NCBI GenBank assembly: GCA_947492905.1
Contig: CANLOL010000001.1
Coordinates: forward strand, 350,578 to 414,577
Length of the DNA: 64,000 bases
Reading direction: 5' to 3'
Source: an uncultured Sphingorhabdus sp.
GTDB lineage: Bacteria > Pseudomonadota > Alphaproteobacteria > Sphingomonadales > Sphingomonadaceae
How positions within the stretch are numbered: position 1 is the first letter of the stretch; every line of letters begins with the position of its first letter. The position numbers were made by a program, and so were the translations under genes. Shown one piece after another: positions 1 through 64,000 of this stretch. The notes under the pieces are model-generated. The model was not told the origin of the DNA and searched no databases. It worked only from the letters and a program-made list of their open reading frames with translations.

Positions 1-1005
1 GCATTTCATAATGCCGCCGAATATATTGACCAAAATGCCTTCTACTGCAGGATCAGCCAAAATGATTTTGAACGCAGCGGTTACTTTTTCTGTGGTAGCG
101 CCGCCGCCAACATCAAGGAAGTTTGCAGGGAATGCACCGTTCAGCTTGATAATGTCCATTGTCGCCATAGCAAGGCCTGCACCATTGACCATACAACCAA
201 TATTGCCGTCCAGTTTAATATAAGCCAGATCATATTTAGAGGCTTCGACTTCGGCAGGATCTTCTTCGGTTTCATCACGAAGCTCTGCAATATCTGGATG
301 ACGGAACAATGCGTTACCATCGAAGCTCATCTTTGTATCGAGAACAAGCAATTGGCCATCTTTGGTTTCTACGAGCGGATTAATTTCCACCATTTCGCAA
401 TCCATCTCGGTAAACGCTTTATAGAGTTTCGTTGTTAAAGATTCGCATTCAGCCGCTAAATCACCGCTAAGCTGCAATGCTTGGGCCGCTTTTTTTCCAT
501 CGGCTTCGGTAAAGCCCACTAGAGGGTCAATAGTGATAGTCGTGATTTTTTCAGGCGTGTCATGCGCAACTGTTTCAATATCCATACCGCCTTCGGTAGA
601 GATAATCATCGCCAATTGGCCCGTAGCGCGATCAACTAGCATAGAAAGATAATATTCGCTTTCTATATCAACGCCATCGGTCACATAAAGACGATTAACC
701 TGTTTGCCTGCATCACCAGTTTGAATAGTCACCAATGTATTGCCGAGCATTTCTTTTGCATTGGCTTCGACATCTTCGATTGATTTTGACAAACGAACAC
801 CGCCAGATGCATCAGGGCCAAGCTCTTTATATTTGCCCTTACCGCGTCCACCGGCATGGATTTGAGCCTTTACGACATAAAGAGGTCCAGGAAGTTGTTT
901 AGCACCAGCAACGGCCTCTTCCACTGTCATAGCAGCGAAACCGGTTGGGATACCTATATCATATTTGGCAAGAAGTTCTTTGGCTTGATATTCATGAATG
1001 TTCAT
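1..1005 (-). CDS. sucC: Succinyl-CoA ligase (ADP-forming) beta subunit, partial
   Basis: This is the ATP-grasp beta subunit of succinyl-CoA synthetase, which couples succinyl-CoA cleavage to ATP formation in the TCA cycle. The start codon is the ATG read from 1005 on the minus strand, giving M-N-I-H-E-Y-Q-A-K, the usual SucC N-terminus, followed by the G-G-R-G-K-G nucleotide-binding loop near residue 53. The visible 335 residues end at the phosphate-binding V-N-I-F-G-G stretch at the window edge, so roughly the last 50-60 residues lie outside. The partner gene sucD is about 30 kb away on the other strand instead of adjacent. Identity is secure from the sequence. Confidence 0.96.
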
Positions 1006-1171
1006 TCTGACACCCTTAATTGGTTATACTAAATTGGTAAAAAGTTTGACGAGAGCTAAAGCATATCAACCCGCCAATGGCTAGGGAGAATCTGATATTA
1101 TCCTCAATTTTTTAATCCTTAATTTTTATGAGTTAAATCTATATTATACCGCGTAATTGACTGAAACTTCT

Positions 1172-1774
1172 TCACAGCAAGGCCAATTGCGTCAATTCAT
1201 TGCGCAATATAGCAGCATTTTTGAATATATGCCCATGCATGCCAGAGGCTTTAGCCGCCTCTATATTGGCGCTCATATCATCAATAAACAGCGATTCAGC
1301 GGCATTTATGTCAAATCGCTCTAGGGCCAATTGATATATAGCAGGATCAGGCTTTACCAATTTTTCGCGGCCCGAAACCACTATATCACGAAAATGATCA
1401 AATATGGGCTGCGTTGGCCGAAACCCATCCCAAAACTCAGCCCCGAAATTGGTTATCGCATATAATGGAACTCCCTGCGCTGCCAGAGCTTCCACTATTT
1501 CCAATGAACCCTCTATAGGGCCGGGAATAGTCTCGTTAAAGCGGCTTGTGTAAGCGCGAATAAGGGCTTCATATTTGGGGAATAGTGCAATCCGTTCAGC
1601 CGCCATATCGGCAAGAGCGCGACCCGCATCATGCTCAAAATGCCACCCAGGCGTCACGACATTTTCCAAAAACCAGTCCAATTCATCAGAATCGCTGATT
1701 AATTTTTCAAATAAATGGCGCAAATCCCAATGAAATAATACGCGGCCAACATCAAAAATCACATTTTTAATCAT
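1172..1774 (-). CDS. HAD-IA family hydrolase (YihX-like)
   Basis: A 200-residue haloacid-dehalogenase-like hydrolase, probably a small-molecule phosphatase in the cytoplasm. Motif I is F-D-V-G (nucleophile D8), where the second Asp of the usual DxD is replaced by Gly, as in the YihX and epoxide-hydrolase N-domain branch. Motif II is T108-N109, motif III lysine lies in L-V-K-P-D-P (K141) and motif IV is I-D-D (D165/D166). All catalytic positions except the general acid Asp are present. It stands alone between sucC and rpmJ on the same strand. The substrate cannot be told from sequence. Confidence 0.88.
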   Translation of the reverse strand: MIKNVIFDVGRVLFHWDLRHLFEKLISDSDELDWFLENVVTPGWHFEHDAGRALADMAAERIALFPKYEALIRAYTSRFNETIPGPIEGSLEIVEALAAQGVPLYAITNFGAEFWDGFRPTQPIFDHFRDIVVSGREKLVKPDPAIYQLALERFDINAAESLFIDDMSANIEAAKASGMHGHIFKNAAILRNELTQLALL

Positions 1775-1841
1775 GATTCGTCTTTCATAGGATTAATTTC
1801 GGATAATGTCTTATTCGCGTCATATTATCAAATTTGCATAG

Positions 1842-1873
1842 AAAAACCGTCCTGCCCTGCTGGGAAGAACGGT
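1842..1873 (-). terminator. Rho-independent terminator downstream of rpmJ
   Basis: Read on the minus strand, an imperfect hairpin with outer arms ACCGT/ACGGT and inner arms CTTCCC/GGGCAG around an AGCA loop is followed at once by TTTTT. It lies about 60 bases after the rpmJ stop, so it fits as the end of the rpmJ transcript. Confidence 0.7.
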
Positions 1874-1931
1874 AATATACCATTATTTACACTCTATGGT
1901 GAACAAAGGGCATAGAGCCCTCGTCCAGCAT

Positions 1932-2057
1932 TCAACCTTGGCGCGCTTTGAAACGACGGTTGGTTTTGTTAATCACATAAACGCGTCCACGACGGCGGAT
2001 TACGCGGTTGTCACGGTGACGGCCTTTGAGTGATTTTAGTGAATTGACGATTTTCAT
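1932..2057 (-). CDS. rpmJ: 50S ribosomal protein L36
   Basis: A 41-residue, very basic protein of the large ribosomal subunit. It starts [11 protein letters not shown] and ends in [10 protein letters not shown], the signature of the 41-residue, zinc-free L36 form (the C-minus, YkgO-like type), with no CxxC zinc ligands. Because it lacks zinc ligands it would not need zinc, which may matter given the Zur-like regulator elsewhere in the window. It is monocistronic, with its own terminator at 1842-1873. The gene is short but recognition is strong. Confidence 0.95.
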
Positions 2058-2198
2058 CGGAAAATACCCGTTACATAAAAGAATCTTGATTGCGAAGGCG
2101 CGTAACTATGGGTGAGCGAGCCCATTGTCAAGCAACAACTCATTTCCATTGCTGATTCTTGTATAAAATCCTATAGAGTGAAGTGAAAGGGTATAAGT

Positions 2199-2786
2199 AT
2201 GATTTTCAAAAACAAAACCTATCTCGTCGGAGCAGCGTTAATAGCCAGCACCTTAAGCGCATGCACAACACCAACAGGCCCAGTCGATGTAACGCGCTTT
2301 GTCCAAGAAAGCGAATTTGAACAAGTTAATGGCCAATATGTAGGCAGCTTTGCCTTTGATAGCGGTTCATCTCTATCTCTTACGCCCTATCGCGCCGCAA
2401 TAACGCGCGAAATGCAGCGCTTAGGCTTTACCGCTAGCGATAGCGATCAAGCCGATTATATCATCAGCGTCAATGTTGATCGTTATGATAGTGAGCGCCC
2501 CAAAAATTCTAATGTTTCCGTTGGCGGCGGCGCATCAACGGGTAGCTTTGGTTCGGGCATTGGGCTTGGCCTTGGAATTAATCTTGGCGGCCGCAAAAAA
2601 AGAACCCATACAGAATTATCCACGCGTATATCCAAAAATGGTCAGAGCGTGTGGGAAGGTAGAGCCTTGCAAAGCGCAAAAACCGGATCACCGGCTGCCC
2701 AAGAAGGCATAGCAGCATCAAAACTAGCATCTTCTCTATTTCTGGGGTTCCCAGGACGCTCAGGAGAAACTATTGAGGTCGAATGA
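2199..2786 (+). CDS. DUF4136 domain lipoprotein
   Basis: A 195-residue secreted lipoprotein. The N-terminus has a hydrophobic core and a lipobox L-S-A-C (Cys22), so it should be lipidated and held in the outer or inner membrane facing the periplasm. The body matches the DUF4136 style, with a Gly/Ser-rich loop around residues 108-130 ([12 protein letters not shown]) and a C-terminal A-A-x-x-x-A-S-x-L helix. The stop overlaps the start of the next gene by four bases (ATGA), so the two are translationally coupled. Function of the family is unknown. Confidence 0.85.
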
Positions 2787-3904
2787 TACATAATATTTTA
2801 AGCAGCTTTGATGCTGGCAATATCAATATTGATTCCATTGATGGAGCCAGTGCGAACCTATCCATACGACTCGATAAAGATAGCGATTTTTTTCAATGGT
2901 ATTATTTCCAAGTCTCGGCAGATGTTGGGGAAGAAATAGTCCTGAAAATATCTGATCTTAATAACAGCGCCTATCCCAAAGGTTGGGAAGATTATAACAG
3001 CGTTGTGAGCGAAGATCGTGAATATTGGGGCCGTGCAGACAGTAGCTTTGACAGCAAGGAAGCTGGCGGTACACTAACCATCAAATATACACCTACCAGC
3101 CCAATATGCTATTTTTCATATTTTGCTCCTTATTCCATGGAACGGCATAATGATCTAATTGCTGATGCTGCGGAATATGAAGGGGTGGAACATTCAATAT
3201 TAGGCCAAACGTTGGACGGCCGTTCTATCGATTGTCTAGAGCTAGGCACAGGCACTACGCAGGTTTGGCTCTATGCTAGGCAGCACCCAGGGGAAAGTAT
3301 GGCCGAATGGTGGATGGAGGGCGCAATTGAAATGCTGCTCGACCCTGCTAATCCCCATGCGCGCGATTTACGCAGTAAGTGCCGTTTCCATATCGTGCCA
3401 AATTGCAACCCTGATGGTTCATTTCGTGGGCATTTGCGCACCAATGCCGTTGGCGTAAATTTGAACCGTGAATGGCAAGACCCAAATGCGCTACGTTCGC
3501 CCGAAGTTTTGGCAATTCGCAATAAAATGGATGAAACTGGCGTTGATTGGGCGCTTGATATCCATGGCGATGAAGCTATCCCTGCTGTTTTTATTGCGGG
3601 GTTTGAGGGAATACCGTCTATCACAGATGATATGATTAAAAAGCTCAATGATTATAAAGATCTATTAGCCCGCAATACGCCAGATTTTCAAACAGAACTT
3701 GGCTATCCGATTAGCGCTCCGAACACAGCAAATTTGACGATTTCAACCAATGCTGTTGCAGAGCGATATAACGCAATAGCAATGACATTAGAAATGCCGT
3801 TCAAAGATAATCATGATCTGCCATGTAGAGATCAAGGCTGGTCACCAGAACGCTCTAAGCTGCTCGCACATGATTGTTTGCGTGCTTTATCATTGTCATT
3901 ATAA
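2783..3904 (+). CDS. M14 family zinc carboxypeptidase (cytosolic CCP-like)
   Basis: A 373-residue metallocarboxypeptidase. The N-terminal ~115 residues form the beta-rich domain typical of the cytosolic carboxypeptidase/AGBL branch, and the catalytic domain follows. Zinc ligands are H168 and E171 in R-Q-H-P-G-E-S and H261 in D-I-H-G-D-E; the substrate-binding N-P-D-G and N-L-N-R-E-W segments are at 209-212 and 226-231; the catalytic Glu is E337 in T-L-E-M-P-F. There is no signal peptide, so it acts in the cytoplasm. Bacterial members of this branch probably trim C-terminal residues of peptides or proteins; the substrate here is unknown. It overlaps the DUF4136 gene by four bases. Confidence 0.92.
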
Positions 3905-3945
3905 ACCCACATATTAACCTTCACTAACTATAAGAAAGCCTCCCC

Positions 3946-4632
3946 ATGCCTCAACTCATTCTCATCCGTCACGGTCAATCACAATGGAATTTGGAAAATC
4001 GTTTTACGGGGTGGTGGGACGTTGATGTTACTGAAAAAGGTATCGCCGAGGCCCGCGATGCTGGCAAATTGATGAAAGAAAAAAACATTGTTCCAACGCT
4101 CTGTTTTACCAGTTTACAAACCAGAGCAATTAAAACATTGAATCTAGCCCTAGAGGAAATGGGGCAATTATGGTTGTCGGTTGAAAAAGATTATCGCCTG
4201 AATGAACGGCATTATGGCGGACTAACCGGTCTCAACAAGCAAGAAACGCGCGATAAGCATGGCGATGAGCAAGTGCATATTTGGCGCCGCAGTTTTGATG
4301 TTCCGCCGCCGCCTATGGAGGATGACAGCGCCTATCAAATGAGCGATGATCCGCGCTATGCTGGCATAGAAGTACCAAAATCAGAAAGTCTGAAAAACAC
4401 AATCGAGCGCGTGCTGCCCTATTGGGAAAGCCGCATTGCACCAGCCCTAAAATCAAGAGAAACGGTTCTTATCTCTGCTCATGGCAATAGCCTACGTGCT
4501 TTGGTAAAACATCTCTCTAATATCTCTGATGATGATATCACAGGCCTGGAAATTCCAACGGGCCAGCCTATTATTTATGATCTAGACGATGATCTAAATG
4601 CGCTTAATCGTTATTATCTCTCAGAGAAATAA
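3946..4632 (+). CDS. gpmA: 2,3-bisphosphoglycerate-dependent phosphoglycerate mutase
   Basis: A 228-residue dPGM that interconverts 3- and 2-phosphoglycerate in glycolysis and gluconeogenesis. The phosphohistidine motif is R-H-G-Q-S at residues 8-12 (H9), the acid/base Glu is E87 in L-N-E-R-H-Y-G-G-L, and the second active-site His is H179 in S-A-H-G-N-S. The insert region I-W-R-R-S-F-D-V-P-P-P-P is typical of the cofactor-dependent class. It is separated from the upstream peptidase by about 40 bases and converges with the GGDEF gene. Confidence 0.97.
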   Translation: MPQLILIRHGQSQWNLENRFTGWWDVDVTEKGIAEARDAGKLMKEKNIVPTLCFTSLQTRAIKTLNLALEEMGQLWLSVEKDYRLNERHYGGLTGLNKQETRDKHGDEQVHIWRRSFDVPPPPMEDDSAYQMSDDPRYAGIEVPKSESLKNTIERVLPYWESRIAPALKSRETVLISAHGNSLRALVKHLSNISDDDITGLEIPTGQPIIYDLDDDLNALNRYYLSEK

Positions 4633-4653
4633 ATGATTTAGCTTTGATGGATA

Positions 4654-5235
4654 TCAGAGCGCAGCGCTTATGATGCGCTGATTATCATTGATATTCTTAT
4701 GCTTTTTATGATGATACATATTATGGTCTGCTTCGGCCAATAATTGCGCTGGCTTCGAACCTTTATGTCCATTGGAAATGCCAATGGATACGGTGACGGA
4801 CAGTTGCATATTATCAATTTGGAAATCAATAGCGTAGATTTTTTCCAACAAACTGCGAACCAGCTCTGCATTATTTTCATGCTCGGCATCATGCATTAAT
4901 ATTGCAAATTCATCCCCGCCCATACGGGCCAATATATCCTTCTTGCTGATGGCTGCGCTCAACATATGAGCGACTTGCAATAATATTTCATCACCAGCAG
5001 CGTGACCAAAATTATCATTTACATATTTCAAACCATCGACATCGATAAATAAAATAGAAAAAGGAGTCCTGCAATTACGGCAAGCATCTTCAAGCGATTC
5101 AATAAAATATTTTCGATTGTGCGTTAAAGTGAAATCATCCTGATTAAGGGCTTGCTTCAATGACGCAATCTCAGATCGCAATTCATCATTTTCACGGCGC
5201 AAGCGTATCAATTCATTTTGATCTAACATAGTCAT
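4654..5235 (-). CDS. Minimal GGDEF-domain diguanylate cyclase
   Basis: A 193-residue soluble protein with a short N-terminal coiled coil (about residues 6-33) followed directly by a GGDEF domain. The active-site loop M-G-G-D-E-F (GGDEF at 106-110) is intact and a Mg-binding Asp lies in F-I-D-V-D-G-L-K, so it should make c-di-GMP from two GTP. The inhibitory I-site, normally RxxD five residues before GGDEF, reads S-K-K-D (97-100), so product inhibition is probably weak or absent. There is no sensor domain or membrane segment; the coiled coil would be the dimerisation element. Converges with gpmA. Confidence 0.92.
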   Translation of the reverse strand: MTMLDQNELIRLRRENDELRSEIASLKQALNQDDFTLTHNRKYFIESLEDACRNCRTPFSILFIDVDGLKYVNDNFGHAAGDEILLQVAHMLSAAISKKDILARMGGDEFAILMHDAEHENNAELVRSLLEKIYAIDFQIDNMQLSVTVSIGISNGHKGSKPAQLLAEADHNMYHHKKHKNINDNQRIISAAL

Positions 5236-5506
5236 TTATCTTTATTCTTTGTACTTGGATCTACCATCCAGTCATTACACAAATTTAATAACAAATGATA
5301 ATAAATGCGCTTCTCACAACGCAAGTTTACAGATTTTTACACATAAAGATAGCATCATTCTAAAATCAAGACAGTAAATTAAGCATGCTAACAATGGGCA
5401 AAGCTTATTTTATAATCATGGATTGCGCTAATAATCATATTAGATTAGAGACTAAGAGCTTAAAAACAGGCTGTAATAAAAAATTGCTGCTAAAAAGGAA
5501 CATGTT

Positions 5507-6052
5507 TTGAGCTCCAAATCGAACATAGAGAATATTAAATATTCTAATTGCGCTGAAAACCCGCTGGTTGGCATTATTATGGGCAGCCAGTCTGACTGGT
5601 CAACAATGCAACATGCAGCCCGATTATTACATGATTTTGATATCCCTCATGAGGTGAAAATCGTATCGGCGCACCGCACACCCGATCGATTATATAATTA
5701 TGCGAAAACATCCGTAGATCGCGGCTTGAAAATCATCATCGCGGGCGCAGGCGGGGCTGCACATTTACCCGGAATGGCCGCATCAATGACACGTTTGCCT
5801 GTGTTGGGTGTACCCGTACAATCAAAAGCATTAGATGGCATGGATAGCCTGTTATCCATCGCCCAAATGCCCGCTGGTATTCCTGTTGGCACATTAGCAA
5901 TAGGCAATGCAGGATCAAAAAATGCTGCTCTATTGGCTATTTCAATATTGGCTGCGCATGATAATGCAATTGCTGAAAAGTTAGACGCATGGCGCAAAGC
6001 CCAAAGCGATAATATTACTGAAGATGTAATAGATAGTGGTGATGATTTATGA
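5507..6052 (+). CDS. purE: N5-carboxyaminoimidazole ribonucleotide mutase
   Basis: A 181-residue class I PurE that converts N5-CAIR to CAIR in purine synthesis, partner of PurK. The phosphate-binding loop G-S-Q-S-D is at 26-30 and the catalytic S-A-H-R-T-P-D at 54-60. The start is a TTG: AAGGAA (5495-5500) lies six bases before it, whereas the nearby ATG at 5502 opens only a two-codon reading frame (ATG TTT TGA) and sits too close to that ribosome site. The first ~18 residues are an extension not needed for the fold. It overlaps purK by four bases, so the two are coupled. Confidence 0.95.
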
Positions 6053-7122
6053 ATTTTTTGAAACCTGGTTCGGTCGTTGGCATTTTGGGCGGCGGTCAAT
6101 TGGCCAAAATGATGAGCATTGCTGCATCAACCTTAGGATATAAAGTTCATATTTATGCGCCAGAAGCGGATAATATCGCTTCCGAAGTTTCTGCACGATT
6201 TACGCAAGGGTCTTATGATGACCTAGATGCGCTTATGAAATTTTCGGCTGATTGTAATGTCATCACCTATGAATTTGAGAATATCCAAGTAGAAACTCTC
6301 AAAAAAATAGAAAAAAAATATGTGCTTCGACCAAATGCTAGAGCATTAGAAATCGCTCAAAGCCGCGTCGCGGAAAAGAAATTTGCTGAAAAATGCGGAG
6401 CAGTGACTGCACATTATGTTCCCATATCTAAGCGCGAAGAAATTGAAGCCTCAATCGCAAAATTAGGCGCTGATGCAATTTTGAAAAGTGACAGGCTAGG
6501 CTATGACGGCAAAGGCCAAGCGCGCATTGATGAAAGTACCAATCTATCGGGTGCATGGATGGCGGTGGGGCAACGCGATGCCATATTAGAGGAATATGTC
6601 GATTTCGAAGCTGAATTTTCGGTTATCCTGACCCGCACATTCGAGGGCAATGTCATATTCTGGGATTCTTCGAAAAATGTGCATCAGCATGGCATTTTGA
6701 AACAATCATCCCTGCCCGCCGGACCATTGATAGATTCGCAGCGCAGCGAAGCGCGCAAATTAGCCAACCGTATTGCGGATGAATTAGATTATATTGGTGT
6801 GCTTACCATCGAATTTTTTGCCACTGGAAATGGCCCAGTCTTTAACGAAATGGCACCGCGCGTTCACAACAGCGGTCATTGGACAATAGAAGCAACCGTA
6901 ACGAGTCAGTTTGAAAACCATATTAGAGCCATCACCGGCATGCCGCTTGGTTCAACGCGCACATTATCAGACCGTATTGAAATGGAAAATCTGATAGGGG
7001 ATTATACCGATCAGTTGGATAATATCATCAGCGATAATCGCAATCATTTGCATCTTTATGGCAAAGACAAAATCGTCGAGGGCCGCAAAATGGGCCATGT
7101 TACGCGCCTCTATTTTGATTAA
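6049..7122 (+). CDS. purK: 5-(carboxyamino)imidazole ribonucleotide synthase
   Basis: A 357-residue ATP-grasp enzyme that makes N5-CAIR from AIR, ATP and bicarbonate. It shows the N-terminal G-I-L-G-G-G-Q-L-A loop, the ATP-grasp lysine segment [14 protein letters not shown] near residues 143-156, and the metal-binding E-F-F and [12 protein letters not shown] segments near 260-285. Its ATG overlaps the purE stop (ATGA). Length and motifs are standard. Confidence 0.97.
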
Positions 7123-7130
7123 ATAATATC

Positions 7131-7646
7131 ATGGCACTGCACAATAATGTGAATATTTCATCTCCAGAAATCATTATGGTTTTGGCCATAGCAGATAATG
7201 GTATCATAGGTGATGATGGAAAATTACCGTGGCATCTGCCGGCTGATCTTAAACATTTTAAGTCTATAACCAAAGGATCGCCCATGATTATGGGGCGCAA
7301 AACATTTGATAGCCTGCCAGGTTTATTGCCGGGAAGACGCCATATCGTATTAACCCGCGATCCCAATTGGAGTGCTGAGGGAGCGCAGAGGGCCGGCACT
7401 ATTGAAGAGGCGATTAAATTAGCAAATAGCCCGCAAATTTTTATCATTGGCGGAGCGCAAATATATAGATTATTTGAAAGTCACGCAGATAAAATCATAT
7501 TGACGCGGGTGCATATAAATGCCCATGGTGATACTATGATGGAAGATTTTGACACATCAATATGGCAAGAGGTCGAGCGCAGCCATCATAAAGCTATAGA
7601 GGAATATCCTGCCCATAGTTTTGTGACCTTGATGAGAAAAATATGA
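7131..7646 (+). CDS. folA: Dihydrofolate reductase
   Basis: A 171-residue DHFR, NADPH-dependent reduction of dihydrofolate to tetrahydrofolate. Landmarks are A-D-N-G-I-I-G, L-P-W-H-L-P-A-D-L (W34 and catalytic D39), M-G-R-K-T-F-D-S-L and the cofactor-binding I-I-G-G-A-Q-I-Y. Compared with the family there are about 14 extra residues at the N-terminus, so a start at or near M16 cannot be ruled out; the ATG at 7131 is nine bases after purK and is taken here. No thymidylate synthase gene is adjacent. Its stop overlaps the start of the dipeptidase gene. Confidence 0.95.
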   Translation: MALHNNVNISSPEIIMVLAIADNGIIGDDGKLPWHLPADLKHFKSITKGSPMIMGRKTFDSLPGLLPGRRHIVLTRDPNWSAEGAQRAGTIEEAIKLANSPQIFIIGGAQIYRLFESHADKIILTRVHINAHGDTMMEDFDTSIWQEVERSHHKAIEEYPAHSFVTLMRKI

Positions 7647-8815
7647 CCAAGAAAAAAACATTTTACGGGGTCATTTTATTCATCATTCTTCTGGCATTTG
7701 CTTATTTTGCTTTCGCACCAAAAATTTTCGACAGCAACACCAATGCGCTTGATGGGAAAGCGCTCCCACCTATCACAAAAGAAGCGCAAAAATTTCATGA
7801 TAGCCTGACAATCGTTGATCTGCATTCCGACACATTATTGTGGAAACGCTCTTTGATCGATGATGCCGATTATGGTCATATGGATTTAGGGCGTTTGCAA
7901 GATGGTAATGTCGCGCTGCAAATATTCTCATCCGTCACAAAAACACCGCGCGGTCAAAATTATGATAGCAATTCAGCCGAAACTGATAATATCACTCTAT
8001 TGGCGGTCAGCCAATTACAGCCTGTGCGAACATGGAATTCTTTACTCAATCGCTCGCTCTATCATGCTGAGAAATTAGATGATGCTGTTGCCGAAACCGA
8101 GGGTGCTTTGGTCAATATTCAATCTAGCCGTTCTATTGATCAAATGCTCAATGCGCGGTCCAATGGCGGCAATCGTATCGGGGCATTATTATCCATAGAA
8201 GGTTTACAAAATTTAGAAGGAAAGCGCGAAAATCTGGATAAATTATATGATGCAGGTTTTCGCATGGCGGGGCTGGCGCATTTTTTCGACAATGAAGTCG
8301 CTGGCTCTATGCATGGCACAAAAAAATATGGTCTGACCAAATTTGGCAGAGAGATTGTCCGCGAAATGGAAAGTAAAGGCATGATTGTCGATATTGCGCA
8401 TGCTAGCCGCACCGCGGTCAAGGATGTTCTGGCTATGGCGCGACGTCCTGTGGTATCTAGCCACGGCGGCGTAAAGGCCAAATGTAATGTGAACCGTAAT
8501 CTTAATGATGATGAAATTCTTGCAATAGCAGCCAATGGCGGTCTCATCGGTGTTGGTTATTGGGAAGGCGCTGTATGCGATACATCCCCTGCATCTATAG
8601 CGGCTGCCATGAAACATATACGCGATATTGCGGGCATAGAATATATTGCCTTGGGCAGCGATTATGACGGTGCTGTCATAACACGTTTTGATACTTCGGG
8701 GTTGGTACATATAACCCAAGCCCTTATGGAAGCTGGTTTCTCAAAAGATGAAATTCGTGCTGTCATGGGCGGCAATGCAATACGCTTTTTAAAAGCAGGA
8801 ATAGAGCCTTTATAA
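7643..8815 (+). CDS. Membrane-anchored M19 (renal-type) dipeptidase
   Basis: A 390-residue metallo-dipeptidase with an N-terminal membrane anchor (about residues 7-26), so the catalytic domain is probably periplasmic. Zinc-site motifs are D-L-H-S-D-T-L (H61, D63), the bridging Glu in I-E-G-L-Q-N-L-E-G, D-I-A-H-A-S and S-S-H-G-G-V, and the substrate-site A-L-G-S-D-Y-D-G. M19 enzymes cleave dipeptides, including those with a D-residue at the C-terminal side. It overlaps folA by four bases and is followed by ribF after three, so it belongs to the long plus-strand operon. Confidence 0.93.
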   Translation: MTKKKTFYGVILFIILLAFAYFAFAPKIFDSNTNALDGKALPPITKEAQKFHDSLTIVDLHSDTLLWKRSLIDDADYGHMDLGRLQDGNVALQIFSSVTKTPRGQNYDSNSAETDNITLLAVSQLQPVRTWNSLLNRSLYHAEKLDDAVAETEGALVNIQSSRSIDQMLNARSNGGNRIGALLSIEGLQNLEGKRENLDKLYDAGFRMAGLAHFFDNEVAGSMHGTKKYGLTKFGREIVREMESKGMIVDIAHASRTAVKDVLAMARRPVVSSHGGVKAKCNVNRNLNDDEILAIAANGGLIGVGYWEGAVCDTSPASIAAAMKHIRDIAGIEYIALGSDYDGAVITRFDTSGLVHITQALMEAGFSKDEIRAVMGGNAIRFLKAGIEPL

Positions 8816-8818
8816 ATA

Positions 8819-9754
8819 ATGACCCCAATTTATTATTCCGATAAAAAAATCCCTGATGAATTGCGCGGTGCTATCATTGCGCTCGGTAATTTTGATGGCT
8901 TTCACAGAGGGCACCAAGTGGTTGCAAAGACAGCGCGTGACTGGGCGCAAAAGGAAAAACGCCCGCTTATCATCGCGACCTTTGATCCGCACCCCGTGCG
9001 CTATTTTCGTCCCGACACGCCGCCTTTTCGCATTACAACGTTAGAACAACGCGCTGAATTATTTGGCCAAGCTGGGGCAAATGCGATGCTCGTATTTTCC
9101 TTCAATGACGTGTTGGCAAAAACCAAAGCAGATAATTTCATAGCCAATTTATTGGTCGATCATTTGGGGGCCTATGGCGTTGTTACTGGGGAAGATTTCA
9201 CCTTTGGACAAGGCGCAAAAGGCGATATCGCATTGCTGCATGGTTATGGGGCTATGGTTGGACTGTCAGCAAAATCCGTGAAGCCCGTTGGCGATGACCC
9301 ACAAGAAAATAACGTCATATCATCTAGCCGTATCCGCAAAGCCCTACAAAATGGCGACCCACAAAGCGCAATGCAGCTATTATCGCGTCCCTTCACCATC
9401 AGAGGCGAAGTCATTCATGGTGATAAAAATGGGCGGCTGCTCGGTTATCCAACTGCCAACATAGAGATGAACCAATATTTACGGCCTAAATATGGTATCT
9501 ATGCCGTGAAAGGCATATTAAGCGATGGCCGCATATTGAATGGCGCAGCCAATTTGGGAATGCGCCCAAGCTTTGATCCGCCAAAGGAGCTGTTAGAGCC
9601 TTATTTTTTCGATTTTAACGAAGACTTATATGGCCAGAGCATCGATGTTGAATTGCATCATTTCTTACGCGGTGAAGCAAGGTTTGACAATTTAGAAGAT
9701 TTGAAAATACAAATGGCATTAGATTGCGATACAGCAAAGGCATTATTACAATAA
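8819..9754 (+). CDS. ribF: Bifunctional riboflavin kinase / FAD synthetase
   Basis: A 311-residue enzyme making FMN and FAD from riboflavin. The N-terminal FAD synthetase (nucleotidyltransferase) domain shows G-N-F-D-G-F-H-R-G-H (23-32) and F-D-P-H-P; the I-S-S-S-R-I-R motif closes this domain. The C-terminal riboflavin kinase has G-Y-P-T-A-N at about residue 208 and G-x-A-N-L-G. Order ribF-(hypothetical)-ileS-lspA is a common proteobacterial context. Length is normal. Confidence 0.97.
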   Translation: MTPIYYSDKKIPDELRGAIIALGNFDGFHRGHQVVAKTARDWAQKEKRPLIIATFDPHPVRYFRPDTPPFRITTLEQRAELFGQAGANAMLVFSFNDVLAKTKADNFIANLLVDHLGAYGVVTGEDFTFGQGAKGDIALLHGYGAMVGLSAKSVKPVGDDPQENNVISSSRIRKALQNGDPQSAMQLLSRPFTIRGEVIHGDKNGRLLGYPTANIEMNQYLRPKYGIYAVKGILSDGRILNGAANLGMRPSFDPPKELLEPYFFDFNEDLYGQSIDVELHHFLRGEARFDNLEDLKIQMALDCDTAKALLQ

Positions 9755-9766
9755 ACAGGGGGAAAT

Positions 9767-10609
9767 ATGAGCAATAGTATCAAATGGATTATCGCGATAT
9801 TCGGGCTGATAGTTTTTGGTTTTTCGCTCTATAATGCTTCATGGATCGCCGATGAACCAGAGGGTGAAATTGTCCTAATCGGGCATGGCAGTTGGCCGCT
9901 TCCCGTTGATAAGCAGGATTGCATCATTGATGCTCAGCTAGCCCTTAATGAAATTGCTTATAATGCTGATGTACGCTCGCTGCGAACCATTGGTGCATAT
10001 GATGCCGATGCGGTTAAATTTGAAAGTGAATTGGTTGGCAATCAATTGCTCATCCCACGTCCGCCAAAAACCGATTGCGCAGCGGACCAAAATCGCCCGC
10101 GCTCAACCATTAATGATGCTATATCGGCTATGTCAGCATTAGAAATTTTCTTGCCCTTAAAAGCTGGCAATGATGATAAAGCCAATGCGATGATCGCTGC
10201 CCTAACAGGCAAAACATATCCCAATCAAGTCTGGGTATATGGCGATGATGATCTTACGCAAAAAGTCGCAAATGCCATTCCAACCGTAAAGGCCCTGCCC
10301 ATCACAGCGGCGCGCCAATGTATCAATGATTATAAATCCTCTGGATGGTATGGTTCTATCCCAGATAGCTGCGCCCAAGGCACGGCCATCATCACTTTAG
10401 ATGATGGCTTTACGCTATGGGGTTGGCCAAACCGTTTGATGCAGCGTTTTGCCGAAAATGATGTGGAAATTTTTATCGTCAAAGATATTCAAGATGGTGC
10501 AATCATCGGCCTTGATGAAGTGAATAGCTATAGCGATATCCCCGAGACTTTTGTTGGCAATATATGGATAGATGATATTAAAAATCTTGGTCCTGCTCTC
10601 ATTCGATAA
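9767..10609 (+). CDS. Membrane-anchored protein, possibly a degenerate GDPD-like protein
   Basis: A 280-residue protein with one N-terminal membrane segment (residues 6-24), most likely facing the periplasm. An SD-like AGGGGGAAA precedes the ATG. The C-terminal ~90 residues (C-x-x-x-Y near residue 185, then S-G-W-Y-G, L-W-G-W-P-N-R-L, and an I-G-L-D segment) remind me of the tail of membrane-linked glycerophosphodiester phosphodiesterase family proteins in sphingomonads, but the catalytic H-R-G-x-x-x-x-x-P-E-N-T start is not there: the equivalent reads G-H-G-S-W-P-L. That similarity is from memory and needs a search. Lies between ribF and ileS. Confidence 0.85.
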   Translation: MSNSIKWIIAIFGLIVFGFSLYNASWIADEPEGEIVLIGHGSWPLPVDKQDCIIDAQLALNEIAYNADVRSLRTIGAYDADAVKFESELVGNQLLIPRPPKTDCAADQNRPRSTINDAISAMSALEIFLPLKAGNDDKANAMIAALTGKTYPNQVWVYGDDDLTQKVANAIPTVKALPITAARQCINDYKSSGWYGSIPDSCAQGTAIITLDDGFTLWGWPNRLMQRFAENDVEIFIVKDIQDGAIIGLDEVNSYSDIPETFVGNIWIDDIKNLGPALIR

Positions 10610-10688
10610 GGCCTAAATAGCCCTATATTGTGCATGATCGCAAACTAAAGGCTTGCGAGGCGTCAACTATTTGCTTAATCGCAACAAG

Positions 10689-13600
10689 ATGACAGATACG
10701 CCCAAAAATGAAGCGCAAGACGCTGCTGAAAAGCCCGACTATAAAGATACGGTATTTTTGCCCAAAACCGCCTTTCCTATGAAGGCTGGCTTGGCCAATA
10801 AAGAACCCGCAATTTTAGAGCGTTGGGAGAATATTGGGCTCTATGAAAAATTGCGCGAAAACCGTAAAGGCGCTGAAAAATTCATCCTGCATGATGGCCC
10901 GCCCTATGCCAATGGTAATATCCATATCGGCCATGCTCTGAATAAGACGCTCAAAGATTTGGTGGTGCGCAGCCAATCTTTGCTCGGCAAAGATGCGCCC
11001 TATGTTCCCGGTTGGGATTGTCATGGCCTGCCGATTGAGTGGAAAATCGAAGAACAATATCGCAAGAAAAAGCGCAATAAGGATGAAGTGCCGCCAAGCG
11101 AGTTTCGCGCTGAGTGCCGCGAATATGCTGACAAATGGGTCGACGTACAGCGCGAGGAATTTAAGCGTTTGGGCGTGATGGGCGAATGGGACAGGCCGTA
11201 TCTCACCATGGATTATCATGCGGAGGCAACCATTGTTTCCGAGCTGCTCAAATTTGCCGAAAGCGGCCAATTATATCGCGGAGCAAAACCGGTGATGTGG
11301 TCTCCGGTTGAAAAGACTGCATTGGCCGAAGCCGAGGTGGAATATGAAGATATTACATCGACGCAAATTGATGTGGCGTTTGAAATTACCGCAGCACCCA
11401 ATGCACCAGAATTGCAGAAACTGATTGATGCGGGCGAGAAAATTCACGCTGTGATTTGGACCACTACGCCTTGGACCATTCCAGTTAATCAGGCTTTGGC
11501 TTATGGTGCTGATATTGAGTATGTTTTATGTGACGTTAGAAAGAAAGTAGATATTAATTGGATAGATGATGCTAGTACTGAAATAACCACCGTAGGTTCA
11601 GATACGTTTGACGCTCCAGTCAGAAAAGCTCTCGTAGCACTTAGTGAAATCGATGGAATTCCCTGGCAACTTGTGAAAGCATTAGATGAAAGGTCATCAT
11701 TTAGTATCCATTACAACGATAGATCTCCTATTATAAAAGGCTCAGAGCTTGCTGGCGCGATGGCGAAACATCCGATGGCGGATAGGCTCTCTGTCCCTCT
11801 CCCCGATGGGGAGAGGCTAGGAGAGGGGGTTAAACCATCCGATGAACACCCTCACCCAACCCTCTCCCTCAAGGGAGATGGCTTAAAAGATGTTTCATTC
11901 TTCACCAAACCTCGTCCTTTCTTAGACGGTTCATCCTTTGTCACCACCGAAGCAGGTACGGGCCTTGTCCATATGTCGCCCGATCATGGCGAAGATGATT
12001 TTGATCTGTGCAAAGCCAATGGCATTAATCCCGTATTCGCGGTTGATGGCGATGGCGTGTACCGCGAAGATTGGGCATGGCTGCCGCGCGGTGATGAACG
12101 CGCAGGATCGGTCATCAACAAGAAATTTACCGCTAAAGACGGACCAATTTGCAGCGACTTGCGCGATGCAGGAGCATTATTATCAGCATCTGATGATTTC
12201 CAACATAGCTATCCGCACAGTTGGCGTTCGAAAGCGAAGATCATCTATCGCTGCACACCGCAATGGTTCGTGCCGATGGACAAGCTAAGCAAGACTAAAG
12301 AGCCTCAAGAAGTAACCGATACCGTTCGTCCTGAGCCTGTCGAAGGACAAAGCGCACCCCATGCTTCGACAAGCTCAGCAGGAACGGATGATGTGCAAAA
12401 TGAGGCAAATGAATTAACATTGCGCCAAAAAGCCGTTAAAGCAATCGCCGACACACGCTTTGTCCCCGAAAAAGGCCGCAACCGTATCTCATCCATGGTT
12501 GAGGGACGTCCCGATTGGGTACTTTCTCGTCAACGCGCTTGGGGTGTTCCAATCGCGCTATTCTTGGATCGCAAAACGGGTGATTATTTGAATGACCCTG
12601 TGGTCAATGCCCGCATTATCGAAGCTTTCAAAACGGGCGGTGCGGATGCTTGGTTCAACGCCGATCATCAAGAATTTTTGGGCGATGATTATAATCTGGA
12701 TGATTATGATATTGTCACCGACATTTTGGACGTTTGGTTCGACAGCGGTTGTACGCATGTATTCACATTAGAATCCGATATATGGCCATCACAAAGCTGG
12801 AAGGCGGATCTATACTTAGAAGGTTCTGACCAACACCGTGGTTGGTTCCAAAGCAGCTTGCTCGAATCATGCGGCACACGCGGTGAAGCGCCCTATAAAG
12901 CTGTGCTAACCCATGGTTTTACAATGGATAAAAATGGCAAGAAAATGTCCAAATCATTGGGCAATACCATTGATCCTAAAAAGATTATCAACGTCAATGG
13001 TGCTGATATATTGCGGCTCTGGGCGGCGAGCGTCGATTATACCGAGGACCACCGCATTGGCGATGAAATCCTAAAAGGTGTTACCGACACTTATCGTAAA
13101 CTGCGCAATACGTTCCGCTATATGCTGGGCGGCCTATCCGATTTTGAAGAAAGCGAGCGCGTTGCGCCAAGCGACATGCCAGAGCTTGAGCGTTATATTT
13201 TGCACCGTTTGGCGATAGTCGATGCACAGCTAAAAGAGCATATCAATAATTTCGCCTTTGGCCCTTATATGCGCACTCTATCTAGCTTTGCGCAGGATGA
13301 TTTATCGGCCTTCTTTTTCGATATTCGTAAAGATTGCCTCTATTGCGATGCGCCGAGCGATCCCAAACGCCAAGCCTATCGCAGCGCAATGGACATATTA
13401 TTCCACGCCCTCACCCGCTATATTGCGCCTGTGCTTGTCTTTACGGCAGAGGAAATTTGGCAAAGCCGCTACCCCGATGAGAATGACAGCATCCATTTGA
13501 AAGTCTGGCCCGAAGTTGATGCGGCATGGCAAGATGATGCGCTCAATGATAAATGGGCGCTTATTCGTGAAGCGCGCGTTGCCGTTACAGAAGCTATTGA

Positions 13601-13844
13601 ACCGCTTCGCCGTGACAAAATCATCCGCTCTAGCCTAGAAGCAGAAGTGCAATATCCTTTGCAAGATTTGCCGATAAGCAGCGAAGAATTTACCGAATTA
13701 TGTATCGTGGCAGATTTGACCGATGGCGCGCTATCCGTCACCAAAACCGAACATCATAAATGCGGTCGGTGCTGGCGTCTGCTGCCCGAAGTCAGCGAAG
13801 ATGGTGATTTATGTGGTCGTTGTGAGGATGTGATACATGGATAA
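10689..13844 (+). CDS. ileS: Isoleucyl-tRNA synthetase with two repeat-derived insertions
   Basis: Class Ia IleRS that charges tRNA-Ile and edits Val-tRNA. From the ATG at 10689 it has 1051 residues, about 80-120 more than usual; an upstream TTG at 10653 adds 12 unlikely residues. Catalytic motifs are H-I-G-H (79-82) and K-M-S-K-S (752-756); the C-terminal zinc module has C-G-R-C and C-G-R-C. Two stretches do not belong to the family: about residues 369-398 in the CP1 editing domain and about 545-567 before L-R-Q-K-A-V-K-A-I, each encoded by a palindromic repeat kept in frame. The segment at about 11515-11750 also has unlike codon use. Confidence 0.97.
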   Translation: MTDTPKNEAQDAAEKPDYKDTVFLPKTAFPMKAGLANKEPAILERWENIGLYEKLRENRKGAEKFILHDGPPYANGNIHIGHALNKTLKDLVVRSQSLLGKDAPYVPGWDCHGLPIEWKIEEQYRKKKRNKDEVPPSEFRAECREYADKWVDVQREEFKRLGVMGEWDRPYLTMDYHAEATIVSELLKFAESGQLYRGAKPVMWSPVEKTALAEAEVEYEDITSTQIDVAFEITAAPNAPELQKLIDAGEKIHAVIWTTTPWTIPVNQALAYGADIEYVLCDVRKKVDINWIDDASTEITTVGSDTFDAPVRKALVALSEIDGIPWQLVKALDERSSFSIHYNDRSPIIKGSELAGAMAKHPMADRLSVPLPDGERLGEGVKPSDEHPHPTLSLKGDGLKDVSFFTKPRPFLDGSSFVTTEAGTGLVHMSPDHGEDDFDLCKANGINPVFAVDGDGVYREDWAWLPRGDERAGSVINKKFTAKDGPICSDLRDAGALLSASDDFQHSYPHSWRSKAKIIYRCTPQWFVPMDKLSKTKEPQEVTDTVRPEPVEGQSAPHASTSSAGTDDVQNEANELTLRQKAVKAIADTRFVPEKGRNRISSMVEGRPDWVLSRQRAWGVPIALFLDRKTGDYLNDPVVNARIIEAFKTGGADAWFNADHQEFLGDDYNLDDYDIVTDILDVWFDSGCTHVFTLESDIWPSQSWKADLYLEGSDQHRGWFQSSLLESCGTRGEAPYKAVLTHGFTMDKNGKKMSKSLGNTIDPKKIINVNGADILRLWAASVDYTEDHRIGDEILKGVTDTYRKLRNTFRYMLGGLSDFEESERVAPSDMPELERYILHRLAIVDAQLKEHINNFAFGPYMRTLSSFAQDDLSAFFFDIRKDCLYCDAPSDPKRQAYRSAMDILFHALTRYIAPVLVFTAEEIWQSRYPDENDSIHLKVWPEVDAAWQDDALNDKWALIREARVAVTEAIEPLRRDKIIRSSLEAEVQYPLQDLPISSEEFTELCIVADLTDGALSVTKTEHHKCGRCWRLLPEVSEDGDLCGRCEDVIHG
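11789..11881 (+). repeat. Palindromic repeat (CCCTCTCCC type) inserted in ileS
   Basis: A G/C-rich element in the coding sequence with a perfect hairpin CCTCTCCCC-GAT-GGGGAGAGG (11796-11816) and a second one CTCCCT-CA-AGGGAG (11864-11877), joined by a spacer whose own ends (GGAGAGGGGGT and ACCCTCACCC) can also pair in part. This is the general look of dispersed intergenic repeats in proteobacteria. It adds about 30 codons with no stop in the ileS frame. I saw no second copy in this window. Confidence 0.85.
12322..12387 (+). repeat. Palindromic repeat (RPEPVEG type) inserted in ileS
   Basis: Two 24-base arms form an inverted repeat: CCGTTCGTCCTGAGC... and its near-complement ending in ...CAGGAACGG, with three mismatches between arms and an 18-base centre. 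This is a dispersed repeat very common in sphingomonad genomes between genes; when translated it gives R-P-E-P-V-E-G, as here. It adds about 22 in-frame codons to ileS. Confidence 0.88.
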
Positions 13845-13869
13845 TCTATATAACCATCACCCTATATTC

Positions 13870-13916
13870 GTTTCAGGGTCTATAACCCATAAGATACTGA
13901 AACAAGTTCAGCATGA
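13870..13916 (+). repeat. Palindromic repeat upstream of lspA
   Basis: A third repeat type: outer arms GTTTCAG/CTGAAAC (13870-13876 and 13897-13903), inner arms GGGT/ACCC, followed by AAGTTCAGCATGACG. The tail is the familiar sphingomonad string that reads TGAACTTGTTTCAG on the other strand. It fills the ileS-lspA gap and supplies a spurious ATG at 13913 in frame with lspA. It may act as an mRNA hairpin between the two genes. Confidence 0.75.
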
Positions 13917-13930
13917 CGAAAGTCAGAAAC

Positions 13931-14485
13931 ATGGATAAGATTCAAAGATATCGCCTACAAGCAATCATGCTCGCATCGATGGTATTTTTTGCCGATCAAA
14001 TGATTAAATATGCGATGATCGGGCCTTTGCAGCTCAAAAGCCGCGGCGTCATTCATATCATCAGCTTTTTTGATTTACGCTGGGCAGAAAATCGCGGTGT
14101 ATCAATGGGCTTTCTCACCGCAGAGAGCGATGCTGCACGCTGGGCATTGGTTGCCCTTACCGCTGCTATTGCCATTGGTGTATTAATCTGGATTTGGCGC
14201 GAGAAATTACGCGGTGATATATTATGCTTAGCGCTGGTATTGGGCGGCGCAATGGGCAATATTGTGGATCGCAGCCGCTATGGCTATGTCGTCGATTATG
14301 CGGATTTGCATTTTGGCAGTTTTCGTCCATTTTTCATATTCAACTTGGCCGATGCTGCAATTAGTATCGGTGTAGCCATATTATTGCTGCGTGCGATTTT
14401 CATGAAAGAAGAAGAAACACCCGCCAGCGAAGCGACTGCCCATGAATCCTCGAACAGTGGAAATGGTGCTGAAACTAAAGAATGA
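13931..14485 (+). CDS. lspA: Signal peptidase II (prolipoprotein signal peptidase)
   Basis: A 184-residue inner-membrane aspartyl protease that removes signal peptides of lipoproteins after lipidation. It has four membrane segments and the conserved A-D-Q (22-24), E-N-R-G-V-S (53-58), G-N-I-V-D-R (catalytic D113) and F-N-L-A-D (catalytic D141). The ATG at 13931 gives M-D-K-I-Q-R; the in-frame ATG at 13913 lies in the upstream repeat and would add six residues from it. The acidic, Glu/Ala-rich C-terminal tail of ~28 residues is longer than usual. Follows ileS, and two lipoproteins in the window are its likely clients. Confidence 0.96.
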   Translation: MDKIQRYRLQAIMLASMVFFADQMIKYAMIGPLQLKSRGVIHIISFFDLRWAENRGVSMGFLTAESDAARWALVALTAAIAIGVLIWIWREKLRGDILCLALVLGGAMGNIVDRSRYGYVVDYADLHFGSFRPFFIFNLADAAISIGVAILLLRAIFMKEEETPASEATAHESSNSGNGAETKE

Positions 14486-14566
14486 AGATGCGATCAGAAA
14501 TAGTAATGGCGCATTCATAATATTTTTGATAATGCACAATGAGAGTTATTTAACGGAGACGAAAAA

Positions 14567-14977
14567 ATGCGCAAATCTGCCTCAACAATAGTCGCTTTAA
14601 GCATGGTAACACTGTTATCGGCTTGCGGATCAGGCGGTATATTTGATCGTCAACGTCCCGATGAATTCGCTGTATCGCGCCAAGCGCCCTTGGTAATTCC
14701 ACCAGATTTCACGCTTGTACCGCCGCAAAATGGTGCATTGCGCCCAAATGCGACCAGCGCTCAAGAGCAAGTTTTAAGCGTATTATTTGGCGGTGAAGCA
14801 GCCCGTAGCGCCGTTGAGCGCGGCGTTCTCAACCAAGCAGGTGACGCCGATGCCGCTATCCGCAGCAGCGTTGATGATCCAGGGACCAACACAGTCGCCA
14901 AGGGCAATGTAACACGCGATATTATCGCAGCCCCCGAAGGCGCAGGCCGCAACGCGCAGGCAACAACGCCAGAATAA
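14567..14977 (+). CDS. DUF3035 lipoprotein (BamF-like)
   Basis: A 136-residue lipoprotein with lipobox L-S-A-C (Cys20) and the family sequence around residues 27-47 (R-P-D-E-F-A-V, then P-L-V-I-P-P-D-F-T-L-P-P style). DUF3035 corresponds to BamF, an alphaproteobacterial accessory lipoprotein of the outer-membrane BAM complex. The C-terminal half is low-complexity and Ala-rich. It follows lspA and ends at a clear terminator at 15004-15030, closing the long operon. Confidence 0.88.
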   Translation: MRKSASTIVALSMVTLLSACGSGGIFDRQRPDEFAVSRQAPLVIPPDFTLVPPQNGALRPNATSAQEQVLSVLFGGEAARSAVERGVLNQAGDADAAIRSSVDDPGTNTVAKGNVTRDIIAAPEGAGRNAQATTPE

Positions 14978-15003
14978 ACGGCTAATTAAATTTATAGAGA
15001 ATG

Positions 15004-15030
15004 AAGCTCGCTCTCGCGGGCTTTATTTTT
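15004..15030 (+). terminator. Rho-independent terminator after the bamF-like gene
   Basis: Hairpin AAGCTCGC / GCGGGCTT (one G-T pair) around a TCTC loop, followed by TATTTTT. It lies 27 bases after the stop codon. Confidence 0.85.
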
Positions 15031-15133
15031 GCGGTTAACACTAGGAAAGCATACTCGAAAATGGTTTTATTCCCTCTAGATTATTTATGCTACTTTGTGA
15101 ACTGATCTAACATACTTGTTTCTATGGCTTTTT

Positions 15134-16003
15134 TTAAGAGAGGTTATCAATTTCCCTAACAAAATCTACAATTTGGATTTTTGCCAATTTGGATTTTTTA
15201 TACCCACGTCTAGCCAAGACTTCTATTCTAGCTCGCTTTTGAGCAGCCACAGTATAGGCGTTTGATTCTTCCTCAAATGCAGGATCGTTAACTTCAGCCA
15301 TTAAAAAACCGTCATTTTCAGGATTTTCAACACTTAGGCCATTCGTATGGAATTTAAAGCCATCCGTTTTAAGTTCAAAGCTGGTAACTGTACCCCAATC
15401 TAACTTTTCAAAGTCCCTTATCTCATCAGCTGCACTTTCATCAATCATTATTGCGTTATTGGCTCCACTTACAAATGATGCTGTCTTCGCAGAACTACCT
15501 ATAGGTGCGACATATTGAATGGCTGCGCTGCTATTTGATGCAATTGATTGTCTTAATAGTTCTTGCATCCCCATGACTTCGACATGTCGCCGTTCGTCAC
15601 TGCGATCATTTGCGGCTACTTGCTCTTGATGCATTTTGGCCAATTGTCCAATAATTATCTCCATGTTCCTATCCCTACCTCTAAAGAAGTCTATTGCAGC
15701 AGTGACATAGTGAGAAATCACATCTGTTCCAATATTTGATAGTAATGGCATACCTAGCGCCAAAACAGCAGCGACTTCTTGCAAGTTACCACCTATTGCG
15801 AACGATCCTGCTTTAGGTTCATTTGCTTTCAATATCAACGGAGCGCGCTCACCTCTTTTCGGCAATCTCTCGTGAGTAAAAATTATTAGTGCATCTGAAA
15901 CTAATTTATCTATTCCTTGTAATGATTGACCAAAAAGTTTTGCATCCATATAGTGATTAGAAGCATCTAATCCATCGTAAACTATTTGAATACTCGTCGA
16001 CAT
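15134..16003 (-). CDS. Orphan protein of unknown function, foreign codon use
   Basis: Not recognised. The better start is the ATG at 16003 (M-S-T-S-I-Q-I-V-Y-D-G), because GGGAG lies eight bases before it; an ATG 15 bases upstream is inside that region. The 289-residue product begins with a beta-rich part, then a hydrophobic stretch around residues 80-112 (one possible membrane segment), a helical Gln/Glu-rich part, and a charged C-terminal half. Codons AGA, ATA and AGT are more frequent than in dxs next door, and the gene breaks an otherwise core region. I infer recent acquisition. No defence, toxin or enzyme motif is visible. Confidence 0.8.
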   Translation of the reverse strand: MSTSIQIVYDGLDASNHYMDAKLFGQSLQGIDKLVSDALIIFTHERLPKRGERAPLILKANEPKAGSFAIGGNLQEVAAVLALGMPLLSNIGTDVISHYVTAAIDFFRGRDRNMEIIIGQLAKMHQEQVAANDRSDERRHVEVMGMQELLRQSIASNSSAAIQYVAPIGSSAKTASFVSGANNAIMIDESAADEIRDFEKLDWGTVTSFELKTDGFKFHTNGLSVENPENDGFLMAEVNDPAFEEESNAYTVAAQKRARIEVLARRGYKKSKLAKIQIVDFVREIDNLS

Positions 16004-16101
16004 CGTAACGACTCCCATCTATATTAATCGGTAATACCCATAGCGCGTGTTTTATTTTAATAAAATTACTTCCAATGACAATGGGTTAACCGTTAAAATA
16101 A

Positions 16102-18033
16102 TCATGCAATAGCGTCTTCAACCCCTGCGCTATTATGACGCAGCGCCGCCAGTGCCGCATTCACAATGCCATCAGCATCTAGCCCTGCCTGCGCATATTG
16201 TTTGTCTGGACTGTCTTGATCTTGGAAAATATCAGGAAGGCGTAATGTTCGAATCTTAAGGCCCGCATCAAGCAAGCCTCTATCCGATGCCATCGTTAAA
16301 ATATGCGCACCAAGGCCGCCCACGGCTGCCTCTTCGATGGTAAGAACCACTTCATGCGTCGCCATTAATTTGGCAATCAAATCTTCATCGAGCGGTTTCG
16401 CAAAGCGCAAATCAGCAACGCTGGTGGATAAACCTTTGCTGTCCAAAACATCCGCTGCTTTTTGCGCTTCGGCAAGGCGCGTACCCAATGATAAAATCGC
16501 TACTTTCTTGCCCTCGCGCACGATGCGCCCTTTGCCAATTTCCAAAAGCTCAGGATTATCTGGCAAGGCAATGCCGATACCGCCGCCGCGCGGATAACGG
16601 ACCGCAATTGGCCCGCTATCATGCTGTGCGGCAGTATAAGTCATATGAACCAATTCGGCTTCATCGCTGGGCGCCATGACAACAAAATTGGGCAAGGTCG
16701 CCAAATAGGTAATATCAAAACTACCGGCATGCGTTGCGCCATCCGCACCGACCAAACCCGCACGGTCAATCGCAAAACGTACCGGCAGATTTTGAATTGC
16801 TACATCATGCACCACTTGGTCATAAGCGCGTTGCAAAAATGTCGAATAAATCGCACAAAATGGACGCATGCCTTGCGCTGCTAATCCTGCGGCAAAGGTC
16901 ACCGCATGTTGTTCAGCAATACCAACATCAAAGCTTTTGTCGGGATGCGCTGCGGCAAATTTATCAACGCCTGTGCCCGATGGCATAGCCGCAGTAATCG
17001 CACAAATGCGCGGATCATTATCGGCAAGCTTTGCCAAAGTTTCCCCAAAAACATTTTGATAGGCAGGTGGACCGCCGCCGGGCCCTTTATCTTGCTTGCC
17101 CGTCACAACATCAAATTTAGCAACGCCATGATATTTATCGGCCGAAGCTTCAGCCGGAGCATAGCCTTTGCCTTTTTGTGTTACGCAATGGATAAGCACT
17201 GGCCCCTGTGCATTGTCGCGGACATTTTCCAAAACGGGGATAAGCTGTTCCAAATCATGGCCATCAATCGGGCCTACATAATAAAAGCCCAATTCTTCGA
17301 ACAATGTTCCGCCCATGGCCATACCGCGCGCATATTCCTCTGCACGTTCAGCAGCATTATGCATGCGACGTGATAATTTTGCGGTGACTTTGCTTGCCAA
17401 TTTACGCAGGCCTAAATATTCGGACGAAGAAACCAAACGCGCTAAATAACCCGATAATCCGCCAACGGGCGGCGCGATAGACATATCATTATCATTGAGG
17501 ATGACGACCAATCGATTGCCCGCTGCTTCGGCATTGTTCATCGCTTCATAGGCCATGCCAGCGCTCATGGCTCCATCGCCGATTACGGCTATCGCTTTGC
17601 CTTCTTTACCCGCCATTTTATTAGCAACAGCAAAGCCCAATGCCGCCGAAATAGAGGTGGAGCTGTGCGCCGCACCGAATGGATCATATTCGCTCTCAGA
17701 TCGTTTGGTAAAGCCAGACAAACCACCGCCTTTACGAAGGGTGCGTATCTGATCGCGGCGACCCGTGAGAATTTTATGCGGATAGCATTGATGCCCTACA
17801 TCGAAGATTAACCGATCTTCGGGCGTATTAAATACATAATGAATAGCGGTGGTCAGCTCTACAACACCAAGCCCTGCGCCCAAATGTCCACCGGTAACGG
17901 ATACTGCATCAATCAGCTCTGCGCGTAATTCTGCTGCTAGATCGGGCAATTCCCCAGATGATAGTTTGCGCAAGTCACTAGGATATTGCACTTTATCTAG
18001 CAATGGAGTCGATAGGTTTTGGCTATTTGTCAT
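16102..18033 (-). CDS. dxs: 1-deoxy-D-xylulose-5-phosphate synthase
   Basis: A 643-residue thiamine-diphosphate enzyme condensing pyruvate and glyceraldehyde-3-phosphate, the first step of the MEP isoprenoid pathway. Active-site H50 is in [11 protein letters not shown]; the TPP/Mg motif G-D-G-A-M-S-A-G lies near 152 with N-D-N downstream; the catalytic Glu is in I-A-E-Q-H-A-V. The C-terminal transketolase domain is complete. It is single, with the zur-like gene about 100 bases upstream on the same strand. Confidence 0.97.
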
Positions 18034-18132
18034 ATATTCTCTTAAGCTTATTTCGCATATATTTACAAAGCATTATTGATAAACATGATGGATTAACGCC
18101 TGCTTATGAAGCCTATGTGAAGTGCGGTCATC

Positions 18133-18600
18133 TTAAACATTATCGCAATCGGAGCATATCCCGCGTACTTCGATCACAGGGCGTACATTTGCAAATCCAG
18201 CATTTTCCGCAGCACTGCGAACATTTTTGGTCAGAGCATCATCATCCAAATGAACCGCGCATCCGCAATTATCGCAAATTAAGAAGATACAATCATGCAT
18301 ACAGGCCGGATGGCTATTGGCTAAATAACCATTGCTGCTCTCTACTTTTCGCGCCAAATTGGTATCCACAAATAAATCTAATATGCGATATACGCTATTT
18401 GGGGCAACACGCTTGCCACGTTTTTGCGATACAATATCAGCAATATCATAGGCCGAAGCGGGCTTTTTAAATTCCGCTAGAACGGTGAAAATATCTTCGC
18501 GCATCTGCGTCCATTGTTCGCCAGATAGCGATAATTGCTGTTTTGCTGCATCAGTAAGAGCATCACCAGCATGTTCGTCATGTTTATGTGAATGAGCCAT
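18133..18600 (-). CDS. zur: Fur-family regulator, Zur-like
   Basis: A 155-residue Fur-family repressor. The N-terminus is His-rich (five His in the first ten residues), a winged-helix domain spans about 30-92, and the dimer domain has two structural CxxC zinc pairs (C109/C112 and C149/C152) plus a Cys/His cluster at H97-C100-H102-C104. The A-S-A-Y-D-I and N-S-V-Y-R-I-L-D-L-F segments fit the Zur branch better than Fur. Gene neighbour is a MerC-type membrane protein on the same strand, and a candidate Zur box lies upstream of that gene. Role assigned by family and context. Confidence 0.85.
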   Translation of the reverse strand: MAHSHKHDEHAGDALTDAAKQQLSLSGEQWTQMREDIFTVLAEFKKPASAYDIADIVSQKRGKRVAPNSVYRILDLFVDTNLARKVESSNGYLANSHPACMHDCIFLICDNCGCAVHLDDDALTKNVRSAAENAGFANVRPVIEVRGICSDCDNV

Positions 18601-18702
18601 ATTGCGTGTTTACGGTTTTTTAGGACGCAGGGCAAGCTGATATGAGCATAGAATCGTCAGCATAAGATTTGCTATGATGAATTATAGTAGAGAAATATGT
18701 TC

Positions 18703-19080
18703 TTAGTGCGTGGCGCGATAATTTAGGTCATGGCCCAAAGCCAAAACAGCAAGGCCGATTATAGTATATAATATCTCGCCGCCGCCATGCGGCAAAGTTA
18801 ATGCACCCAGCATCATACCAAGGCCAACAGAGCCAATCGCTAAAGGTAAGATAAAGCCATGGCGATAAAAACCAGTGACCAAAGCAAGACCGCCAAATAA
18901 TAAAGCAAATACCATCCCAATTTCATGTACAGCGGGGTGCAAGAATATACCGCCAGCCGAGGCCAATACGGTAAGAATGACGGCGCTAGCAAGGCAATGG
19001 ACAAGGCACAGGCCAGCCAGCCCCAAACCGAGGCTATCAAAAAGTCCTTTTTCAGACCAATTTTCTAGCTTTGCTAACAT
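18703..19080 (-). CDS. MerC-type small membrane protein (metal uptake)
   Basis: A 125-residue inner-membrane protein with four transmembrane segments. The MerC family Cys pair appears as L-C-L-V-H-C (C25 and C29) at the end of the first helix. The second Cys pair of mercury transporters is absent, so this is a MerC-like protein rather than a true mercuric transporter. MerC-like genes next to zur in sphingomonads suggest zinc or related metal transport; that is inference. About 100 bases separate it from zur. Confidence 0.85.
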   Translation of the reverse strand: MLAKLENWSEKGLFDSLGLGLAGLCLVHCLASAVILTVLASAGGIFLHPAVHEIGMVFALLFGGLALVTGFYRHGFILPLAIGSVGLGMMLGALTLPHGGGEILYTIIGLAVLALGHDLNYRATH

Positions 19081-19547
19081 TTTTTCGAATCTTTATAATT
19101 TCAATACAGCCCATATAGGCGAAACTTGTTCACGTTACAACATATCATTGATGATATTTCGTTAAAAATCATATTATTTTGAGACATTAACCCAAATATT
19201 CCACTCTCATCTCAATATTTATCGCTTAAATCTCATTTTTTTCAAGATAAATTGCTACTCTTTGCAATGGCATCACTCTTTGCAATGGCATCACAGGCGC
19301 AGGCAAAGATGAACGCGCTATGGCACATTGCCTCAAATCGGTAGTCCATTGGTTGCAAAGGGCTTGATGGTCTATGATTTTAGGGGTTGGCAATTCCACC
19401 TTTAATTCCGTCCCTTAATTTACGGCCTTAATTTACGGCCTTAATTGATAATACGTAAATTAAGATATTATAGAATATCAAAAATTATCTCACCGATTCC
19501 ATATAGATATGCTTGCATCTCATATTTAAGATTGCCATAGCATTTGC
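19081..19547. other. Gene-poor spacer with short repeats and a doubtful ORF
   Basis: The 467-base gap between the merC-like gene and ctaA holds the candidate Zur box, an 18-base perfect tandem duplication (CTCTTTGCAATGGCATCA, from about 19257), and direct copies of TTAATTTACGGCC (from 19415 and 19428) whose CTTAATTTACG is the exact inverted partner of CGTAAATTAAG at 19454-19464. On the minus strand a 57-codon frame from a GTG at 19399 to 19226 runs through the 18-base duplication without frame loss; it has no recognisable similarity and may be a gene remnant. No RNA gene seen. Confidence 0.5.
19128..19146. promoter_or_regulatory. Candidate Zur box upstream of the merC-like gene
   Basis: On the minus strand the site reads GATATGTTGTAACGTGAAC. 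Its core ATGTTGTAACGT is close to the alphaproteobacterial Zur consensus around ATGTTATAACAT and is roughly symmetrical. It lies about 50 bases before the merC-like start, a good place for repression. Prediction by eye only. Confidence 0.4.
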
Positions 19548-20612
19548 ATGAGTATTTCAGCCAATATTGATAGCATGGATACGCCATCACTATCGCGCCC
19601 TATTGCCATTGCAAATTGGCTATTGTCTGTTGCAGCTTTGGTATTTTTGATGGTGGTCGTTGGCGGAATAACGCGCTTAACAGAATCAGGGCTCAGCATC
19701 ACGGAATGGAAACCGATAACAGGAGCTTTGCCGCCGCTAAATGAGGCTGATTGGGCCAGTGAATTTGAAAAATATAAACAAATCCCAGAATATCAGCAAA
19801 TCAACAAAGGCATGGCCATGGATGATTTCAAATTCATCTATTTTTGGGAATGGGCGCATCGTCAATTGGGCCGTTTCATTGGATTAGCCTTTGCCATTCC
19901 ATTATTATGGTTTTGGGTGAAAAACTCTATTCCACAAGGATATAAACCCCGATTATTGGCGCTATTGGCGCTGGGCGCTTTACAGGCCACAATCGGCTGG
20001 TGGATGGTCGCATCCGGCCTATCAGAGCGCACAGATGTTAGCCATTATCGTTTGGCCGTGCATTTATTAACGGCCCTGTTCATAATGGCTGGGCTTATCT
20101 GGACAGCTTTGGACTTACAAGCATTGCAACGCAAAGATAAACCCGCCTCCTTCACGAATTTCTGTAAAATAGTCACCGCAATATTATTCATACAGCTTTT
20201 GCTCGGTGCTTATGTGGCTGGACTGCGCGCGGGTTATGTTGCCTCTGATTGGCCGCTCATGAATGATAAATTCATTCCAGATGGCATAGATAGCAGCAAT
20301 GGTATTTTGTCCATGCTTGGGAATGATCCTTTTTGGCTACATTTTGCGCACCGTTGGTGGGCATGGGTTTTGGTTATAGCATTGATCATGCTAGCACGCC
20401 GCGTAAAAATAGCAGGCGCAAGCCATATTTCTATCGCAATATATGCAGCCTTGGGCATACAAATATTACTAGGGATAGCGACTGTTCAGAGCGGCATGAA
20501 TTTTACGCTCGCTGTACTCCACCAAGCTGTGGGGGCATTGGTGGTCGCATCAGCCACCTGGGGGTTTCATCATATTGGCTCGATACGCGATGGTAAGATA
20601 GCCGCAATATGA
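19548..20612 (+). CDS. ctaA: Heme A synthase
   Basis: A 354-residue polytopic membrane enzyme of the COX15/CtaA family that oxidises heme O to heme A for cytochrome oxidase. Eight membrane segments are visible. Conserved features include R-L-T-E-S-G-L-S-I-T-E-W-K-P near residues 42-55, the heme-ligand region W-A-H-R-Q-L-G-R, H-Y-R-L-A-V-H-L, the R-A-G loop and H-R-W-W-A-W with the final H-Q-A-V-G. Start ATG at 19548 has no strong ribosome site. The stop overlaps the next gene by four bases. Confidence 0.96.
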   Translation: MSISANIDSMDTPSLSRPIAIANWLLSVAALVFLMVVVGGITRLTESGLSITEWKPITGALPPLNEADWASEFEKYKQIPEYQQINKGMAMDDFKFIYFWEWAHRQLGRFIGLAFAIPLLWFWVKNSIPQGYKPRLLALLALGALQATIGWWMVASGLSERTDVSHYRLAVHLLTALFIMAGLIWTALDLQALQRKDKPASFTNFCKIVTAILFIQLLLGAYVAGLRAGYVASDWPLMNDKFIPDGIDSSNGILSMLGNDPFWLHFAHRWWAWVLVIALIMLARRVKIAGASHISIAIYAALGIQILLGIATVQSGMNFTLAVLHQAVGALVVASATWGFHHIGSIRDGKIAAI

Positions 20613-21385
20613 TGCTTCTTGCCGCTCTTTCCCTATTGGCAGCCCATCCCTTCATAGGCACACAGGCGATACAGGCTGAACAGGCGGTACAATCCGAACA
20701 GGCAGAGCGGATACGCCTATCACCGCCGCTCAATAAAGCTATGCGCCTGAATAAAACGCAAACGCATCAGATTGGGGATAAACAGGTAAAGCTGCATTTG
20801 TTGAAAGAAATTATTTTCAAACCCAGCAGCGATGATACTATCATAGGCTATGATATCAGTGTCGAAATTATTGATATCAAAATAGAGGGCGATTCAAAAA
20901 TTATCGGCCTGTTGGCGAATGCCTATCCAGCAATTGGCAGCATCAGCCGATATTCATATGATAATGCGAATGAAAAATTGATTTTGCATAATGCCGATAA
21001 AATATGGGCAAGCATGATAATGTCGATTGATCAAATCCGACGCAATGCTGGCGAAAGGTCACAAGCTCAGCAATTAGAAGATAGTAAATTATTGGATAGC
21101 GTCAAAAATATACCGCCCAAAAGCCGCAAAGCCATATTATCGCAAGATATGGCGCTCTTACTATCCTTTGTTGGCAAACCATTGCCCCAAAGTGTTTTGG
21201 ATAGTGAAGATATGTTGATTAAAGTCTCGCAAACTCATGACCGGCAAAATGGTTTGATTAAAGAAAGCAGCGATTTTCATATCTCTGACATGACGGGCTT
21301 AGTGCATAAAATGACGCGTACCAACCAATCAAGCGGCGATGCAATGCGCAAAATTATGACCGAAATAGAGGTTAAATTACCCTAA
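20609..21385 (+). CDS. Secreted protein of unknown function downstream of ctaA
   Basis: A 258-residue protein with an N-terminal signal peptide (L-L-A-A-L-S-L-L-A-A-H-P core, cleavage probably near residue 20-24), so likely periplasmic. An ATG pair (20609 and 20612) marks the start; the first overlaps the ctaA stop. The mature part is mixed alpha/beta with many Lys and Asp and no Cys or catalytic motif that I can recognise. Coupling to ctaA suggests co-expression, not necessarily a shared function. Confidence 0.8.
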   Translation: MMLLAALSLLAAHPFIGTQAIQAEQAVQSEQAERIRLSPPLNKAMRLNKTQTHQIGDKQVKLHLLKEIIFKPSSDDTIIGYDISVEIIDIKIEGDSKIIGLLANAYPAIGSISRYSYDNANEKLILHNADKIWASMIMSIDQIRRNAGERSQAQQLEDSKLLDSVKNIPPKSRKAILSQDMALLLSFVGKPLPQSVLDSEDMLIKVSQTHDRQNGLIKESSDFHISDMTGLVHKMTRTNQSSGDAMRKIMTEIEVKLP

Positions 21386-21466
21386 AATGACAATGGGCTG
21401 AAAGGCGCATCGCAGGCCATTGACCGCAGAGGTATTATTTTACCACTCTGAAAAAGCCTTTATACC

Positions 21467-21495
21467 TTGACTTAGCGCCGCAAAAATTCCAATAG
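21467..21495 (+). promoter_or_regulatory. Putative rplM-rpsI promoter
   Basis: TTGACT (21467-21472) and CAATAG (21490-21495) are spaced by 17 bases, 60 bases before the rplM start. The -35 is good, the -10 is weak. Confidence 0.35.
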
Positions 21496-21554
21496 CGCGC
21501 ATCACTGCTCATTTGAGCGATTCTATTATAGTCTCATTTTAAGAGGTTGAACCC

Positions 21555-22034
21555 ATGAAGGCGTTATCAAAAACTACCAAATCGATTCGCCCGCAAGATG
21601 TCGAAAAAGCTTGGCACATCATTGATGCCAAAGGCTTAGTTGTTGGCCGTGTTGCCACCATCATCGCCAATATTTTGCGCGGCAAGCACAAACCCAGCTA
21701 CACTCCGCATGTTGATTGCGGCGATCATGTGATCGTGATTAATGCTGATAAAGTGCGCTTTACCGGCAATAAGCTTAAGCAAAAAACATATTATCGTCAC
21801 ACCGGCCACCCGGGCGGTATTAAAGGCGTAACAGCAGAGAAAGTGCTTGAGGGTCAATTCCCAGAGCGCGTTCTTGAAAAAGCTGTGGAGCGTATGGTTC
21901 CGCGTGGTCCATTGGGTCGCGATCAAATGCGTGCCTTGCATCTTTATAATGGCACAGAACATCCGCACGATGGTCAAAAACCAACCGTGCTTGATATTGC
22001 CTCTAAAAATCGTAAAAATAAGGTAGATGCATAA
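21555..22034 (+). CDS. rplM: 50S ribosomal protein L13
   Basis: A 159-residue L13 with the expected W-H-I-I-D-A-K-G start, [12 protein letters not shown], the [10 protein letters not shown] segment and M-V-P-R-G-P-L-G-R. It is preceded by AGAGG and overlaps rpsI by one base (TAATG), the usual L13-S9 pair. Confidence 0.98.
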
Positions 22035-22558
22035 TGTCTGAAACCACCGAAACAAATGCAGCAACAAATGCACCAGAAGAAGCCAAAACATCTTTGGCTG
22101 ATTTAGAAACAATCGTACCTGCTGAGAATATCCAAGAGCCTGCTCCATTGCGTGAGCAAGAGCTTGATAAATTTGGTCGTGCCTATGCTACTGGACGTCG
22201 TAAAGACGCCACAGCGCGTGTTTGGTTAAAGCCTGGCAAAGGTTCAATCATCGTCAATGGTCGCGATCAAACCGAATATTTTGCACGTCCTACATTGCGC
22301 TTGGTTATCAACCAAGTGTTCGACCTAACCGAGCGTACAGGTCAATATGATGTAGTTGCTACTGTAAAAGGCGGCGGTCTATCGGGCCAAGCTGGTGCAG
22401 TGAAACATGGTATTTCACAGGCGCTAACCCGCTATGAGCCAAAATTACGCGGCGCTGTAAAAGCTGCTGGCTTCCTAACACGCGATAGCCGTGTTGTTGA
22501 GCGTAAGAAATATGGTCGCGCGAAAGCACGTCGTAGCTTCCAATTCTCAAAACGTTAA
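22034..22558 (+). CDS. rpsI: 30S ribosomal protein S9
   Basis: A 174-residue S9 whose conserved part starts near residue 47 (Y-A-T-G-R-R-K-D-A) and ends with the invariant F-Q-F-S-K-R. The first 45 residues are an acidic, Ala/Glu-rich extension, usual in sphingomonads. The start shares one base with the rplM stop. A terminator follows at 22583-22607. Confidence 0.98.
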
Positions 22559-22582
22559 GTTTTGCATCATACGAAATTCAAG

Positions 22583-22607
22583 AGGCGGCCCAAGGGTCGC
22601 CTTTTTT
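22583..22607 (+). terminator. Rho-independent terminator after rpsI
   Basis: AGGCGGCCC and GGGTCGCCT form a stem with one G-T pair and a tight AA or CAAG loop, followed by six T. It begins 25 bases after the rpsI stop. Confidence 0.88.
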
Positions 22608-22844
22608 ATGCGCACAATATAATAGAGCCTTCACCTTATAATCCTCACCAATAATAACTATATCTAGGTACAGGATATTATTACCCCTGTTCAAAATACC
22701 GGCCTATTCTTCCTAAGTATCTAGGTCTTTCATCTGACGCTAATACTTATCAAGACACTCTGATTAAACGCCGACAATGAATATGACGAGCCTGCATCCA
22801 ATGACCGCAGAGCAACAATGCTCCAACCCTGATAGGAATATGAA

Positions 22845-22973
22845 ATGGCTAAATCGCAGAAAAAATCAAACAAAGAAATTCGCAAACCCAAAGCCGTTAA
22901 GCCAAAAAAGAACGCTGCCAACCAGAGCAAGGAAGGCATCGTACCGGGTCTTGAAAATATGAAACGTAAATGA
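22845..22973 (+). CDS. Small basic protein, 42 residues
   Basis: A 42-residue, Lys-rich protein beginning M-A-K-S-Q-K-K-S-N-K-E and ending G-L-E-N-M-K-R-K. AGGAA lies seven bases before the ATG. The K-S-N-K-E-I-R-K-P-K start looks like short conserved basic proteins of alphaproteobacteria that may bind nucleic acid; I cannot name a function. Net charge is strongly positive. It stands just ahead of another small gene at 23024. Confidence 0.7.
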   Translation: MAKSQKKSNKEIRKPKAVKPKKNAANQSKEGIVPGLENMKRK

Positions 22974-23023
22974 GAAACATATCAACACAGCCCCATTTCA
23001 TATAGTTTAGCAAGGTATTAGCA

Positions 23024-23284
23024 ATGCGTTTTTCCGCTGAATTCTGTCGCATACAAGAAAAGACTCAACGTGATCTTGCTGAGAGTGAGACGCTTGAAAG
23101 TCGCAAAGAAATTGCCCTAAGGGCTGCGGCTGCATGGCAGGCTCAGGCACAAGAAGCGGAAGAACAAGAAGATGGCAAATATAGCCCTGCGGAGAAGTTA
23201 GATGCTACGATAAGAGCAGAATTTGCAGCGGAAGATAAAGACTCATTAGAGCAAGAAAACAGAATGGATGATGATAAATCATAG
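23024..23284 (+). CDS. Small helical protein, 86 residues
   Basis: An 86-residue, Glu/Ala-rich protein without Gly-rich or catalytic motifs. Residues 10-75 are strongly helical and may form a coiled coil (R-x-x-A-x-x-A-A-A-W-Q-A-Q). The acidic C-terminus ends D-D-D-K-S. It lies about 50 bases after the 42-residue basic protein and converges with the acyltransferase gene. Not recognised beyond this. Confidence 0.65.
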   Translation: MRFSAEFCRIQEKTQRDLAESETLESRKEIALRAAAAWQAQAQEAEEQEDGKYSPAEKLDATIRAEFAAEDKDSLEQENRMDDDKS

Positions 23285-23300
23285 ATATGAATCTATTTAT

Positions 23301-25229
23301 TCAAGGCTGCTTTAGGTCCTTATCTATAATAAGTTTCAAACCTGGAATGACTAATTGAGCCCCCACATCCGTTAAATGCGCATCATCAGAATAATATATC
23401 TTATCATCACGCCCAACATAACATTTCTGATCATCGCAAAAGCTGTCATAAGGATTTAAGAAATAAGCATTGGCATAGCGATTGAGCAGCTTATCCATAT
23501 CTTTATTAAAGGCTGAAAGCTCCCCTTCTTTGCGCGGGAAGCTCATCGGGCAATCGCCGTTCATATATTGAAAACATCTCGCTGGGCCGCGTTGCATCTG
23601 CGCAGATGATGGCGTAACTGCTGGCACATTCCCAATGACAATAATCTTTTGAGAGGCTGGATAACTCTCGATCATCTTACGAACAGATACCAATAGCGCC
23701 GCCTTGGCCTTTTGCGGATTATCTTTGCTTAGACTGCTGTCAACCTTACCTATTACATTGCCCTCTAAGTCCGATAGCAGAGGCCCCCAACGATGCGCGA
23801 TAATGATAACATCATCATTTCGGGTTGAGGGAGCACTTTTTTCTCTAAGCTTTTGCAATTGACCAATACATTCATCAGAGGTTTTGCCTTTATAATAGTT
23901 GGTTAAATCTGGAAGCGAGATACAGGCTGGCCCCGCCAGCAATTCAAAATCATAATTTTCTTTGAGCGCATAATCTTCAAATGCTGCGGCATATTGACGT
24001 GCATGGCTGTCCCCATAGAGGATGATGCGCCTATCATGGCCAAGCTCACTACTATAGCGCCACTCTTTATTCTCACCTGCATAGCTATATTGCTTTCCGC
24101 CATTTAACGGCCCGCTCTGATTCCATAATAAAAGCCCAAATGCCGCCACCAAAACCAATGGAATTATCATCGCCTTTGTAAAGAAATGCAGCGGTTTTTC
24201 ATTTTTAAGCCATTTGAAGCGCGCAGGTTTTTCTATGATATAATAACTTAATATGGCTAAGATTATCGATAAAATTATCAAAGCAATTTTCAACATCCAA
24301 TCCATTTCAAAAACCAGCAAACGGCCAAATGCAAAAACAGGTTGATGCCATAAATAAAGGCTATAGCTAATCAAACCAACACCAACCCAAATAGGATGCG
24401 ATAAATAACGGCCCAAGCCCCTATCGCTGCGCGCGCAGACTATGATTATCAAAGTCCCCAGAACAGGCACTAGAGCATATAATGACGGAAAAGGTGTCTC
24501 CTTATCAAATATGAATATCGCGATGCACAGCATAGCAAAGCCGATCCAAGCCAACAGATCATCTTTGCTTTCATATTGCCGTGGTTTTTGCATATAAAAC
24601 GCAGCCATACTGCCGGCTAATATCTCCCATGCGCGGCCAAATAATAAATAGAAATTTGCGCTAGGATAATAGCGCGATCCATATTCTGCACTTATCAAGC
24701 TAATCGCCGCCAAAAACCCAATCACATAGAGCATGGGGTTTCTGCCAAATCGCCACAATGCAATAATCATGAGAGGAAAGACTATATAATATTGCTCTTC
24801 TACTGCCAAACTCCAACTATGTAGAAGCGGCTTTTCCTCTGAGACAGCAGCGAAATAATCATCCTCTAACCAAAAGAAAATATTGGAGGCAAAAAATATT
24901 ACTGAAATCCCACTTTGCAGGAAATCACGCCATTGATCTGGCAACATGATGCAATAAGCGACCAATGCCGAACATATTATTACAGTGCATAATGCCGGTA
25001 ATATGCGCCGTGCGCGCCGTTCATAAAACTTAAGAAGGGAAAATTTCTGATCCTGCATTTCGCTGAGGATTATTGAGGTTATCAAATATCCCGAAATGAC
25101 AAAAAATATATCGACACCGACAAAACCGCCTGAGAAAATTTCAAACCCTGCATGGAAAAATAGCACAGGCAGCACTGCAAGCGCCCTCAGACCATCAATC
25201 TCTTTTCGATATGCAAAAGCCGAAGCCAT
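23301..25229 (-). CDS. Membrane O-acyltransferase with C-terminal SGNH domain (OafA-type)
   Basis: A 642-residue inner-membrane enzyme that O-acylates a cell-surface sugar polymer. Residues 1-365 form the ten-helix acyltransferase-3 domain, with D-G-L-R-A-L-A-V at 12-19, the catalytic His in F-F-H-A-G-F (H26) and V-D-I-F-F-V-I-S-G-Y. The periplasmic SGNH domain follows, with the nucleophile block Y-G-D-S-H-A-R near residue 390, and the D-x-x-H pair in D-D-A-H-L-T-D-V-G near the end. Such fused proteins modify lipopolysaccharide, exopolysaccharide or peptidoglycan; the substrate is unknown. Diverges from the esterase gene. Confidence 0.93.
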   Translation of the reverse strand: MASAFAYRKEIDGLRALAVLPVLFFHAGFEIFSGGFVGVDIFFVISGYLITSIILSEMQDQKFSLLKFYERRARRILPALCTVIICSALVAYCIMLPDQWRDFLQSGISVIFFASNIFFWLEDDYFAAVSEEKPLLHSWSLAVEEQYYIVFPLMIIALWRFGRNPMLYVIGFLAAISLISAEYGSRYYPSANFYLLFGRAWEILAGSMAAFYMQKPRQYESKDDLLAWIGFAMLCIAIFIFDKETPFPSLYALVPVLGTLIIIVCARSDRGLGRYLSHPIWVGVGLISYSLYLWHQPVFAFGRLLVFEMDWMLKIALIILSIILAILSYYIIEKPARFKWLKNEKPLHFFTKAMIIPLVLVAAFGLLLWNQSGPLNGGKQYSYAGENKEWRYSSELGHDRRIILYGDSHARQYAAAFEDYALKENYDFELLAGPACISLPDLTNYYKGKTSDECIGQLQKLREKSAPSTRNDDVIIIAHRWGPLLSDLEGNVIGKVDSSLSKDNPQKAKAALLVSVRKMIESYPASQKIIVIGNVPAVTPSSAQMQRGPARCFQYMNGDCPMSFPRKEGELSAFNKDMDKLLNRYANAYFLNPYDSFCDDQKCYVGRDDKIYYSDDAHLTDVGAQLVIPGLKLIIDKDLKQP

Positions 25230-25352
25230 ATATCATCCCTATTATAACGGCTGTGACCTATGCCATAATATGATTAAAGCCAGATAAACATTAAATTAAT
25301 TGCCGCAGATAGGACTATTGCCCAACCCATTAATTTAAGGCAATAAGCAGCC

Positions 25353-26255
25353 ATGACTAAATATATCATTCTGGCCCTATTGGCCCTTATCATCGGATTC
25401 GCCTTTTGGTTTAATGGATTAACTGGGCCGCAAAAGCTTAATTTTGCAGACAAAGCCTATTTAATAGGCGATTCTCAATTTGCTTATACCCAAAAAGATA
25501 TTGCCTTTGGCGATGATGAAAAGCAAAAATTGGATGTTTATTGGCCCGAACAAAAAGGCGAAGATGCAAAATCCGATGACACTAAATCGCCTGTTGTGAT
25601 ATTTTATCATGGCGGCTCTTGGCGCGATGGTGAAAGAGCTGGCTATGCTTTTTTAGGGCGGACATTGGCCAGCCGCGGCTATGTTACGGTAATTGCTGAT
25701 TACCGCAAAACGCCAGACAATATCTTCCCCTCTTTCGTTGAAGATGCAGCCAGCGCCTTTGTATGGACAGAGAAAAATATCGGCCGTTATGGCGGCGATT
25801 CCAGCGCTATTTTCATCATGGGGCACAGCGCAGGGGCGCATTTGATGATGCTCATTGGCCTTGATCCCAAATATCTCAATGCATTGGGCAGCGATCCTGC
25901 AAGGATTAAAGGCATTATCGGCTTAGCTGGCCCTTATGATTTTCTTCCCTTTGATGGCGAGGCAGCAAAGGCGGCGCTTGGCGCATGGCCCAAACCAGAG
26001 GAAACACAGCCGATAACTTATGCAAGAGGCGATGCAGCGCCTATGCTTTTGCTAACGGGGACCGATGATACAACCGTATTGCCGCGCAATGGCCAAAGGC
26101 TGAAAGCTGCTATTCATGATGTGAACGGAGAGGCAGAAACGATCGAATATCCAGATATGGATCATTATGGAATCATTATGGCCTATGCTCGGCCATTTCG
26201 CGGATATGGTTCTGCTCTAGAAGATAGCATAAGCTTCATTGAAAAGCATCGTTAA
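25353..26255 (+). CDS. Alpha/beta-hydrolase (membrane-anchored esterase)
   Basis: A 300-residue esterase/lipase of the carboxylesterase type. An N-terminal membrane anchor (residues 3-21) places the enzyme in the periplasm. The oxyanion-hole H-G-G-S-W is at 86-90, the nucleophile elbow G-H-S-A-G at 157-161 (S159), the acid probably in G-T-D-D-T near 230 and the His in M-D-H-Y-G near 270. The gene ends one base into the next ORF (TAATG), so it is coupled to the nucleotidyltransferase. Confidence 0.92.
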   Translation: MTKYIILALLALIIGFAFWFNGLTGPQKLNFADKAYLIGDSQFAYTQKDIAFGDDEKQKLDVYWPEQKGEDAKSDDTKSPVVIFYHGGSWRDGERAGYAFLGRTLASRGYVTVIADYRKTPDNIFPSFVEDAASAFVWTEKNIGRYGGDSSAIFIMGHSAGAHLMMLIGLDPKYLNALGSDPARIKGIIGLAGPYDFLPFDGEAAKAALGAWPKPEETQPITYARGDAAPMLLLTGTDDTTVLPRNGQRLKAAIHDVNGEAETIEYPDMDHYGIIMAYARPFRGYGSALEDSISFIEKHR

Positions 26256-27061
26256 TGCAGGATAATAGCGGCCGATTTGATGTAATATTATTAGCGGGTA
26301 ATAGGCCTGGCGTTGAGATATTATCGCAAAATGCTGGTGTATCTTGCAAAGCATTAGTGCCGATAGCGGGTAATCCCATGCTATATTATCCGCTCAAAAC
26401 ATTATTATCGCATCCAAATATCAACAAAATTTGGGTACTGCATCAAGACATATATGCTTTTGATAATGACCCAATATTATCGCCCATGATAGATGATGCG
26501 CGCGTGATAATGCATGAGAGCGGCGCAGGGATTAGCAGCTCTGTCAGCGCTTTAATTAACGAACATGCCGATTGCCCTATTCTGCTTACGACCGGGGATA
26601 ATGTGCTGCTTAATCAAGAAATGATTGCGCATTTTTCCAATGCTGCACAGCATCATGACATTGGCGTTGCGATGGTTGAGAGTAAGATATTACTAGCTGA
26701 ATATCCAGAATCCAAACGCACTTGGTTGAAATTTCGCGGCGGGAAATGGTCTGGCGCCAACATGTTCTGGCTTGGTGATAGAGATAAAGCACTGCCTATA
26801 TTAGAATTTTGGCAGAGCATAGAACAAGATCGTAAAAAAGGCCGTAAAATTATCGGGGCCTTTGGCATTGGATTTTTATTGGCGTCTGTTTTGCGGTTAA
26901 TCACGCTTCCTGATGCAATTAAAAAAGCAGGGCAAAAATTTGGTGCCGACATCGCCCTCATCCCCATGCCCCAAGCGCAAGCCTGTATAGATGTTGATAA
27001 ACCCGAAGATATCATCTTAACAGAACGCATCTTGGATGCAGATAGTGCAAAAAAACAATAG
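26255..27061 (+). CDS. MobA-like nucleotidyltransferase family protein
   Basis: A 268-residue protein with a Rossmann-like NTP-transferase fold. The N-terminal glycine motif is L-L-A-G-N-R-P-G (residues 12-19), followed by the Lys motif K-A-L-V-P-I-A-G-N-P at 33-42, and T-T-G-D-N (near 110) as the metal-binding Asp block. The family includes MobA and sugar-phosphate nucleotidyltransferases; the loss of the canonical G-x-G-x-R makes the substrate uncertain. Translationally coupled to the esterase, upstream of sdhB. Confidence 0.88.
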   Translation: MQDNSGRFDVILLAGNRPGVEILSQNAGVSCKALVPIAGNPMLYYPLKTLLSHPNINKIWVLHQDIYAFDNDPILSPMIDDARVIMHESGAGISSSVSALINEHADCPILLTTGDNVLLNQEMIAHFSNAAQHHDIGVAMVESKILLAEYPESKRTWLKFRGGKWSGANMFWLGDRDKALPILEFWQSIEQDRKKGRKIIGAFGIGFLLASVLRLITLPDAIKKAGQKFGADIALIPMPQAQACIDVDKPEDIILTERILDADSAKKQ

Positions 27062-27146
27062 CTTTGCCGATATATTTATAATGAATCTCTTGAGATGAAG
27101 CCAAGATTTGTTTAAGGCTGTTTTGATTAGTAATAAGGAAAAGATT

Positions 27147-27929
27147 ATGGCCGCTTTTACATTGCCAAAAAATAGCAAAATTCGCAGCAAAGGCGAAGTG
27201 CATAAAGCTGATGGTGGCAATAATGTAAAGAATTTCAAAGTCTATCGCTATGATCCCGATAGCGGTGAAAATCCGCGTTATGATAATTTTGAAATTGATT
27301 TAGATGATTGCGGCCCAATGGTGCTTGATGCGCTTATCAAAATGAAAAGCGAACAAGATCCATCTTTAACATTCCGCCGTTCGTGCCGCGAAGGTATTTG
27401 CGGTTCATGTTCAATGAATATTGACGGCAAAAATGGCCTTGCGTGTACAACCGCTATCGAAGATTGCAAAGGCGATGTGCAAATCACACCGCTACCGCAT
27501 ATGGAAGTCATTAAGGATTTGGTTCCTGACTTTACCCATTTCTATGCGCAATATGCGTCCATCAAGCCTTGGTTACAAACAGTAACGCCAGAGCCTTCTG
27601 ATAAAGAGCGCTTGCAATCCCCCGAAGATCGCGAAAAATTAGACGGTCTATATGAATGTATTTTATGCGCATGTTGTTCAACCAGCTGCCCCAGCTATTG
27701 GTGGAATAGTGACAAATTCTTAGGCCCTGCAATCTTGTTGCAAGCCTATCGTTGGTTGGCTGATAGCCGCGATGAAATGACGGGCGAGCGTTTGGATGAA
27801 TTAGAAGATCCATTCCGCCTCTATCGCTGTCACACCATTATGAATTGCGCAAATGCCTGCCCTAAGGGTCTATCCCCTGCAAAGGCGATTGCTGAGACCA
27901 AAAAAATGGTGGCCGAGCGTCAAATTTAA
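27147..27929 (+). CDS. sdhB: Succinate dehydrogenase iron-sulfur subunit
   Basis: A 260-residue SdhB that carries electrons from SdhA to the membrane quinone site in complex II. Start is the ATG at 27147, with AAGGAA six bases upstream; an earlier TTG frame start at 27108 adds 13 unlikely residues. Cysteine clusters are C-R-E-G-I-C-G-S-C (2Fe-2S), [12 protein letters not shown] (4Fe-4S) and N-C-A-N-A-C-P-K-G (3Fe-4S). sdhA, sdhC and sdhD are not in the window. Downstream lies a thioesterase. Confidence 0.97.
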
Positions 27930-27973
27930 TCAGCACCAATTGATGCAATTGATAATGAGGATGGGTTGAACAT

Positions 27974-28450
27974 ATGGATGAGCAACCCTTCATATTTACG
28001 CCCGATAGTGATCATCCTGAATGGTTGAATTGGAGCATAAAAGACACCAGCGGATTTAATGCATCGCTGGGCAAATTGCTGGTTCGTAAAAATAGCAATT
28101 TCGAAAATGATGAGCATGCATTGGTGCGCATGACTCCGCAGCAAAGACATAGCAATTTTGGCGGCGTTATGCATGGCGGGGCTATGCTTGGCTTCATAGA
28201 TGTTGCGCTATTTGGCGCATTGCACATATTGCATGATAGCTGGGCTGCTTATGCAGTGACGGTTGATCTGCAGACCCAATTCACAGGCGCGGTTAAAATT
28301 AATCATACGATTGAGGCCAAAATCTATATCACCAAAGAAACCCGTAGCCTCTATTTCATGCGCGGCACAGTGACGCAAAATGATGAATCCATTGCGGCCT
28401 TTACTGCTTTGGTCAAAAAATTACCGCAATATAAAAAACAATCCAGTTAA
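27974..28450 (+). CDS. PaaI-type acyl-CoA thioesterase
   Basis: A 158-residue single hot-dog domain protein. The HGG motif V-M-H-G-G-A-M with the central helix and the catalytic Asp/Glu neighbourhood (F-I-D-V-A-L-F) resembles the PaaI/YbgC group. Likely hydrolyses medium-chain or aromatic acyl-CoA in the cytoplasm. It is three bases from zapE and starts at an ATG after GGATGGG-like spacing. Confidence 0.88.
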   Translation: MDEQPFIFTPDSDHPEWLNWSIKDTSGFNASLGKLLVRKNSNFENDEHALVRMTPQQRHSNFGGVMHGGAMLGFIDVALFGALHILHDSWAAYAVTVDLQTQFTGAVKINHTIEAKIYITKETRSLYFMRGTVTQNDESIAAFTALVKKLPQYKKQSS

Positions 28451-28453
28451 ACT

Positions 28454-29575
28454 ATGCCAAAATTTATCAACCATTATGAACGATTGATAGAAAGCGGAGA
28501 ATTAAGAGCCGATCCCAGCCAGCGCTCTGCGGTTGAAATCTTATCGCGCGTCAAAGAAGAATTAGAAGCCGTACCACCGCGCGGTAGCATTATATGGCGT
28601 GCTTTGGGACGCAAACCCGAAGCTGTACGCGGCATATATATGTGGGGCGGTGTTGGACGCGGTAAATCTATGTTGATGGATATATTCTACGATAATGTTA
28701 AAATTCATCGCAAAAAGCGCGTCCATTTTCATGAGTTCATGCTCGATATTCATGCACGATTGCGCGTTGAGCGCGACAAGGAAAAAGGCGACCCTATACC
28801 TTCTGTGGTTGAAGCCTTAGCAAATGATGCCAGATTGCTATGCTTTGATGAAATGGTAGTCAATAATATGGCCGATGCTGCTATCATGTCGCGCCTATTT
28901 ACGGGATTAATAGCAGCCAATGTTACCATAGTGACGACTTCAAACCGTATCCCAACGGACCTTTATAAAGACGGGCTAAACCGCGCATTATTTTTGCCCT
29001 TCATTGATTTAATCGAAGAAAAGTTAGATATTATTTCGCTAAATGGTCCTATTGATTATCGGCGCGAGAGGCTTGGTAATGCTACCATATGGCATAGCCC
29101 TAATGGGGAAAAAGCAACAAAGGATCTGAGCGAGATTTTTTTCCGATTAACCGATTATCCGCCCGATCATAATGTTCCAAGCGAAACATTACAAATTAGC
29201 GAGGGCCGCACATTAGAAATTCCGCGCGCCTTAAAAGGCGTTGCGGTTGTTTCCTTCAAAAAGATATGCGGTGAAGCACGTGGATCGGCCGATTATCTAG
29301 CCATAGCCCGCAAATATCATAGCGTCATCATGGTTGGCATTCCTAAATTAGGCCCTGAAAACCGCAATGAAGCAGCGCGTTTTGTCACCTTCATTGACGC
29401 GCTCTATGAATATAAGGTCAAGCTGATGGCGAGCGCCGATGCTACGCCCGATGATCTTTATAAAGAAGGCGATGGCAAATTTGAATTTGAACGCACAGTA
29501 TCGCGTCTTTTGGAAATGCAGTCCGAAGAATATCTATCCCAAGCGCACGGGATTGGCGATAGCGCTCAACAATAA
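28454..29575 (+). CDS. zapE: Cell division protein ZapE (AFG1-like ATPase)
   Basis: A 373-residue P-loop ATPase of the AFG1/LACE1/ZapE family, linked to FtsZ ring stability in low oxygen. Walker A is G-G-V-G-R-G-K-S at 65-72, Walker B is L-L-C-F-D-E-M near 130, with T-T-S-N-R as sensor 1. A conserved F-x-P-F-I-D-L-I lies near residue 185. Follows the thioesterase by three bases, so they share a transcript. Confidence 0.95.
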   Translation: MPKFINHYERLIESGELRADPSQRSAVEILSRVKEELEAVPPRGSIIWRALGRKPEAVRGIYMWGGVGRGKSMLMDIFYDNVKIHRKKRVHFHEFMLDIHARLRVERDKEKGDPIPSVVEALANDARLLCFDEMVVNNMADAAIMSRLFTGLIAANVTIVTTSNRIPTDLYKDGLNRALFLPFIDLIEEKLDIISLNGPIDYRRERLGNATIWHSPNGEKATKDLSEIFFRLTDYPPDHNVPSETLQISEGRTLEIPRALKGVAVVSFKKICGEARGSADYLAIARKYHSVIMVGIPKLGPENRNEAARFVTFIDALYEYKVKLMASADATPDDLYKEGDGKFEFERTVSRLLEMQSEEYLSQAHGIGDSAQQ

Positions 29576-29823
29576 GGCCATATGGAGATTAAGCCTCAAA
29601 CGAGCTTATCATATCGCACCAGATATTATTTTGCTTTCATAACAGGATAAGTTTTCTACTCTATGTAGGGGATAAAAACAGCTAATTACTATTGCGAACC
29701 AATAGCAAAAATAACTGGTAAAGTCTAGCAAACTAAGGTTGAAACGAGTCCATAATAAGCCTAGAGACTATATAAACCAATGGCCATTGTGCCAATATCA
29801 ACAGTATCTATTCTGAATAATAA

Positions 29824-30798
<975 letters not shown>

Positions 30799-30870
30799 AA
30801 ATAAAAGACGCCGTTCAATATCACTATAACCAAGTATTTAAACAATAAAAGAAAGGCAATTGGGACTGGT

Positions 30871-31473
30871 ATGATGAAATATATATCTGCAATTGCCTTG
30901 ATTTTGACTGCTCCAGTGATAGCGAAACAAGAGGCTGTAGCTTCCAGTGAGGTGGATAAACAAACAGTGTCTAGTAATTTTGATCTGCGGATGTTTGCAG
31001 AGTTCAAATCTATATGCTCTGATATTTCCAGTTTGGAGGCCATAAGTACTTCAGCAATAAAAAGTGATTGGCTATCATATCAAGTACCAGAAAGATCAAT
31101 TCATGCAAAATCATTAGCAGGTCTAACATCTCTACTAGCATCCAAAGATATTCAGATATTAAACTTCACTAAAAAAATAACTGGTAAAGATATAATATTA
31201 TCGCTCTCTCATGTTATGACAAAAGAAGATAACGTTATATCCTGCAGGATGCATGATTATTCGGCCATTGGTCCTATAGACTCTGCAGTAATTAAGAATA
31301 GTTTAGATAGAGAACCAGATATTATTAAAGAAGATGCTAATTTGACTATTTTAGCATGGATACCTGGTTTAAATCTGCAACACTCTCAGCTTAAAATGAT
31401 ATATACCCCGCCCGAAAGTCCATTAGTCAATGAACTCAATTTCAAAGGTGTGATACTAATCGCGCAACAATAA
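30871..31473 (+). CDS. Secreted orphan protein between mdh and sucD
   Basis: A 200-residue protein of unknown function with a likely signal peptide (hydrophobic [12 protein letters not shown], cleavage after about residue 18). No Cys-rich or catalytic motif is recognised; it is Ser/Ile/Lys-rich with predicted beta strands. Codon use is unlike its neighbours (more ATA, AGA, TTA), and the base composition is clearly more AT-rich than mdh and sucD. It sits 15 bases before sucD and interrupts the usual mdh-sucD pair. I infer a late insertion. Confidence 0.75.
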
Positions 31474-31487
31474 AAGGACTCAATAAA

Positions 31488-32375
31488 ATGAGCATTTTAA
31501 TCGATAAAAATACCAAGGTCATTACCCAAGGCATGACCGGTAAAACTGGTACATTCCATACCGAACAAGCTCTAGCCTATGGCACGCAAATGGTTGCTGG
31601 TGTTACCCCTGGCAAAGGCGGAACCGAGCATTTAGGTCTTCCAAACTTTAACACGGTCGCCGAAGCCAAGGACGCAACAGGCGCAACTGCATCCGTTGTT
31701 TATGTGCCGCCCAAATTTACCGCAGCCTCCATCATCGAAGCCATTGAGGCCGAGGTAGAATTGATCGTTGCGATTACCGAAGGCGTTCCTGTGCTAGACA
31801 TGGTGCAAGTGAAAGCGAAGCTTAAAGGTTCAAAATCACGCCTTATCGGTCCAAATTGCCCCGGCGTTTTAACCCCTAATCAATGCAAAATCGGCATCAT
31901 GCCCGGTAGCATCTTTATGGAAGGCAGTGTCGGCGTGGTATCACGCTCTGGCACGCTGACCTATGAAGCTGTGCATCAAACCACAGCCGTTGGACTTGGT
32001 CAAACCACAGCCGTGGGCATTGGCGGTGATCCCGTAAATGGCACCAATTTTATCGACGTATTGGAATTATTCCTTGCTGATGATGATACAAAATCAATCA
32101 TCATGATTGGTGAAATTGGCGGCAGCGCCGAAGAAGAAGCAGCGCAATTCTTGGCCGATGAAGCCAAAAAAGGCCGCAGCAAACCTACCGTTGGTTTCAT
32201 CGCAGGACGCACAGCGCCTCCGGGACGCCGCATGGGCCATGCTGGTGCGATTGTATCGGGCGGCCAAGGCGGTGCTGATGACAAAATTGCTGCGATGGAA
32301 GCCGCTGGCATCCGCGTATCACCTAGCCCATCAGAGCTAGGCACAACATTAGCAGCATTATTAGCAGACGCTTAA
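31488..32375 (+). CDS. sucD: Succinyl-CoA ligase (ADP-forming) alpha subunit
   Basis: A 295-residue alpha subunit. The CoA-binding loop [10 protein letters not shown] starts near residue 15, the phosphohistidine is H251 in M-G-H-A-G-A-I-V, and the G-P-N-C-P-G segment is present. Located between the orphan gene and sucA; its partner sucC is at the left edge of the window on the opposite strand. Confidence 0.98.
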
Positions 32376-32419
32376 ATCCAACCTGCGCCGCACCTTCATT
32401 CGGCAGATAGGAACATTCC

Positions 32420-35194
32420 ATGGGTATAGAAAATATCGATCCGCAAGATGAACCCCAAAAAGGGCCAAGTTGGCAAAAAGCGGGTTGGCCCCTTATTGAT
32501 GCGGATGATTTGACCGCCGCTCTTGATCCGATGCAGATGGAAGTCGCCATCAAGGCGGCAAGTGCATCGCGCGGTAAAGAGCTTTCAGGTGAAGCATTAA
32601 CGAAAGCTGCGGGTGACAGTATCCGTGCGATGATGCTCATTCGTACCTATCGTGTGCGCGGTCATTATGCCGCCAATTTAGACCCGCTGGGTCTTTCAAA
32701 ATTGGAACAACCGCGCGATCTATCGCCTGAATTTCATGGCTTCAAAGAAGAAGATATGGACCGTGAAATTTATATGGGCGGAACATTGGGCGAGGAATAT
32801 GCCACCATTCGCCAAATAGTCGAAACATTGCGCGCTAATTATTGCGGCAATGTTGGCCTTGAATATATGCACATATCCGACATTGAGGAACGGCGTTTCT
32901 TGCAAGATCGGATGGAAGGCAAACGGGCCGTTGTTGAATTTACCCCCGAAGGTAAAAAGGCGATACTTTCTAAGGTAATCCAAGGCGAAGTTTATGAAAG
33001 CTTCTTGGGCAAAAAATATGTAGGGACAAAACGCTTTGGCTTAGATGGCGGCGAAGCCATGCTGCCTGCATTAGAAGCCGTGATTAAATATGGCAGCCAA
33101 TATGGTGTCGAAGAAATCATCTATGGAATGCCGCACCGTGGCCGTTTGAATGTATTATCCAATGTGATGGCCAAGCCTTATCATGTGATATTTCACGAAT
33201 TTTCTGGCGGCAGTTCTAACCCCGATGATGTTGGCGGTAGCGGGGATGTGAAATATCATCTTGGTACATCGACCGACCGTGAATTTGACGGCGTCAGTGT
33301 TCATATGTCGCTTGTGCCCAATCCTTCGCATTTAGAAGCGGTTAACCCCGTCGTCTTGGGCAAGGTGCGCGCACAACAAGTCGCTGCTGATGATTTGGAA
33401 AATCATAACACCGTTCTTCCGGTATTATTGCACGGCGATGCTGCTTTTGCTGGCCAAGGCATTGTATGGGAGTGCCTCGGTTTTTCTGGTATTAGAGGAT
33501 ATAATACCGGCGGCTGCATTCACTTCATTGTGAACAATCAAATCGGCTTTACCACCAGTCCGCAATTTGCCCGTTCATCGCCCTATTCTTCCGATGTGGC
33601 CAAAGGCGTCCAAGCACCGATATTCCATGTGAATGGTGATGATCCAGAAGCTGTGACCTTTGCCTGTAAAATGGCGATTGAATTTCGTCAGAAATTTGGC
33701 CGCGATATTGTCATTGATATGTGGTGCTATCGCCGCTTTGGTCATAATGAAGGCGATGAACCTATGTTCACTCAGCCGCTTATGTATGCCGAGATTAAGA
33801 AACATCCTAAAGTCAGCAAACAATATGGTGAGCGCCTGATTGATGAAGGCGTGGTCGATCAACAATGGATCGATGCTATTACCAAAGAATATAATGACTT
33901 TTTGGAAAAAGAATTTGAATTGGGTAAAAATTACACCCCCGATAAAGCCGATTGGTTTGAAGGACGTTGGAGCGGTTTAAGCGCGCCAGCAGATCCCGAA
34001 ACGGCGCGCCGTAATGTGGAAACGGCTATTGATGCCAAATTGTTTGAAAGCTTGGGCCGCACGCTTACGACTATTCCGAACCATGTCAATATTCACAAAA
34101 CATTAGGCCGCGTTATCGCCGCCAAACAAAAAATGTTTGATGAAGGCAAAGGCTTTGATTGGGCAACCGGAGAGGCGCTTGCCTTTGGTTCTCTCATTAG
34201 CGAAGGTTATAATGTGCGCTTATCAGGCCAAGACAGCGGGCGCGGCACATTTAGCCACCGTCATGCCGTTTGGATTGATCAGAAAACAGGCGATCGTCAT
34301 ATTCCGCTCTCTACCGTACCGCATGGCCGTTTCGAAGTATTAGACAGCCCCTTGTCTGAATATGGTGTGCTGGGGTTTGAATATGGATATGCCATGGCGG
34401 ATCCCAAATCCTTAGTACTCTGGGAAGCGCAATTTGGCGATTTCGCCAATGGTGCGCAAATCATGATTGATCAATTTATCGCTAGTGGCGAGGCCAAATG
34501 GCTGCGCGCTAATGGTTTGGTCATGCTGTTACCGCATGGATATGAAGGCCAAGGGCCAGAGCATAGTAGCGCCCGTTTAGAGCGTTTCTTACAACTGTGC
34601 GCGGGCGATAATATCCAAGTGTGCAACATCACGACACCTGCAAATTATTTCCATGTACTGCGCCGTCAGATGATGCGTTCATTCCGCAAACCAATGGTGA
34701 TTATGGCCCCGAAATCACTGCTACGCCATAAAATGGCTGTATCAGATGCAGAGGAATTCCAAGGCGAAAATCATTTCATGCGGATAAAGTCGGATACCAA
34801 TCCGCCAGCCGATAAAGATATAAAACGTCTTGTGCTTTGTTCTGGTAAAGTGGCGTTTGATTTAATCGAAGCGCGCGATGCCGCTAAGGATAAAAACACA
34901 TCAATCGTCCGTATTGAACAGCTTTATCCATTCCCCAGCGAACCATTGGTAACGCGCCTTAAACGTATGACAAATTTAGAAGAAGTCATTTGGGCCCAAG
35001 AAGAGCCGCAAAATAATGGTAGCTGGTTCTTTGTAAATCCAATCATCGAGCAATGTTTGATTGATGCTGGCGTGAAACCTAAACGCGCAAGCTATGCTGG
35101 CCGCGCTGCATCAGCATCGCCAGCCACTGGATTTGCACCCGTTCATAAAAAACAACAAGAAACTCTGGTCGCGCAAGCATTAGGGCATGAATAA
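32420..35194 (+). CDS. sucA: 2-oxoglutarate dehydrogenase E1
   Basis: A 924-residue thiamine-diphosphate E1 of the 2-oxoglutarate dehydrogenase complex. TPP-region motifs H-G-D-A-A-F-A-G-Q-G and I-G-F-T-T-S-P, the R-F-G-H-N-E-G-D-E-P loop and the C-terminal transketolase domain are all visible. Compared with E. coli SucA, the N-terminal segment that contacts E2 (the stretch with the W-I-E-Q-L-Y type sequence) is missing; it begins directly with a P-S-W-Q-K-A-G-W region. This short N-terminus appears typical of sphingomonads. Followed by sucB after 33 bases. Confidence 0.97.
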   Translation: MGIENIDPQDEPQKGPSWQKAGWPLIDADDLTAALDPMQMEVAIKAASASRGKELSGEALTKAAGDSIRAMMLIRTYRVRGHYAANLDPLGLSKLEQPRDLSPEFHGFKEEDMDREIYMGGTLGEEYATIRQIVETLRANYCGNVGLEYMHISDIEERRFLQDRMEGKRAVVEFTPEGKKAILSKVIQGEVYESFLGKKYVGTKRFGLDGGEAMLPALEAVIKYGSQYGVEEIIYGMPHRGRLNVLSNVMAKPYHVIFHEFSGGSSNPDDVGGSGDVKYHLGTSTDREFDGVSVHMSLVPNPSHLEAVNPVVLGKVRAQQVAADDLENHNTVLPVLLHGDAAFAGQGIVWECLGFSGIRGYNTGGCIHFIVNNQIGFTTSPQFARSSPYSSDVAKGVQAPIFHVNGDDPEAVTFACKMAIEFRQKFGRDIVIDMWCYRRFGHNEGDEPMFTQPLMYAEIKKHPKVSKQYGERLIDEGVVDQQWIDAITKEYNDFLEKEFELGKNYTPDKADWFEGRWSGLSAPADPETARRNVETAIDAKLFESLGRTLTTIPNHVNIHKTLGRVIAAKQKMFDEGKGFDWATGEALAFGSLISEGYNVRLSGQDSGRGTFSHRHAVWIDQKTGDRHIPLSTVPHGRFEVLDSPLSEYGVLGFEYGYAMADPKSLVLWEAQFGDFANGAQIMIDQFIASGEAKWLRANGLVMLLPHGYEGQGPEHSSARLERFLQLCAGDNIQVCNITTPANYFHVLRRQMMRSFRKPMVIMAPKSLLRHKMAVSDAEEFQGENHFMRIKSDTNPPADKDIKRLVLCSGKVAFDLIEARDAAKDKNTSIVRIEQLYPFPSEPLVTRLKRMTNLEEVIWAQEEPQNNGSWFFVNPIIEQCLIDAGVKPKRASYAGRAASASPATGFAPVHKKQQETLVAQALGHE

Positions 35195-35227
35195 ATTATT
35201 TTCCTTTTAGATTGAGGACAGAATATT

Positions 35228-36463
35228 ATGGCAAGCGAAGTTAAAGTCCCCGTATTGGGCGAATCTATTACCGAAGCAACAATCGGTGAATGGCTTAAAA
35301 AACCGGGAGAAGCGGTTGAAAGCGATGAGCCTATTGCCAGTCTTGAAACGGACAAAGTGACCATTGAAGTGCCTGCGCCTAGCGCCGGCGTGATGGGCGA
35401 TTATATTTCGCAGCTTGGCGATACTGTTGAGGTTGGCGCGGTGATTGCCATGATCGAAGAAGGAAGCGGCGCATCATCAAGCAAATCAGAGTCATCAGCA
35501 GCTAAACCTGCGGCTGCTAAATCAGAAGCTGCACAGGCCAGTGCACCAACGGGTGAGATGCCAACCATGTCACCAACCGTTAGGCGTCTGGTATTAGAAC
35601 ATGGCATAGATCCCACCAAAGTCAGTGGAACAGGCAAAGATGGTCGCCTAACCAAAGAAGACATATTAGCCGCCGTTGAGTCGCAAGGCAGCAATCCGCC
35701 AGCCGATAGCGATAATAAGCAAGCAGCAGAGAGCAGCGCAGATGCACCGGTAGCAGCCGAGCGCGGCGAAGAGCGTCAGCGCATGACACGTTTGCGTCAA
35801 ACCATTGCTAAAAGATTGAAATCTGCGCAAGAAGAAGCGGCCTTGCTAACCACATTTAACGATGTGGATATGAGCGCAGTTATGGAAACGCGCGCAAAAT
35901 ATAAAGAATTGTTTGAGAAAAAACATGGCGTGAGATTAGGCTTTATGGGCTTTTTTGCGAAAGCAGCAGCCCTAGCCGCGAAAAGCGTTCCATCGGTCAA
36001 TGCGCAAATTGATGACGATGAGATTGTATATTATAATTATCTAGACATTAGCGTCGCGGTAAGCGCCCCCAATGGGCTGGTTGTTCCTGTGGTTCGCAAT
36101 GCAGATAGTATGAGCTTTGCTGAGATTGAATCAACCATAGGGGATTTTGGTAAACGCGCCAAAAAAGGCGAGCTTACTATGGATGAGATGAAAGGCGGTA
36201 CTTTCACCATTTCCAACGGCGGTGTCTTTGGCAGCCTTATGTCCACGCCAATCATTAACCCGCCGCAAAGCGCGGTTTTGGGTCTGCACAGAATAGAACA
36301 ACGACCTGTTGTATTGGATGATGGCAGCATAGCGGCCCGCCCCATGATGTATATTGCGCTAAGCTATGATCATCGCTTAATCGACGGGCGCGAAGCAGTA
36401 ACTTTCTTGAAAATCATCAAAGAAGCAATCGAAGACCCCACACGTTTGTTGATTGATCTCTAA
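35228..36463 (+). CDS. sucB: Dihydrolipoyl succinyltransferase (E2)
   Basis: A 411-residue E2 of the 2-oxoglutarate dehydrogenase complex. One lipoyl domain at the N-terminus carries the lipoyl-lysine K43 in E-T-D-K-V; an Ala/Ser/Lys-rich linker follows (about 80-112), then the E1/E3-binding domain ([11 protein letters not shown]) near 120-155, a second linker, and the catalytic domain ending with D-H-R-L-I-D-G-R (H382, D386). Length and order are standard. Confidence 0.98.
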
Positions 36464-36495
36464 TTTTAAAATCCGCTTACCAAAAGGAATATAAT

Positions 36496-37914
36496 ATGGC
36501 CGATAATTTTGATTATGATGTTTTGGTAATTGGTGCTGGGCCGGGCGGTTATGTTGCGGCCATTCGCGCTGCGCAATTGGGTTTGAAAACTGCATGCGTC
36601 GAGAGCCGCGAAACATTAGGCGGCACATGTTTGAACGTAGGGTGTATTCCATCAAAAGCATTATTGCATGCATCAGAATTATTTCATGAAGCATCATCGG
36701 GCGCGATGGAAAAATTTGGTATCAAGGTCAAAGGGGCTGAATTGGACCTAGAAGCCATGCATGCGGAAAAGAGCAAAGCCGTAGGCGAGCTTACTGGCGG
36801 CATTGAGTTTTTATTCAAGAAAAATAAAGTCACATGGATAAAAGGACGTGCTGGCTTTACTGGCCCGAATAGCGTCGAAGTTGCCCATGGAGACGACAGC
36901 CAAAGCGTGTCGGCCAAGGATATTATCATTGCTACAGGTTCCAGCGTTGCTCCTCTACCTGGAGTGGAAGTTGATAATGATGGCGGCATAATAGTGGACA
37001 GCACTGGCGCTCTAAATCTACCCGCAGTGCCTAAGCATTTGGTTGTAATTGGCGGCGGTGTTATTGGCCTAGAACTTGGCAGCGTTTGGGGCCGTTTGGG
37101 CGCAAAAGTGACTGTCGTTGAATATCTCGACCAAATTCTACCCGGGATGGATGGCGGCGTGCGCAAAGAAGCCGCTAAGATTTTCAAAAAACAGGGCTTT
37201 GAGATGAAAATGTCGACTAAGGTCACTGGCGTTAGCGTGAAAGGCAAAAAAGCTACAGTTTCCGTAGAACCAGCCAAAGGCGGCGACACAGAGACGATCG
37301 AAGCTGATGCTGTCCTTGTTTGTATTGGCCGGCGCCCCAACACCGATGGTCTGAACCTAGAAGCTGCTAGCCTGAAAACCAATGATCGCGGCCAAGTCGA
37401 AATGGACCACCGTATGCAAACATCTGTGCCTAGCATTTGGGCCATTGGTGATGTTGCACCGGGCCTTATGCTTGCGCACCGCGCAGAAGACGAAGGCATT
37501 GCCGTTGCAGAAAATATTGCTGGCCAAACAGGCATAGTGAACCATGACATCATTCCAGGCGTTGTTTATACGCACCCTGAAATTGCATCGGTTGGCAAAA
37601 CAGAGGAAGAGCTTAAAGAAGCAGGCATTGATTATAAGGTCGGCAAGTTTCCATTCATGGCCAATAGCCGCGCCAAAACCAATCGCGATACCGATGGTTT
37701 TGTGAAAATCTTGGCCGATGCAGAAACGGACCGCGTTCTAGGGGCGCACATCATATCGTCTTTAGCAGGCACATTGATTGCGCAAATTGCGCAAGCTATG
37801 GAATTTGGCACAACCTCCGAAGATATTGCCTATACTTGCCATGCGCATCCCACGCACAGTGAAGCTGTGAAAGAGGCTGCTATGGACGTACTCGGCAAAC
37901 CTATTCATGCCTGA
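36496..37914 (+). CDS. lpdA: Dihydrolipoyl dehydrogenase (E3)
   Basis: A 472-residue FAD-dependent E3 shared by the 2-oxo-acid dehydrogenases. The FAD loop is G-A-G-P-G-G-Y (13-19), the redox-active disulfide is C45/C50 in G-G-T-C-L-N-V-G-C, the NAD loop is G-G-G-V-I-G-L-E, and the active-site His lies in H-A-H-P-T-H-S-E near the C-terminus. It overlaps the channel gene by one base. Confidence 0.98.
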   Translation: MADNFDYDVLVIGAGPGGYVAAIRAAQLGLKTACVESRETLGGTCLNVGCIPSKALLHASELFHEASSGAMEKFGIKVKGAELDLEAMHAEKSKAVGELTGGIEFLFKKNKVTWIKGRAGFTGPNSVEVAHGDDSQSVSAKDIIIATGSSVAPLPGVEVDNDGGIIVDSTGALNLPAVPKHLVVIGGGVIGLELGSVWGRLGAKVTVVEYLDQILPGMDGGVRKEAAKIFKKQGFEMKMSTKVTGVSVKGKKATVSVEPAKGGDTETIEADAVLVCIGRRPNTDGLNLEAASLKTNDRGQVEMDHRMQTSVPSIWAIGDVAPGLMLAHRAEDEGIAVAENIAGQTGIVNHDIIPGVVYTHPEIASVGKTEEELKEAGIDYKVGKFPFMANSRAKTNRDTDGFVKILADAETDRVLGAHIISSLAGTLIAQIAQAMEFGTTSEDIAYTCHAHPTHSEAVKEAAMDVLGKPIHA

Positions 37915-38579
37915 TGGCAAGCCCTTTATTAAATGTTGACCCAATAGCCCTAGCAGCGCCGCTGCTGATATGGATGGATTATTTTGGCGTTGCTATTTTT
38001 GCAGCATCTGGCGCTTTAGCAGCAGCGCGCATGGGACAAACATTTGTGACATTTGTATTTTTTGCTTTTGCGACCGGCGTCGGAGGTGGTACGGTAAGAG
38101 ATATATTGCTCGGTGCGCCTGTTTTTTGGATGGGCGAGAAATATTTGCTGGCTGCTATAGTGTTAAGCGCCATGATAATTTGGTTTATCCCAAGCACTTG
38201 GAAGATAGACAGATTATTGGCAAATTTAGACGGCTTGGGCCTCGCGGTATATAGCGTGTTTGGAACTTCAAAAGCTATTAGCTATGGTGTCCCCCCGCTC
38301 TCGGCTATTGTGATGGGTATATTCACTGCCAGTCTGGGCGGCATCATTAGAGATATATTGGCCAATCAACCATCTATCATCATGCGGCCAGAATTATATG
38401 TTTCTGCTTCTGCTCTAGCATCAGCATCCTATGTTATTTTTACGGAATTTGGGATGTTGCCATGGTGGGCGGCTATAATAGCAGGCACTTCTGGCTTTAT
38501 GTTGCGCTATGCTGGTATTAAATGGGGTTGGAGTTTACCGCAATATTCAAGCAAAAAGGGTGCGGATTTAGATTCTTGA
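37914..38579 (+). CDS. TRIC-type cation channel (UPF0126)
   Basis: A 221-residue inner-membrane protein with seven membrane segments made of two tandem UPF0126 halves, each with a glycine-rich K-binding helix pair (G-G-G-T-V-R-D near residue 55 and G-G-I-I-R-D near residue 140). Bacterial TRIC homologues pass K+ or other monovalent cations as trimers. The start shares one base with the lpdA stop, so it is the last gene of the TCA transcript. Confidence 0.93.
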   Translation: MASPLLNVDPIALAAPLLIWMDYFGVAIFAASGALAAARMGQTFVTFVFFAFATGVGGGTVRDILLGAPVFWMGEKYLLAAIVLSAMIIWFIPSTWKIDRLLANLDGLGLAVYSVFGTSKAISYGVPPLSAIVMGIFTASLGGIIRDILANQPSIIMRPELYVSASALASASYVIFTEFGMLPWWAAIIAGTSGFMLRYAGIKWGWSLPQYSSKKGADLDS

Positions 38580-38599
38580 GAATGTTAAACTCAAGAAAA

Positions 38600-38773
38600 T
38601 TAGCTATTGCTAATAATCGGCTGCTCTACACTGATAGCACGCACTTCATCATAAACATGTTTATGACCTTCATTCTCAGGCTCGACGAAACTAATGGCCA
38701 TAAAACCAATAGTCATACCGCCAATCAGAGTGACGATTAAATCCGAAGATAACATTTTAAATAATTTTGTCAT
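38600..38773 (-). CDS. Small single-pass membrane protein, 57 residues
   Basis: A 57-residue frame below common length cut-offs. It starts M-T-K-L-F-K-M-L, has one hydrophobic helix (about residues 11-30, with I-G-G-M-T-I-G-F-M-A) and a short His/Glu-containing tail. The ribosome site is weak (AGGCG). Base use fits a real gene and no other gene competes for this 170-base gap, which converges with the TRIC gene. No function is known. Confidence 0.5.
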   Translation of the reverse strand: MTKLFKMLSSDLIVTLIGGMTIGFMAISFVEPENEGHKHVYDEVRAISVEQPIISNS

Positions 38774-38960
38774 TTTACGCCTAATTTCATTTACCTAATA
38801 TCTCAAAGAAGATTGTTTGAGAATGTTCACTATAGGTTTCGCGGTAAATGCAAAAAAGGTTTCAATATTGGATTAAAAAATGATGATTATTATAGGGATT
38901 AAAAATATATTATTTAATATCAAAACCTTATATTTGTTTAATGTTGTAAAATTATCACAT

Positions 38961-40208
<1,248 letters not shown>

Positions 40209-40257
40209 CTAAGCCTCTAATCCCGTAGGGTTAATTGCGCAACACCTTAATGATAAT

Positions 40258-40881
40258 TCAGCCCATTGGATTGATAAATAATTTCGCTTTCATGAGACCG
40301 CGCAAGCTATTTCCAACAAAAAAACCCTCTAATAAGTCTTTTTCCATCAAATCACCCTCAATAGCGGCGCCCGAATCTATCATCTCACGGCGTAATATCC
40401 CGGGCAATAAACCGCGCACTTTTGGCGGCGTGATATAGCGGCCATCGCGCTCTACAAATAAATTGGTATAGCTGCCCTCGGTTAAATAGCCGTCTGAGTC
40501 CAAGAATAACACCTCATCCCATTGCGGATGTTTGCGGCGCGGTGCATCATAAATCTCTCTATCGCTGCATTTATGCGCAAGCCTAATATCATCGGCTTGC
40601 GCCATCATACGCACAACACCGACCTTCATCTCCTGAAGAGTTTGGGGCTTATCAGAAACTTCTATCGCCAATGCACCACTGCGCGAGAGAAGTAAGCGGA
40701 TTTTAGCATCGCGTTCCGCCGTAAAAACAGCGGCGTGCAATTGGTTGCGGGCCTCATGACGGTCAAATTCAAACCCCAAAATATTAGCGCTTTCTTTCAT
40801 ACGCATCAAATGTAATTCTAATCGGGATATGCCATGTGATGGATCAAAGCCCATCGTCTCTATCAAATCGAAATTGCCCAT
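40258..40881 (-). CDS. pabC: 4-amino-4-deoxychorismate lyase-like class IV aminotransferase
   Basis: A PLP protein of fold type IV, 207 residues from the ATG at 40881. AGAGG lies five bases before that ATG, and an earlier ATG at 40959 would overlap pabB by 56 bases, so the later one is preferred. The PLP lysine is K104 in A-H-K-C-S-D-R (family form H-K-T-T-x-R); the E-G-S-Y-T-N-L-F segment follows near residue 134. It would release p-aminobenzoate for folate. It is 22 bases after pabB, in another frame; in many relatives these two are one fused protein. Confidence 0.9.
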   Translation of the reverse strand: MGNFDLIETMGFDPSHGISRLELHLMRMKESANILGFEFDRHEARNQLHAAVFTAERDAKIRLLLSRSGALAIEVSDKPQTLQEMKVGVVRMMAQADDIRLAHKCSDREIYDAPRRKHPQWDEVLFLDSDGYLTEGSYTNLFVERDGRYITPPKVRGLLPGILRREMIDSGAAIEGDLMEKDLLEGFFVGNSLRGLMKAKLFINPMG

Positions 40882-40903
40882 CTGCCCCTCTTGATCAACG
40901 CTT

Positions 40904-42043
40904 TTATCGAGCGATAAATGCAGCTTTTGTAAGGCATTCGGCCCATTCATCAGCAGCATTAGAATCCGAAACTATCCCCGAACCCAATCCCATAGTAAAA
41001 CGATCATCACCATGCTGCATGGATAGGCTGCGAATTGCAACATTAAAGGCAGCATCGCCATTGGGATCTATCCACCCCATTGAACCGCAATAAGCTTTAC
41101 GAGGGCTATTTTCAATTTCATCGATAATCTCCATAGCCCTGATTTTTGGAGCGCCCGTAATCGAACCGCATGGGAATATATGCATCAAAATATCCAATGC
41201 ATCTTTATCATCAGATAATATACCGCGCACCGTCGATGTCATTTGATGCACAGTGGGATAGCTCTCAACATGGAATAATTTGGGCACTTCCACACTGGAT
41301 GGCAGGCATATTTTTGACAAGTCATTACGCAGCAAATCGACGATCATTAAATTTTCAGCCCGCTGTTTTGGGTCAGAACGCAGTGATTCAATAGCCGCTA
41401 AATTATCCTTCTCATCAGCCCGAACCTTAGCAGTTCCTTTCATTGGCCGTGCGGTGATTTGCCCATTTTTAAGCGTGAAAAAAAGTTCGGGCGAATAGGA
41501 TAATAAAGCGATACCGCCGCCATTAATGATGCCGCCATATCCCGCCGCTGCTTTATCGCGCAGTGCCGCATAGAGCGACAAAGCATTGCCATCAAATTTT
41601 GCATTGCACCGAAATGTTAAATTGGCCTGATAAATATCGCCTTGCTGAATATAGTTTTGAATGACATCAAACATATCCATATATTCGGATTGGCTAATTT
41701 CTGGTACCAATTCCTGCCAAGTCACATTCTGCGCACTTGGTAATATAGACGCGATATCGTCTATCGAATCATAGCTATTAAAAATACCAAACCAGCCAAA
41801 ATCGCCGTCACCCGCCAAGGCTGCGGTGCGCTGCTCCAACAATAATCCCGCTTCATAAGATAGATAGCCAGCAACATGATAGCCTTGGCTAAGCGCATCG
41901 CGCAATTTGCTGGGCATCGCATATATATCATCCGCATTTTTAAGCGAAATTTCTTCGCGCAAATCATGATAGTGGCGGCCATGCGCAGCACCCGATGCTC
42001 GTGCATCATCAAATATTATAAAGGGCCGCTCTAGCGATAACAT
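40904..42043 (-). CDS. pabB: Aminodeoxychorismate synthase component I
   Basis: A 379-residue chorismate-binding enzyme of the PabB/TrpE family that makes 4-amino-4-deoxychorismate from chorismate and glutamine-derived ammonia. The catalytic C-terminal part has Q-A-N-L-T-F-R, K-G-T-A-K, the G-S-I-T-G-A-P-K-I block and E-W-x-E-C near the end. The N-terminal part is short, as in PabB proteins lacking a full regulatory half. The glutamine amidotransferase pabA is not in the window. Confidence 0.93.
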   Translation of the reverse strand: MLSLERPFIIFDDARASGAAHGRHYHDLREEISLKNADDIYAMPSKLRDALSQGYHVAGYLSYEAGLLLEQRTAALAGDGDFGWFGIFNSYDSIDDIASILPSAQNVTWQELVPEISQSEYMDMFDVIQNYIQQGDIYQANLTFRCNAKFDGNALSLYAALRDKAAAGYGGIINGGGIALLSYSPELFFTLKNGQITARPMKGTAKVRADEKDNLAAIESLRSDPKQRAENLMIVDLLRNDLSKICLPSSVEVPKLFHVESYPTVHQMTSTVRGILSDDKDALDILMHIFPCGSITGAPKIRAMEIIDEIENSPRKAYCGSMGWIDPNGDAAFNVAIRSLSMQHGDDRFTMGLGSGIVSDSNAADEWAECLTKAAFIAR

Positions 42044-42143
42044 ATATGCCCTATAAACGATTATGGCGTCATGGGAACATTAGAATATTGCGCCTGCGTT
42101 ATAGCAACGCTATGCCATGACCAAATTAGTAATGGAGTAAATT

Positions 42144-43013
42144 ATGAGCGAATGGGTTATCGGTATTATTGGTGGATCGGGCCTATATGCTCTTGATGCT
42201 CTGGAAAATCCGCAATGGGAAAAAATTGAGTCGCCATGGGGTCAGCCTTCGGATGAATTGCTCAGCGGTACGATAGCTGGCGTAAAATGTATATTTCTGC
42301 CGCGCCATGGACGGGGCCATCATATTGGGCCAAGCCAGCTTAATTTTCGGGCGAATATAGATATATTAAAACGTGCAGGCGTCACCGATATAGTCTCTAT
42401 TTCCGCTATAGGATCATTGTGCGAAGAAATGGCTCCGGGAGATTTTATCGCAGTCGATCAATTTATTGATCGGACGTTCGCGCGCGAAAAAAGCTTTTTT
42501 GGTGAAGGCGTTGTTGCGCATGTATCAATGGCCGAACCTATTTGTCCGCGCCTATCGGATTATGCAGCAAATGCTGCGGAAAAAGCAGGCGCAAATGTTC
42601 ATCGCGGTGGCACTTATTTGGCGATGGAAGGGCCGCAATTTTCTTCTAAAGCAGAAAGCCATATGTACCGCAATTGGGGCGCGCATGTCATTGGCATGAC
42701 GGCAATGCCCGAAGCCAAATTAGCCCGCGAAGCTGAACTACCTTATGCCTTAATCGGGATGGTGACAGATTATGATTGTTGGCGCGAAAATGAAGCACAT
42801 GTTGAGGTAGAAACTATCATTGCGCAATTACAGAGCAATGCAGAAAAAGGCCGCAATATGGTCGAGCATTTGGTGCGCTCTCTGCCAGAGAAACGCGAAG
42901 CCTGTCCCATTGATACTGTGTTGGATTTTGCCCTTATCACCGATCCATCGGCCCGCAATCAAGAGCTTATCAAAAAATTGGATGCAGTGGCGGGACGCGC
43001 GCTAGGCTCTTAA
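42144..43013 (+). CDS. mtnP: S-methyl-5'-thioadenosine phosphorylase
   Basis: A 289-residue PNP-fold phosphorylase that splits 5'-methylthioadenosine into adenine and methylthioribose-1-phosphate. Motifs are G-I-I-G-G-S-G-L-Y near the start, F-L-P-R-H-G-R-G-H (phosphate site), M-E-G-P-Q-F-S-S-K-A-E-S (substrate site) and V-T-D-Y-D-C-W near 210-216. It stands 100 bases after the divergent pabB start and converges with the radical SAM gene, separated by the tandem repeat. See findings for a possible alternative substrate. Confidence 0.95.
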   Translation: MSEWVIGIIGGSGLYALDALENPQWEKIESPWGQPSDELLSGTIAGVKCIFLPRHGRGHHIGPSQLNFRANIDILKRAGVTDIVSISAIGSLCEEMAPGDFIAVDQFIDRTFAREKSFFGEGVVAHVSMAEPICPRLSDYAANAAEKAGANVHRGGTYLAMEGPQFSSKAESHMYRNWGAHVIGMTAMPEAKLAREAELPYALIGMVTDYDCWRENEAHVEVETIIAQLQSNAEKGRNMVEHLVRSLPEKREACPIDTVLDFALITDPSARNQELIKKLDAVAGRALGS

Positions 43014-43063
43014 AATCATAGGCCATGCAATGAGCTTTGTTCTGCTGTACAGCTAAAGCGCAA

Positions 43064-43172
43064 GCCCTTTTACACGGAGCAGCTTGCGCCGCCTTTTATA
43101 CCGAGCAGCTTGCGCCGGCCCTTTTATACTGAGCAGCTTGCGCCGGCCCTTTTATACTGAGCAGCTTGCGCC
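43064..43172. repeat. Four-copy tandem repeat between mtnP and the radical SAM gene
   Basis: About four tandem copies of a 26-29 base unit; in plus orientation GGCCCTTTTATACTGAGCAG then CTTGCGCC is the typical form. The rightmost copy lies inside the 3' end of the radical SAM gene and encodes its last residues and stop (43152-43154). GGCGCAAGC/GCTTGCGCC-like halves in neighbouring units can pair, giving hairpins in either transcript, so it may also terminate both convergent genes. Confidence 0.88.
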
Positions 43173-44135
43173 GCCTAGCACACAAAATCTAGCGCAATGC
43201 GGATGGTTTAATTTCACATCCTGCATCGATTCTTCCAGCGTTTCACCCATATCAAATTGCGGATCATAAGGCAGCAATGTACAGGCCGCCACGCGCGGTG
43301 TATCCTCGCCTTTGCGTTTCACCACCATGCGGCTGCTAGCGCACATTATAGTAGCAGGATCTACATCCAATATACCCCAGCATGATGTTGTAATCTCGGC
43401 AACATCGGCGCGCGCATCCATCTCTGGAAACAGCATGAGATGCGCAGGATTAGCTGCATCAAGCGGCAATAAATTATCGGTAAATAGAGCCGCATAGCCT
43501 TGCATAGCTAATGTATTGCTCTCGCCAGGCAAATGCCGACCTGCTATAGCCAATGGGAAATTATGAGCCGCTAGCCATTTCAGCCCATCTATTGCTTTAT
43601 CCCAACTATTGGGGCCACGCTCTTCTTCGTGAATGGCCTTGGTAAAATGATCGAGACTCACCCGAAAAGTAAGCTGATCGCGTTTGGGTAAATCTAATAA
43701 TTTTTGTTCAAACCTGCGCATCGGCCGCATAGCATTGGATAGCACCAATACCTTAAAATCTCTGTCCAAGCATAGCGACAATATCGCTATCATGTCAGGA
43801 TTCATAAAAGGCTCACCGCCGGTAAAGGCTATTTCCTTTATGGGCAGATTCTTTTGCGCAATTTCATCTAAATATGTGCGCACTTCTTCTAATGTTATAT
43901 AGACTAAAGCATCATTTTTGGGTGAGCTTTCAATATAACAATTTTTACAAGCCAGATTGCACAATGTGCCTGTGTTAAACCAAATCGTCTCAAACTCTGT
44001 CATCGCAACAGATGCTCTTGTCTCACCTTTGGCGGTAAAGTCTGGGTTTTGGAATTTATCGCTCTTGAGCTCTTTAAAATCACTCTCGACAAAGGGCGAT
44101 ATTGTATCAATTTCTAAATTTGTGTTTGGGGGCAT
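43152..44135 (-). CDS. Radical SAM protein with Cys-rich C-terminus
   Basis: A 327-residue radical SAM enzyme. The SAM-cluster motif C-N-L-A-C-K-N-C is at C59-C63-C66 and G-G-E-P at 106-109. Beyond the barrel the C-terminus has six more cysteines (C252, C265, C285, C314, C318, C325), suggesting an auxiliary SPASM-like Fe-S cluster. It does not show the C-Y-G-C type tail I associate with ArsS, so it is not a standard arsenosugar ArsS. It diverges from arsM across 152 bases. The final codons (G-A-S-C-S-V-stop) are one unit of the tandem repeat. Confidence 0.9.
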   Translation of the reverse strand: MPPNTNLEIDTISPFVESDFKELKSDKFQNPDFTAKGETRASVAMTEFETIWFNTGTLCNLACKNCYIESSPKNDALVYITLEEVRTYLDEIAQKNLPIKEIAFTGGEPFMNPDMIAILSLCLDRDFKVLVLSNAMRPMRRFEQKLLDLPKRDQLTFRVSLDHFTKAIHEEERGPNSWDKAIDGLKWLAAHNFPLAIAGRHLPGESNTLAMQGYAALFTDNLLPLDAANPAHLMLFPEMDARADVAEITTSCWGILDVDPATIMCASSRMVVKRKGEDTPRVAACTLLPYDPQFDMGETLEESMQDVKLNHPHCARFCVLGGASCSV

Positions 44136-44244
44136 ATATATAATTTCGTTATTTTCACTAAAAGGTTACTGGACATATATTAAGACGCTAGATTATTGTC
44201 ATGCAAATGCAATATCGTGCTGCTAGGGGGTGTAACCAATCCAG

Positions 44245-44254
44245 CGTTATAACG
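44245..44254. promoter_or_regulatory. Palindrome CGTTATAACG in the arsM / radical SAM promoter gap
   Basis: A perfect 10-base palindrome 34 bases before the arsM start; the nearby ATAACGAAA (44249-44257) has an exact inverted partner TTTCGTTAT at 44144-44152, close to the radical SAM start. The pairing suggests an operator serving both divergent genes. No regulator gene is adjacent. Confidence 0.4.
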
Positions 44255-44287
44255 AAACTTATTTATACATCTATTTAGGAAATACTG

Positions 44288-45343
44288 ATGAACCTTGAAA
44301 ATAGTCAAAATTATTATGGTGAAGTTTTGGGCGGATCTGATGATCTGCTAACCGATGCCTGCACCATGGCCGATATGCCAACATTACGTGTGCGCAAAGC
44401 ATTGGCCAATGTCCATGAAGAGGTGAAATCACGCTATTATGGTTGTGGGCTTGTTGCCCCTGCCGCTATCGAAGGGGCGCGCATATTAGACCTAGGTTCT
44501 GGTAGTGGCCAAGATGCTTATTTGCTCGCGCAATTGGTTGGTGAACATGGCAGTATTGTCGGCGTTGACGCAACCCCTGCGCAGCTTAAAGTTGCGAATG
44601 ATCATATCGAATGGCACCGCGAAAAATTTGGCTATGCCAAATCAAACGTCAGCTTTATTGAGGGCGATATTGAAAAATTAGACGAATTAGGTCTCGAAGA
44701 AGCTAGCTTTGATATTATCGTTTCCAATTGTGTCATCAATCTTGTTGCAGACAAAGGCGCTGTATTTCGCGCGGCGCAAAAATTATTGAAACCAGGCGGC
44801 GAGCTCTATTTCTCTGATGTTTATTCTGATCGACGCGTACCCGCTGAGCTTCTCGATGATCCGATTTTGCATGGCGAATGCCTTTCGGGTGCATTATATT
44901 GGGGTGACTTTATGAGCATTGCCAAGCAATCTGGCTTCGGTGATCCGCGCTTAGTTAATGATCGCCCATTGGGCATTGGTGATGATAAAATTGCCGCCAA
45001 ATTAGACGGCATTAATTTCTTCTCATCCACATATAGATTGTTCAACATTGCCGATTTAGAGCCTGAATGCGAAGATTATGGACAGGCCGTTATATATAAA
45101 GGCGGCGTGGTCGACCAAGAGCGCGTTTTCATTTTGGACAAACATCATGCGATAGAGGCTGGCCGTATATTCCCAATTTGCGGCAATAGCTGGAAGATGC
45201 TTGCCGATACACGTTTTGCCAAAAACTTCACCTTCGTAGGTGATTTTTCCAAACATTATGGCGTGTTCGACGGATGCGGCGGCGGATTGCCCTATGATAT
45301 GGATGGCGGAACAAAGGGTGCAGAACCAGCGGCTTGCTGCTGA
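44288..45343 (+). CDS. arsM: Arsenite S-adenosylmethionine methyltransferase
   Basis: A 351-residue SAM methyltransferase that turns As(III) into methylated arsenicals. The SAM loop D-L-G-S-G-S-G-Q is at 68-75. The N-terminus shows the N-Y-Y-G-E-V-L motif of ArsM, and four cysteines C25, C53, C148 (S-N-C-V-I-N-L) and C198 (G-E-C-L-S-G-A-L-Y) match the positions of C44, C72, C174 and C224 of the algal CmArsM, with 28, 95 and 50 residue spacings against 28, 102 and 50. The C-terminus ends in C-C, as in many ArsM proteins. Its stop abuts the stop of the convergent glycosyltransferase. Confidence 0.93.
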   Translation: MNLENSQNYYGEVLGGSDDLLTDACTMADMPTLRVRKALANVHEEVKSRYYGCGLVAPAAIEGARILDLGSGSGQDAYLLAQLVGEHGSIVGVDATPAQLKVANDHIEWHREKFGYAKSNVSFIEGDIEKLDELGLEEASFDIIVSNCVINLVADKGAVFRAAQKLLKPGGELYFSDVYSDRRVPAELLDDPILHGECLSGALYWGDFMSIAKQSGFGDPRLVNDRPLGIGDDKIAAKLDGINFFSSTYRLFNIADLEPECEDYGQAVIYKGGVVDQERVFILDKHHAIEAGRIFPICGNSWKMLADTRFAKNFTFVGDFSKHYGVFDGCGGGLPYDMDGGTKGAEPAACC

Positions 45344-46072
45344 TTATCTTATATCTGGATAATGATCTGCTAGACGCTCGCGCGCACCAAAAGCCCACAT
45401 AAGGCCTACTTTTAAATATATATAATTGGCCCGCCATCGTCCCCATTGGGCGATTCGGCGGTCCGATGTCCACACCCAGCGCATTAATATTTTGGTTTTT
45501 CCATAGCGCGATAATTTAATGCAAAGATCGGCCTCTTCCATCACTGCCACGCGTTCATCGCAGCCCCCTACTTCTCTGTAATGGGCTCTGCGGAAGAACA
45601 TAGCATGGTCACCATATAGCAATCGCACGCCATGCATGAAAAAGAGGCGCGGACGAAATAACATAGGCGTATACCATGTTTTTAACCAATTATGGATGCT
45701 AGAGCCCCATCGCGTGCCATTGTCTCCCGCTATGCGCGGCGTAAAACCAGCCAAGGCCAGAGTTTCATCTGTCATCGCCGATTTTATAACGGCGACACCA
45801 TCAATGGGCAGCATGGAATCGCCATGCAAGATACAAATTACATCACCACTGACGTTTTCAACACCATAATTAATTTGCGCCGCGCGGCCTCTGGTTGGGG
45901 ATGTCATTATTTTTAGTCCAGCATTTTGCGCTATAAGCAGGCTATCATCTTCGCTCTTACCATCAATCAATAATATTTCATCAGGCTGTGGGTTGAGGCG
46001 TTTTAATGCCGCAATAGAATCAGGAAGCGCCGCCGATTCGTTATAAATAGGCATGATGATAGACAGTTTCAT
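45344..46072 (-). CDS. GT2 glycosyltransferase, TIGR04283 type
   Basis: A 242-residue family-2 glycosyltransferase. The N-terminal I-I-M-P-I-Y-N-E-S is standard, G-R-A-A-Q-I-N-Y-G is the signature stretch of TIGR04283, and the metal-binding D-x-D block reads H-G-D-S-M-L-P. NCBI names this family an arsenosugar biosynthesis-associated glycosyltransferase. It overlaps the TIGR04282 gene by four bases, so the two work together. No membrane segment is strong; likely cytoplasmic or peripheral. Confidence 0.9.
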   Translation of the reverse strand: MKLSIIMPIYNESAALPDSIAALKRLNPQPDEILLIDGKSEDDSLLIAQNAGLKIMTSPTRGRAAQINYGVENVSGDVICILHGDSMLPIDGVAVIKSAMTDETLALAGFTPRIAGDNGTRWGSSIHNWLKTWYTPMLFRPRLFFMHGVRLLYGDHAMFFRRAHYREVGGCDERVAVMEEADLCIKLSRYGKTKILMRWVWTSDRRIAQWGRWRANYIYLKVGLMWAFGARERLADHYPDIR

Positions 46073-46728
46073 AATTTCACATCATCCATAGCATCGCGCA
46101 GCCAAGGCCAGCGCGCCAAATCTTCGGGCATGTCACAATCGCTCAATGGCTCTAACATTTTGACTTTTAATCCCATAGCTTCGCAGCGTTCTAATGTGGT
46201 TGGTAATACTGCATCGCTGCTCCAAGGCATATCTTTTAGCAATATATCATGGGGGCTGTTCATCCCAATCAGATAATAGCCACCATCCAGAGCAGGCCCT
46301 ATGACTATGTCATAATCCATCAGTGCGCGCATCGCTTCTTTCACATGGTTTTCACTTAAGTCTGGAGTGTCCGATCCAAAAAATATGACAGGGGCTGGTT
46401 CTAAACAGGCCAATAGCCGATCCGTCAAATCCCCCTCTGGTTGACGCTGATAATATATATCATCAATATCGATCCATTGCTCAAACTGGTCTAAGCTTCC
46501 GCCAGTATATGATATAATAGCCTGACTTTTACAATGAGCCAGAGTTTCATCACAAGAAAGCGAGGCATTATATAGAGTATTGATAGTGCGGTGCGCCAAT
46601 ATTTTGTGGATTTTAGCAGCACCGCTCTCTCCAACAGCGGGGATAAGACGCGTCTTAGCTTTGCCCGCCACGGGGTATCGCGCAAATATAATCAGGCGTA
46701 TATTTTGAGTTTCTGGCTTATCTATCAT
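46069..46728 (-). CDS. Glycosyltransferase, TIGR04282 type
   Basis: A 219-residue nucleotide-diphospho-sugar-transferase-like protein. The start F-A-R-Y-P-V-A-G-K-A-K-T-R-L is the family signature and F-G-S-D-T-P-D-L / G-P-A-L-D-G-G-Y-Y-L-I-G complete it. The ATG at 46728 is preferred; a GTG at 46737 would add three residues. NCBI lists the family as arsenosugar biosynthesis-associated, usually paired with TIGR04283 as here. It is transcribed first, with TIGR04283 overlapping its end. Confidence 0.9.
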   Translation of the reverse strand: MIDKPETQNIRLIIFARYPVAGKAKTRLIPAVGESGAAKIHKILAHRTINTLYNASLSCDETLAHCKSQAIISYTGGSLDQFEQWIDIDDIYYQRQPEGDLTDRLLACLEPAPVIFFGSDTPDLSENHVKEAMRALMDYDIVIGPALDGGYYLIGMNSPHDILLKDMPWSSDAVLPTTLERCEAMGLKVKMLEPLSDCDMPEDLARWPWLRDAMDDVKL

Positions 46729-46897
46729 AATATGCACTTAAATTATTTATCAAAAAATAATAGTATTTTTGAATATCTTATCCCTCTATTCTAAAATATA
46801 ATAAAAAAAATCACCCCCTTGTAACCATTAAAGCCTGTCTTGCGAATAGACATATGAACATTGAGTAATTGTTTTTTAGTAGACGAGGAATTAGATC

Positions 46898-47245
46898 ATG
46901 AAAATTAAAGTGATAGCAACATTAGCAGCAATTGCAGTAGCCTCTCCAGCATTAGCTTCTGGCGGCGGCGGCGGTGGCGGCGGCGGTGGTTTCAGCGGCG
47001 GCGGTTTCAGCGGCGGTTCACCACGCATTCAAATTAGCCCAGAGCAGCGTTCATTTCAACGCGGCCAAAAAATCTTCAAAAAATCTCTATCTTGTTCAAA
47101 ATGTGCATTCCCACGCGGAATTACATCAACAAAGCAAGCACAAGATGCTGTAACAAGAGTGAAAAACGGTCAAATTAAACTGAAGAAAAGACATCAAAAA
47201 GATTTACTATATTATATGTCACAACGCTATCGCGTTAAAACCTGA
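46898..47245 (+). CDS. Small secreted glycine-rich protein with a heme-less cytochrome-like region
   Basis: A 115-residue protein with a clear signal peptide (A-T-L-A-A-I-A-V-A-S-P-A-L-A, cleavage after about residue 20), a Gly/Ser-Phe linker (residues 23-45), and a C-terminal part. The C-terminal part starts R-G-Q-K-I-F and has C-S-K-C-A: a CxxC in the place of a c-type cytochrome C-x-x-C-H, but with Ala instead of the heme-ligating His, and ends D-L-L-Y-Y-M-S-Q-R-Y, like the last cytochrome helix. I infer a degenerate cytochrome fold; not confirmed. Diverges from the TIGR04282 gene. Confidence 0.75.
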   Translation: MKIKVIATLAAIAVASPALASGGGGGGGGGGFSGGGFSGGSPRIQISPEQRSFQRGQKIFKKSLSCSKCAFPRGITSTKQAQDAVTRVKNGQIKLKKRHQKDLLYYMSQRYRVKT

Positions 47246-47281
47246 TTGCTATTTTAGTATATAGACGCCAAAATATAGATC

Positions 47282-49243
47282 GTGTCTATAAATCCATATA
47301 ACATTACGGCTGCATTGGTTTCTATAACCAGTGTGGCCGTTCTTGTATTTATATCTCGATATTTGGACATATCTTTTCTCTACTATGTAGCAACTTTATC
47401 GCTCTCAACGGCATTAACCTTTGCCCTATTGCGCAAATCAAATAAGCTTAATTTTGGCTTATTTTGGGCAATCACTATTGCCATGCATGCTATGGCAATA
47501 TTTGGTGTTGCCCTATATGAGGATGATTATTTCCGATTTATCTTGGATGGCTGGCAAGTATTACAAGGCACGCCTTATGGCAAAGCGCCTGCTGAATTTT
47601 ATTCAGATCCAAATCTGCCGGGACATTTATGGCCCATATTAGACAATGTGAATAACCCCAATGTTCCGACAATTTACGGACCAACATTGCAATTTATATT
47701 TGCGGCTATTTACGCCATATTTAATATTGATCCAATCGGTTTGCGCATCGTCTTTGCGATTATCAACATAGCGTTGATTGCTATATTGACGCGCCGGTAT
47801 CCGCTGCATCAAGTCGCTCTTTATGCATGGTGCCCCTTAGTGGTGACTGAATTAATAATCCATATCCATCCTGATGGCATAATGGTTATGTTTTTGGCTG
47901 CTGGTTTATGGCTAGCCCGCAAACATCCTATATTGGCAGGTACATTATGGGGCGCAGCCGCAGGCGTCAAAATTATCGCATTGGCAGCTTGGCCATTGAT
48001 GCTGCGTTGGCCCAAAAAAGCGCTAATTTCGGCTATCGTAACATTATCAATCCTCTATGGTTATTTCGCTCTATTGGGGCCTAGCCTTGGATTCGACTCC
48101 ACCAGTACATTTGCCAATGAATGGCTCTTCAATCCAATGGGCTTTACGCTGCTTTCCATCGTAGCCCCCCAAAATATCGCACGTTTATTAGCCGCTATTA
48201 TCGGTATTATAATCATAATGTTCATTCATGCGCGGACGCGCGACAAGGATTTTCCTCCTTTGGCGGCTATTTTTGGGATTATTTTGTTTTTGGCGCCAGC
48301 GGTAAATAGCTGGTATATGATTTGGATATTGCCATTTGCTATTGGATCGCGCCAAATCTGGCCATTTGTTGCCGCCAGCTTCATTCCATTAAGCTATATA
48401 ACCGGTCTTACATTAGATACAGAAACGCTGCGCGAATTTGAGGTCCATATGGCTGCATGGAGCATCGAAGCTATCGCAATCTTGAGCGCATTACTCTATG
48501 ATCTCATTCAAACCAAACGCCATAAATTACAGGAAACTCTGCCAGCCACACCGATAGAGAATCCTAATATTGGTGTTGTAATTCCGGCGCTCAATGAGCA
48601 AGATTCGATTGGTGGGGTGGTATCCTCGCTCCGTGATTTAGATGCTTCTATCATTGTTGCTGATAATGGCTCCACCGATGAAACGGCTGATTATGCTATT
48701 GCCGCTGGCGCAAAAATTGTGACTGAGAAACAAAAAGGCTATGGCGCTGCTTGTTTAGCAGGGATTGCAGCCTTACCGGATCATGTGAATATCATTCTTT
48801 TCATTGATGCAGATGGATCCGATGTGCCCGATGAGGCCATGCATTTAATCCAGCCGATTATTGACGGCCATGCCGATATGGTTATTGGTTCACGCGCTTT
48901 AGGGAATATAGAAAATGGCGCAATGACACCGCCGCAACGTTTTGGCAATTGGCTCTCTACGCGATTGGTTAAATTGATATGGCAAAAGAATATCACCGAC
49001 CTTGGCCCATTTCGGGCGATACGGCGTGATGCACTGGAACAGCTGGCCATGGCAGATCGTGATTTTGGTTGGACGATTGAAATGCAAGTAAAGGCGATAC
49101 AGCATGAAATGCGCGTTTTGGAGCGCCCTGCCAATTATCGCAAGCGCATTGGTATATCGAAAATTTCAGGAACAATTAGCGGTGTATGGGGCGCTGGCAC
49201 CAAGATATTATATGTGATTGGGCGCGAAGCGTTTTTCCGTTAA
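47282..49243 (+). CDS. Fused GT-C membrane glycosyltransferase and GT2 glycosyltransferase
   Basis: A 653-residue fusion. Residues 1-410 have ten or more membrane segments and the acidic loop E-D-D-Y-F-R-F-I-L-D-G-W (near 80-91) typical of lipid-linked-sugar GT-C mannosyltransferases. Residues about 430-640 are a GT2 domain (V-V-I-P-A-L-N-E-Q-D-S, A-D-N-G-S-T-D, D-A-D-G-S-D) resembling polyprenyl-phosphate sugar synthases. One protein could thus make a polyprenyl-phosphate sugar and transfer it. The start is GTG at 47282. Follows the small cytochrome-like gene. Confidence 0.9.
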   Translation: MSINPYNITAALVSITSVAVLVFISRYLDISFLYYVATLSLSTALTFALLRKSNKLNFGLFWAITIAMHAMAIFGVALYEDDYFRFILDGWQVLQGTPYGKAPAEFYSDPNLPGHLWPILDNVNNPNVPTIYGPTLQFIFAAIYAIFNIDPIGLRIVFAIINIALIAILTRRYPLHQVALYAWCPLVVTELIIHIHPDGIMVMFLAAGLWLARKHPILAGTLWGAAAGVKIIALAAWPLMLRWPKKALISAIVTLSILYGYFALLGPSLGFDSTSTFANEWLFNPMGFTLLSIVAPQNIARLLAAIIGIIIIMFIHARTRDKDFPPLAAIFGIILFLAPAVNSWYMIWILPFAIGSRQIWPFVAASFIPLSYITGLTLDTETLREFEVHMAAWSIEAIAILSALLYDLIQTKRHKLQETLPATPIENPNIGVVIPALNEQDSIGGVVSSLRDLDASIIVADNGSTDETADYAIAAGAKIVTEKQKGYGAACLAGIAALPDHVNIILFIDADGSDVPDEAMHLIQPIIDGHADMVIGSRALGNIENGAMTPPQRFGNWLSTRLVKLIWQKNITDLGPFRAIRRDALEQLAMADRDFGWTIEMQVKAIQHEMRVLERPANYRKRIGISKISGTISGVWGAGTKILYVIGREAFFR

Positions 49244-49324
49244 TCCATACGCATAAGCCTTAAAAAAACTATGCTATAATAAAATATCCTTGCGCAAATA
49301 ATGGTCTAGAAACCAGCTCTGCAT

Positions 49325-49358
49325 AAGAAAACGGCCCAGCATGATAATGCCGAGCCGT
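49325..49358 (-). terminator. Rho-independent terminator after the DUF547 gene
   Basis: On the minus strand ACGGCTCGGCAT and ATGCTGGGCCGT form a 12-bp stem with two G-U pairs and a four-base loop (49331-49358), then TTTTCTTAT. It lies 27 bases after the stop of the DUF547 gene; it may also serve the convergent fusion gene. Confidence 0.8.
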
Positions 49359-49384
49359 TCAATATATTATAAATGTCTGAGTTA

Positions 49385-50326
49385 TTATGCCGATCTGCGG
49401 CGTTTCACCAAACGCCATCCGCCATATAATAGGCCCAATAATATCAAAATACCGATGCCAAATGGTATAGGATATGCGCTAGCAATCCAAAGCGGAGAAA
49501 TGCCGCCGCTTACTTCGCCTTCCGGAATTGTGACATCATTGAGACGCCAATCATATTCGCTAAATTCAATATCATATTCACCCGCAGCAAGCGCTTCGCT
49601 CTGATCTGCATCAAGGCCTAGACTATCGCCATAAAGCGCCAAAAATTCACCAAGATCAATTGCATCACGCCATCCTGCTTCAAAGTCACCGCCATACCAC
49701 TCAAAGATTTGAGAAACGGTAACGACTTCGCCATTGACAAAGTTGCGAGTGCGATCAGTTAGAAAATCTTGCGTTGCTTTTTCGAGCTGCGCGTCCACTT
49801 TCTCGCCCGTAAAGGCTTCGTTGATTAACGGCGGGCAGCCAATGCTGGCGCAATTAACGCCAAAGTGGATGCGCGGTTCGTTATAACGGCCACTGCCACG
49901 GATCATATCATGCTCAATATTGTCAAGCGATACATTTTGACCCAATAATGGCACAAATTCTTTTTTCCAAGGTGAACTTGTAACCGTACCCAATTCTTTG
50001 ATCGAATTAAGATCAGGATATTTAGTAAGGATTAATTCAACCGTAAATGCATTATAAGCATTCATAAGAAATGCTAATTGTTCATCAGAAGACCATGCAT
50101 CAAATGTTGCTTGGTCTACAGCTGATAATTGATCCAAATAGGCTTTGAGCTGCTCTTGCTTCGTTTGCACATTGGCATAATCAAAGCTTGTTGCTCCAGG
50201 GCCGATGATTTTAACATTTTCTTTGACAATATCATCCCATGCTTGGTGGTCAAAACTTTGGGCCATAGCGGGTGATGAAATACCTGCCATCAAAGCTATC
50301 ATAATTGGTGCTGTATATTTTAACAT
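49385..50326 (-). CDS. DUF547 secreted protein with C-terminal membrane anchor
   Basis: A 313-residue protein with an N-terminal signal peptide (about residues 1-22, ending A-M-A-Q-S), a DUF547 domain carrying N-A-Y-N-A-F-T-V, and the C-A-S-I-G-C-P-P motif near residues 161-168, and a C-terminal hydrophobic helix (about 282-304) followed by K-R-R-R. It is therefore exported and retained in the membrane. DUF547 genes are often found near TIGR04282/TIGR04283 loci. The terminal anchor plus basic tail looks like a sorting tail; no known sorting motif is seen. Confidence 0.9.
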   Translation of the reverse strand: MLKYTAPIMIALMAGISSPAMAQSFDHQAWDDIVKENVKIIGPGATSFDYANVQTKQEQLKAYLDQLSAVDQATFDAWSSDEQLAFLMNAYNAFTVELILTKYPDLNSIKELGTVTSSPWKKEFVPLLGQNVSLDNIEHDMIRGSGRYNEPRIHFGVNCASIGCPPLINEAFTGEKVDAQLEKATQDFLTDRTRNFVNGEVVTVSQIFEWYGGDFEAGWRDAIDLGEFLALYGDSLGLDADQSEALAAGEYDIEFSEYDWRLNDVTIPEGEVSGGISPLWIASAYPIPFGIGILILLGLLYGGWRLVKRRRSA

Positions 50327-50439
50327 GATTTATCCTCTATCAATGGCAGCAAAAAGCTGCTGTCTTGACCATAGGTTCGCATATATAATGGCCAAAGTTA
50401 CATAGGCGCATTAGTATATCATAAGATAAGGATTGCTGC

Positions 50440-51117
50440 ATGGAATATAATGCTAATTTTTCAGAACGGGTATTGGTGCGGTTCAATGGCGGTAATTGGC
50501 AAGCATCACCAATGGCCGGCGTTGATCGGCATATGTTGGATCGCATAGGCGATGAAGTTGCGCGCGCGACCACTATTGTACGCTATGCTAAAGGGAGCAA
50601 TTTTTCCGAACATACGCATGACGGCGGCGAAGAATTTATTGTGCTGGATGGTATATTCCAAGATGAGCATGGTGATTATCCAGCAGGTTCTTACATCCGA
50701 AACCCGCCTACTTCGCACCATATCCCAAGGTCTGATGAAGGGTGCACCATATTTGTTAAATTATGGCAATTTGATCCTGATGATCGCACGCAAGTGAAAA
50801 TCGACATGAGCAAAATGCAGAGCATCTCAGCGGCCAATCGCAAAGGCGTATCTATCATGCCCTTATTCCAAGATGCATGTGAAACCGTACAAATGGAAGT
50901 TTGGGATGCGGATAGCGAAATAACAATCGACCTGCCACATGGCGGTGAATTTCTTGTCCTCGACGGTAGCTTTACCGAGGGCAATGACATAATCACGCGC
51001 CATGATTGGTTGCGCATTCCTATGGGTGGTGCATTTCATGCGAAGGCTGGTCAGGATGGTGCAAAAGTCTGGATAAAAACAGGCCATCTACGCTATGTTA
51101 AAGCTATAGATATCTGA
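50440..51117 (+). CDS. ChrR-like double cupin protein
   Basis: A 225-residue cytoplasmic protein of two cupin units. The first has the metal motif E-H-T-H-D-G-G-E-E-F (H58, H60, E64) followed by V-L-D-G; the second has P-H-G-G-E-F-L-V-L-D-G with a poorer metal site. It lacks the N-terminal zinc domain of ChrR that binds a sigma factor, so it is not an anti-sigma factor but may sense redox or bind a small molecule. Divergent from the DUF547 gene by 113 bases. Confidence 0.87.
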   Translation: MEYNANFSERVLVRFNGGNWQASPMAGVDRHMLDRIGDEVARATTIVRYAKGSNFSEHTHDGGEEFIVLDGIFQDEHGDYPAGSYIRNPPTSHHIPRSDEGCTIFVKLWQFDPDDRTQVKIDMSKMQSISAANRKGVSIMPLFQDACETVQMEVWDADSEITIDLPHGGEFLVLDGSFTEGNDIITRHDWLRIPMGGAFHAKAGQDGAKVWIKTGHLRYVKAIDI

Positions 51118-51166
51118 TAAAATTACTTATTTTTGCTCATTCTAAGATTATGAAATAATCAATGAT

Positions 51167-51194
51167 TTGACACATGCACAAACCTTCATAATGA
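51167..51194 (+). promoter_or_regulatory. Putative promoter of the ivd operon
   Basis: TTGACA (51167-51172) and TAATGA (51189-51194) with 16 bases between, about 50 bases before ivd. The -35 is perfect, the -10 mediocre. Confidence 0.35.
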
Positions 51195-51243
51195 TGTATA
51201 GATATTTCATTACAATTTTGAGCAATAAAAATAGGACCTTTTT

Positions 51244-52401
51244 ATGATCGCTACTCCCAATTTCGATTTCCAGCTTGGCGAAATGGCCGACCAAATCCGC
51301 GATACGGTGCGCCGCTTTGCCGATGAGAAAATTGAGCCATTGGCTGCAAAAATCGACCGCGATGATTGGTTCGCGCGCGAGCTATGGCCGCAAATGGGCG
51401 AATTGGGATTGCATGGAATCACGGTCGAAGAAAAAGATGGCGGACTAGGCCTCGGCTATTTGGAACATGCTATTGCCGTCGAAGAAGTCAGCCGCGCCAG
51501 CGCTTCCATCGGCCTAAGCTATGGCGCGCACAGTAACCTTTGCGTCAATCAAATCCGCCGTTGGGCAACCCCAGAGCAAAAAGCAAAATATCTGCCCAAG
51601 CTGATTTCAGGCGAGCATGTCGGCAGCCTTGCCATGAGCGAAGTTAGCGCAGGATCAGATGTGGTTTCGATGAAATTAAAAGCCCAAGAAATATCTGGTG
51701 GATATGTTTTGAACGGCAGTAAATTTTGGATCACCAACGCACCCTATGCGGATACATTGGTTGTTTATGCCAAAACGGGCGAAGGCTCTGGCGGGATAAC
51801 CGCATTCCTTATCGAAAAAGATATGAAGGGTTTTTCCATCGGGCAAAAAATCGACAAAGTCGGTATGCGCGGATCACCCACGGCTGAATTGGTGTTTCAA
51901 GATTGTGAAGTTCCCGCCGAAAATATCATGGGGCCGCTTAACGGCGGGGTTGGCGTATTGATGAGCGGCCTAGATTATGAGCGCGCCGTGCTGGCCGCGA
52001 TACCGCTTGGCCTTATGCAGGCATGCCTTGATACGGTTATCCCTTATGTGCGAGAGCGCACCCAATTTGGCAAACCGATTGGCACATTCCAGCTGATGCA
52101 AGGCAAAATCGCCGACATGTATGTGCGCCTGAATAGCGCGCGCAGCTATGTCTATAATGTCAATCGATCATGCGATAATGAACAAACCACCCGCTTTGAT
52201 GCAGCCGGTGCTATCATGTACGCATCAGAGAGCAGCGTGCGCGTGGCCGAAGAGAGCATCCAAGCTTTAGGCGGCGCGGGATATACCACCGATTGGCCTG
52301 TGGAGCGCTATTGGCGAGACAGTAAACTCCTTGATATTGGCGCAGGAACAAATGAAATTCGCCGTATGCTGATTGGCCGCGAATTAATTGGGGGTCAATA
52401 A
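51244..52401 (+). CDS. ivd: Isovaleryl-CoA dehydrogenase
   Basis: A 385-residue FAD acyl-CoA dehydrogenase that oxidises isovaleryl-CoA to 3-methylcrotonyl-CoA in leucine breakdown. The catalytic Glu is E246 in D-Y-E-R-A-V, the position typical of isovaleryl-CoA rather than medium-chain enzymes; L-S-Y-G-A-H-S-N, M-S-E-V-S-A-G-S-D and G-A-G-T-N-E-I-R are present. First gene of the leucine operon, overlapping DUF1330 by one base. Confidence 0.96.
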   Translation: MIATPNFDFQLGEMADQIRDTVRRFADEKIEPLAAKIDRDDWFARELWPQMGELGLHGITVEEKDGGLGLGYLEHAIAVEEVSRASASIGLSYGAHSNLCVNQIRRWATPEQKAKYLPKLISGEHVGSLAMSEVSAGSDVVSMKLKAQEISGGYVLNGSKFWITNAPYADTLVVYAKTGEGSGGITAFLIEKDMKGFSIGQKIDKVGMRGSPTAELVFQDCEVPAENIMGPLNGGVGVLMSGLDYERAVLAAIPLGLMQACLDTVIPYVRERTQFGKPIGTFQLMQGKIADMYVRLNSARSYVYNVNRSCDNEQTTRFDAAGAIMYASESSVRVAEESIQALGGAGYTTDWPVERYWRDSKLLDIGAGTNEIRRMLIGRELIGGQ

Positions 52402-52694
52402 TGAGTGTATATATTATAGCGCGTTTCAAAATCCACGACCGCGCGGCCTATGATCGCTATGAAGAAGGCTTTGGCCCTATATTTGAGAAATATGACGGCA
52501 AAATGCTGAGCGTTGATGAAGACCCTAAAGTCTTACAAGGCGATTGGGATCATAGCCGCAGCGTGCTGATCGAATTTCCCGATAAAGCCGCCGCCTATGC
52601 ATGGATGACTTCGCCTGAATATCAAGAAATCGCCAAAGATCGCTTAGCAGGAAGCACGGGCGATTCCATCATGGTGGAGGGCTTTGAAGGATGA
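52401..52694 (+). CDS. DUF1330 domain protein
   Basis: A 97-residue dimeric alpha/beta-barrel protein of the DUF1330 family (Y-I-I-A-R-F-K-I-H-D near the start, L-I-E-F-P-D, W-M-T-S-P-E-Y-Q). Such small ferredoxin-like proteins occur with catabolic genes; their role is unknown. It overlaps ivd by one base and the next gene by four. Confidence 0.88.
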   Translation: MSVYIIARFKIHDRAAYDRYEEGFGPIFEKYDGKMLSVDEDPKVLQGDWDHSRSVLIEFPDKAAAYAWMTSPEYQEIAKDRLAGSTGDSIMVEGFEG

Positions 52695-53041
52695 CACTAT
52701 ATTATATCGCCGCAGGTTTAATCGTCTTTTTAGCTATTTTCCATTCATGGGGAGGAGAAGACAAATTGATCAAACCAACGCTAGCCGTTGATGATGAATT
52801 TATCAAACTTCCTATGACGCAGGCCATCACTCGTTTTGGTTGGCATTCAACCAGCCTCTTCATGCTGTTCACCGCTTTTTCGCTGATTCATCCCGATGTT
52901 CCGGAATTTATGAAACTCATGGTAGGCGCTGTATGGCTCTTATTGGGTATCACCAATCTTATCATGACCAAAGCAAAACATCCCGGAGGGCCTTTACTCT
53001 CCATCATCGGCGTACTGAGTATTTTAGGATATATTTTATGA
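52691..53041 (+). CDS. Small membrane protein, 116 residues
   Basis: A 116-residue protein with three to four membrane helices (start helix, [16 protein letters not shown] and the C-terminal L-S-I-I-G-V-L). Short hydrophilic parts include H-S-W-G-G-E-D. No family recognised. It overlaps the genes on both sides by four bases, so it belongs to the operon, possibly as a transport or anchor protein. Confidence 0.8.
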
Positions 53042-54639
53042 GCGCACCTATTTTACCGACCAATATTGATCTGCAATCCGATGGTGCAACGGCCAACGCC
53101 GCGCATAATAAATCCCTGCGCGATGAGCTCTGGGCCAAAGTCGCGCAAGCTGCCAAAGGCGGCCCAGAAAAATCGCGCGAACGCCATGTTGGGCGGGGCA
53201 AATTATTACCGCGAGAGCGTGTTGAGCGACTGCTTGACCCCGGATCACCCTTTCTTGAGGTTGGTCAACTTGCTGCCAATGGCCTCTATGGTGATGATAT
53301 AGCGGGCGCTGGCATTATTGCTGGTATTGGCCGCGTATCGGGCCGCCAAATCATGATCGTCTGTAATGATGCTACCGTTAAAGGCGGCACATATTACCCG
53401 ATGACAGTGAAAAAACATCTGCGCGCCCAAGAAATCGCCCTACAAAATCATCTGCCCTGCATTTATTTGGTCGATAGCGGCGGCGCCAACCTGCCGCACC
53501 AAGATGAGGTTTTTCCCGACCGCGATCATTTTGGGCGGATATTCTATAACCAAGCCAATATGAGCGCCCAAGGAATCGCGCAAATCGCATGCGTCATGGG
53601 CAGCTGTACCGCTGGCGGGGCTTATGTTCCCGCTATGTCGGATGAAACGGTTATTGTGCGTAATCAAGGCACGATCTTTCTCGCAGGGCCGCCCCTCGTA
53701 AAGGCTGCAACAGGCGAAGAAATTAGCGCCGAAGATTTGGGCGGCGGTGATATGCATGGCAAAAAATCTGGCGTGGTCGATCATGTGGCCGAGAATGACG
53801 AACATGCGCTGACCATTGTCCGCGATATTGTCTCGCATCTTGGACCAACCCATCATCCTGAAATCGACATAGGCGAACCAAAGCCGCCAAAATATGATGC
53901 CGATGAATTATATAATATCATCCCGCAAGATGTGCGCGCGCCTTATGATGTGCATGAAGTGATTGCGCGTATAGTCGATGGCAGCGAGTTTCATGAATTT
54001 AAGGCCAAATATGGCAGCACGCTTGTATGTGGTTTCGCGCATATTTGGGGTATGCCCGTCGCGATATTGGCCAATAATGGCGTGCTATTTTCTGAAAGCG
54101 CGCAAAAGGGCGCTCATTTCATTCAGCTAGCCTGTCAGCGCAAAATACCATTGCTATTTTTGCAAAATATATCGGGCTTCATGGTCGGCGGAAAATATGA
54201 ACAAGAGGGCATAGCCAAACATGGAGCTAAGCTAGTGACTGCCGTTGCCACCGCCAGCGTTCCCAAAATCACTGTGCTCATCGGCGGCAGCTTTGGCGCG
54301 GGTAATTATGGCATGTGCGGGCGTGCCTATGCGCCCAATTTCCTATTCAGTTGGCCCAATAGCCGCATTTCGGTGATGGGCGGCGAACAAGCTGCATCTG
54401 TGCTGGCCACGGTGCACCGCGATGCTAGCAGTTGGAGCGAGGAAGAGGCGGAGAATTTCAAAGCGCCGATCCGCCAAAAATATGAAGATGAGGGCAATCC
54501 TTATTATGCCACCGCGCGGCTCTGGGATGATGGGATAATTGATCCAGCGCAAACGCGCGATGTGCTGGGATTAGCCTTTGCCGCTGCCTTAAACGCTCCA
54601 ATGCAGGAGGCACCTAAGTTTGGCGTGTTTAGAATGTGA
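53038..54639 (+). CDS. mccB: Methylcrotonyl-CoA carboxylase beta (carboxyltransferase) subunit
   Basis: A 533-residue carboxyltransferase subunit. The correct start is ATG at 53038, which overlaps the previous stop (ATGA); a longer reading frame from 52840 is only an out-of-frame extension through the membrane gene. Acyl-CoA and carboxybiotin motifs are visible: [25 protein letters not shown] and G-G-S-F-G-A-G-N. It carries out carboxylation of 3-methylcrotonyl-CoA together with the biotin subunit McaA/MccA, three genes downstream. Confidence 0.96.
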
Positions 54640-55148
54640 CTGCAGTCACTCAAAAAAGTGACGAGCCAAAAGGTATAGGTGGATGGTTAGCTTTCTTAAT
54701 AACCATCTTAATCATTATATCTCCAGTGCACTTGGCATGGTCAACTTACAGAGAAATGCCTGAATTAATTGAAGGTGATCCAGAATTGATCTCAGATCCA
54801 GAGTTAGCACTATATGTGAAAATATTTATATGGTTTGTGACATTCATTCTGTCATTAGTAAGCATTATCACAGGAATAATTTTATTGAAAATGCGCAAAC
54901 CAAAAGCTGTTAAAATTGCTATAGCATCACTTTGGTTAGTAGGGCCAATATTCGCATTGCCCATTTTGATATACGCTTATATGGAAAACCCTAATTCGAT
55001 TTACTCATCAGAATATTCTGAATATTCAAGAGGTATTCTGATAGCTATTCTATGGACTGCTTATTTAATGATGTCCAAACGTGTGAAAAATACATATGGA
55101 TTTAGAGTAAAAGTTCCAAAGAAACATAATAACGGTACACCAAAATGA
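54636..55148 (+). CDS. DUF2569-type membrane protein inserted in the operon
   Basis: A 170-residue protein with four membrane helices; the [11 protein letters not shown] start fits DUF2569. The start is GTG at 54636, overlapping the mccB stop, without a near ribosome site. Codon use is clearly unlike its neighbours (ATA, AGA, TTA codons, AT-rich), and the usual mccB-mccA spacing is broken by this gene and the next. I infer acquisition by transfer, but overlaps at both ends show it is now coupled. Confidence 0.8.
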
Positions 55149-55762
55149 AGCCCCCCGCATCCGTTAAGGCATTGGAAGAATTTGGCAGAGTGCGTCTGTC
55201 CAAGACATTTTTCATGCGGGATTTTTTATTCTCTGACATTGCGGCCATATATGGATTATCCAATGTGCCGACAGATCCTGAATTGGCCATAAAAGCGGGC
55301 AGCAAATTATGTGAAACATTGCTCGAACCGCTGCAAGATCGCTTTGGCCGTATTGCAATACGATCATCCTATCGGTCACCAACCGTCAATCAATTTGGCA
55401 ATGAAAAAGGTTTAAATTGCGCATCTAACGCCGCCAATGCAGCCACGCATATTTGGGATGAGCGCGATAAAGATGGCCATATGGGAGCTTGTGCTTGCAT
55501 CGTCATCCCAGCATTTTGGGATATATTCCAATCAGAAGGCGATTGGCAAAAATTAGCATGGTGGATTCACGATCATCTCCCCTATTCAGAGATGTATTTT
55601 TTCCCAAAAACATTTGCGTTTAATTTAACATGGAATGAAAAACCAAAACGCAGAATCGATAGCTATGTGGCGCCCAGAGGGTGTTTAACCAAAAACGATA
55701 TGCCCAATAATGACGGTTCACATGAACCCGAATGGCGCGGAATAGAAAAGGCCTTTATATGA
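55145..55762 (+). CDS. Peptidase M15-like protein of unknown function
   Basis: A 205-residue protein. It contains R-S-S-Y-R-S-P-T-V-N near residue 75, the start of M15 (D-Ala-D-Ala carboxypeptidase/endolysin) domains, and a later W-x-I-H-D-H segment near residue 140 that could supply a His ligand, but the full H-x-x-x-x-x-x-D and H-x-H set is not clear, so activity is uncertain. No signal peptide. ATGA overlaps at both ends tie it to DUF2569 and mccA. Confidence 0.75.
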   Translation: MKPPASVKALEEFGRVRLSKTFFMRDFLFSDIAAIYGLSNVPTDPELAIKAGSKLCETLLEPLQDRFGRIAIRSSYRSPTVNQFGNEKGLNCASNAANAATHIWDERDKDGHMGACACIVIPAFWDIFQSEGDWQKLAWWIHDHLPYSEMYFFPKTFAFNLTWNEKPKRRIDSYVAPRGCLTKNDMPNNDGSHEPEWRGIEKAFI

Positions 55763-57693
55763 TTAAATCGCTTCTTATTGCCAATCGCGGAGAAATTGCC
55801 TGCCGTATCATCCGCACTGCTCGCGCCATGGGCATTCGCACTATCGCCGTTTATAGCGATGCCGATAGCAAAGCGCTGCATGTGCGCCAAGCCGATGAAG
55901 CAATCCATATCGGGCTATCACCTGCAAATGAGAGTTATTTGGTCGGTGCAAAGATTATTGCGGCCGCCAAAGAAAGCGGAGCAGAGGCCATTCACCCCGG
56001 CTATGGATTTTTATCGGAAAATGCAGATTTCGCACAATCCGTCATCGATGCGGGTCTGATTTGGGTCGGACCAAAACCGCACAGCATCCGCGCTATGGGC
56101 CTGAAAGACGCTGCCAAAATATTGATGCAAGAGGCGGGTGTTCCCGTCACACCCGGTTATATTGGCGATAATCAAGAGCCGCAATATTTGGCTAAGCAAG
56201 CCGATGAAATTGGCTATCCCGTGTTGATTAAGGCGATTGCGGGCGGCGGCGGCAAAGGTATGCGTAAAGTGGATAATCCAGCCGATTTTGCCGATAGTTT
56301 GACGTCATGCCAGCGCGAAGCCAAGGCCAGTTTTGGCAATGATATTGTGCTGATCGAAAAATGGATCGAAAGCCCGCGTCATATCGAGGTGCAAATCTTT
56401 GGCGATAGCCATGGCAATGTGGTGCATTTGTTTGAGCGCGATTGTAGCTTGCAACGTCGCCACCAAAAAGTGATCGAAGAAGCCCCCGCCCCAGGTATGG
56501 ATGAGGCCACGCGCGAGGCGGTGTGCGGAGCAGCGGTGCGCGCAGCCCAAGCTGTGGACTATGAAGGGGCTGGTACAGTCGAATTTATCGCCGATGGCAG
56601 CGATGGTCTGAAAGCGGATAAAATATGGTTCATGGAAATGAATACGCGGCTTCAGGTGGAGCACCCGGTCACCGAGGAAATCACGAGCGTTGATTTGGTC
56701 GAATGGCAATTGCGCGTGGCATCGGGAGAGGAAATTCCGCTGCGCCAAGACGAGTTATCTATCAACGGCCATGCCATTGAAGCACGCCTCTATGCCGAAG
56801 ATCCAGCAAATGGTTTCCTACCGAGTACAGGTATGCTTGATGAGTTTTGGATAGCCAAAAGTAATCGGCGTGATGGAGAAAACAGAATCGATACAGGTGT
56901 CGAAAAAAGCTCGGAGATATCTCCATATTATGACCCGATGATTGCAAAACTCATAGTTAAACGGAATAATCGTGCTTCCGCCGCCAAAGCACTCGCGCAA
57001 AAGCTAGGACACAGTTATTGCTGGCCAGTAAAATGGAATTCAAAATTTTTGAGAAATTTGGTTCAACATGCAGAGTTTTTATTAGGTAATATTGATACAG
57101 GGTTTATCGAAAAGTATAAAGAAGATGTCATACCTTCTAATGAACCAACATCAGAATTGCTCCAAGCTGCTGCTACATTATTTGCGGCGCGTGCTTCTGG
57201 AATAGCTGTGATAGACAATCTAGATGATACAGTTGAAGATTGGATAGAACAGTCATCAAGCGGTTTTAGACTTAATTCTGAGCGCAAAAAACCCTTGGTA
57301 AAGCTAGATCATGAAGGCGTTACATATACGGTTGAGCTTGAGGGAACATCTATATGGGATTTACCAAACGCAAAATTCGTTGACGGCGGTATTTTCGCAC
57401 ACGATCATGCAGGTCGCTCAGGTTTCTTTATTGAATATAAAGCAAATAAAGAAGCAGCAGGCACAGCATCAGACGGCGCTATCCTATCCCCCATGCCCGG
57501 CAAGATAATCGCAGTGGACATATCCGAAGGCGATAGCGTGACCAAGGGGCAGAAACTCCTCACTTTAGAAGCGATGAAAATGGAACATAGCTTGACCGCG
57601 CCGTTCGATGGAATTGTCTCATCTTTGAACGCTGCGCTCGATGCGCAGGTGCAGGTTGATGCATTGCTTGCCCAAATTGACGCAGAGGCGTAA
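55759..57693 (+). CDS. mccA: Biotin-containing acyl-CoA carboxylase alpha subunit (methylcrotonyl-type)
   Basis: A 644-residue biotin subunit that carboxylates biotin and carries it to MccB. Domains: biotin carboxylase (1-450; A-N-R-G-E-I-A-C, the G-G-G-G-K-G-M-R ATP loop near 165, M-N-T-R-L-Q-V-E-H), BT linker, and biotinyl domain with E-A-M-K-M-E-H, biotin-lysine K607. ATG at 55759 overlaps the previous stop. The middle part (nt 56815-57470, residues ~353-570) is markedly more AT-rich with AGA/ATA codons, unlike both ends, yet the I-S-P-Y-Y-D-P-M-I-A-K motif is intact. May be a local recombination mosaic. Confidence 0.95.
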   Translation: MIKSLLIANRGEIACRIIRTARAMGIRTIAVYSDADSKALHVRQADEAIHIGLSPANESYLVGAKIIAAAKESGAEAIHPGYGFLSENADFAQSVIDAGLIWVGPKPHSIRAMGLKDAAKILMQEAGVPVTPGYIGDNQEPQYLAKQADEIGYPVLIKAIAGGGGKGMRKVDNPADFADSLTSCQREAKASFGNDIVLIEKWIESPRHIEVQIFGDSHGNVVHLFERDCSLQRRHQKVIEEAPAPGMDEATREAVCGAAVRAAQAVDYEGAGTVEFIADGSDGLKADKIWFMEMNTRLQVEHPVTEEITSVDLVEWQLRVASGEEIPLRQDELSINGHAIEARLYAEDPANGFLPSTGMLDEFWIAKSNRRDGENRIDTGVEKSSEISPYYDPMIAKLIVKRNNRASAAKALAQKLGHSYCWPVKWNSKFLRNLVQHAEFLLGNIDTGFIEKYKEDVIPSNEPTSELLQAAATLFAARASGIAVIDNLDDTVEDWIEQSSSGFRLNSERKKPLVKLDHEGVTYTVELEGTSIWDLPNAKFVDGGIFAHDHAGRSGFFIEYKANKEAAGTASDGAILSPMPGKIIAVDISEGDSVTKGQKLLTLEAMKMEHSLTAPFDGIVSSLNAALDAQVQVDALLAQIDAEA

Positions 57694-57753
57694 AGGCTGT
57701 TGCAGCAATTTACAGGCGAGTCGCCCTTTAACATCAAAAGATAGAGGCAAATA

Positions 57754-58209
57754 ATGGCGGGTAAATATTTTGACGAATGGGCAATAGGTGACACTATCGA
57801 CCATGATATTCGTCGCACGGTGACAGAGACTGATAATCTGTTGTTCACCACCATGACGCATAATCCGCAGCCGCTGCATTTGAATGCGGAAGCCGCAAAG
57901 GCCAGCGAATTCGGCCAAATCCTCGTCAATGGAACATTTACCTTTAGCTTGATGGTCGGCCTATCCGTTGGGGATACGACATTGGGGACTTTGATCGCGA
58001 ACCTTGGTTATGATAAATTGGTGATGCCAAAGCCCGTTTTCATTGGCGATACGCTGCGCGCAAACAGCAGCGTTAAGGCCTTGAAAGAGAGCAAATCACG
58101 CCCAGATGCTGGCATCATTACTTTTGCGCATCAATGCTTGAACCAACGCGATGAAATTGTCTGCGCTTGTGATCGCGCGGCCCTCATACAGAAAAGGCCT
58201 GCATCATGA
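57754..58209 (+). CDS. MaoC-family enoyl-CoA hydratase
   Basis: A 151-residue hot-dog protein of the MaoC type, start ATG with AGAGGC upstream. It shows F-D-E-W-A-I-G-D and the hydratase region M-T-H-N-P-Q-P-L-H-L-N (Asp/His-like catalytic pair, with the second His in L-H). It would hydrate an enoyl-CoA, here probably mesaconyl- or 3-methylglutaconyl-like. It overlaps the next gene by four bases. Confidence 0.9.
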   Translation: MAGKYFDEWAIGDTIDHDIRRTVTETDNLLFTTMTHNPQPLHLNAEAAKASEFGQILVNGTFTFSLMVGLSVGDTTLGTLIANLGYDKLVMPKPVFIGDTLRANSSVKALKESKSRPDAGIITFAHQCLNQRDEIVCACDRAALIQKRPAS

Positions 58210-59159
58210 GCCTGTTAAGAGCCATTCAAGATACATTCTCAAACAAATGGAGCGATAGCAAAGCAACGCCAATTCCGCCCAAAAAAGAACCTAAATTAGA
58301 GACTGTTTTTTGCCGTTCATTGCTATTCGTGCCGGGCAATCGCCCAGAGCGTTTTGACAAAGCCGCCACCAGCGGTGCCGATGCTGTCATCATTGATTTA
58401 GAAGATAGCGTTCCAGCCGAACATAAGGAAAAATCTCGCGAAGCCGTGCGAGATTATTTGCAATCCTCTTCACCCGTTAAAATATTGGTGCGCATTAATC
58501 CGCTAGACAGCGAATATGCTATCAAAGATATTAAGGCTATATTGGATCCCAAATTACCGCATTTGCCCGATGGAATAGTCCTTCCCAAAGCCGAAGGCGC
58601 AGCCACAGTGAAGCGGCTCATATCATTAATGGGCGAGGTGCGCGTACCTATATTGCCCATTTCTACCGAAACAGCAGCTTCTATTTTTGAAATAGGGTCT
58701 TTTCGAAAAGTCAGCAAATATCTGATGGGCCTAACATGGGGAGCAGAGGATTTACCAGCTTCTATAGGGGCAGAAACGTCGCGCCACCGCGATGGATATT
58801 TCACGCCACCCTATGAAATGGTGCGCAATTTAGCATTATTTGGCGCTCATGCCGCTAAGGTTCAAGCGATTGAAACCGTCTATCCCAATATCAGAGATTT
58901 GGACGGCTTAGCCGAATATGCGGCGCGTGGTTTACGCGATGGATTTACGGGTATGATGGCGCTGCACCCCGATCAAGTGATGATTATCAATGCGGCATTT
59001 TCCCCTAGCGAGGATTCGGTTGAACATGCCCGCGCCGTGATAGCAGCTTTTGCGGCCAATCCAGGTGCAGGTGTTTTAGAATTAGACGGCAGAATGATTG
59101 ATAAGCCGCATCTTATCCAAGCGCGCAAAATTGTCGCGGCCGCAGCAAAATCCGTGTAG
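58206..59159 (+). CDS. CitE-like HpcH/HpaI aldolase (CoA ester lyase)
   Basis: A 317-residue TIM-barrel CoA-ester lyase or thioesterase of the CitE/malyl-CoA group. Substrate residues are seen in F-V-P-G-N-R-P-E-R (R at ~47), D-L-E-D-S-V-P (Mg-binding E/D near 64), and T-W-G-A-E-D-L. Paired with MaoC it could act on malyl- or citramalyl-CoA. N-terminal ~30 residues are an extension. Ends before the convergent dehydrogenase gene. Confidence 0.92.
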   Translation: MSLLRAIQDTFSNKWSDSKATPIPPKKEPKLETVFCRSLLFVPGNRPERFDKAATSGADAVIIDLEDSVPAEHKEKSREAVRDYLQSSSPVKILVRINPLDSEYAIKDIKAILDPKLPHLPDGIVLPKAEGAATVKRLISLMGEVRVPILPISTETAASIFEIGSFRKVSKYLMGLTWGAEDLPASIGAETSRHRDGYFTPPYEMVRNLALFGAHAAKVQAIETVYPNIRDLDGLAEYAARGLRDGFTGMMALHPDQVMIINAAFSPSEDSVEHARAVIAAFAANPGAGVLELDGRMIDKPHLIQARKIVAAAAKSV

Positions 59160-59168
59160 AAAACCGCC

Positions 59169-60590
59169 TTATAAGCCAAGTTCGCGATAGGCACGCGCAA
59201 TAGTGCTGACCGCTATGACATAGGATGCAGTGCGCATATCTTTGATGCTTGGATCATCATGCATCACCTTTGATATACGTTCATAAGCGCTCAGCATGAC
59301 ATCTTCTAGGCCAGAGCGCACCAAATCTAATTCGCTGCCCCCTGCTAAAAATGGCTCTCGCACATCGCTTGGAAAAGCGCGCTCGGTCATGGTTTCCATA
59401 GCATCCACAATCACGCGGCGGTTGCGCACACGGCTGCGTCTATCCATCAAACCAAATGGGATATGGGTGAGGTTTTTCACCCACTCAAAATAGCTCACAA
59501 TCACACCGCCGCTATTTACAAACATATCGGGCATAATTGGAATATTACGGTCTTGGATAATTTTATCGCTTGCCGCTGAAATAGGGCCATTGGCGGCCTC
59601 TACAATCAATTCAGTGGATATTTTCTCGGCCACATCTTCGGAGATTACATCCTCAAGGGCAGCAGGAATGATGATGTCGCAATCAATTAAGAAACCCTCG
59701 CTAACATCTTCTGAATATTCACCTAAATCACAGCCTTTGAAACTGCCATTTTCGCTAAAATAGCTTTTTAAAGCCTCGACATCCATGCCATCATCATTGG
59801 TAATCATACCATTATATTCGATCACGCGGGTTATGCGGCAAGCATCTTCTTCGCTTAAGAATTTCACGGCATGATAACCCACATTACCAAAGCCCTGCAC
59901 CACTATTCTTTTGTCTCGTAAAGCCCCTTCATAGCCATATTTCTCAAGCATTGCATCGTCTTTATAAAAGGCTTGAATGGCATATTGAACGCCGCGTCCA
60001 GTTGCTTCGGTACGGCCATCAATACCGCCGCGTCCTAGCGGTTTACCCGTTACACAAGCGCGCGCATCAACGTCATTTTGTGCATGCCGCACATATTCAT
60101 CGGCAATCCATGCCATCTCTCTCTCGCCTGTTCCCACATCAGGAGCAGGCACATTTTGGCCGGGTCCAATCAGGTTTCTACGGGCTAATTCTTGCGTGAA
60201 ACGACGGGTGATTTTCTCTATTTCATCGGCTTCCCATTCGTTGGGATCGATCATCAAAGCCCCTTTTGAACCACCAAAAGGCAAATCCACTAATGCGCAT
60301 TTCATCGACATAAGCGCGGCCAAAGCCTCCACCTCCTCGGCATCCACATTCATGGCATAGCGTATACCGCCTTTTACAGGAGAGATATGCTCGCTATGGA
60401 CGCTGCGCCATCCTTGGAAGCTGAATAATTTACCGCGAAGCCGCACACCGAATTTCACAGTATAGGTAGAATTGCATTGTAATATGCGTTCAGACAGGCC
60501 CTCTGGTAAATCCAAATAGGTCATGGCATCGCTCATATAATGGTTGATGCTGCCCAGAAAACCATGGCCTAATTGATTATTGTCGCTCAT
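59169..60590 (-). CDS. Glu/Leu/Phe/Val-type dehydrogenase
   Basis: A 473-residue amino-acid dehydrogenase. The substrate-site G-G-x-x-G segment reads P-F-G-G-S-K-G-A-L near residue 108, the catalytic Lys is in K-C-A-L-V and the NAD(P) fold has Q-G-F-G-N-V-G near 228. NAD specificity is likely but not proven. It interconverts glutamate (or branched/aromatic amino acids) and keto acids. It stands alone, convergent with the CitE gene and divergent from the HDAC gene. Confidence 0.93.
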   Translation of the reverse strand: MSDNNQLGHGFLGSINHYMSDAMTYLDLPEGLSERILQCNSTYTVKFGVRLRGKLFSFQGWRSVHSEHISPVKGGIRYAMNVDAEEVEALAALMSMKCALVDLPFGGSKGALMIDPNEWEADEIEKITRRFTQELARRNLIGPGQNVPAPDVGTGEREMAWIADEYVRHAQNDVDARACVTGKPLGRGGIDGRTEATGRGVQYAIQAFYKDDAMLEKYGYEGALRDKRIVVQGFGNVGYHAVKFLSEEDACRITRVIEYNGMITNDDGMDVEALKSYFSENGSFKGCDLGEYSEDVSEGFLIDCDIIIPAALEDVISEDVAEKISTELIVEAANGPISAASDKIIQDRNIPIMPDMFVNSGGVIVSYFEWVKNLTHIPFGLMDRRSRVRNRRVIVDAMETMTERAFPSDVREPFLAGGSELDLVRSGLEDVMLSAYERISKVMHDDPSIKDMRTASYVIAVSTIARAYRELGL

Positions 60591-60682
60591 TATGTTTGTC
60601 CCGCAAATCTATAAATTTTATTATATCATGATAATGGTATATCATAATATAACAATGGTAATTTACGATAAGATTGGCAAAT

Positions 60683-61714
60683 ATGAATCCCATGAAGATA
60701 TTTTACACCCCAGATCATATACACCATGCCCCAGCCCAAGAATTGCACCGCGGCGCATTTGTTCCATCGCACGAAGGGCCGCACCGAATGGACATGTTGC
60801 TCGCTGGTCTTGCCAAACATGGCTATGATGGTTTTACGCCTCCCAATGCGTATCCCATGCGTGACATTTTGTCGGTCCATAGTCACCCTTATGTCGCGTT
60901 TTTGCAAAATGCTTGGCAAAAATGGCAAGATGCAGGCTATAGCGGCGATGTCCTGCCCATGACATATCCCTATAATGTACGCCGAGCAGAGCCGCCCAAA
61001 GATATAGATGGCGAGGCAGGATATTATGCAGCATCGGCCGATTGTGTTATCACAGAAACAAGTTGGAGCGCCATTAAAGCAGGAGCCGATTGCGCATTAT
61101 CAGCCGCGCAATATATCCATGATACTGGCGGCACATCTTTGGCACTAACACGGCCGCCGGGCCATCATGCTGGGCGCGAATATATGGCGGGATATTGCTA
61201 TCTAAATTATGCGGCGATAGCGGCGCAATATATGCGCGATGCTGGAGCTGCGAAAGTTGCCATCCTCGATGTCGATTTTCATCACGGCAATGGCACGCAG
61301 GATATTTTTTACGCGCGTGATGATATATTTTTTGCATCCTTACACGGCGAGCCCGATTATCATTTCCCCTATTTCTGGGGCCATAAAGATGAAATAGGTA
61401 GCGGCATAGGAAGCGGCTTTAACGCCAATTATCCTCTGCCCGCTGGCACACATTATAGCGCATGGAAAGAGGCATTGATGAGCGCGTTAGAGCGTATCAC
61501 AGACTTTGGCGCGGATGCTCTGATCGTCTCTCTCGGCGTTGATACATTTGAGAATGATCCGATCAGCTCGTTCAAGCTAAAGACGCCCGATTATGCGGAC
61601 TATGGACGAGAAATCGCTGCGTTAAATTTGCCGAGCGTCCTCATCATGGAAGGCGGCTATGGCGTCCCCGAAATTGGCGATAATCTAGCTGGTGTTTTGA
61701 GTGGTTTTGGGTGA
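60683..61714 (+). CDS. Histone deacetylase-family protein (acetylpolyamine deacetylase-like)
   Basis: A 343-residue zinc deacetylase. The active site R-P-P-G-H-H-A near 155, D-V-D-F-H-H-G-N-G-T-Q (zinc Asp and His) near 195 and L-G-V-D-T-F (second Asp) near 280 are all intact, so it should be active on acetylated amines, probably acetylpolyamines. ATG at 60683 is taken; TTG (60674) and ATG (60692) are alternatives and no clear ribosome site decides. Diverges from the dehydrogenase gene. Confidence 0.93.
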   Translation: MNPMKIFYTPDHIHHAPAQELHRGAFVPSHEGPHRMDMLLAGLAKHGYDGFTPPNAYPMRDILSVHSHPYVAFLQNAWQKWQDAGYSGDVLPMTYPYNVRRAEPPKDIDGEAGYYAASADCVITETSWSAIKAGADCALSAAQYIHDTGGTSLALTRPPGHHAGREYMAGYCYLNYAAIAAQYMRDAGAAKVAILDVDFHHGNGTQDIFYARDDIFFASLHGEPDYHFPYFWGHKDEIGSGIGSGFNANYPLPAGTHYSAWKEALMSALERITDFGADALIVSLGVDTFENDPISSFKLKTPDYADYGREIAALNLPSVLIMEGGYGVPEIGDNLAGVLSGFG

Positions 61715-61732
61715 TTATTGGCTTTATATCGC

Positions 61733-62338
61733 TTAACTTTCATCGTTAACTTGTAAGTATAATAGCTTATCCAAATATTTAGCTAATTTTGAAACATCAA
61801 AATGCCCCTCAGCCCAGCGCCTATCTGCCGCCGCTAAGGCATCATAATACTCTGCGCGGTTTTCTCTTATAAGTTCTGGTACAGTTCTGTTACCGCCAAG
61901 CAAGCGACCTTGCCTCATACATAAAATATAATAACAAGCTGCTCTCGCGGTACGGCCATTTCCTTCAAGAAATGGATGTATCCAATTTATACGCCATAAT
62001 GTATATGCAGCCAGAGTTGTTGGATCAGCTAAATCAGGGCTATCCCAACCCTCATGTATTACTGATATAAACTCATCCATAAGATCTGAGACTTTATCAA
62101 AATGTGGAGGTATATGATTTCCAACATATATTGGTTGTCGTCTGAAACGCCCGCCATGTTGACAAATATTAGCAGTAGCCGCAGCATTTAAGGCCCATAG
62201 CGTGTATTTATCAAAAGCATCAATACCTTTTTTAAGGCCAATTTCGATACAATTGGTTAGTAAGTCATATTGTCTTAATAGATTTTTTTCTTCTATGCTG
62301 GTATATAGTTGGCTGTCCTCTGAATTTCGAACTGACAT
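61733..62338 (-). CDS. Fic-domain protein
   Basis: A 201-residue Fic protein that would add AMP (or another nucleotide part) to a target side chain. The catalytic loop H-P-F-L-E-G-N-G-R-T-A-R is at 121-132, fully intact (H121, E125, N127, R129, R132), and the flap segment G-R-F-R-R-Q-P-I-Y-V-G is at 63-73. No inhibitory helix with the (S/T)xxxE(G/N) motif is visible at either end, so inhibition, if any, must come from outside. It sits five bases after the small ORF at 62344 and has unlike codon use. Confidence 0.93.
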   Translation of the reverse strand: MSVRNSEDSQLYTSIEEKNLLRQYDLLTNCIEIGLKKGIDAFDKYTLWALNAAATANICQHGGRFRRQPIYVGNHIPPHFDKVSDLMDEFISVIHEGWDSPDLADPTTLAAYTLWRINWIHPFLEGNGRTARAACYYILCMRQGRLLGGNRTVPELIRENRAEYYDALAAADRRWAEGHFDVSKLAKYLDKLLYLQVNDES

Positions 62339-62343
62339 AACAG

Positions 62344-62550
62344 TTAAGCTATCAATCTATTACTACTAGCTGATTTTTGCATTGAGGCTTTTGTTATTCG
62401 TGAATCTTCACCAGCATTACCAAACGCAAAGCTTACGCGCTGGGTAGCTAAAACATCTTCTGTGATTTCTCTGTTTTTATCTACTTGCAATGCTTCAATA
62501 AGTTCAGATGTTGGTTCATACTTTTCTACAAATTGCTTTCGGTCTGCCAT
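62344..62550 (-). CDS. Small Fic-partner (antitoxin-like) protein
   Basis: A 68-residue protein directly upstream of Fic. It resembles VbhA/YhfG-type Fic antitoxins in size, place and in a helix bearing A-T-Q-R-V-S-F-A-F-G-N (35-45). At the position where the inhibitory (S/T)xxxE(G/N) motif is expected it reads S-F-A-F-G-N: Ser and the last Asn fit, but the inhibitory Glu is Gly. I recall S-F-x-x-G-N containing small partners of Fic proteins, so the class may be distinct. The stop lies 5 bases before the Fic start. Confidence 0.7.
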   Translation of the reverse strand: MADRKQFVEKYEPTSELIEALQVDKNREITEDVLATQRVSFAFGNAGEDSRITKASMQKSASSNRLIA

Positions 62551-62673
62551 CCGTATTCTCCTTTATTTAAACCCTTTATTGTCTTTTTTATAAGTCTTTG
62601 CAATTTACTTTTTTGCAATTTATCGTAAACGATTCATTAATTTAAGTTTTATTTTTATATCAATTAACGTTAA

Positions 62674-62994
62674 TCAAAAAACGCACCCTGCAATCGTGCC
62701 TGCATATACATCCCATTGCTGAATTTGCACATAGATAAAGCCAAATATGCCCGCTGCTAATGTCCCCAATGCAATCCATGCAGACGCCATCCATAAACGC
62801 ATGCCAAAGGCCACCGCAATAATCCCAGGGACAAGCGGAATGAAAGCCCGCGCGCTTGGCGTATTGATATTGCCGCAATCGCTTGGCGTATTATATCCCA
62901 CCATATAAAGTGCAATAATCATCAATATACTGCCAATTAACACCAATATGGTCGCTGGCATTTTTTGATTTGGAGCATTGTGATTGGCCGACAT
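62674..62994 (-). CDS. Small membrane protein, 106 residues
   Basis: A 106-residue protein with three membrane helices (17-36, 53-66, 70-95) and short polar loops with D-C-G-N. No family recognised and no motif seen. It lies 32 bases after prfC on the same strand, so it may share the prfC transcript, followed by the Fic pair after about 120 bases of AT-rich sequence that includes a 12-base palindrome (62663-62674). Confidence 0.75.
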   Translation of the reverse strand: MSANHNAPNQKMPATILVLIGSILMIIALYMVGYNTPSDCGNINTPSARAFIPLVPGIIAVAFGMRLWMASAWIALGTLAAGIFGFIYVQIQQWDVYAGTIAGCVF

Positions 62995-63026
62995 AATATT
63001 TCCCCTCTGAAAAAGCTGCGCGCCAA

Positions 63027-64000
63027 TTATCTCTCTTTGGTGGCGCTAAAATTCAGCTTCGGATGTTTCTCTTGCTGATAATTGACATCCCAAGGCGATT
63101 TGGCAAGAAAAACCGCATTATCATCTCTATCTTTGGCCATATTGCCGCGATTAATATTGGCAAAAGCATCAATATCCGCATCATCACCAATCAGCCAACG
63201 CGCGGTTGCAAAGGGAGCAGCCTCTAAATTACTCTCTACCTTATATTCCGCAGATAAACGCGAGGTTAGCACTTCCAATTGCAATTGGCCGACAACGCCA
63301 ATCACCCAATTGCTGCCAATCTCAGGATAAAAAACCTGTATCACACCTTCTTCGGACAAATCATCTAGCGCTTTACGCAGCTGTTTGGTTTTTGTTGGAT
63401 CTTTCAGGGCAATACGCCGCAAAATCTCTGGCGCAAAATTCGGCAGCCCCGTTATGCGCAAATCATTTTTTTCCGACAAAGTATCCCCAACGCGCAGCGT
63501 CCCATGATTGGGTATGCCGATAATATCACCGGGATAAGCTTTATCGGCAAGCTCGCGATCTTGCGCAAAAAATAGGATAGGCGAGTGAATAGCAATCGGC
63601 TTGCCATGCCCCGATGGGGTTAATTTCATACCGCGTTTGAACGTGCCCGAACATAGCCGCATAAAGGCAATTCTATCGCGATGCTGTGGGTCCATATTGG
63701 CCTGTACTTTGAAAATAAAGCCGGTCACATTGGGCCTATCGGGCGATACATTTTCTGGTTCAGCAGGCTGTGGACGCGGGCTAGGGGCATGCTGCGCTAT
63801 CGCTTCAATCAGCTCTTCTACGCCAAATTGTTTCAGCGCAGATCCAAAATAAACGGGCGTCAAATCGCCATTTTGATAAGATTGCAAATCAAATTCGCCA
63901 TAGCCGCCCTTCGCCAATTCACCTTCGTCATTGAGCCGCTCTATCCCATCAGCAGACAGATGATCGCTCAATGCTGTATCATCCATACCGTCAAATTGAT
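63027..64000 (-). CDS. prfC: Peptide chain release factor 3, partial
   Basis: The C-terminal 320 or so residues of RF3, a GTPase that recycles class I release factors. The visible part starts after the G domain: Q-F-D-G-M-D-D, then domain II with G-F-I-F-K-V-Q-A-N-M-D-P, and domain III with V-G-Q-L-Q-L-E-V-L. The start and the G domain lie beyond the right edge of the window (64000). No frameshift is seen. Confidence 0.95.
   Translation of the reverse strand, partial: QFDGMDDTALSDHLSADGIERLNDEGELAKGGYGEFDLQSYQNGDLTPVYFGSALKQFGVEELIEAIAQHAPSPRPQPAEPENVSPDRPNVTGFIFKVQANMDPQHRDRIAFMRLCSGTFKRGMKLTPSGHGKPIAIHSPILFFAQDRELADKAYPGDIIGIPNHGTLRVGDTLSEKNDLRITGLPNFAPEILRRIALKDPTKTKQLRKALDDLSEEGVIQVFYPEIGSNWVIGVVGQLQLEVLTSRLSAEYKVESNLEAAPFATARWLIGDDADIDAFANINRGNMAKDRDDNAVFLAKSPWDVNYQQEKHPKLNFSATKER

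Follow-up and report, generated by a model that had tools for sequence, protein, structure and literature searches.

In the locus described here, a distantly related radical SAM (rSAM) enzyme of the SPASM/twitch type has probably taken the place of ArsS within an organoarsenical pathway of the arsenosugar type. The gene set resembles known arsenosugar-type sets, but its key enzyme, which would link arsenic to a sugar, is an uncharacterised rSAM protein other than ArsS. The set spans positions 42144-50326 of the window (the whole stretch of 64,000 nucleotides that was analysed, from an uncultured Sphingorhabdus sp.), and all open reading frames noted in the initial annotation were found in place. 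It is made up of the following features:

42144-43013, plus strand: S-methyl-5'-thioadenosine phosphorylase (MTAP, mtnP; PRK08931, 462.2 bits versus a cut-off of 437)
43152-44135, minus strand: rSAM protein, 327 aa (PF04055, 73 bits; SPASM/twitch-type fold)
44136-44287, no strand: divergent intergenic region between rSAM and arsM, 152 bp (promoter and conservation scans)
44288-45343, plus strand: ArsM, As(III) S-adenosylmethionine methyltransferase, 351 aa (CrArsM/CmArsM match, cysteine conservation)
45344-46072, minus strand: TIGR04283-family GT2 glycosyltransferase (full-length match of 161.1 bits, under the curated cut-off of 182; PF00535)
46069-46737, minus strand: TIGR04282-family protein with a CofC-like nucleotidyltransferase fold (170.9 bits versus a curated cut-off of 134; DUF2064 and CofC matches)
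46898-47245, plus strand: small Gly-rich protein, probably secreted (gene kept upstream of the fusion gene in the two nearest relatives)
47282-49243, plus strand: membrane protein/GT2 fusion, polyprenyl-phosphate glycosyltransferase-like (PF00535 at residues 432-588; AglJ-like, 131 bits)
49385-50326, minus strand: DUF547 protein (PF04784, 92.8 bits)

Judged from its sequence, ArsM is a full-length relative of CrArsM and CmArsM with all the catalytic cysteines. It matched the structures of CrArsM (5evj, E = 1.5e-101) and CmArsM (E = 4e-77), and Cys25, Cys53, Cys148 and Cys198 align with C44, C72, C174 and C224 of CmArsM (4kw7/4fr0), in agreement with the correspondence first proposed from their spacing; the spacing differs in length only by 7 residues inserted between the second cysteine and the third. 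Each of the four is shared by 40-41 of 41 homologues, and the same holds for Cys298, Cys330 and the CC pair that closes the Cys-rich C-terminus. The protein fell below the curated NCBIfam cut-offs of NF008823 (151 versus 263 bits), NF038099 (82.6 versus 400) and NF040538 (119.6 versus 500).

The rSAM gene is, as described before, divergent from arsM, and its product is a distantly related SPASM/twitch-type enzyme and not ArsS. It carries the CX3CX2C motif at Cys59/63/66 and further cysteines at positions 265, 285, 314, 318 and 325. The motif was found in 188/188 homologues, all of which also have a conserved set of extra cysteines beyond it. The initial impression that this enzyme does not resemble ArsS was borne out, since the ArsS model TIGR04167 reached only 61.2 bits against a cut-off of 300 and covered residues 45-190 only. 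Other rSAM-family models scored equal to or above it on this protein, and profile comparison with ArsS, at 98% probability, aligned nothing beyond the generic rSAM core (residues 45-225). The C-terminal motif is CX3CX6C in 177 homologues and CX2CX6C in 11, with CX3CX6C in the window protein itself, whereas 27/30 ArsS sequences have CX2CX7C; this ArsS-type auxiliary-cluster motif was seen neither in the window protein nor in any of the 188 homologues. The best NCBIfam model was that of the Rv1681 (MoeX) family, NF049973, yet its 93 bits stood against a cut-off of 380 and covered the core only. BlsE, SkfB and SuiB were the top Foldseek matches of the AlphaFold2 model (pLDDT 87.6).

Of the two adjoining families named in the initial annotation, TIGR04282 was recovered above its cut-off, with a structure match to 3cgx (E = 1.9e-15), and TIGR04283 over its full length though below threshold. 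The GT2 domain of the supposed GT-C/GT2 fusion was found; its N-terminal membrane half had no Pfam match, so that the term GT-C holds by homology of architecture only. The two halves are separate neighbouring genes in six clade-B loci. The small Gly-rich protein upstream had no family match in NCBIfam/PRK-type or Pfam models. The DUF547 protein was identified correctly, and it recurs in arsenosugar-type loci of both the ArsS and the rSAM kind. The cupin gene mentioned earlier does encode a Cupin_7 domain; it was rejected as a member of the unit, as it is not conserved with the locus in relatives. A candidate FAD oxidoreductase gene at 36457-37911 reads as dihydrolipoamide dehydrogenase and was excluded. 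In the rSAM/arsM intergenic region, sigma-70-like matches were weak and not above shuffled expectation, and comparison of three relatives revealed little conservation and no convincing conserved operator.

Comparisons with canonical ArsS loci outside Alphaproteobacteria showed that ArsS has TIGR04283, TIGR04282, ArsM, MTAP, DUF547 and FAD oxidoreductase/TVP38 as partners, and this recurrence in other classes upholds the assignment of the window locus to the arsenosugar type. On the Acinetobacter portensis plasmid pJNE5-X3, the order is ArsS, TVP38/FAD oxidoreductase, DUF547, TIGR04283, TIGR04282, ArsM, phosphate transporter, mtnP and sterol desaturase, and the encoded ArsM is 55% identical to that of the window. 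On Burkholderia glumae bglu_2p, TIGR04282, TIGR04283 and MTAP lie side by side, close to ArsS and DUF547. The window shares TIGR04283, TIGR04282, DUF547 and MTAP with these two loci, and ArsM with that of A. portensis; ArsM, TIGR04282 and TIGR04283 all lie beside its rSAM gene, which is the neighbourhood used to define the ArsS type. The FAD oxidoreductase/TVP38 of the A. portensis locus also occurs in the window's relatives but is not adjacent in the window itself.

The MTAP gene, which the initial annotation had missed, is probably the most informative neighbour of the rSAM gene. The two are arranged tail-to-tail, and the MTAP product carries the adenine-site motif TDYDCW. MTAP adjoins rSAM or ArsS in several lineages, including two ArsS loci in which it lies next to ArsS.

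The pairing of rSAM with ArsM expected in sphingomonads was observed: among 301 Sphingomonadales genomes, 48 of the 49 having this ArsM also carried rSAM (Fisher p = 2e-31), and ArsS was found in none (0/301). ArsS was present in 69/140 sampled Pseudomonadota genomes, with no alphaproteobacterium among the matches listed. Because ArsS is absent in Sphingomonadales, ArsM and rSAM co-occur, and canonical ArsS lies among the same partner genes, the rSAM enzyme most likely fills the ArsS position. That ArsM is instead a stand-alone arsenite detoxification gene, only incidentally near the rSAM and glycosyltransferase genes, appears highly improbable. The two genes are indeed far apart in two members of the family, and the neighbouring open reading frames that were read included no recognisable arsR, efflux or reductase gene; but the co-occurrence is far beyond chance, the order MTAP, rSAM, FAD oxidoreductase, ArsM, SDR, TIGR04283, TIGR04282 is common to several genera, and same-genus relatives tend to miss ArsM and rSAM together. 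An ArsL-like route, as in the arsQML arsinothricin cluster of Burkholderia gladioli, is disfavoured and very unlikely. The pairing of ArsM with an adjacent non-ArsS rSAM gene is found there too (PMC8552651), and the adjacency of MTAP would suit release of MTA. However, ArsL is reported to be 428 aa long and to have no more than three conserved cysteines (PMC8552651), whereas the window enzyme is shorter and has extra cysteines conserved throughout its homologues. In addition, the locus has glycosyltransferase-type partners and no ArsQ-like gene among the genes examined, TIGR04282 and TIGR04283 would have no role in an arsinothricin-type product, and MTAP also accompanies canonical ArsS, itself an adenosylating enzyme.

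Among 289 alphaproteobacterial genomes, rSAM was found in 83 and this ArsM in only 6, and any ArsM-like match was present in just 24 of 79 rSAM-positive genomes. The tight genome-wide partner of rSAM is TIGR04282, not ArsM, as 79 of the 83 rSAM-carrying genomes have it (p = 6e-42; 48/50 when counted by family, p = 3e-25). A further 27 genomes have TIGR04282 but no rSAM. Many ArsM-less sphingomonads keep rSAM, FAD oxidoreductase, SDR, TIGR04283 and TIGR04282. In ArsM-less genomes, the TIGR04283-TIGR04282 pair sits within conserved housekeeping surroundings and rSAM lies beside apaG/folE or zwf/pgi genes. As rSAM occurs in many alphaproteobacteria without detectable ArsM, it is not dependent on ArsM; its wide distribution and its tie to TIGR04282 suggest either that the pathway can run without an ArsM of its own or that the substrate is not a methylated arsenical. 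We tentatively consider that rSAM, at family level unrelated to ArsS, could form with TIGR04283 and TIGR04282 a widespread alphaproteobacterial pathway without its own ArsM, which would place the deoxyadenosyl unit of SAM onto arsenic, either inorganic or already methylated in the environment, or onto another acceptor and, by phosphorolysis and nucleotidyl activation, lead to a glycoside. It is rather doubtful that these genes represent an old alphaproteobacterial pathway to a ribose- or nucleoside-derived glycoside with a non-arsenic or non-methylated acceptor, with recruitment of ArsM beside them limited to Sphingomonadales and a small number of others. The genome counts and the surroundings in ArsM-less genomes favour such an origin, but elsewhere canonical ArsS and ArsM come with the same TIGR04282/TIGR04283 pair and with the accessory genes, nearly all Sphingomonadales genomes with this ArsM carry rSAM, and ArsM-less strains could draw methylarsenicals from their surroundings.

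For the arsenosugar-type pathway that we favour, the analysis shows the gene identities, catalytic cysteines, conserved neighbourhoods, genome-wide co-occurrence and the absence of ArsS from the order; the chemistry of every step is proposed. ArsM would convert arsenite to dimethylarsenite, and the rSAM enzyme would transfer a 5'-deoxyadenosyl group from SAM onto arsenic, the adenosylation reported for ArsS (PMC12159101). The claim of a variant arsenical as the product was not directly supported, since two distinct enzymes may yield an identical product. MTAP accepts 5'-substituted 5'-deoxyadenosines, and here it could remove adenine from the adenosyl-arsenical by phosphorolysis, giving 5-arseno-ribose-1-phosphate, with MTA also a substrate. 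The CofC-like TIGR04282 protein may then form an NDP-sugar from this phosphate. Most GT2 enzymes are inverting, and the TIGR04283 transferase would thus attach the arsenoribosyl unit, in the form of a beta-riboside, to either glycerol or a lipid-linked acceptor. The proposed order parallels adenosylhopane synthesis, in which the rSAM enzyme HpnH is followed by the phosphorylase-family protein HpnG, a precedent for adenosylation and then adenine removal (PMC12583986); the analogy is one of logic, as the window's rSAM enzyme and phosphorylase belong to other families and would act on another substrate. MTAP was found in a single copy in the source genome, where methionine salvage has to rely on it too; its position next to rSAM may thus reflect no more than the removal of 5'-deoxyadenosine or MTA.

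In the open papers found, the arsenosugar steps after adenosylation are given only in general terms ("adenosyl nucleosidase", "glycosidation"), and our literature search returned no paper combining "arsenosugar" with "methylthioadenosine phosphorylase". The naming of TIGR04282 and TIGR04283 after arsenosugars is understood to be based on association, and these labels may be wrong or incomplete in ArsM-less genomes. If an ArsM-independent alphaproteobacterial pathway exists, it would constitute a second origin of arsenosugar-type chemistry and would give an assignment for the steps that follow adenosylation. Alphaproteobacteria are abundant in the sea, and ArsS-based surveys of organoarsenical producers would miss them.

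Around an rSAM match on a Marinobacter plasmid, none of the annotation was of the arsenosugar type. Similar loci also harbour a second rSAM clade that branches deeply (34-39% identity), and in some of them MTAP lies in the same orientation at a distance of 5-9 bp. MTAP, TIGR04282 and TIGR04283 are linked to three different rSAM groups, which makes them named candidates for the arsenosugar steps after adenosylation.

The initial annotation described an arsenosugar-like locus with a radical SAM protein encoded divergently from arsM (rSAM, 327 aa) that is unlike ArsS (TIGR04167), and suggested that a variant arsenical might be produced. The locus at 42144-50326 contained the following genes, in order:

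MTAP (S-methyl-5'-thioadenosine phosphorylase, mtnP), + strand
rSAM, - strand, tail-to-tail with MTAP
ArsM, + strand
TIGR04283 (GT2 glycosyltransferase), - strand
TIGR04282 (CofC-like nucleotidyltransferase fold), - strand
small Gly-rich protein, + strand
membrane/GT2 fusion, + strand
DUF547, - strand
ChrR-like cupin, + strand, beyond the end of the locus, next after DUF547

Over almost its full length, the ArsM protein matched CrArsM (5evj; E = 1.5e-101) as well as CmArsM (E = 4e-77). The four cysteines described as spaced as in CmArsM all aligned with its catalytic cysteines, and were kept, together with the Cys-rich tail, among 41 homologues. None of the curated ArsM models reached its cut-off with this protein, which was thus considered a divergent bacterial ArsM. 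The assignment of the two neighbours held for the TIGR04282 protein, which scored above the family cut-off, but the TIGR04283 protein fell slightly below its own.

Profile searches placed rSAM within no named NCBIfam family; it scored 93 bits against the Rv1681 model (cut-off 380) and 61 bits against the ArsS model (cut-off 300), and in profile comparison with ArsS the radical SAM core alone aligned, in agreement with the earlier view that it does not look like ArsS. In the AlphaFold2 model (mean pLDDT 87.6), the predicted fold is similar to that of SPASM/twitch-type enzymes, BlsE, SkfB and SuiB being examples. The CX3CX2C and C-terminal CX2-3CX6C motifs were found in all 188 rSAM homologues and an internal Cys pair in 187 of them. 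Canonical ArsS has a comparable cysteine layout, but with CX2CX7C (27 of 30 ArsS) in place of CX2-3CX6C.

The distributions of rSAM and ArsM were compared across genomes. Among 301 Sphingomonadales genomes, rSAM was found in 84, ArsM in 49 and both in 48 (p = 2e-31), so the co-occurrence that the initial annotation had proposed to check was borne out; the sole ArsM-positive genome lacking rSAM was a MAG of 69% completeness. ArsS was found in none of these 301 genomes and in 69 of the 140 Pseudomonadota genomes drawn. Among 289 alphaproteobacterial genomes, 83 carried rSAM and six a homologue of this ArsM, all six rSAM-positive, while TIGR04282 was present in 106 and together with rSAM in 79 (p = 6e-42); by family, rSAM was paired with TIGR04282 in 48 of 50 families (p = 3e-25, total set approximately 158 families). 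These co-occurrence p values are inflated by shared ancestry, although the rSAM/TIGR04282 pairing still covers about 48 families. TIGR04282 was also found without window-type rSAM in 27 alphaproteobacterial genomes (for example, genomes G327, G401 and G434).

The rSAM homologues form two clades. Clade A, which includes the window rSAM, has the signature CNLACxxCYIESSP, and clade B (34-39% identical) has CNLACxFCLEGSKPGDT. In the relatives sampled, which included Sphingomonadaceae and Erythrobacteraceae records, the clade-A order in these two families was [MTAP]-rSAM-FAD oxidoreductase-ArsM-SDR-TIGR04283-TIGR04282-[sterol desaturase family]. Clade-B loci hold ArsM, TIGR04282, TIGR04283, FAD oxidoreductase and TVP38; in several of them MTAP is co-oriented with the rSAM gene and only a few bases away, and others carry DUF547 along with separate GT2 and membrane genes, which in the window form a single fusion.

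Canonical ArsS loci have similar contents. On the Acinetobacter portensis plasmid, ArsS lies amid a near-complete partner set of window-type loci, mtnP included, with an ArsM 55% identical to that of the window. This plasmid, pJNE5-X3_NDM-1 (locus L285, with ArsS, ArsM, TIGR04282, TIGR04283 and mtnP), is typed as mobilizable, so this pathway can be carried on plasmids. TIGR04282-TIGR04283-MTAP is close to ArsS and DUF547 on B. glumae plasmids, and MTAP adjoins ArsS in two chromosomal loci. The simplest reading is that another radical SAM enzyme took the place of ArsS within an otherwise similar gene set, and there is good support for rSAM occupying this position in Sphingomonadales.

What weighs most heavily against an interpretation in terms of arsenosugars alone is that the majority of rSAM genomes are ArsM-free. 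Only 24 of 79 rSAM-positive alphaproteobacterial genomes had any ArsM-like match, and many Qipengyuania-like genomes keep the clade-A gene order without ArsM. Three options could account for such genomes: the rSAM pathway may work on scavenged methylated arsenic, it may use arsenite itself as substrate, or the rSAM/TIGR04283/TIGR04282 trio may act on something else. In ArsM-less alphaproteobacteria (loci L236-L254), TIGR04283-TIGR04282 was located amid conserved housekeeping genes, which by reading of the sequences are MoaB-, RnhB- and MutY-like, with a PA0069-like radical SAM gene; this setting suggests that the pair was inherited vertically.

ArsS catalyses the adenosylation of arsenic (PMC12159101). 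The literature found on the subject describes adenine loss and glycoside formation in arsenosugar synthesis in general terms only. In the route proposed here, an MTAP-class enzyme would yield an alpha-ribose-1-phosphate, which would be turned into a beta-riboside by a CofC-like nucleotidyltransferase together with an inverting GT2; HpnH/HpnG provide a precedent for the two opening steps, adenosylation and the removal of adenine. Arsenosugars are beta-ribosides. MTAP is present in a single copy in the host genome (2.59 Mb) and would therefore serve two purposes. Such a double role is supported, though not proven, by MTAP lying next to rSAM in 19 of 192 rSAM loci and next to ArsS in ArsS loci.

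Several further observations were made. Some alphaproteobacterial genomes contain ArsM-like frames interrupted by a single in-frame stop, TGA in most cases (G392:C75:16268-16837, G492:C88:32865-33449, G578:C24:13564-14214, G584:C79:112434-113018 and genome G494); these possibly encode selenoprotein ArsM. A second radical SAM protein of 459-465 aa adjoins DUF547 on a Roseomonas plasmid (L288, 7592-8971), where it also lies next to clade-A rSAM and an ABC transporter of the PhnD/PhnE type, and on the B. glumae ArsS plasmid (L290, 11072-12469); it is a possible further enzyme of the pathway. The rSAM of locus L124, found with zwf and pgi in a record named Enemella evansiae (Actinomycetota), is positioned inside Rhodobacteraceae/Roseobacteraceae in the tree, reflecting either transfer or contamination of that record. 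The genes downstream in the window (51244-57693), for an acyl-CoA dehydrogenase and for carboxyltransferase and biotin carboxylase subunits, look like a cluster for leucine degradation and have no relation to the locus.

Follow-up and report, generated by a model that had tools for sequence, protein, structure and literature searches.

A candidate second radical SAM enzyme for the ArsS step of arsenosugar biosynthesis in Alphaproteobacteria

Background

To our knowledge, ArsS is the only enzyme known to place a sugar carbon on arsenic. A related two-step logic, in which the addition of a 5'-deoxyadenosyl group is followed by phosphorolysis of the resulting nucleoside, is that of HpnH (adenosylhopane synthase) and the HpnG phosphorylase. 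In PMC12159101 (citing Cheng et al. 2021) and PMC8552651, ArsS is described as an enzyme that adenosylates arsenic, and ArsS and ArsM together as catalyzing the first steps of arsenosugar synthesis. A further radical SAM enzyme, the arsinothricin synthase ArsL, is encoded in an arsQML cluster, transfers a 3-amino-3-carboxypropyl group, and displays three conserved cysteines only in a chain of 428 residues (PMC8552651).

The locus

The window (that is, the whole stretch of 64,000 nucleotides that was analysed, from an uncultured Sphingorhabdus species) contains a gene for a radical SAM protein that is convergent with a gene for S-methyl-5'-thioadenosine phosphorylase (MTAP) and divergent from a gene for an ArsM-type methyltransferase, beyond which lie two glycosyltransferase genes, a gene for a membrane/GT2 protein and one for a DUF547 protein. 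The features appear in the following order:

42144 to 43013, plus strand: S-methyl-5'-thioadenosine phosphorylase (MTAP), convergent with the radical SAM gene (462 bits, cut-off 437)
43064 to 43173, no strand: 28-bp tandem repeat of four copies, derived from the radical SAM gene's 3' end and copied downstream, between the convergent genes
43152 to 44135, minus strand: radical SAM protein of 327 residues, proposed functional replacement of ArsS (core cysteines C59/C63/C66; tail cysteines C252/C265/C285/C314/C318/C325)
44136 to 44287, no strand: divergent intergenic region of 152 bp between the radical SAM gene and arsM, with weak promoter-like matches only
44288 to 45343, plus strand: ArsM-type arsenite methyltransferase of 351 residues, the divergent partner, of a subfamily that also adjoins ArsS in Gammaproteobacteria
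45344 to 46072, minus strand: glycosyltransferase of family 2, similar to TIGR04283 ('arsenosugar biosynthesis glycosyltransferase') at 161 bits, against a cut-off of 182
46069 to 46737, minus strand: TIGR04282 'arsenosugar biosynthesis glycosyltransferase', at 171 bits against a cut-off of 134, overlapping the TIGR04283-like gene by 4 bp
47282 to 49243, plus strand: large membrane protein with a C-terminal GT2 domain, relatives of which recur in these clusters, including an operon of inferred gammaproteobacterial origin (L170)
49385 to 50326, minus strand: DUF547 protein, recurring in 10 loci (mostly of Sphingomonads) and in the L170 operon

For both TIGR04282 and TIGR04283, the label 'arsenosugar' comes from NCBI annotation and does not denote a tested function. 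The MTAP is the sole one found in the genome, and must therefore serve the ordinary recycling of MTA as well. An earlier reading, made from the sequence alone, had named ArsM as the divergent partner of the radical SAM gene, and this assignment was borne out.

A radical SAM family with nine invariant cysteines

The protein belongs to the radical SAM superfamily both by its CxxxCxxC motif (C59/C63/C66) and by its match to the radical SAM core model PF04055 (73.1 bits, cut-off 29.5), which together with Fer4_12 accounted for all of its Pfam matches. Its cysteines lie at positions 59, 63, 66, 122, 252, 265, 285, 314, 318 and 325. Nine of them, three in the core and six in the C-terminal region, are invariant across 111 homologues (C285 being present in 110, with one X), and the same nine are kept in gammaproteobacterial homologues that display only 32-38% identity, so that their conservation lies far beyond chance. 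The homologue at locus L172 lost its N-terminal part in one alignment through the choice of start, and is intact in a fuller one. Both the intact core and the six additional cysteines had been recognized in the sequence-only reading and were upheld at every position; C122, which that reading had omitted, is variable, and is a cysteine in 39 of the 111 homologues.

Comparisons with family models placed the protein outside of every subfamily examined. No match was found at E 0.1 to either DUF3641 (PF12345) or the Pfam SPASM model, and a true ArsS used as a control scored 195 bits for DUF3641. The ArsS model TIGR04167 matched residues 45-190 only, at 61.2 bits against a cut-off of 300. The best NCBIfam match, to the Rv1681 family (NF049973), reached 92.9 bits across residues 50-199, with a cut-off of 380; it is thus restricted to the core, and Rv1681-type proteins were seen with an N-terminal extension and without the cysteine-rich tail. 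Among NCBIfam and Pfam, no subfamily model claimed the protein above its cut-off. The identification of the protein as a plain ArsS is thereby ruled out (by the TIGR04167 score below cut-off and the absence of DUF3641), as is its identification as a known maturase, for which no model scored above cut-off. The search against SPASM, ArsS/DUF3641 and other subfamilies, which had been proposed with the sequence-only reading, thus yielded no clear match to ArsS or to a known maturase, and the description of the protein as a radical SAM enzyme with a conserved cysteine-rich tail that is not ArsS has held. The family is uncharacterised and is covered by no NCBIfam or Pfam subfamily model; a search of mostly open-access literature found no paper on it.

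An AlphaFold2 model of the protein, computed from 38 homologues, was obtained with a pLDDT of 89.2 and a pTM of 0.87. The solved folds nearest to it (BlsE, SkfB, SuiB, MoaA, DesII, anSME and PqqE, at TM scores of only 0.44-0.55) are largely of the SPASM/twitch type, and several of them harbor auxiliary clusters, although metal sites are invisible in the model itself. The strict SPASM motif, C-x9-15-G-x4-C ... C-x2-C-x5-C-x3-C, is absent: the actual spacing is C265-x19-C285, without a glycine at the corresponding place, followed by C314-x3-C318-x6-C325. The earlier suggestion of an auxiliary Fe-S cluster of SPASM kind therefore agrees roughly with the nearest folds, but departs from both the strict motif and the Pfam model. 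At least one auxiliary Fe-S cluster is probably bound by the six cysteines of the tail.

A tail resembling that of ArsS

While the family is separated from ArsS by its models, a profile-profile comparison of the family with 16 ArsS sequences produced an alignment (98.4% probability, E 7e-15, 269 columns) that reaches the C-terminus and pairs C265, C285, C314, C318 and C325 with C250, C265, C304, C307 and C315 of ArsS. A further 29 radical SAM proteins, drawn from four genomes, served as controls and were aligned with the same family profile. These matched over the core only, with scores that were comparable to those of ArsS or somewhat lower (68-85 for MoaA, 78-88 for NirJ-like and 111.6 for HpnH-like proteins, the labels being our own reading of the control sequences). 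Among the proteins tested, ArsS alone gave alignments that reached the tail, and this did not hold for each individual ArsS sequence. HpnH, which acts on another substrate, accordingly resembles the new family in its core, which aligns well, and differs from it in its tail, which fails to align.

The sequence-only reading had described the C-terminal region as standing 'in place of an ArsS tail'; this is correct insofar as the protein is not an ArsS by family model, but ArsS itself has conserved C-terminal cysteines, and all but one of the six in the tail line up with them. By this alignment, the tail is a diverged or convergent counterpart of the ArsS tail, with an ArsS-like order of cysteines and an additional C252. 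Both proteins possess a radical SAM core and a length of about 320 residues, and their tails read MC-x14-C ... CxxC-x7-C in ArsS and MC-x19-C ... CxxxC-x6-C in the new family, in which the gammaproteobacterial homologues display CxxC; the new family, in turn, does not have the cysteines found at ArsS positions 102 and 132. In a deep tree, ArsS and the new family form separate clades that are weakly joined and are not placed as sisters, and common descent of the two tails is for that reason not proven by the sequence comparison.

Exchange with ArsS among related gene clusters

Two genomes that are given only as members of the same phylum, and whose class we infer to be Gammaproteobacteria, provide compact versions of the cluster. 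At locus L170, the genes for a FAD oxidoreductase, GT2, DUF547 protein, TIGR04282, ArsM, the radical SAM protein and MTAP follow one another on one strand, and at L172 the order is TIGR04282, GT4283, ArsM, radical SAM protein and FAD oxidoreductase. The same partners (ArsM, TIGR04282, TIGR04283, FAD oxidoreductase and MTAP) recur around ArsS: at locus L178, ArsM, both glycosyltransferases, the FAD oxidoreductase and MTAP surround ArsS; at L179, ArsS stands in place of the new radical SAM protein among the same partners; and at L182, MTAP comes after ArsS in the same orientation, with both glycosyltransferases and the FAD oxidoreductase also present. In a tree of ArsM proteins, those of the ArsS loci L178 and L179 and those of the new-family loci L170 and L172 form one clade (95/86), which lies inside the ArsM subfamily of the window and far from the other ArsMs of ArsS loci. 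One ArsM lineage therefore works beside either radical SAM enzyme.

The distribution of the two enzymes conforms to such an exchange. Among 200 genomes of the same family (Sphingomonads), with the radical SAM protein counted at E < 1e-20, that protein was found in 56, TIGR04282 in 57, both in 56, and ArsS in none. In a sample of 299 genomes from the phylum, the radical SAM protein was found in 22, all 22 of which carry TIGR04282, and ArsS in 114 (102 with TIGR04282); no sampled genome contains both radical SAM enzymes. Within ArsS-negative genomes, the association of the radical SAM protein with TIGR04282 gave a Fisher value of 4e-16, uncorrected for relatedness; since such tests ignore relatedness, more weight belongs to the complete separation of the two enzymes and to the repeated appearance of the pattern in different families than to the p-values. 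TIGR04282 was also present in 34 of 36 further carrier genomes, mostly of other Alphaproteobacteria. It is thus well supported that the new family sits, in many Alphaproteobacteria, where other bacteria carry ArsS.

MTAP was found in 56 of 56 Sphingomonad genomes with the radical SAM protein (adjacent in 24) versus 88 of 144 without it. An ArsM of the window type was present in 36 of the 56, lying within 2 kb of the radical SAM gene in 31 of those 36, and no close ArsM was present in the other 20; when ArsM was searched for again (at E 1e-12) in 52 carrier genomes, 41 had no match and 11 had one, four of these being strong. In Roseobacters, the radical SAM gene adjoins zwf and pgl rather than ars genes. 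A divergent arrangement with zwf and pgl (for glucose-6-phosphate dehydrogenase and the lactonase) was seen in about 19 loci (L023, L029, L032-L034, L037, L040, L043, L044 and other Rhodobacteraceae), and probably represents only an old gene order.

Within the genus of the window itself, two genomes (G069 and G138) have neither the radical SAM gene nor TIGR04282, ArsM or MTAP, which suggests that the four-gene block may be gained or lost as a unit. The sole TIGR04282-positive Sphingomonad without the radical SAM gene (G026) yielded no recognisable remnant of it; its genes for TIGR04282, a TIGR04283-like protein and MTAP lie together (L195). Among 148 genomes with TIGR04282, 24 lack ArsS as well as the new radical SAM protein. 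In two of these (G430 and G446), a radical SAM protein of the Rv1681 family is encoded 3-4 kb from TIGR04282 (L192:11073-12191 and L193:11738-12856), the former scoring 497 bits against the cut-off of 380. There may be a third radical SAM enzyme in the TIGR04282 setting, or else TIGR04282 may cover more than its name implies.

Proposed function and its alternatives

From these observations, we consider it fairly probable that the ArsS step of arsenosugar biosynthesis, in which a 5'-deoxyadenosyl group is added to dimethylarsenite, is also carried out by the new family, as a second radical SAM enzyme separate from ArsS. In the corresponding pathway: (i) the core [4Fe-4S] cluster would cleave SAM to generate the 5'-deoxyadenosyl radical; (ii) that radical would combine with dimethylarsenite (DMAs(III)), provided either by ArsM or by uptake, to yield 5'-deoxy-5'-dimethylarsinoyl-adenosine; (iii) the putative auxiliary Fe-S cluster of the tail would bind or orient the arsenical, or take up the extra electron; (iv) the adjacent MTAP would exchange adenine for phosphate on the adenosylated arsenical; and (v) the TIGR04283 and TIGR04282 glycosyltransferases would then build the glycosylated arsenosugar. 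Alternatively, MTAP may do no more than clear 5'-deoxyadenosine and MTA.

The patchy occurrence of ArsM is the main weakness of this proposal, and either the uptake of methylarsenicals or a non-arsenic substrate would explain the carriers that do not have it. In the latter case, some other substrate would be adenosylated or otherwise modified, MTAP and TIGR04282/TIGR04283 would be components of a broader pathway from nucleoside to glycoside, resembling that of HpnH and HpnG in hopanoids, and ArsM would be an occasional neighbor. Such a pathway would account for the presence of TIGR04282, and not of ArsM, in nearly all sampled carriers, for a core of HpnH that aligns as well as that of ArsS (111.6), and for the Roseobacter gene beside zwf; we nevertheless regard it as unlikely, given that ArsM of the window type is so closely linked in Sphingomonads (31 of 36 genomes), that distant gammaproteobacterial operons again place ArsM next to the radical SAM gene, and that the new family excludes ArsS and matches its tail cysteines.

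Two further possibilities retain little weight. The partnership with ArsM would be compatible with the formation of another C-As bond on an ArsM-linked arsenical, either through transfer of a 3-amino-3-carboxypropyl group or through radical methylation, and ArsL is itself a CX3CX2C radical SAM protein that forms a C-As bond and is encoded beside arsM (PMC8552651). However, the nine invariant cysteines and 327 residues of the new family contrast with the three and 428 of ArsL (PMC8552651), its neighbors are different, the MTAP and glycosyltransferase partners suit a nucleoside product and not an amino acid, and the annotated neighbors include no recognisable ArsQ-like transporter, all of which renders this reaction very improbable. 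A SPASM-type peptide or protein maturase, located near ArsM by accident, would be in keeping with the cysteine-rich tail and with the appearance of SkfB, SuiB and anSME among the nearest solved folds; with no maturase model at cut-off, a genome-wide linkage to glycosyltransferases, and a synteny with ArsM that recurs across classes, we find it scarcely credible.

If a second family does act at the ArsS step, then arsenosugar synthesis would reach much of the Alphaproteobacteria, among them abundant groups of marine and freshwater habitats that appear ArsS-negative to current annotation. ArsS and the new family would then form a natural pair with which to examine the purpose of the cysteine-rich tail, and the adjacent MTA phosphorylase would be a named candidate for the step after adenosylation. 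A more speculative extension, which we hold to be possible though doubtful, is that the family was recruited independently and converged on the C-As chemistry of ArsS, and that lineages without ArsM use methylarsenicals that they have taken up, making Roseobacters and Sphingomonads an unrecognised sink or source of arsenosugars, or else that those lineages produce an undescribed, arsenic-free glycoside derived from a nucleoside.

Additional features of the locus and its relatives

A scan of the divergent intergenic region (44136 to 44287) for promoters gave about as many matches as chance predicts, an alignment of three species only was uninformative as to a conserved operator there, and no RNA element was found in the window. 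A MerA-like FAD disulfide oxidoreductase, in some cases apparently fused to a membrane domain, recurs beside ArsS and beside the new radical SAM protein alike (L170:9911-12250, L171:3899-6151, L172:9473-11644, L178:6779-8923 and L182:6065-7546); it could act in arsenic reduction or as a source of electrons. The radical SAM gene of Sphingomonads is often preceded by a FAD oxidoreductase gene of its own, separate from any such fusion. In ten loci other than the window, a NAD-dependent epimerase/SDR-like protein is encoded in the stretch that separates the glycosyltransferases from ArsM or from the radical SAM gene (for example, L010:5759-6814, L011:4753-5853 and L022:4730-5770).

The first of the four 28-bp copies is the radical SAM gene's own end, GGCGGCGCAAGCTGCTCAGTATAA, with the remaining copies placed downstream of it, in the gap between this gene and the convergent MTAP gene. 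The statement in the sequence-only reading that the last cysteine is encoded by a tandem-repeat unit is thus literally true, but had the relationship the wrong way round: C325 is present in every one of the 111 homologues and so was not created by the repeat, which rules it out as a product of that element. The repeated unit was copied from the end of the gene, and the remark concerned a side effect. In relatives the repeat is smaller in extent, with one extra copy at L002 and degenerate copies at L003.
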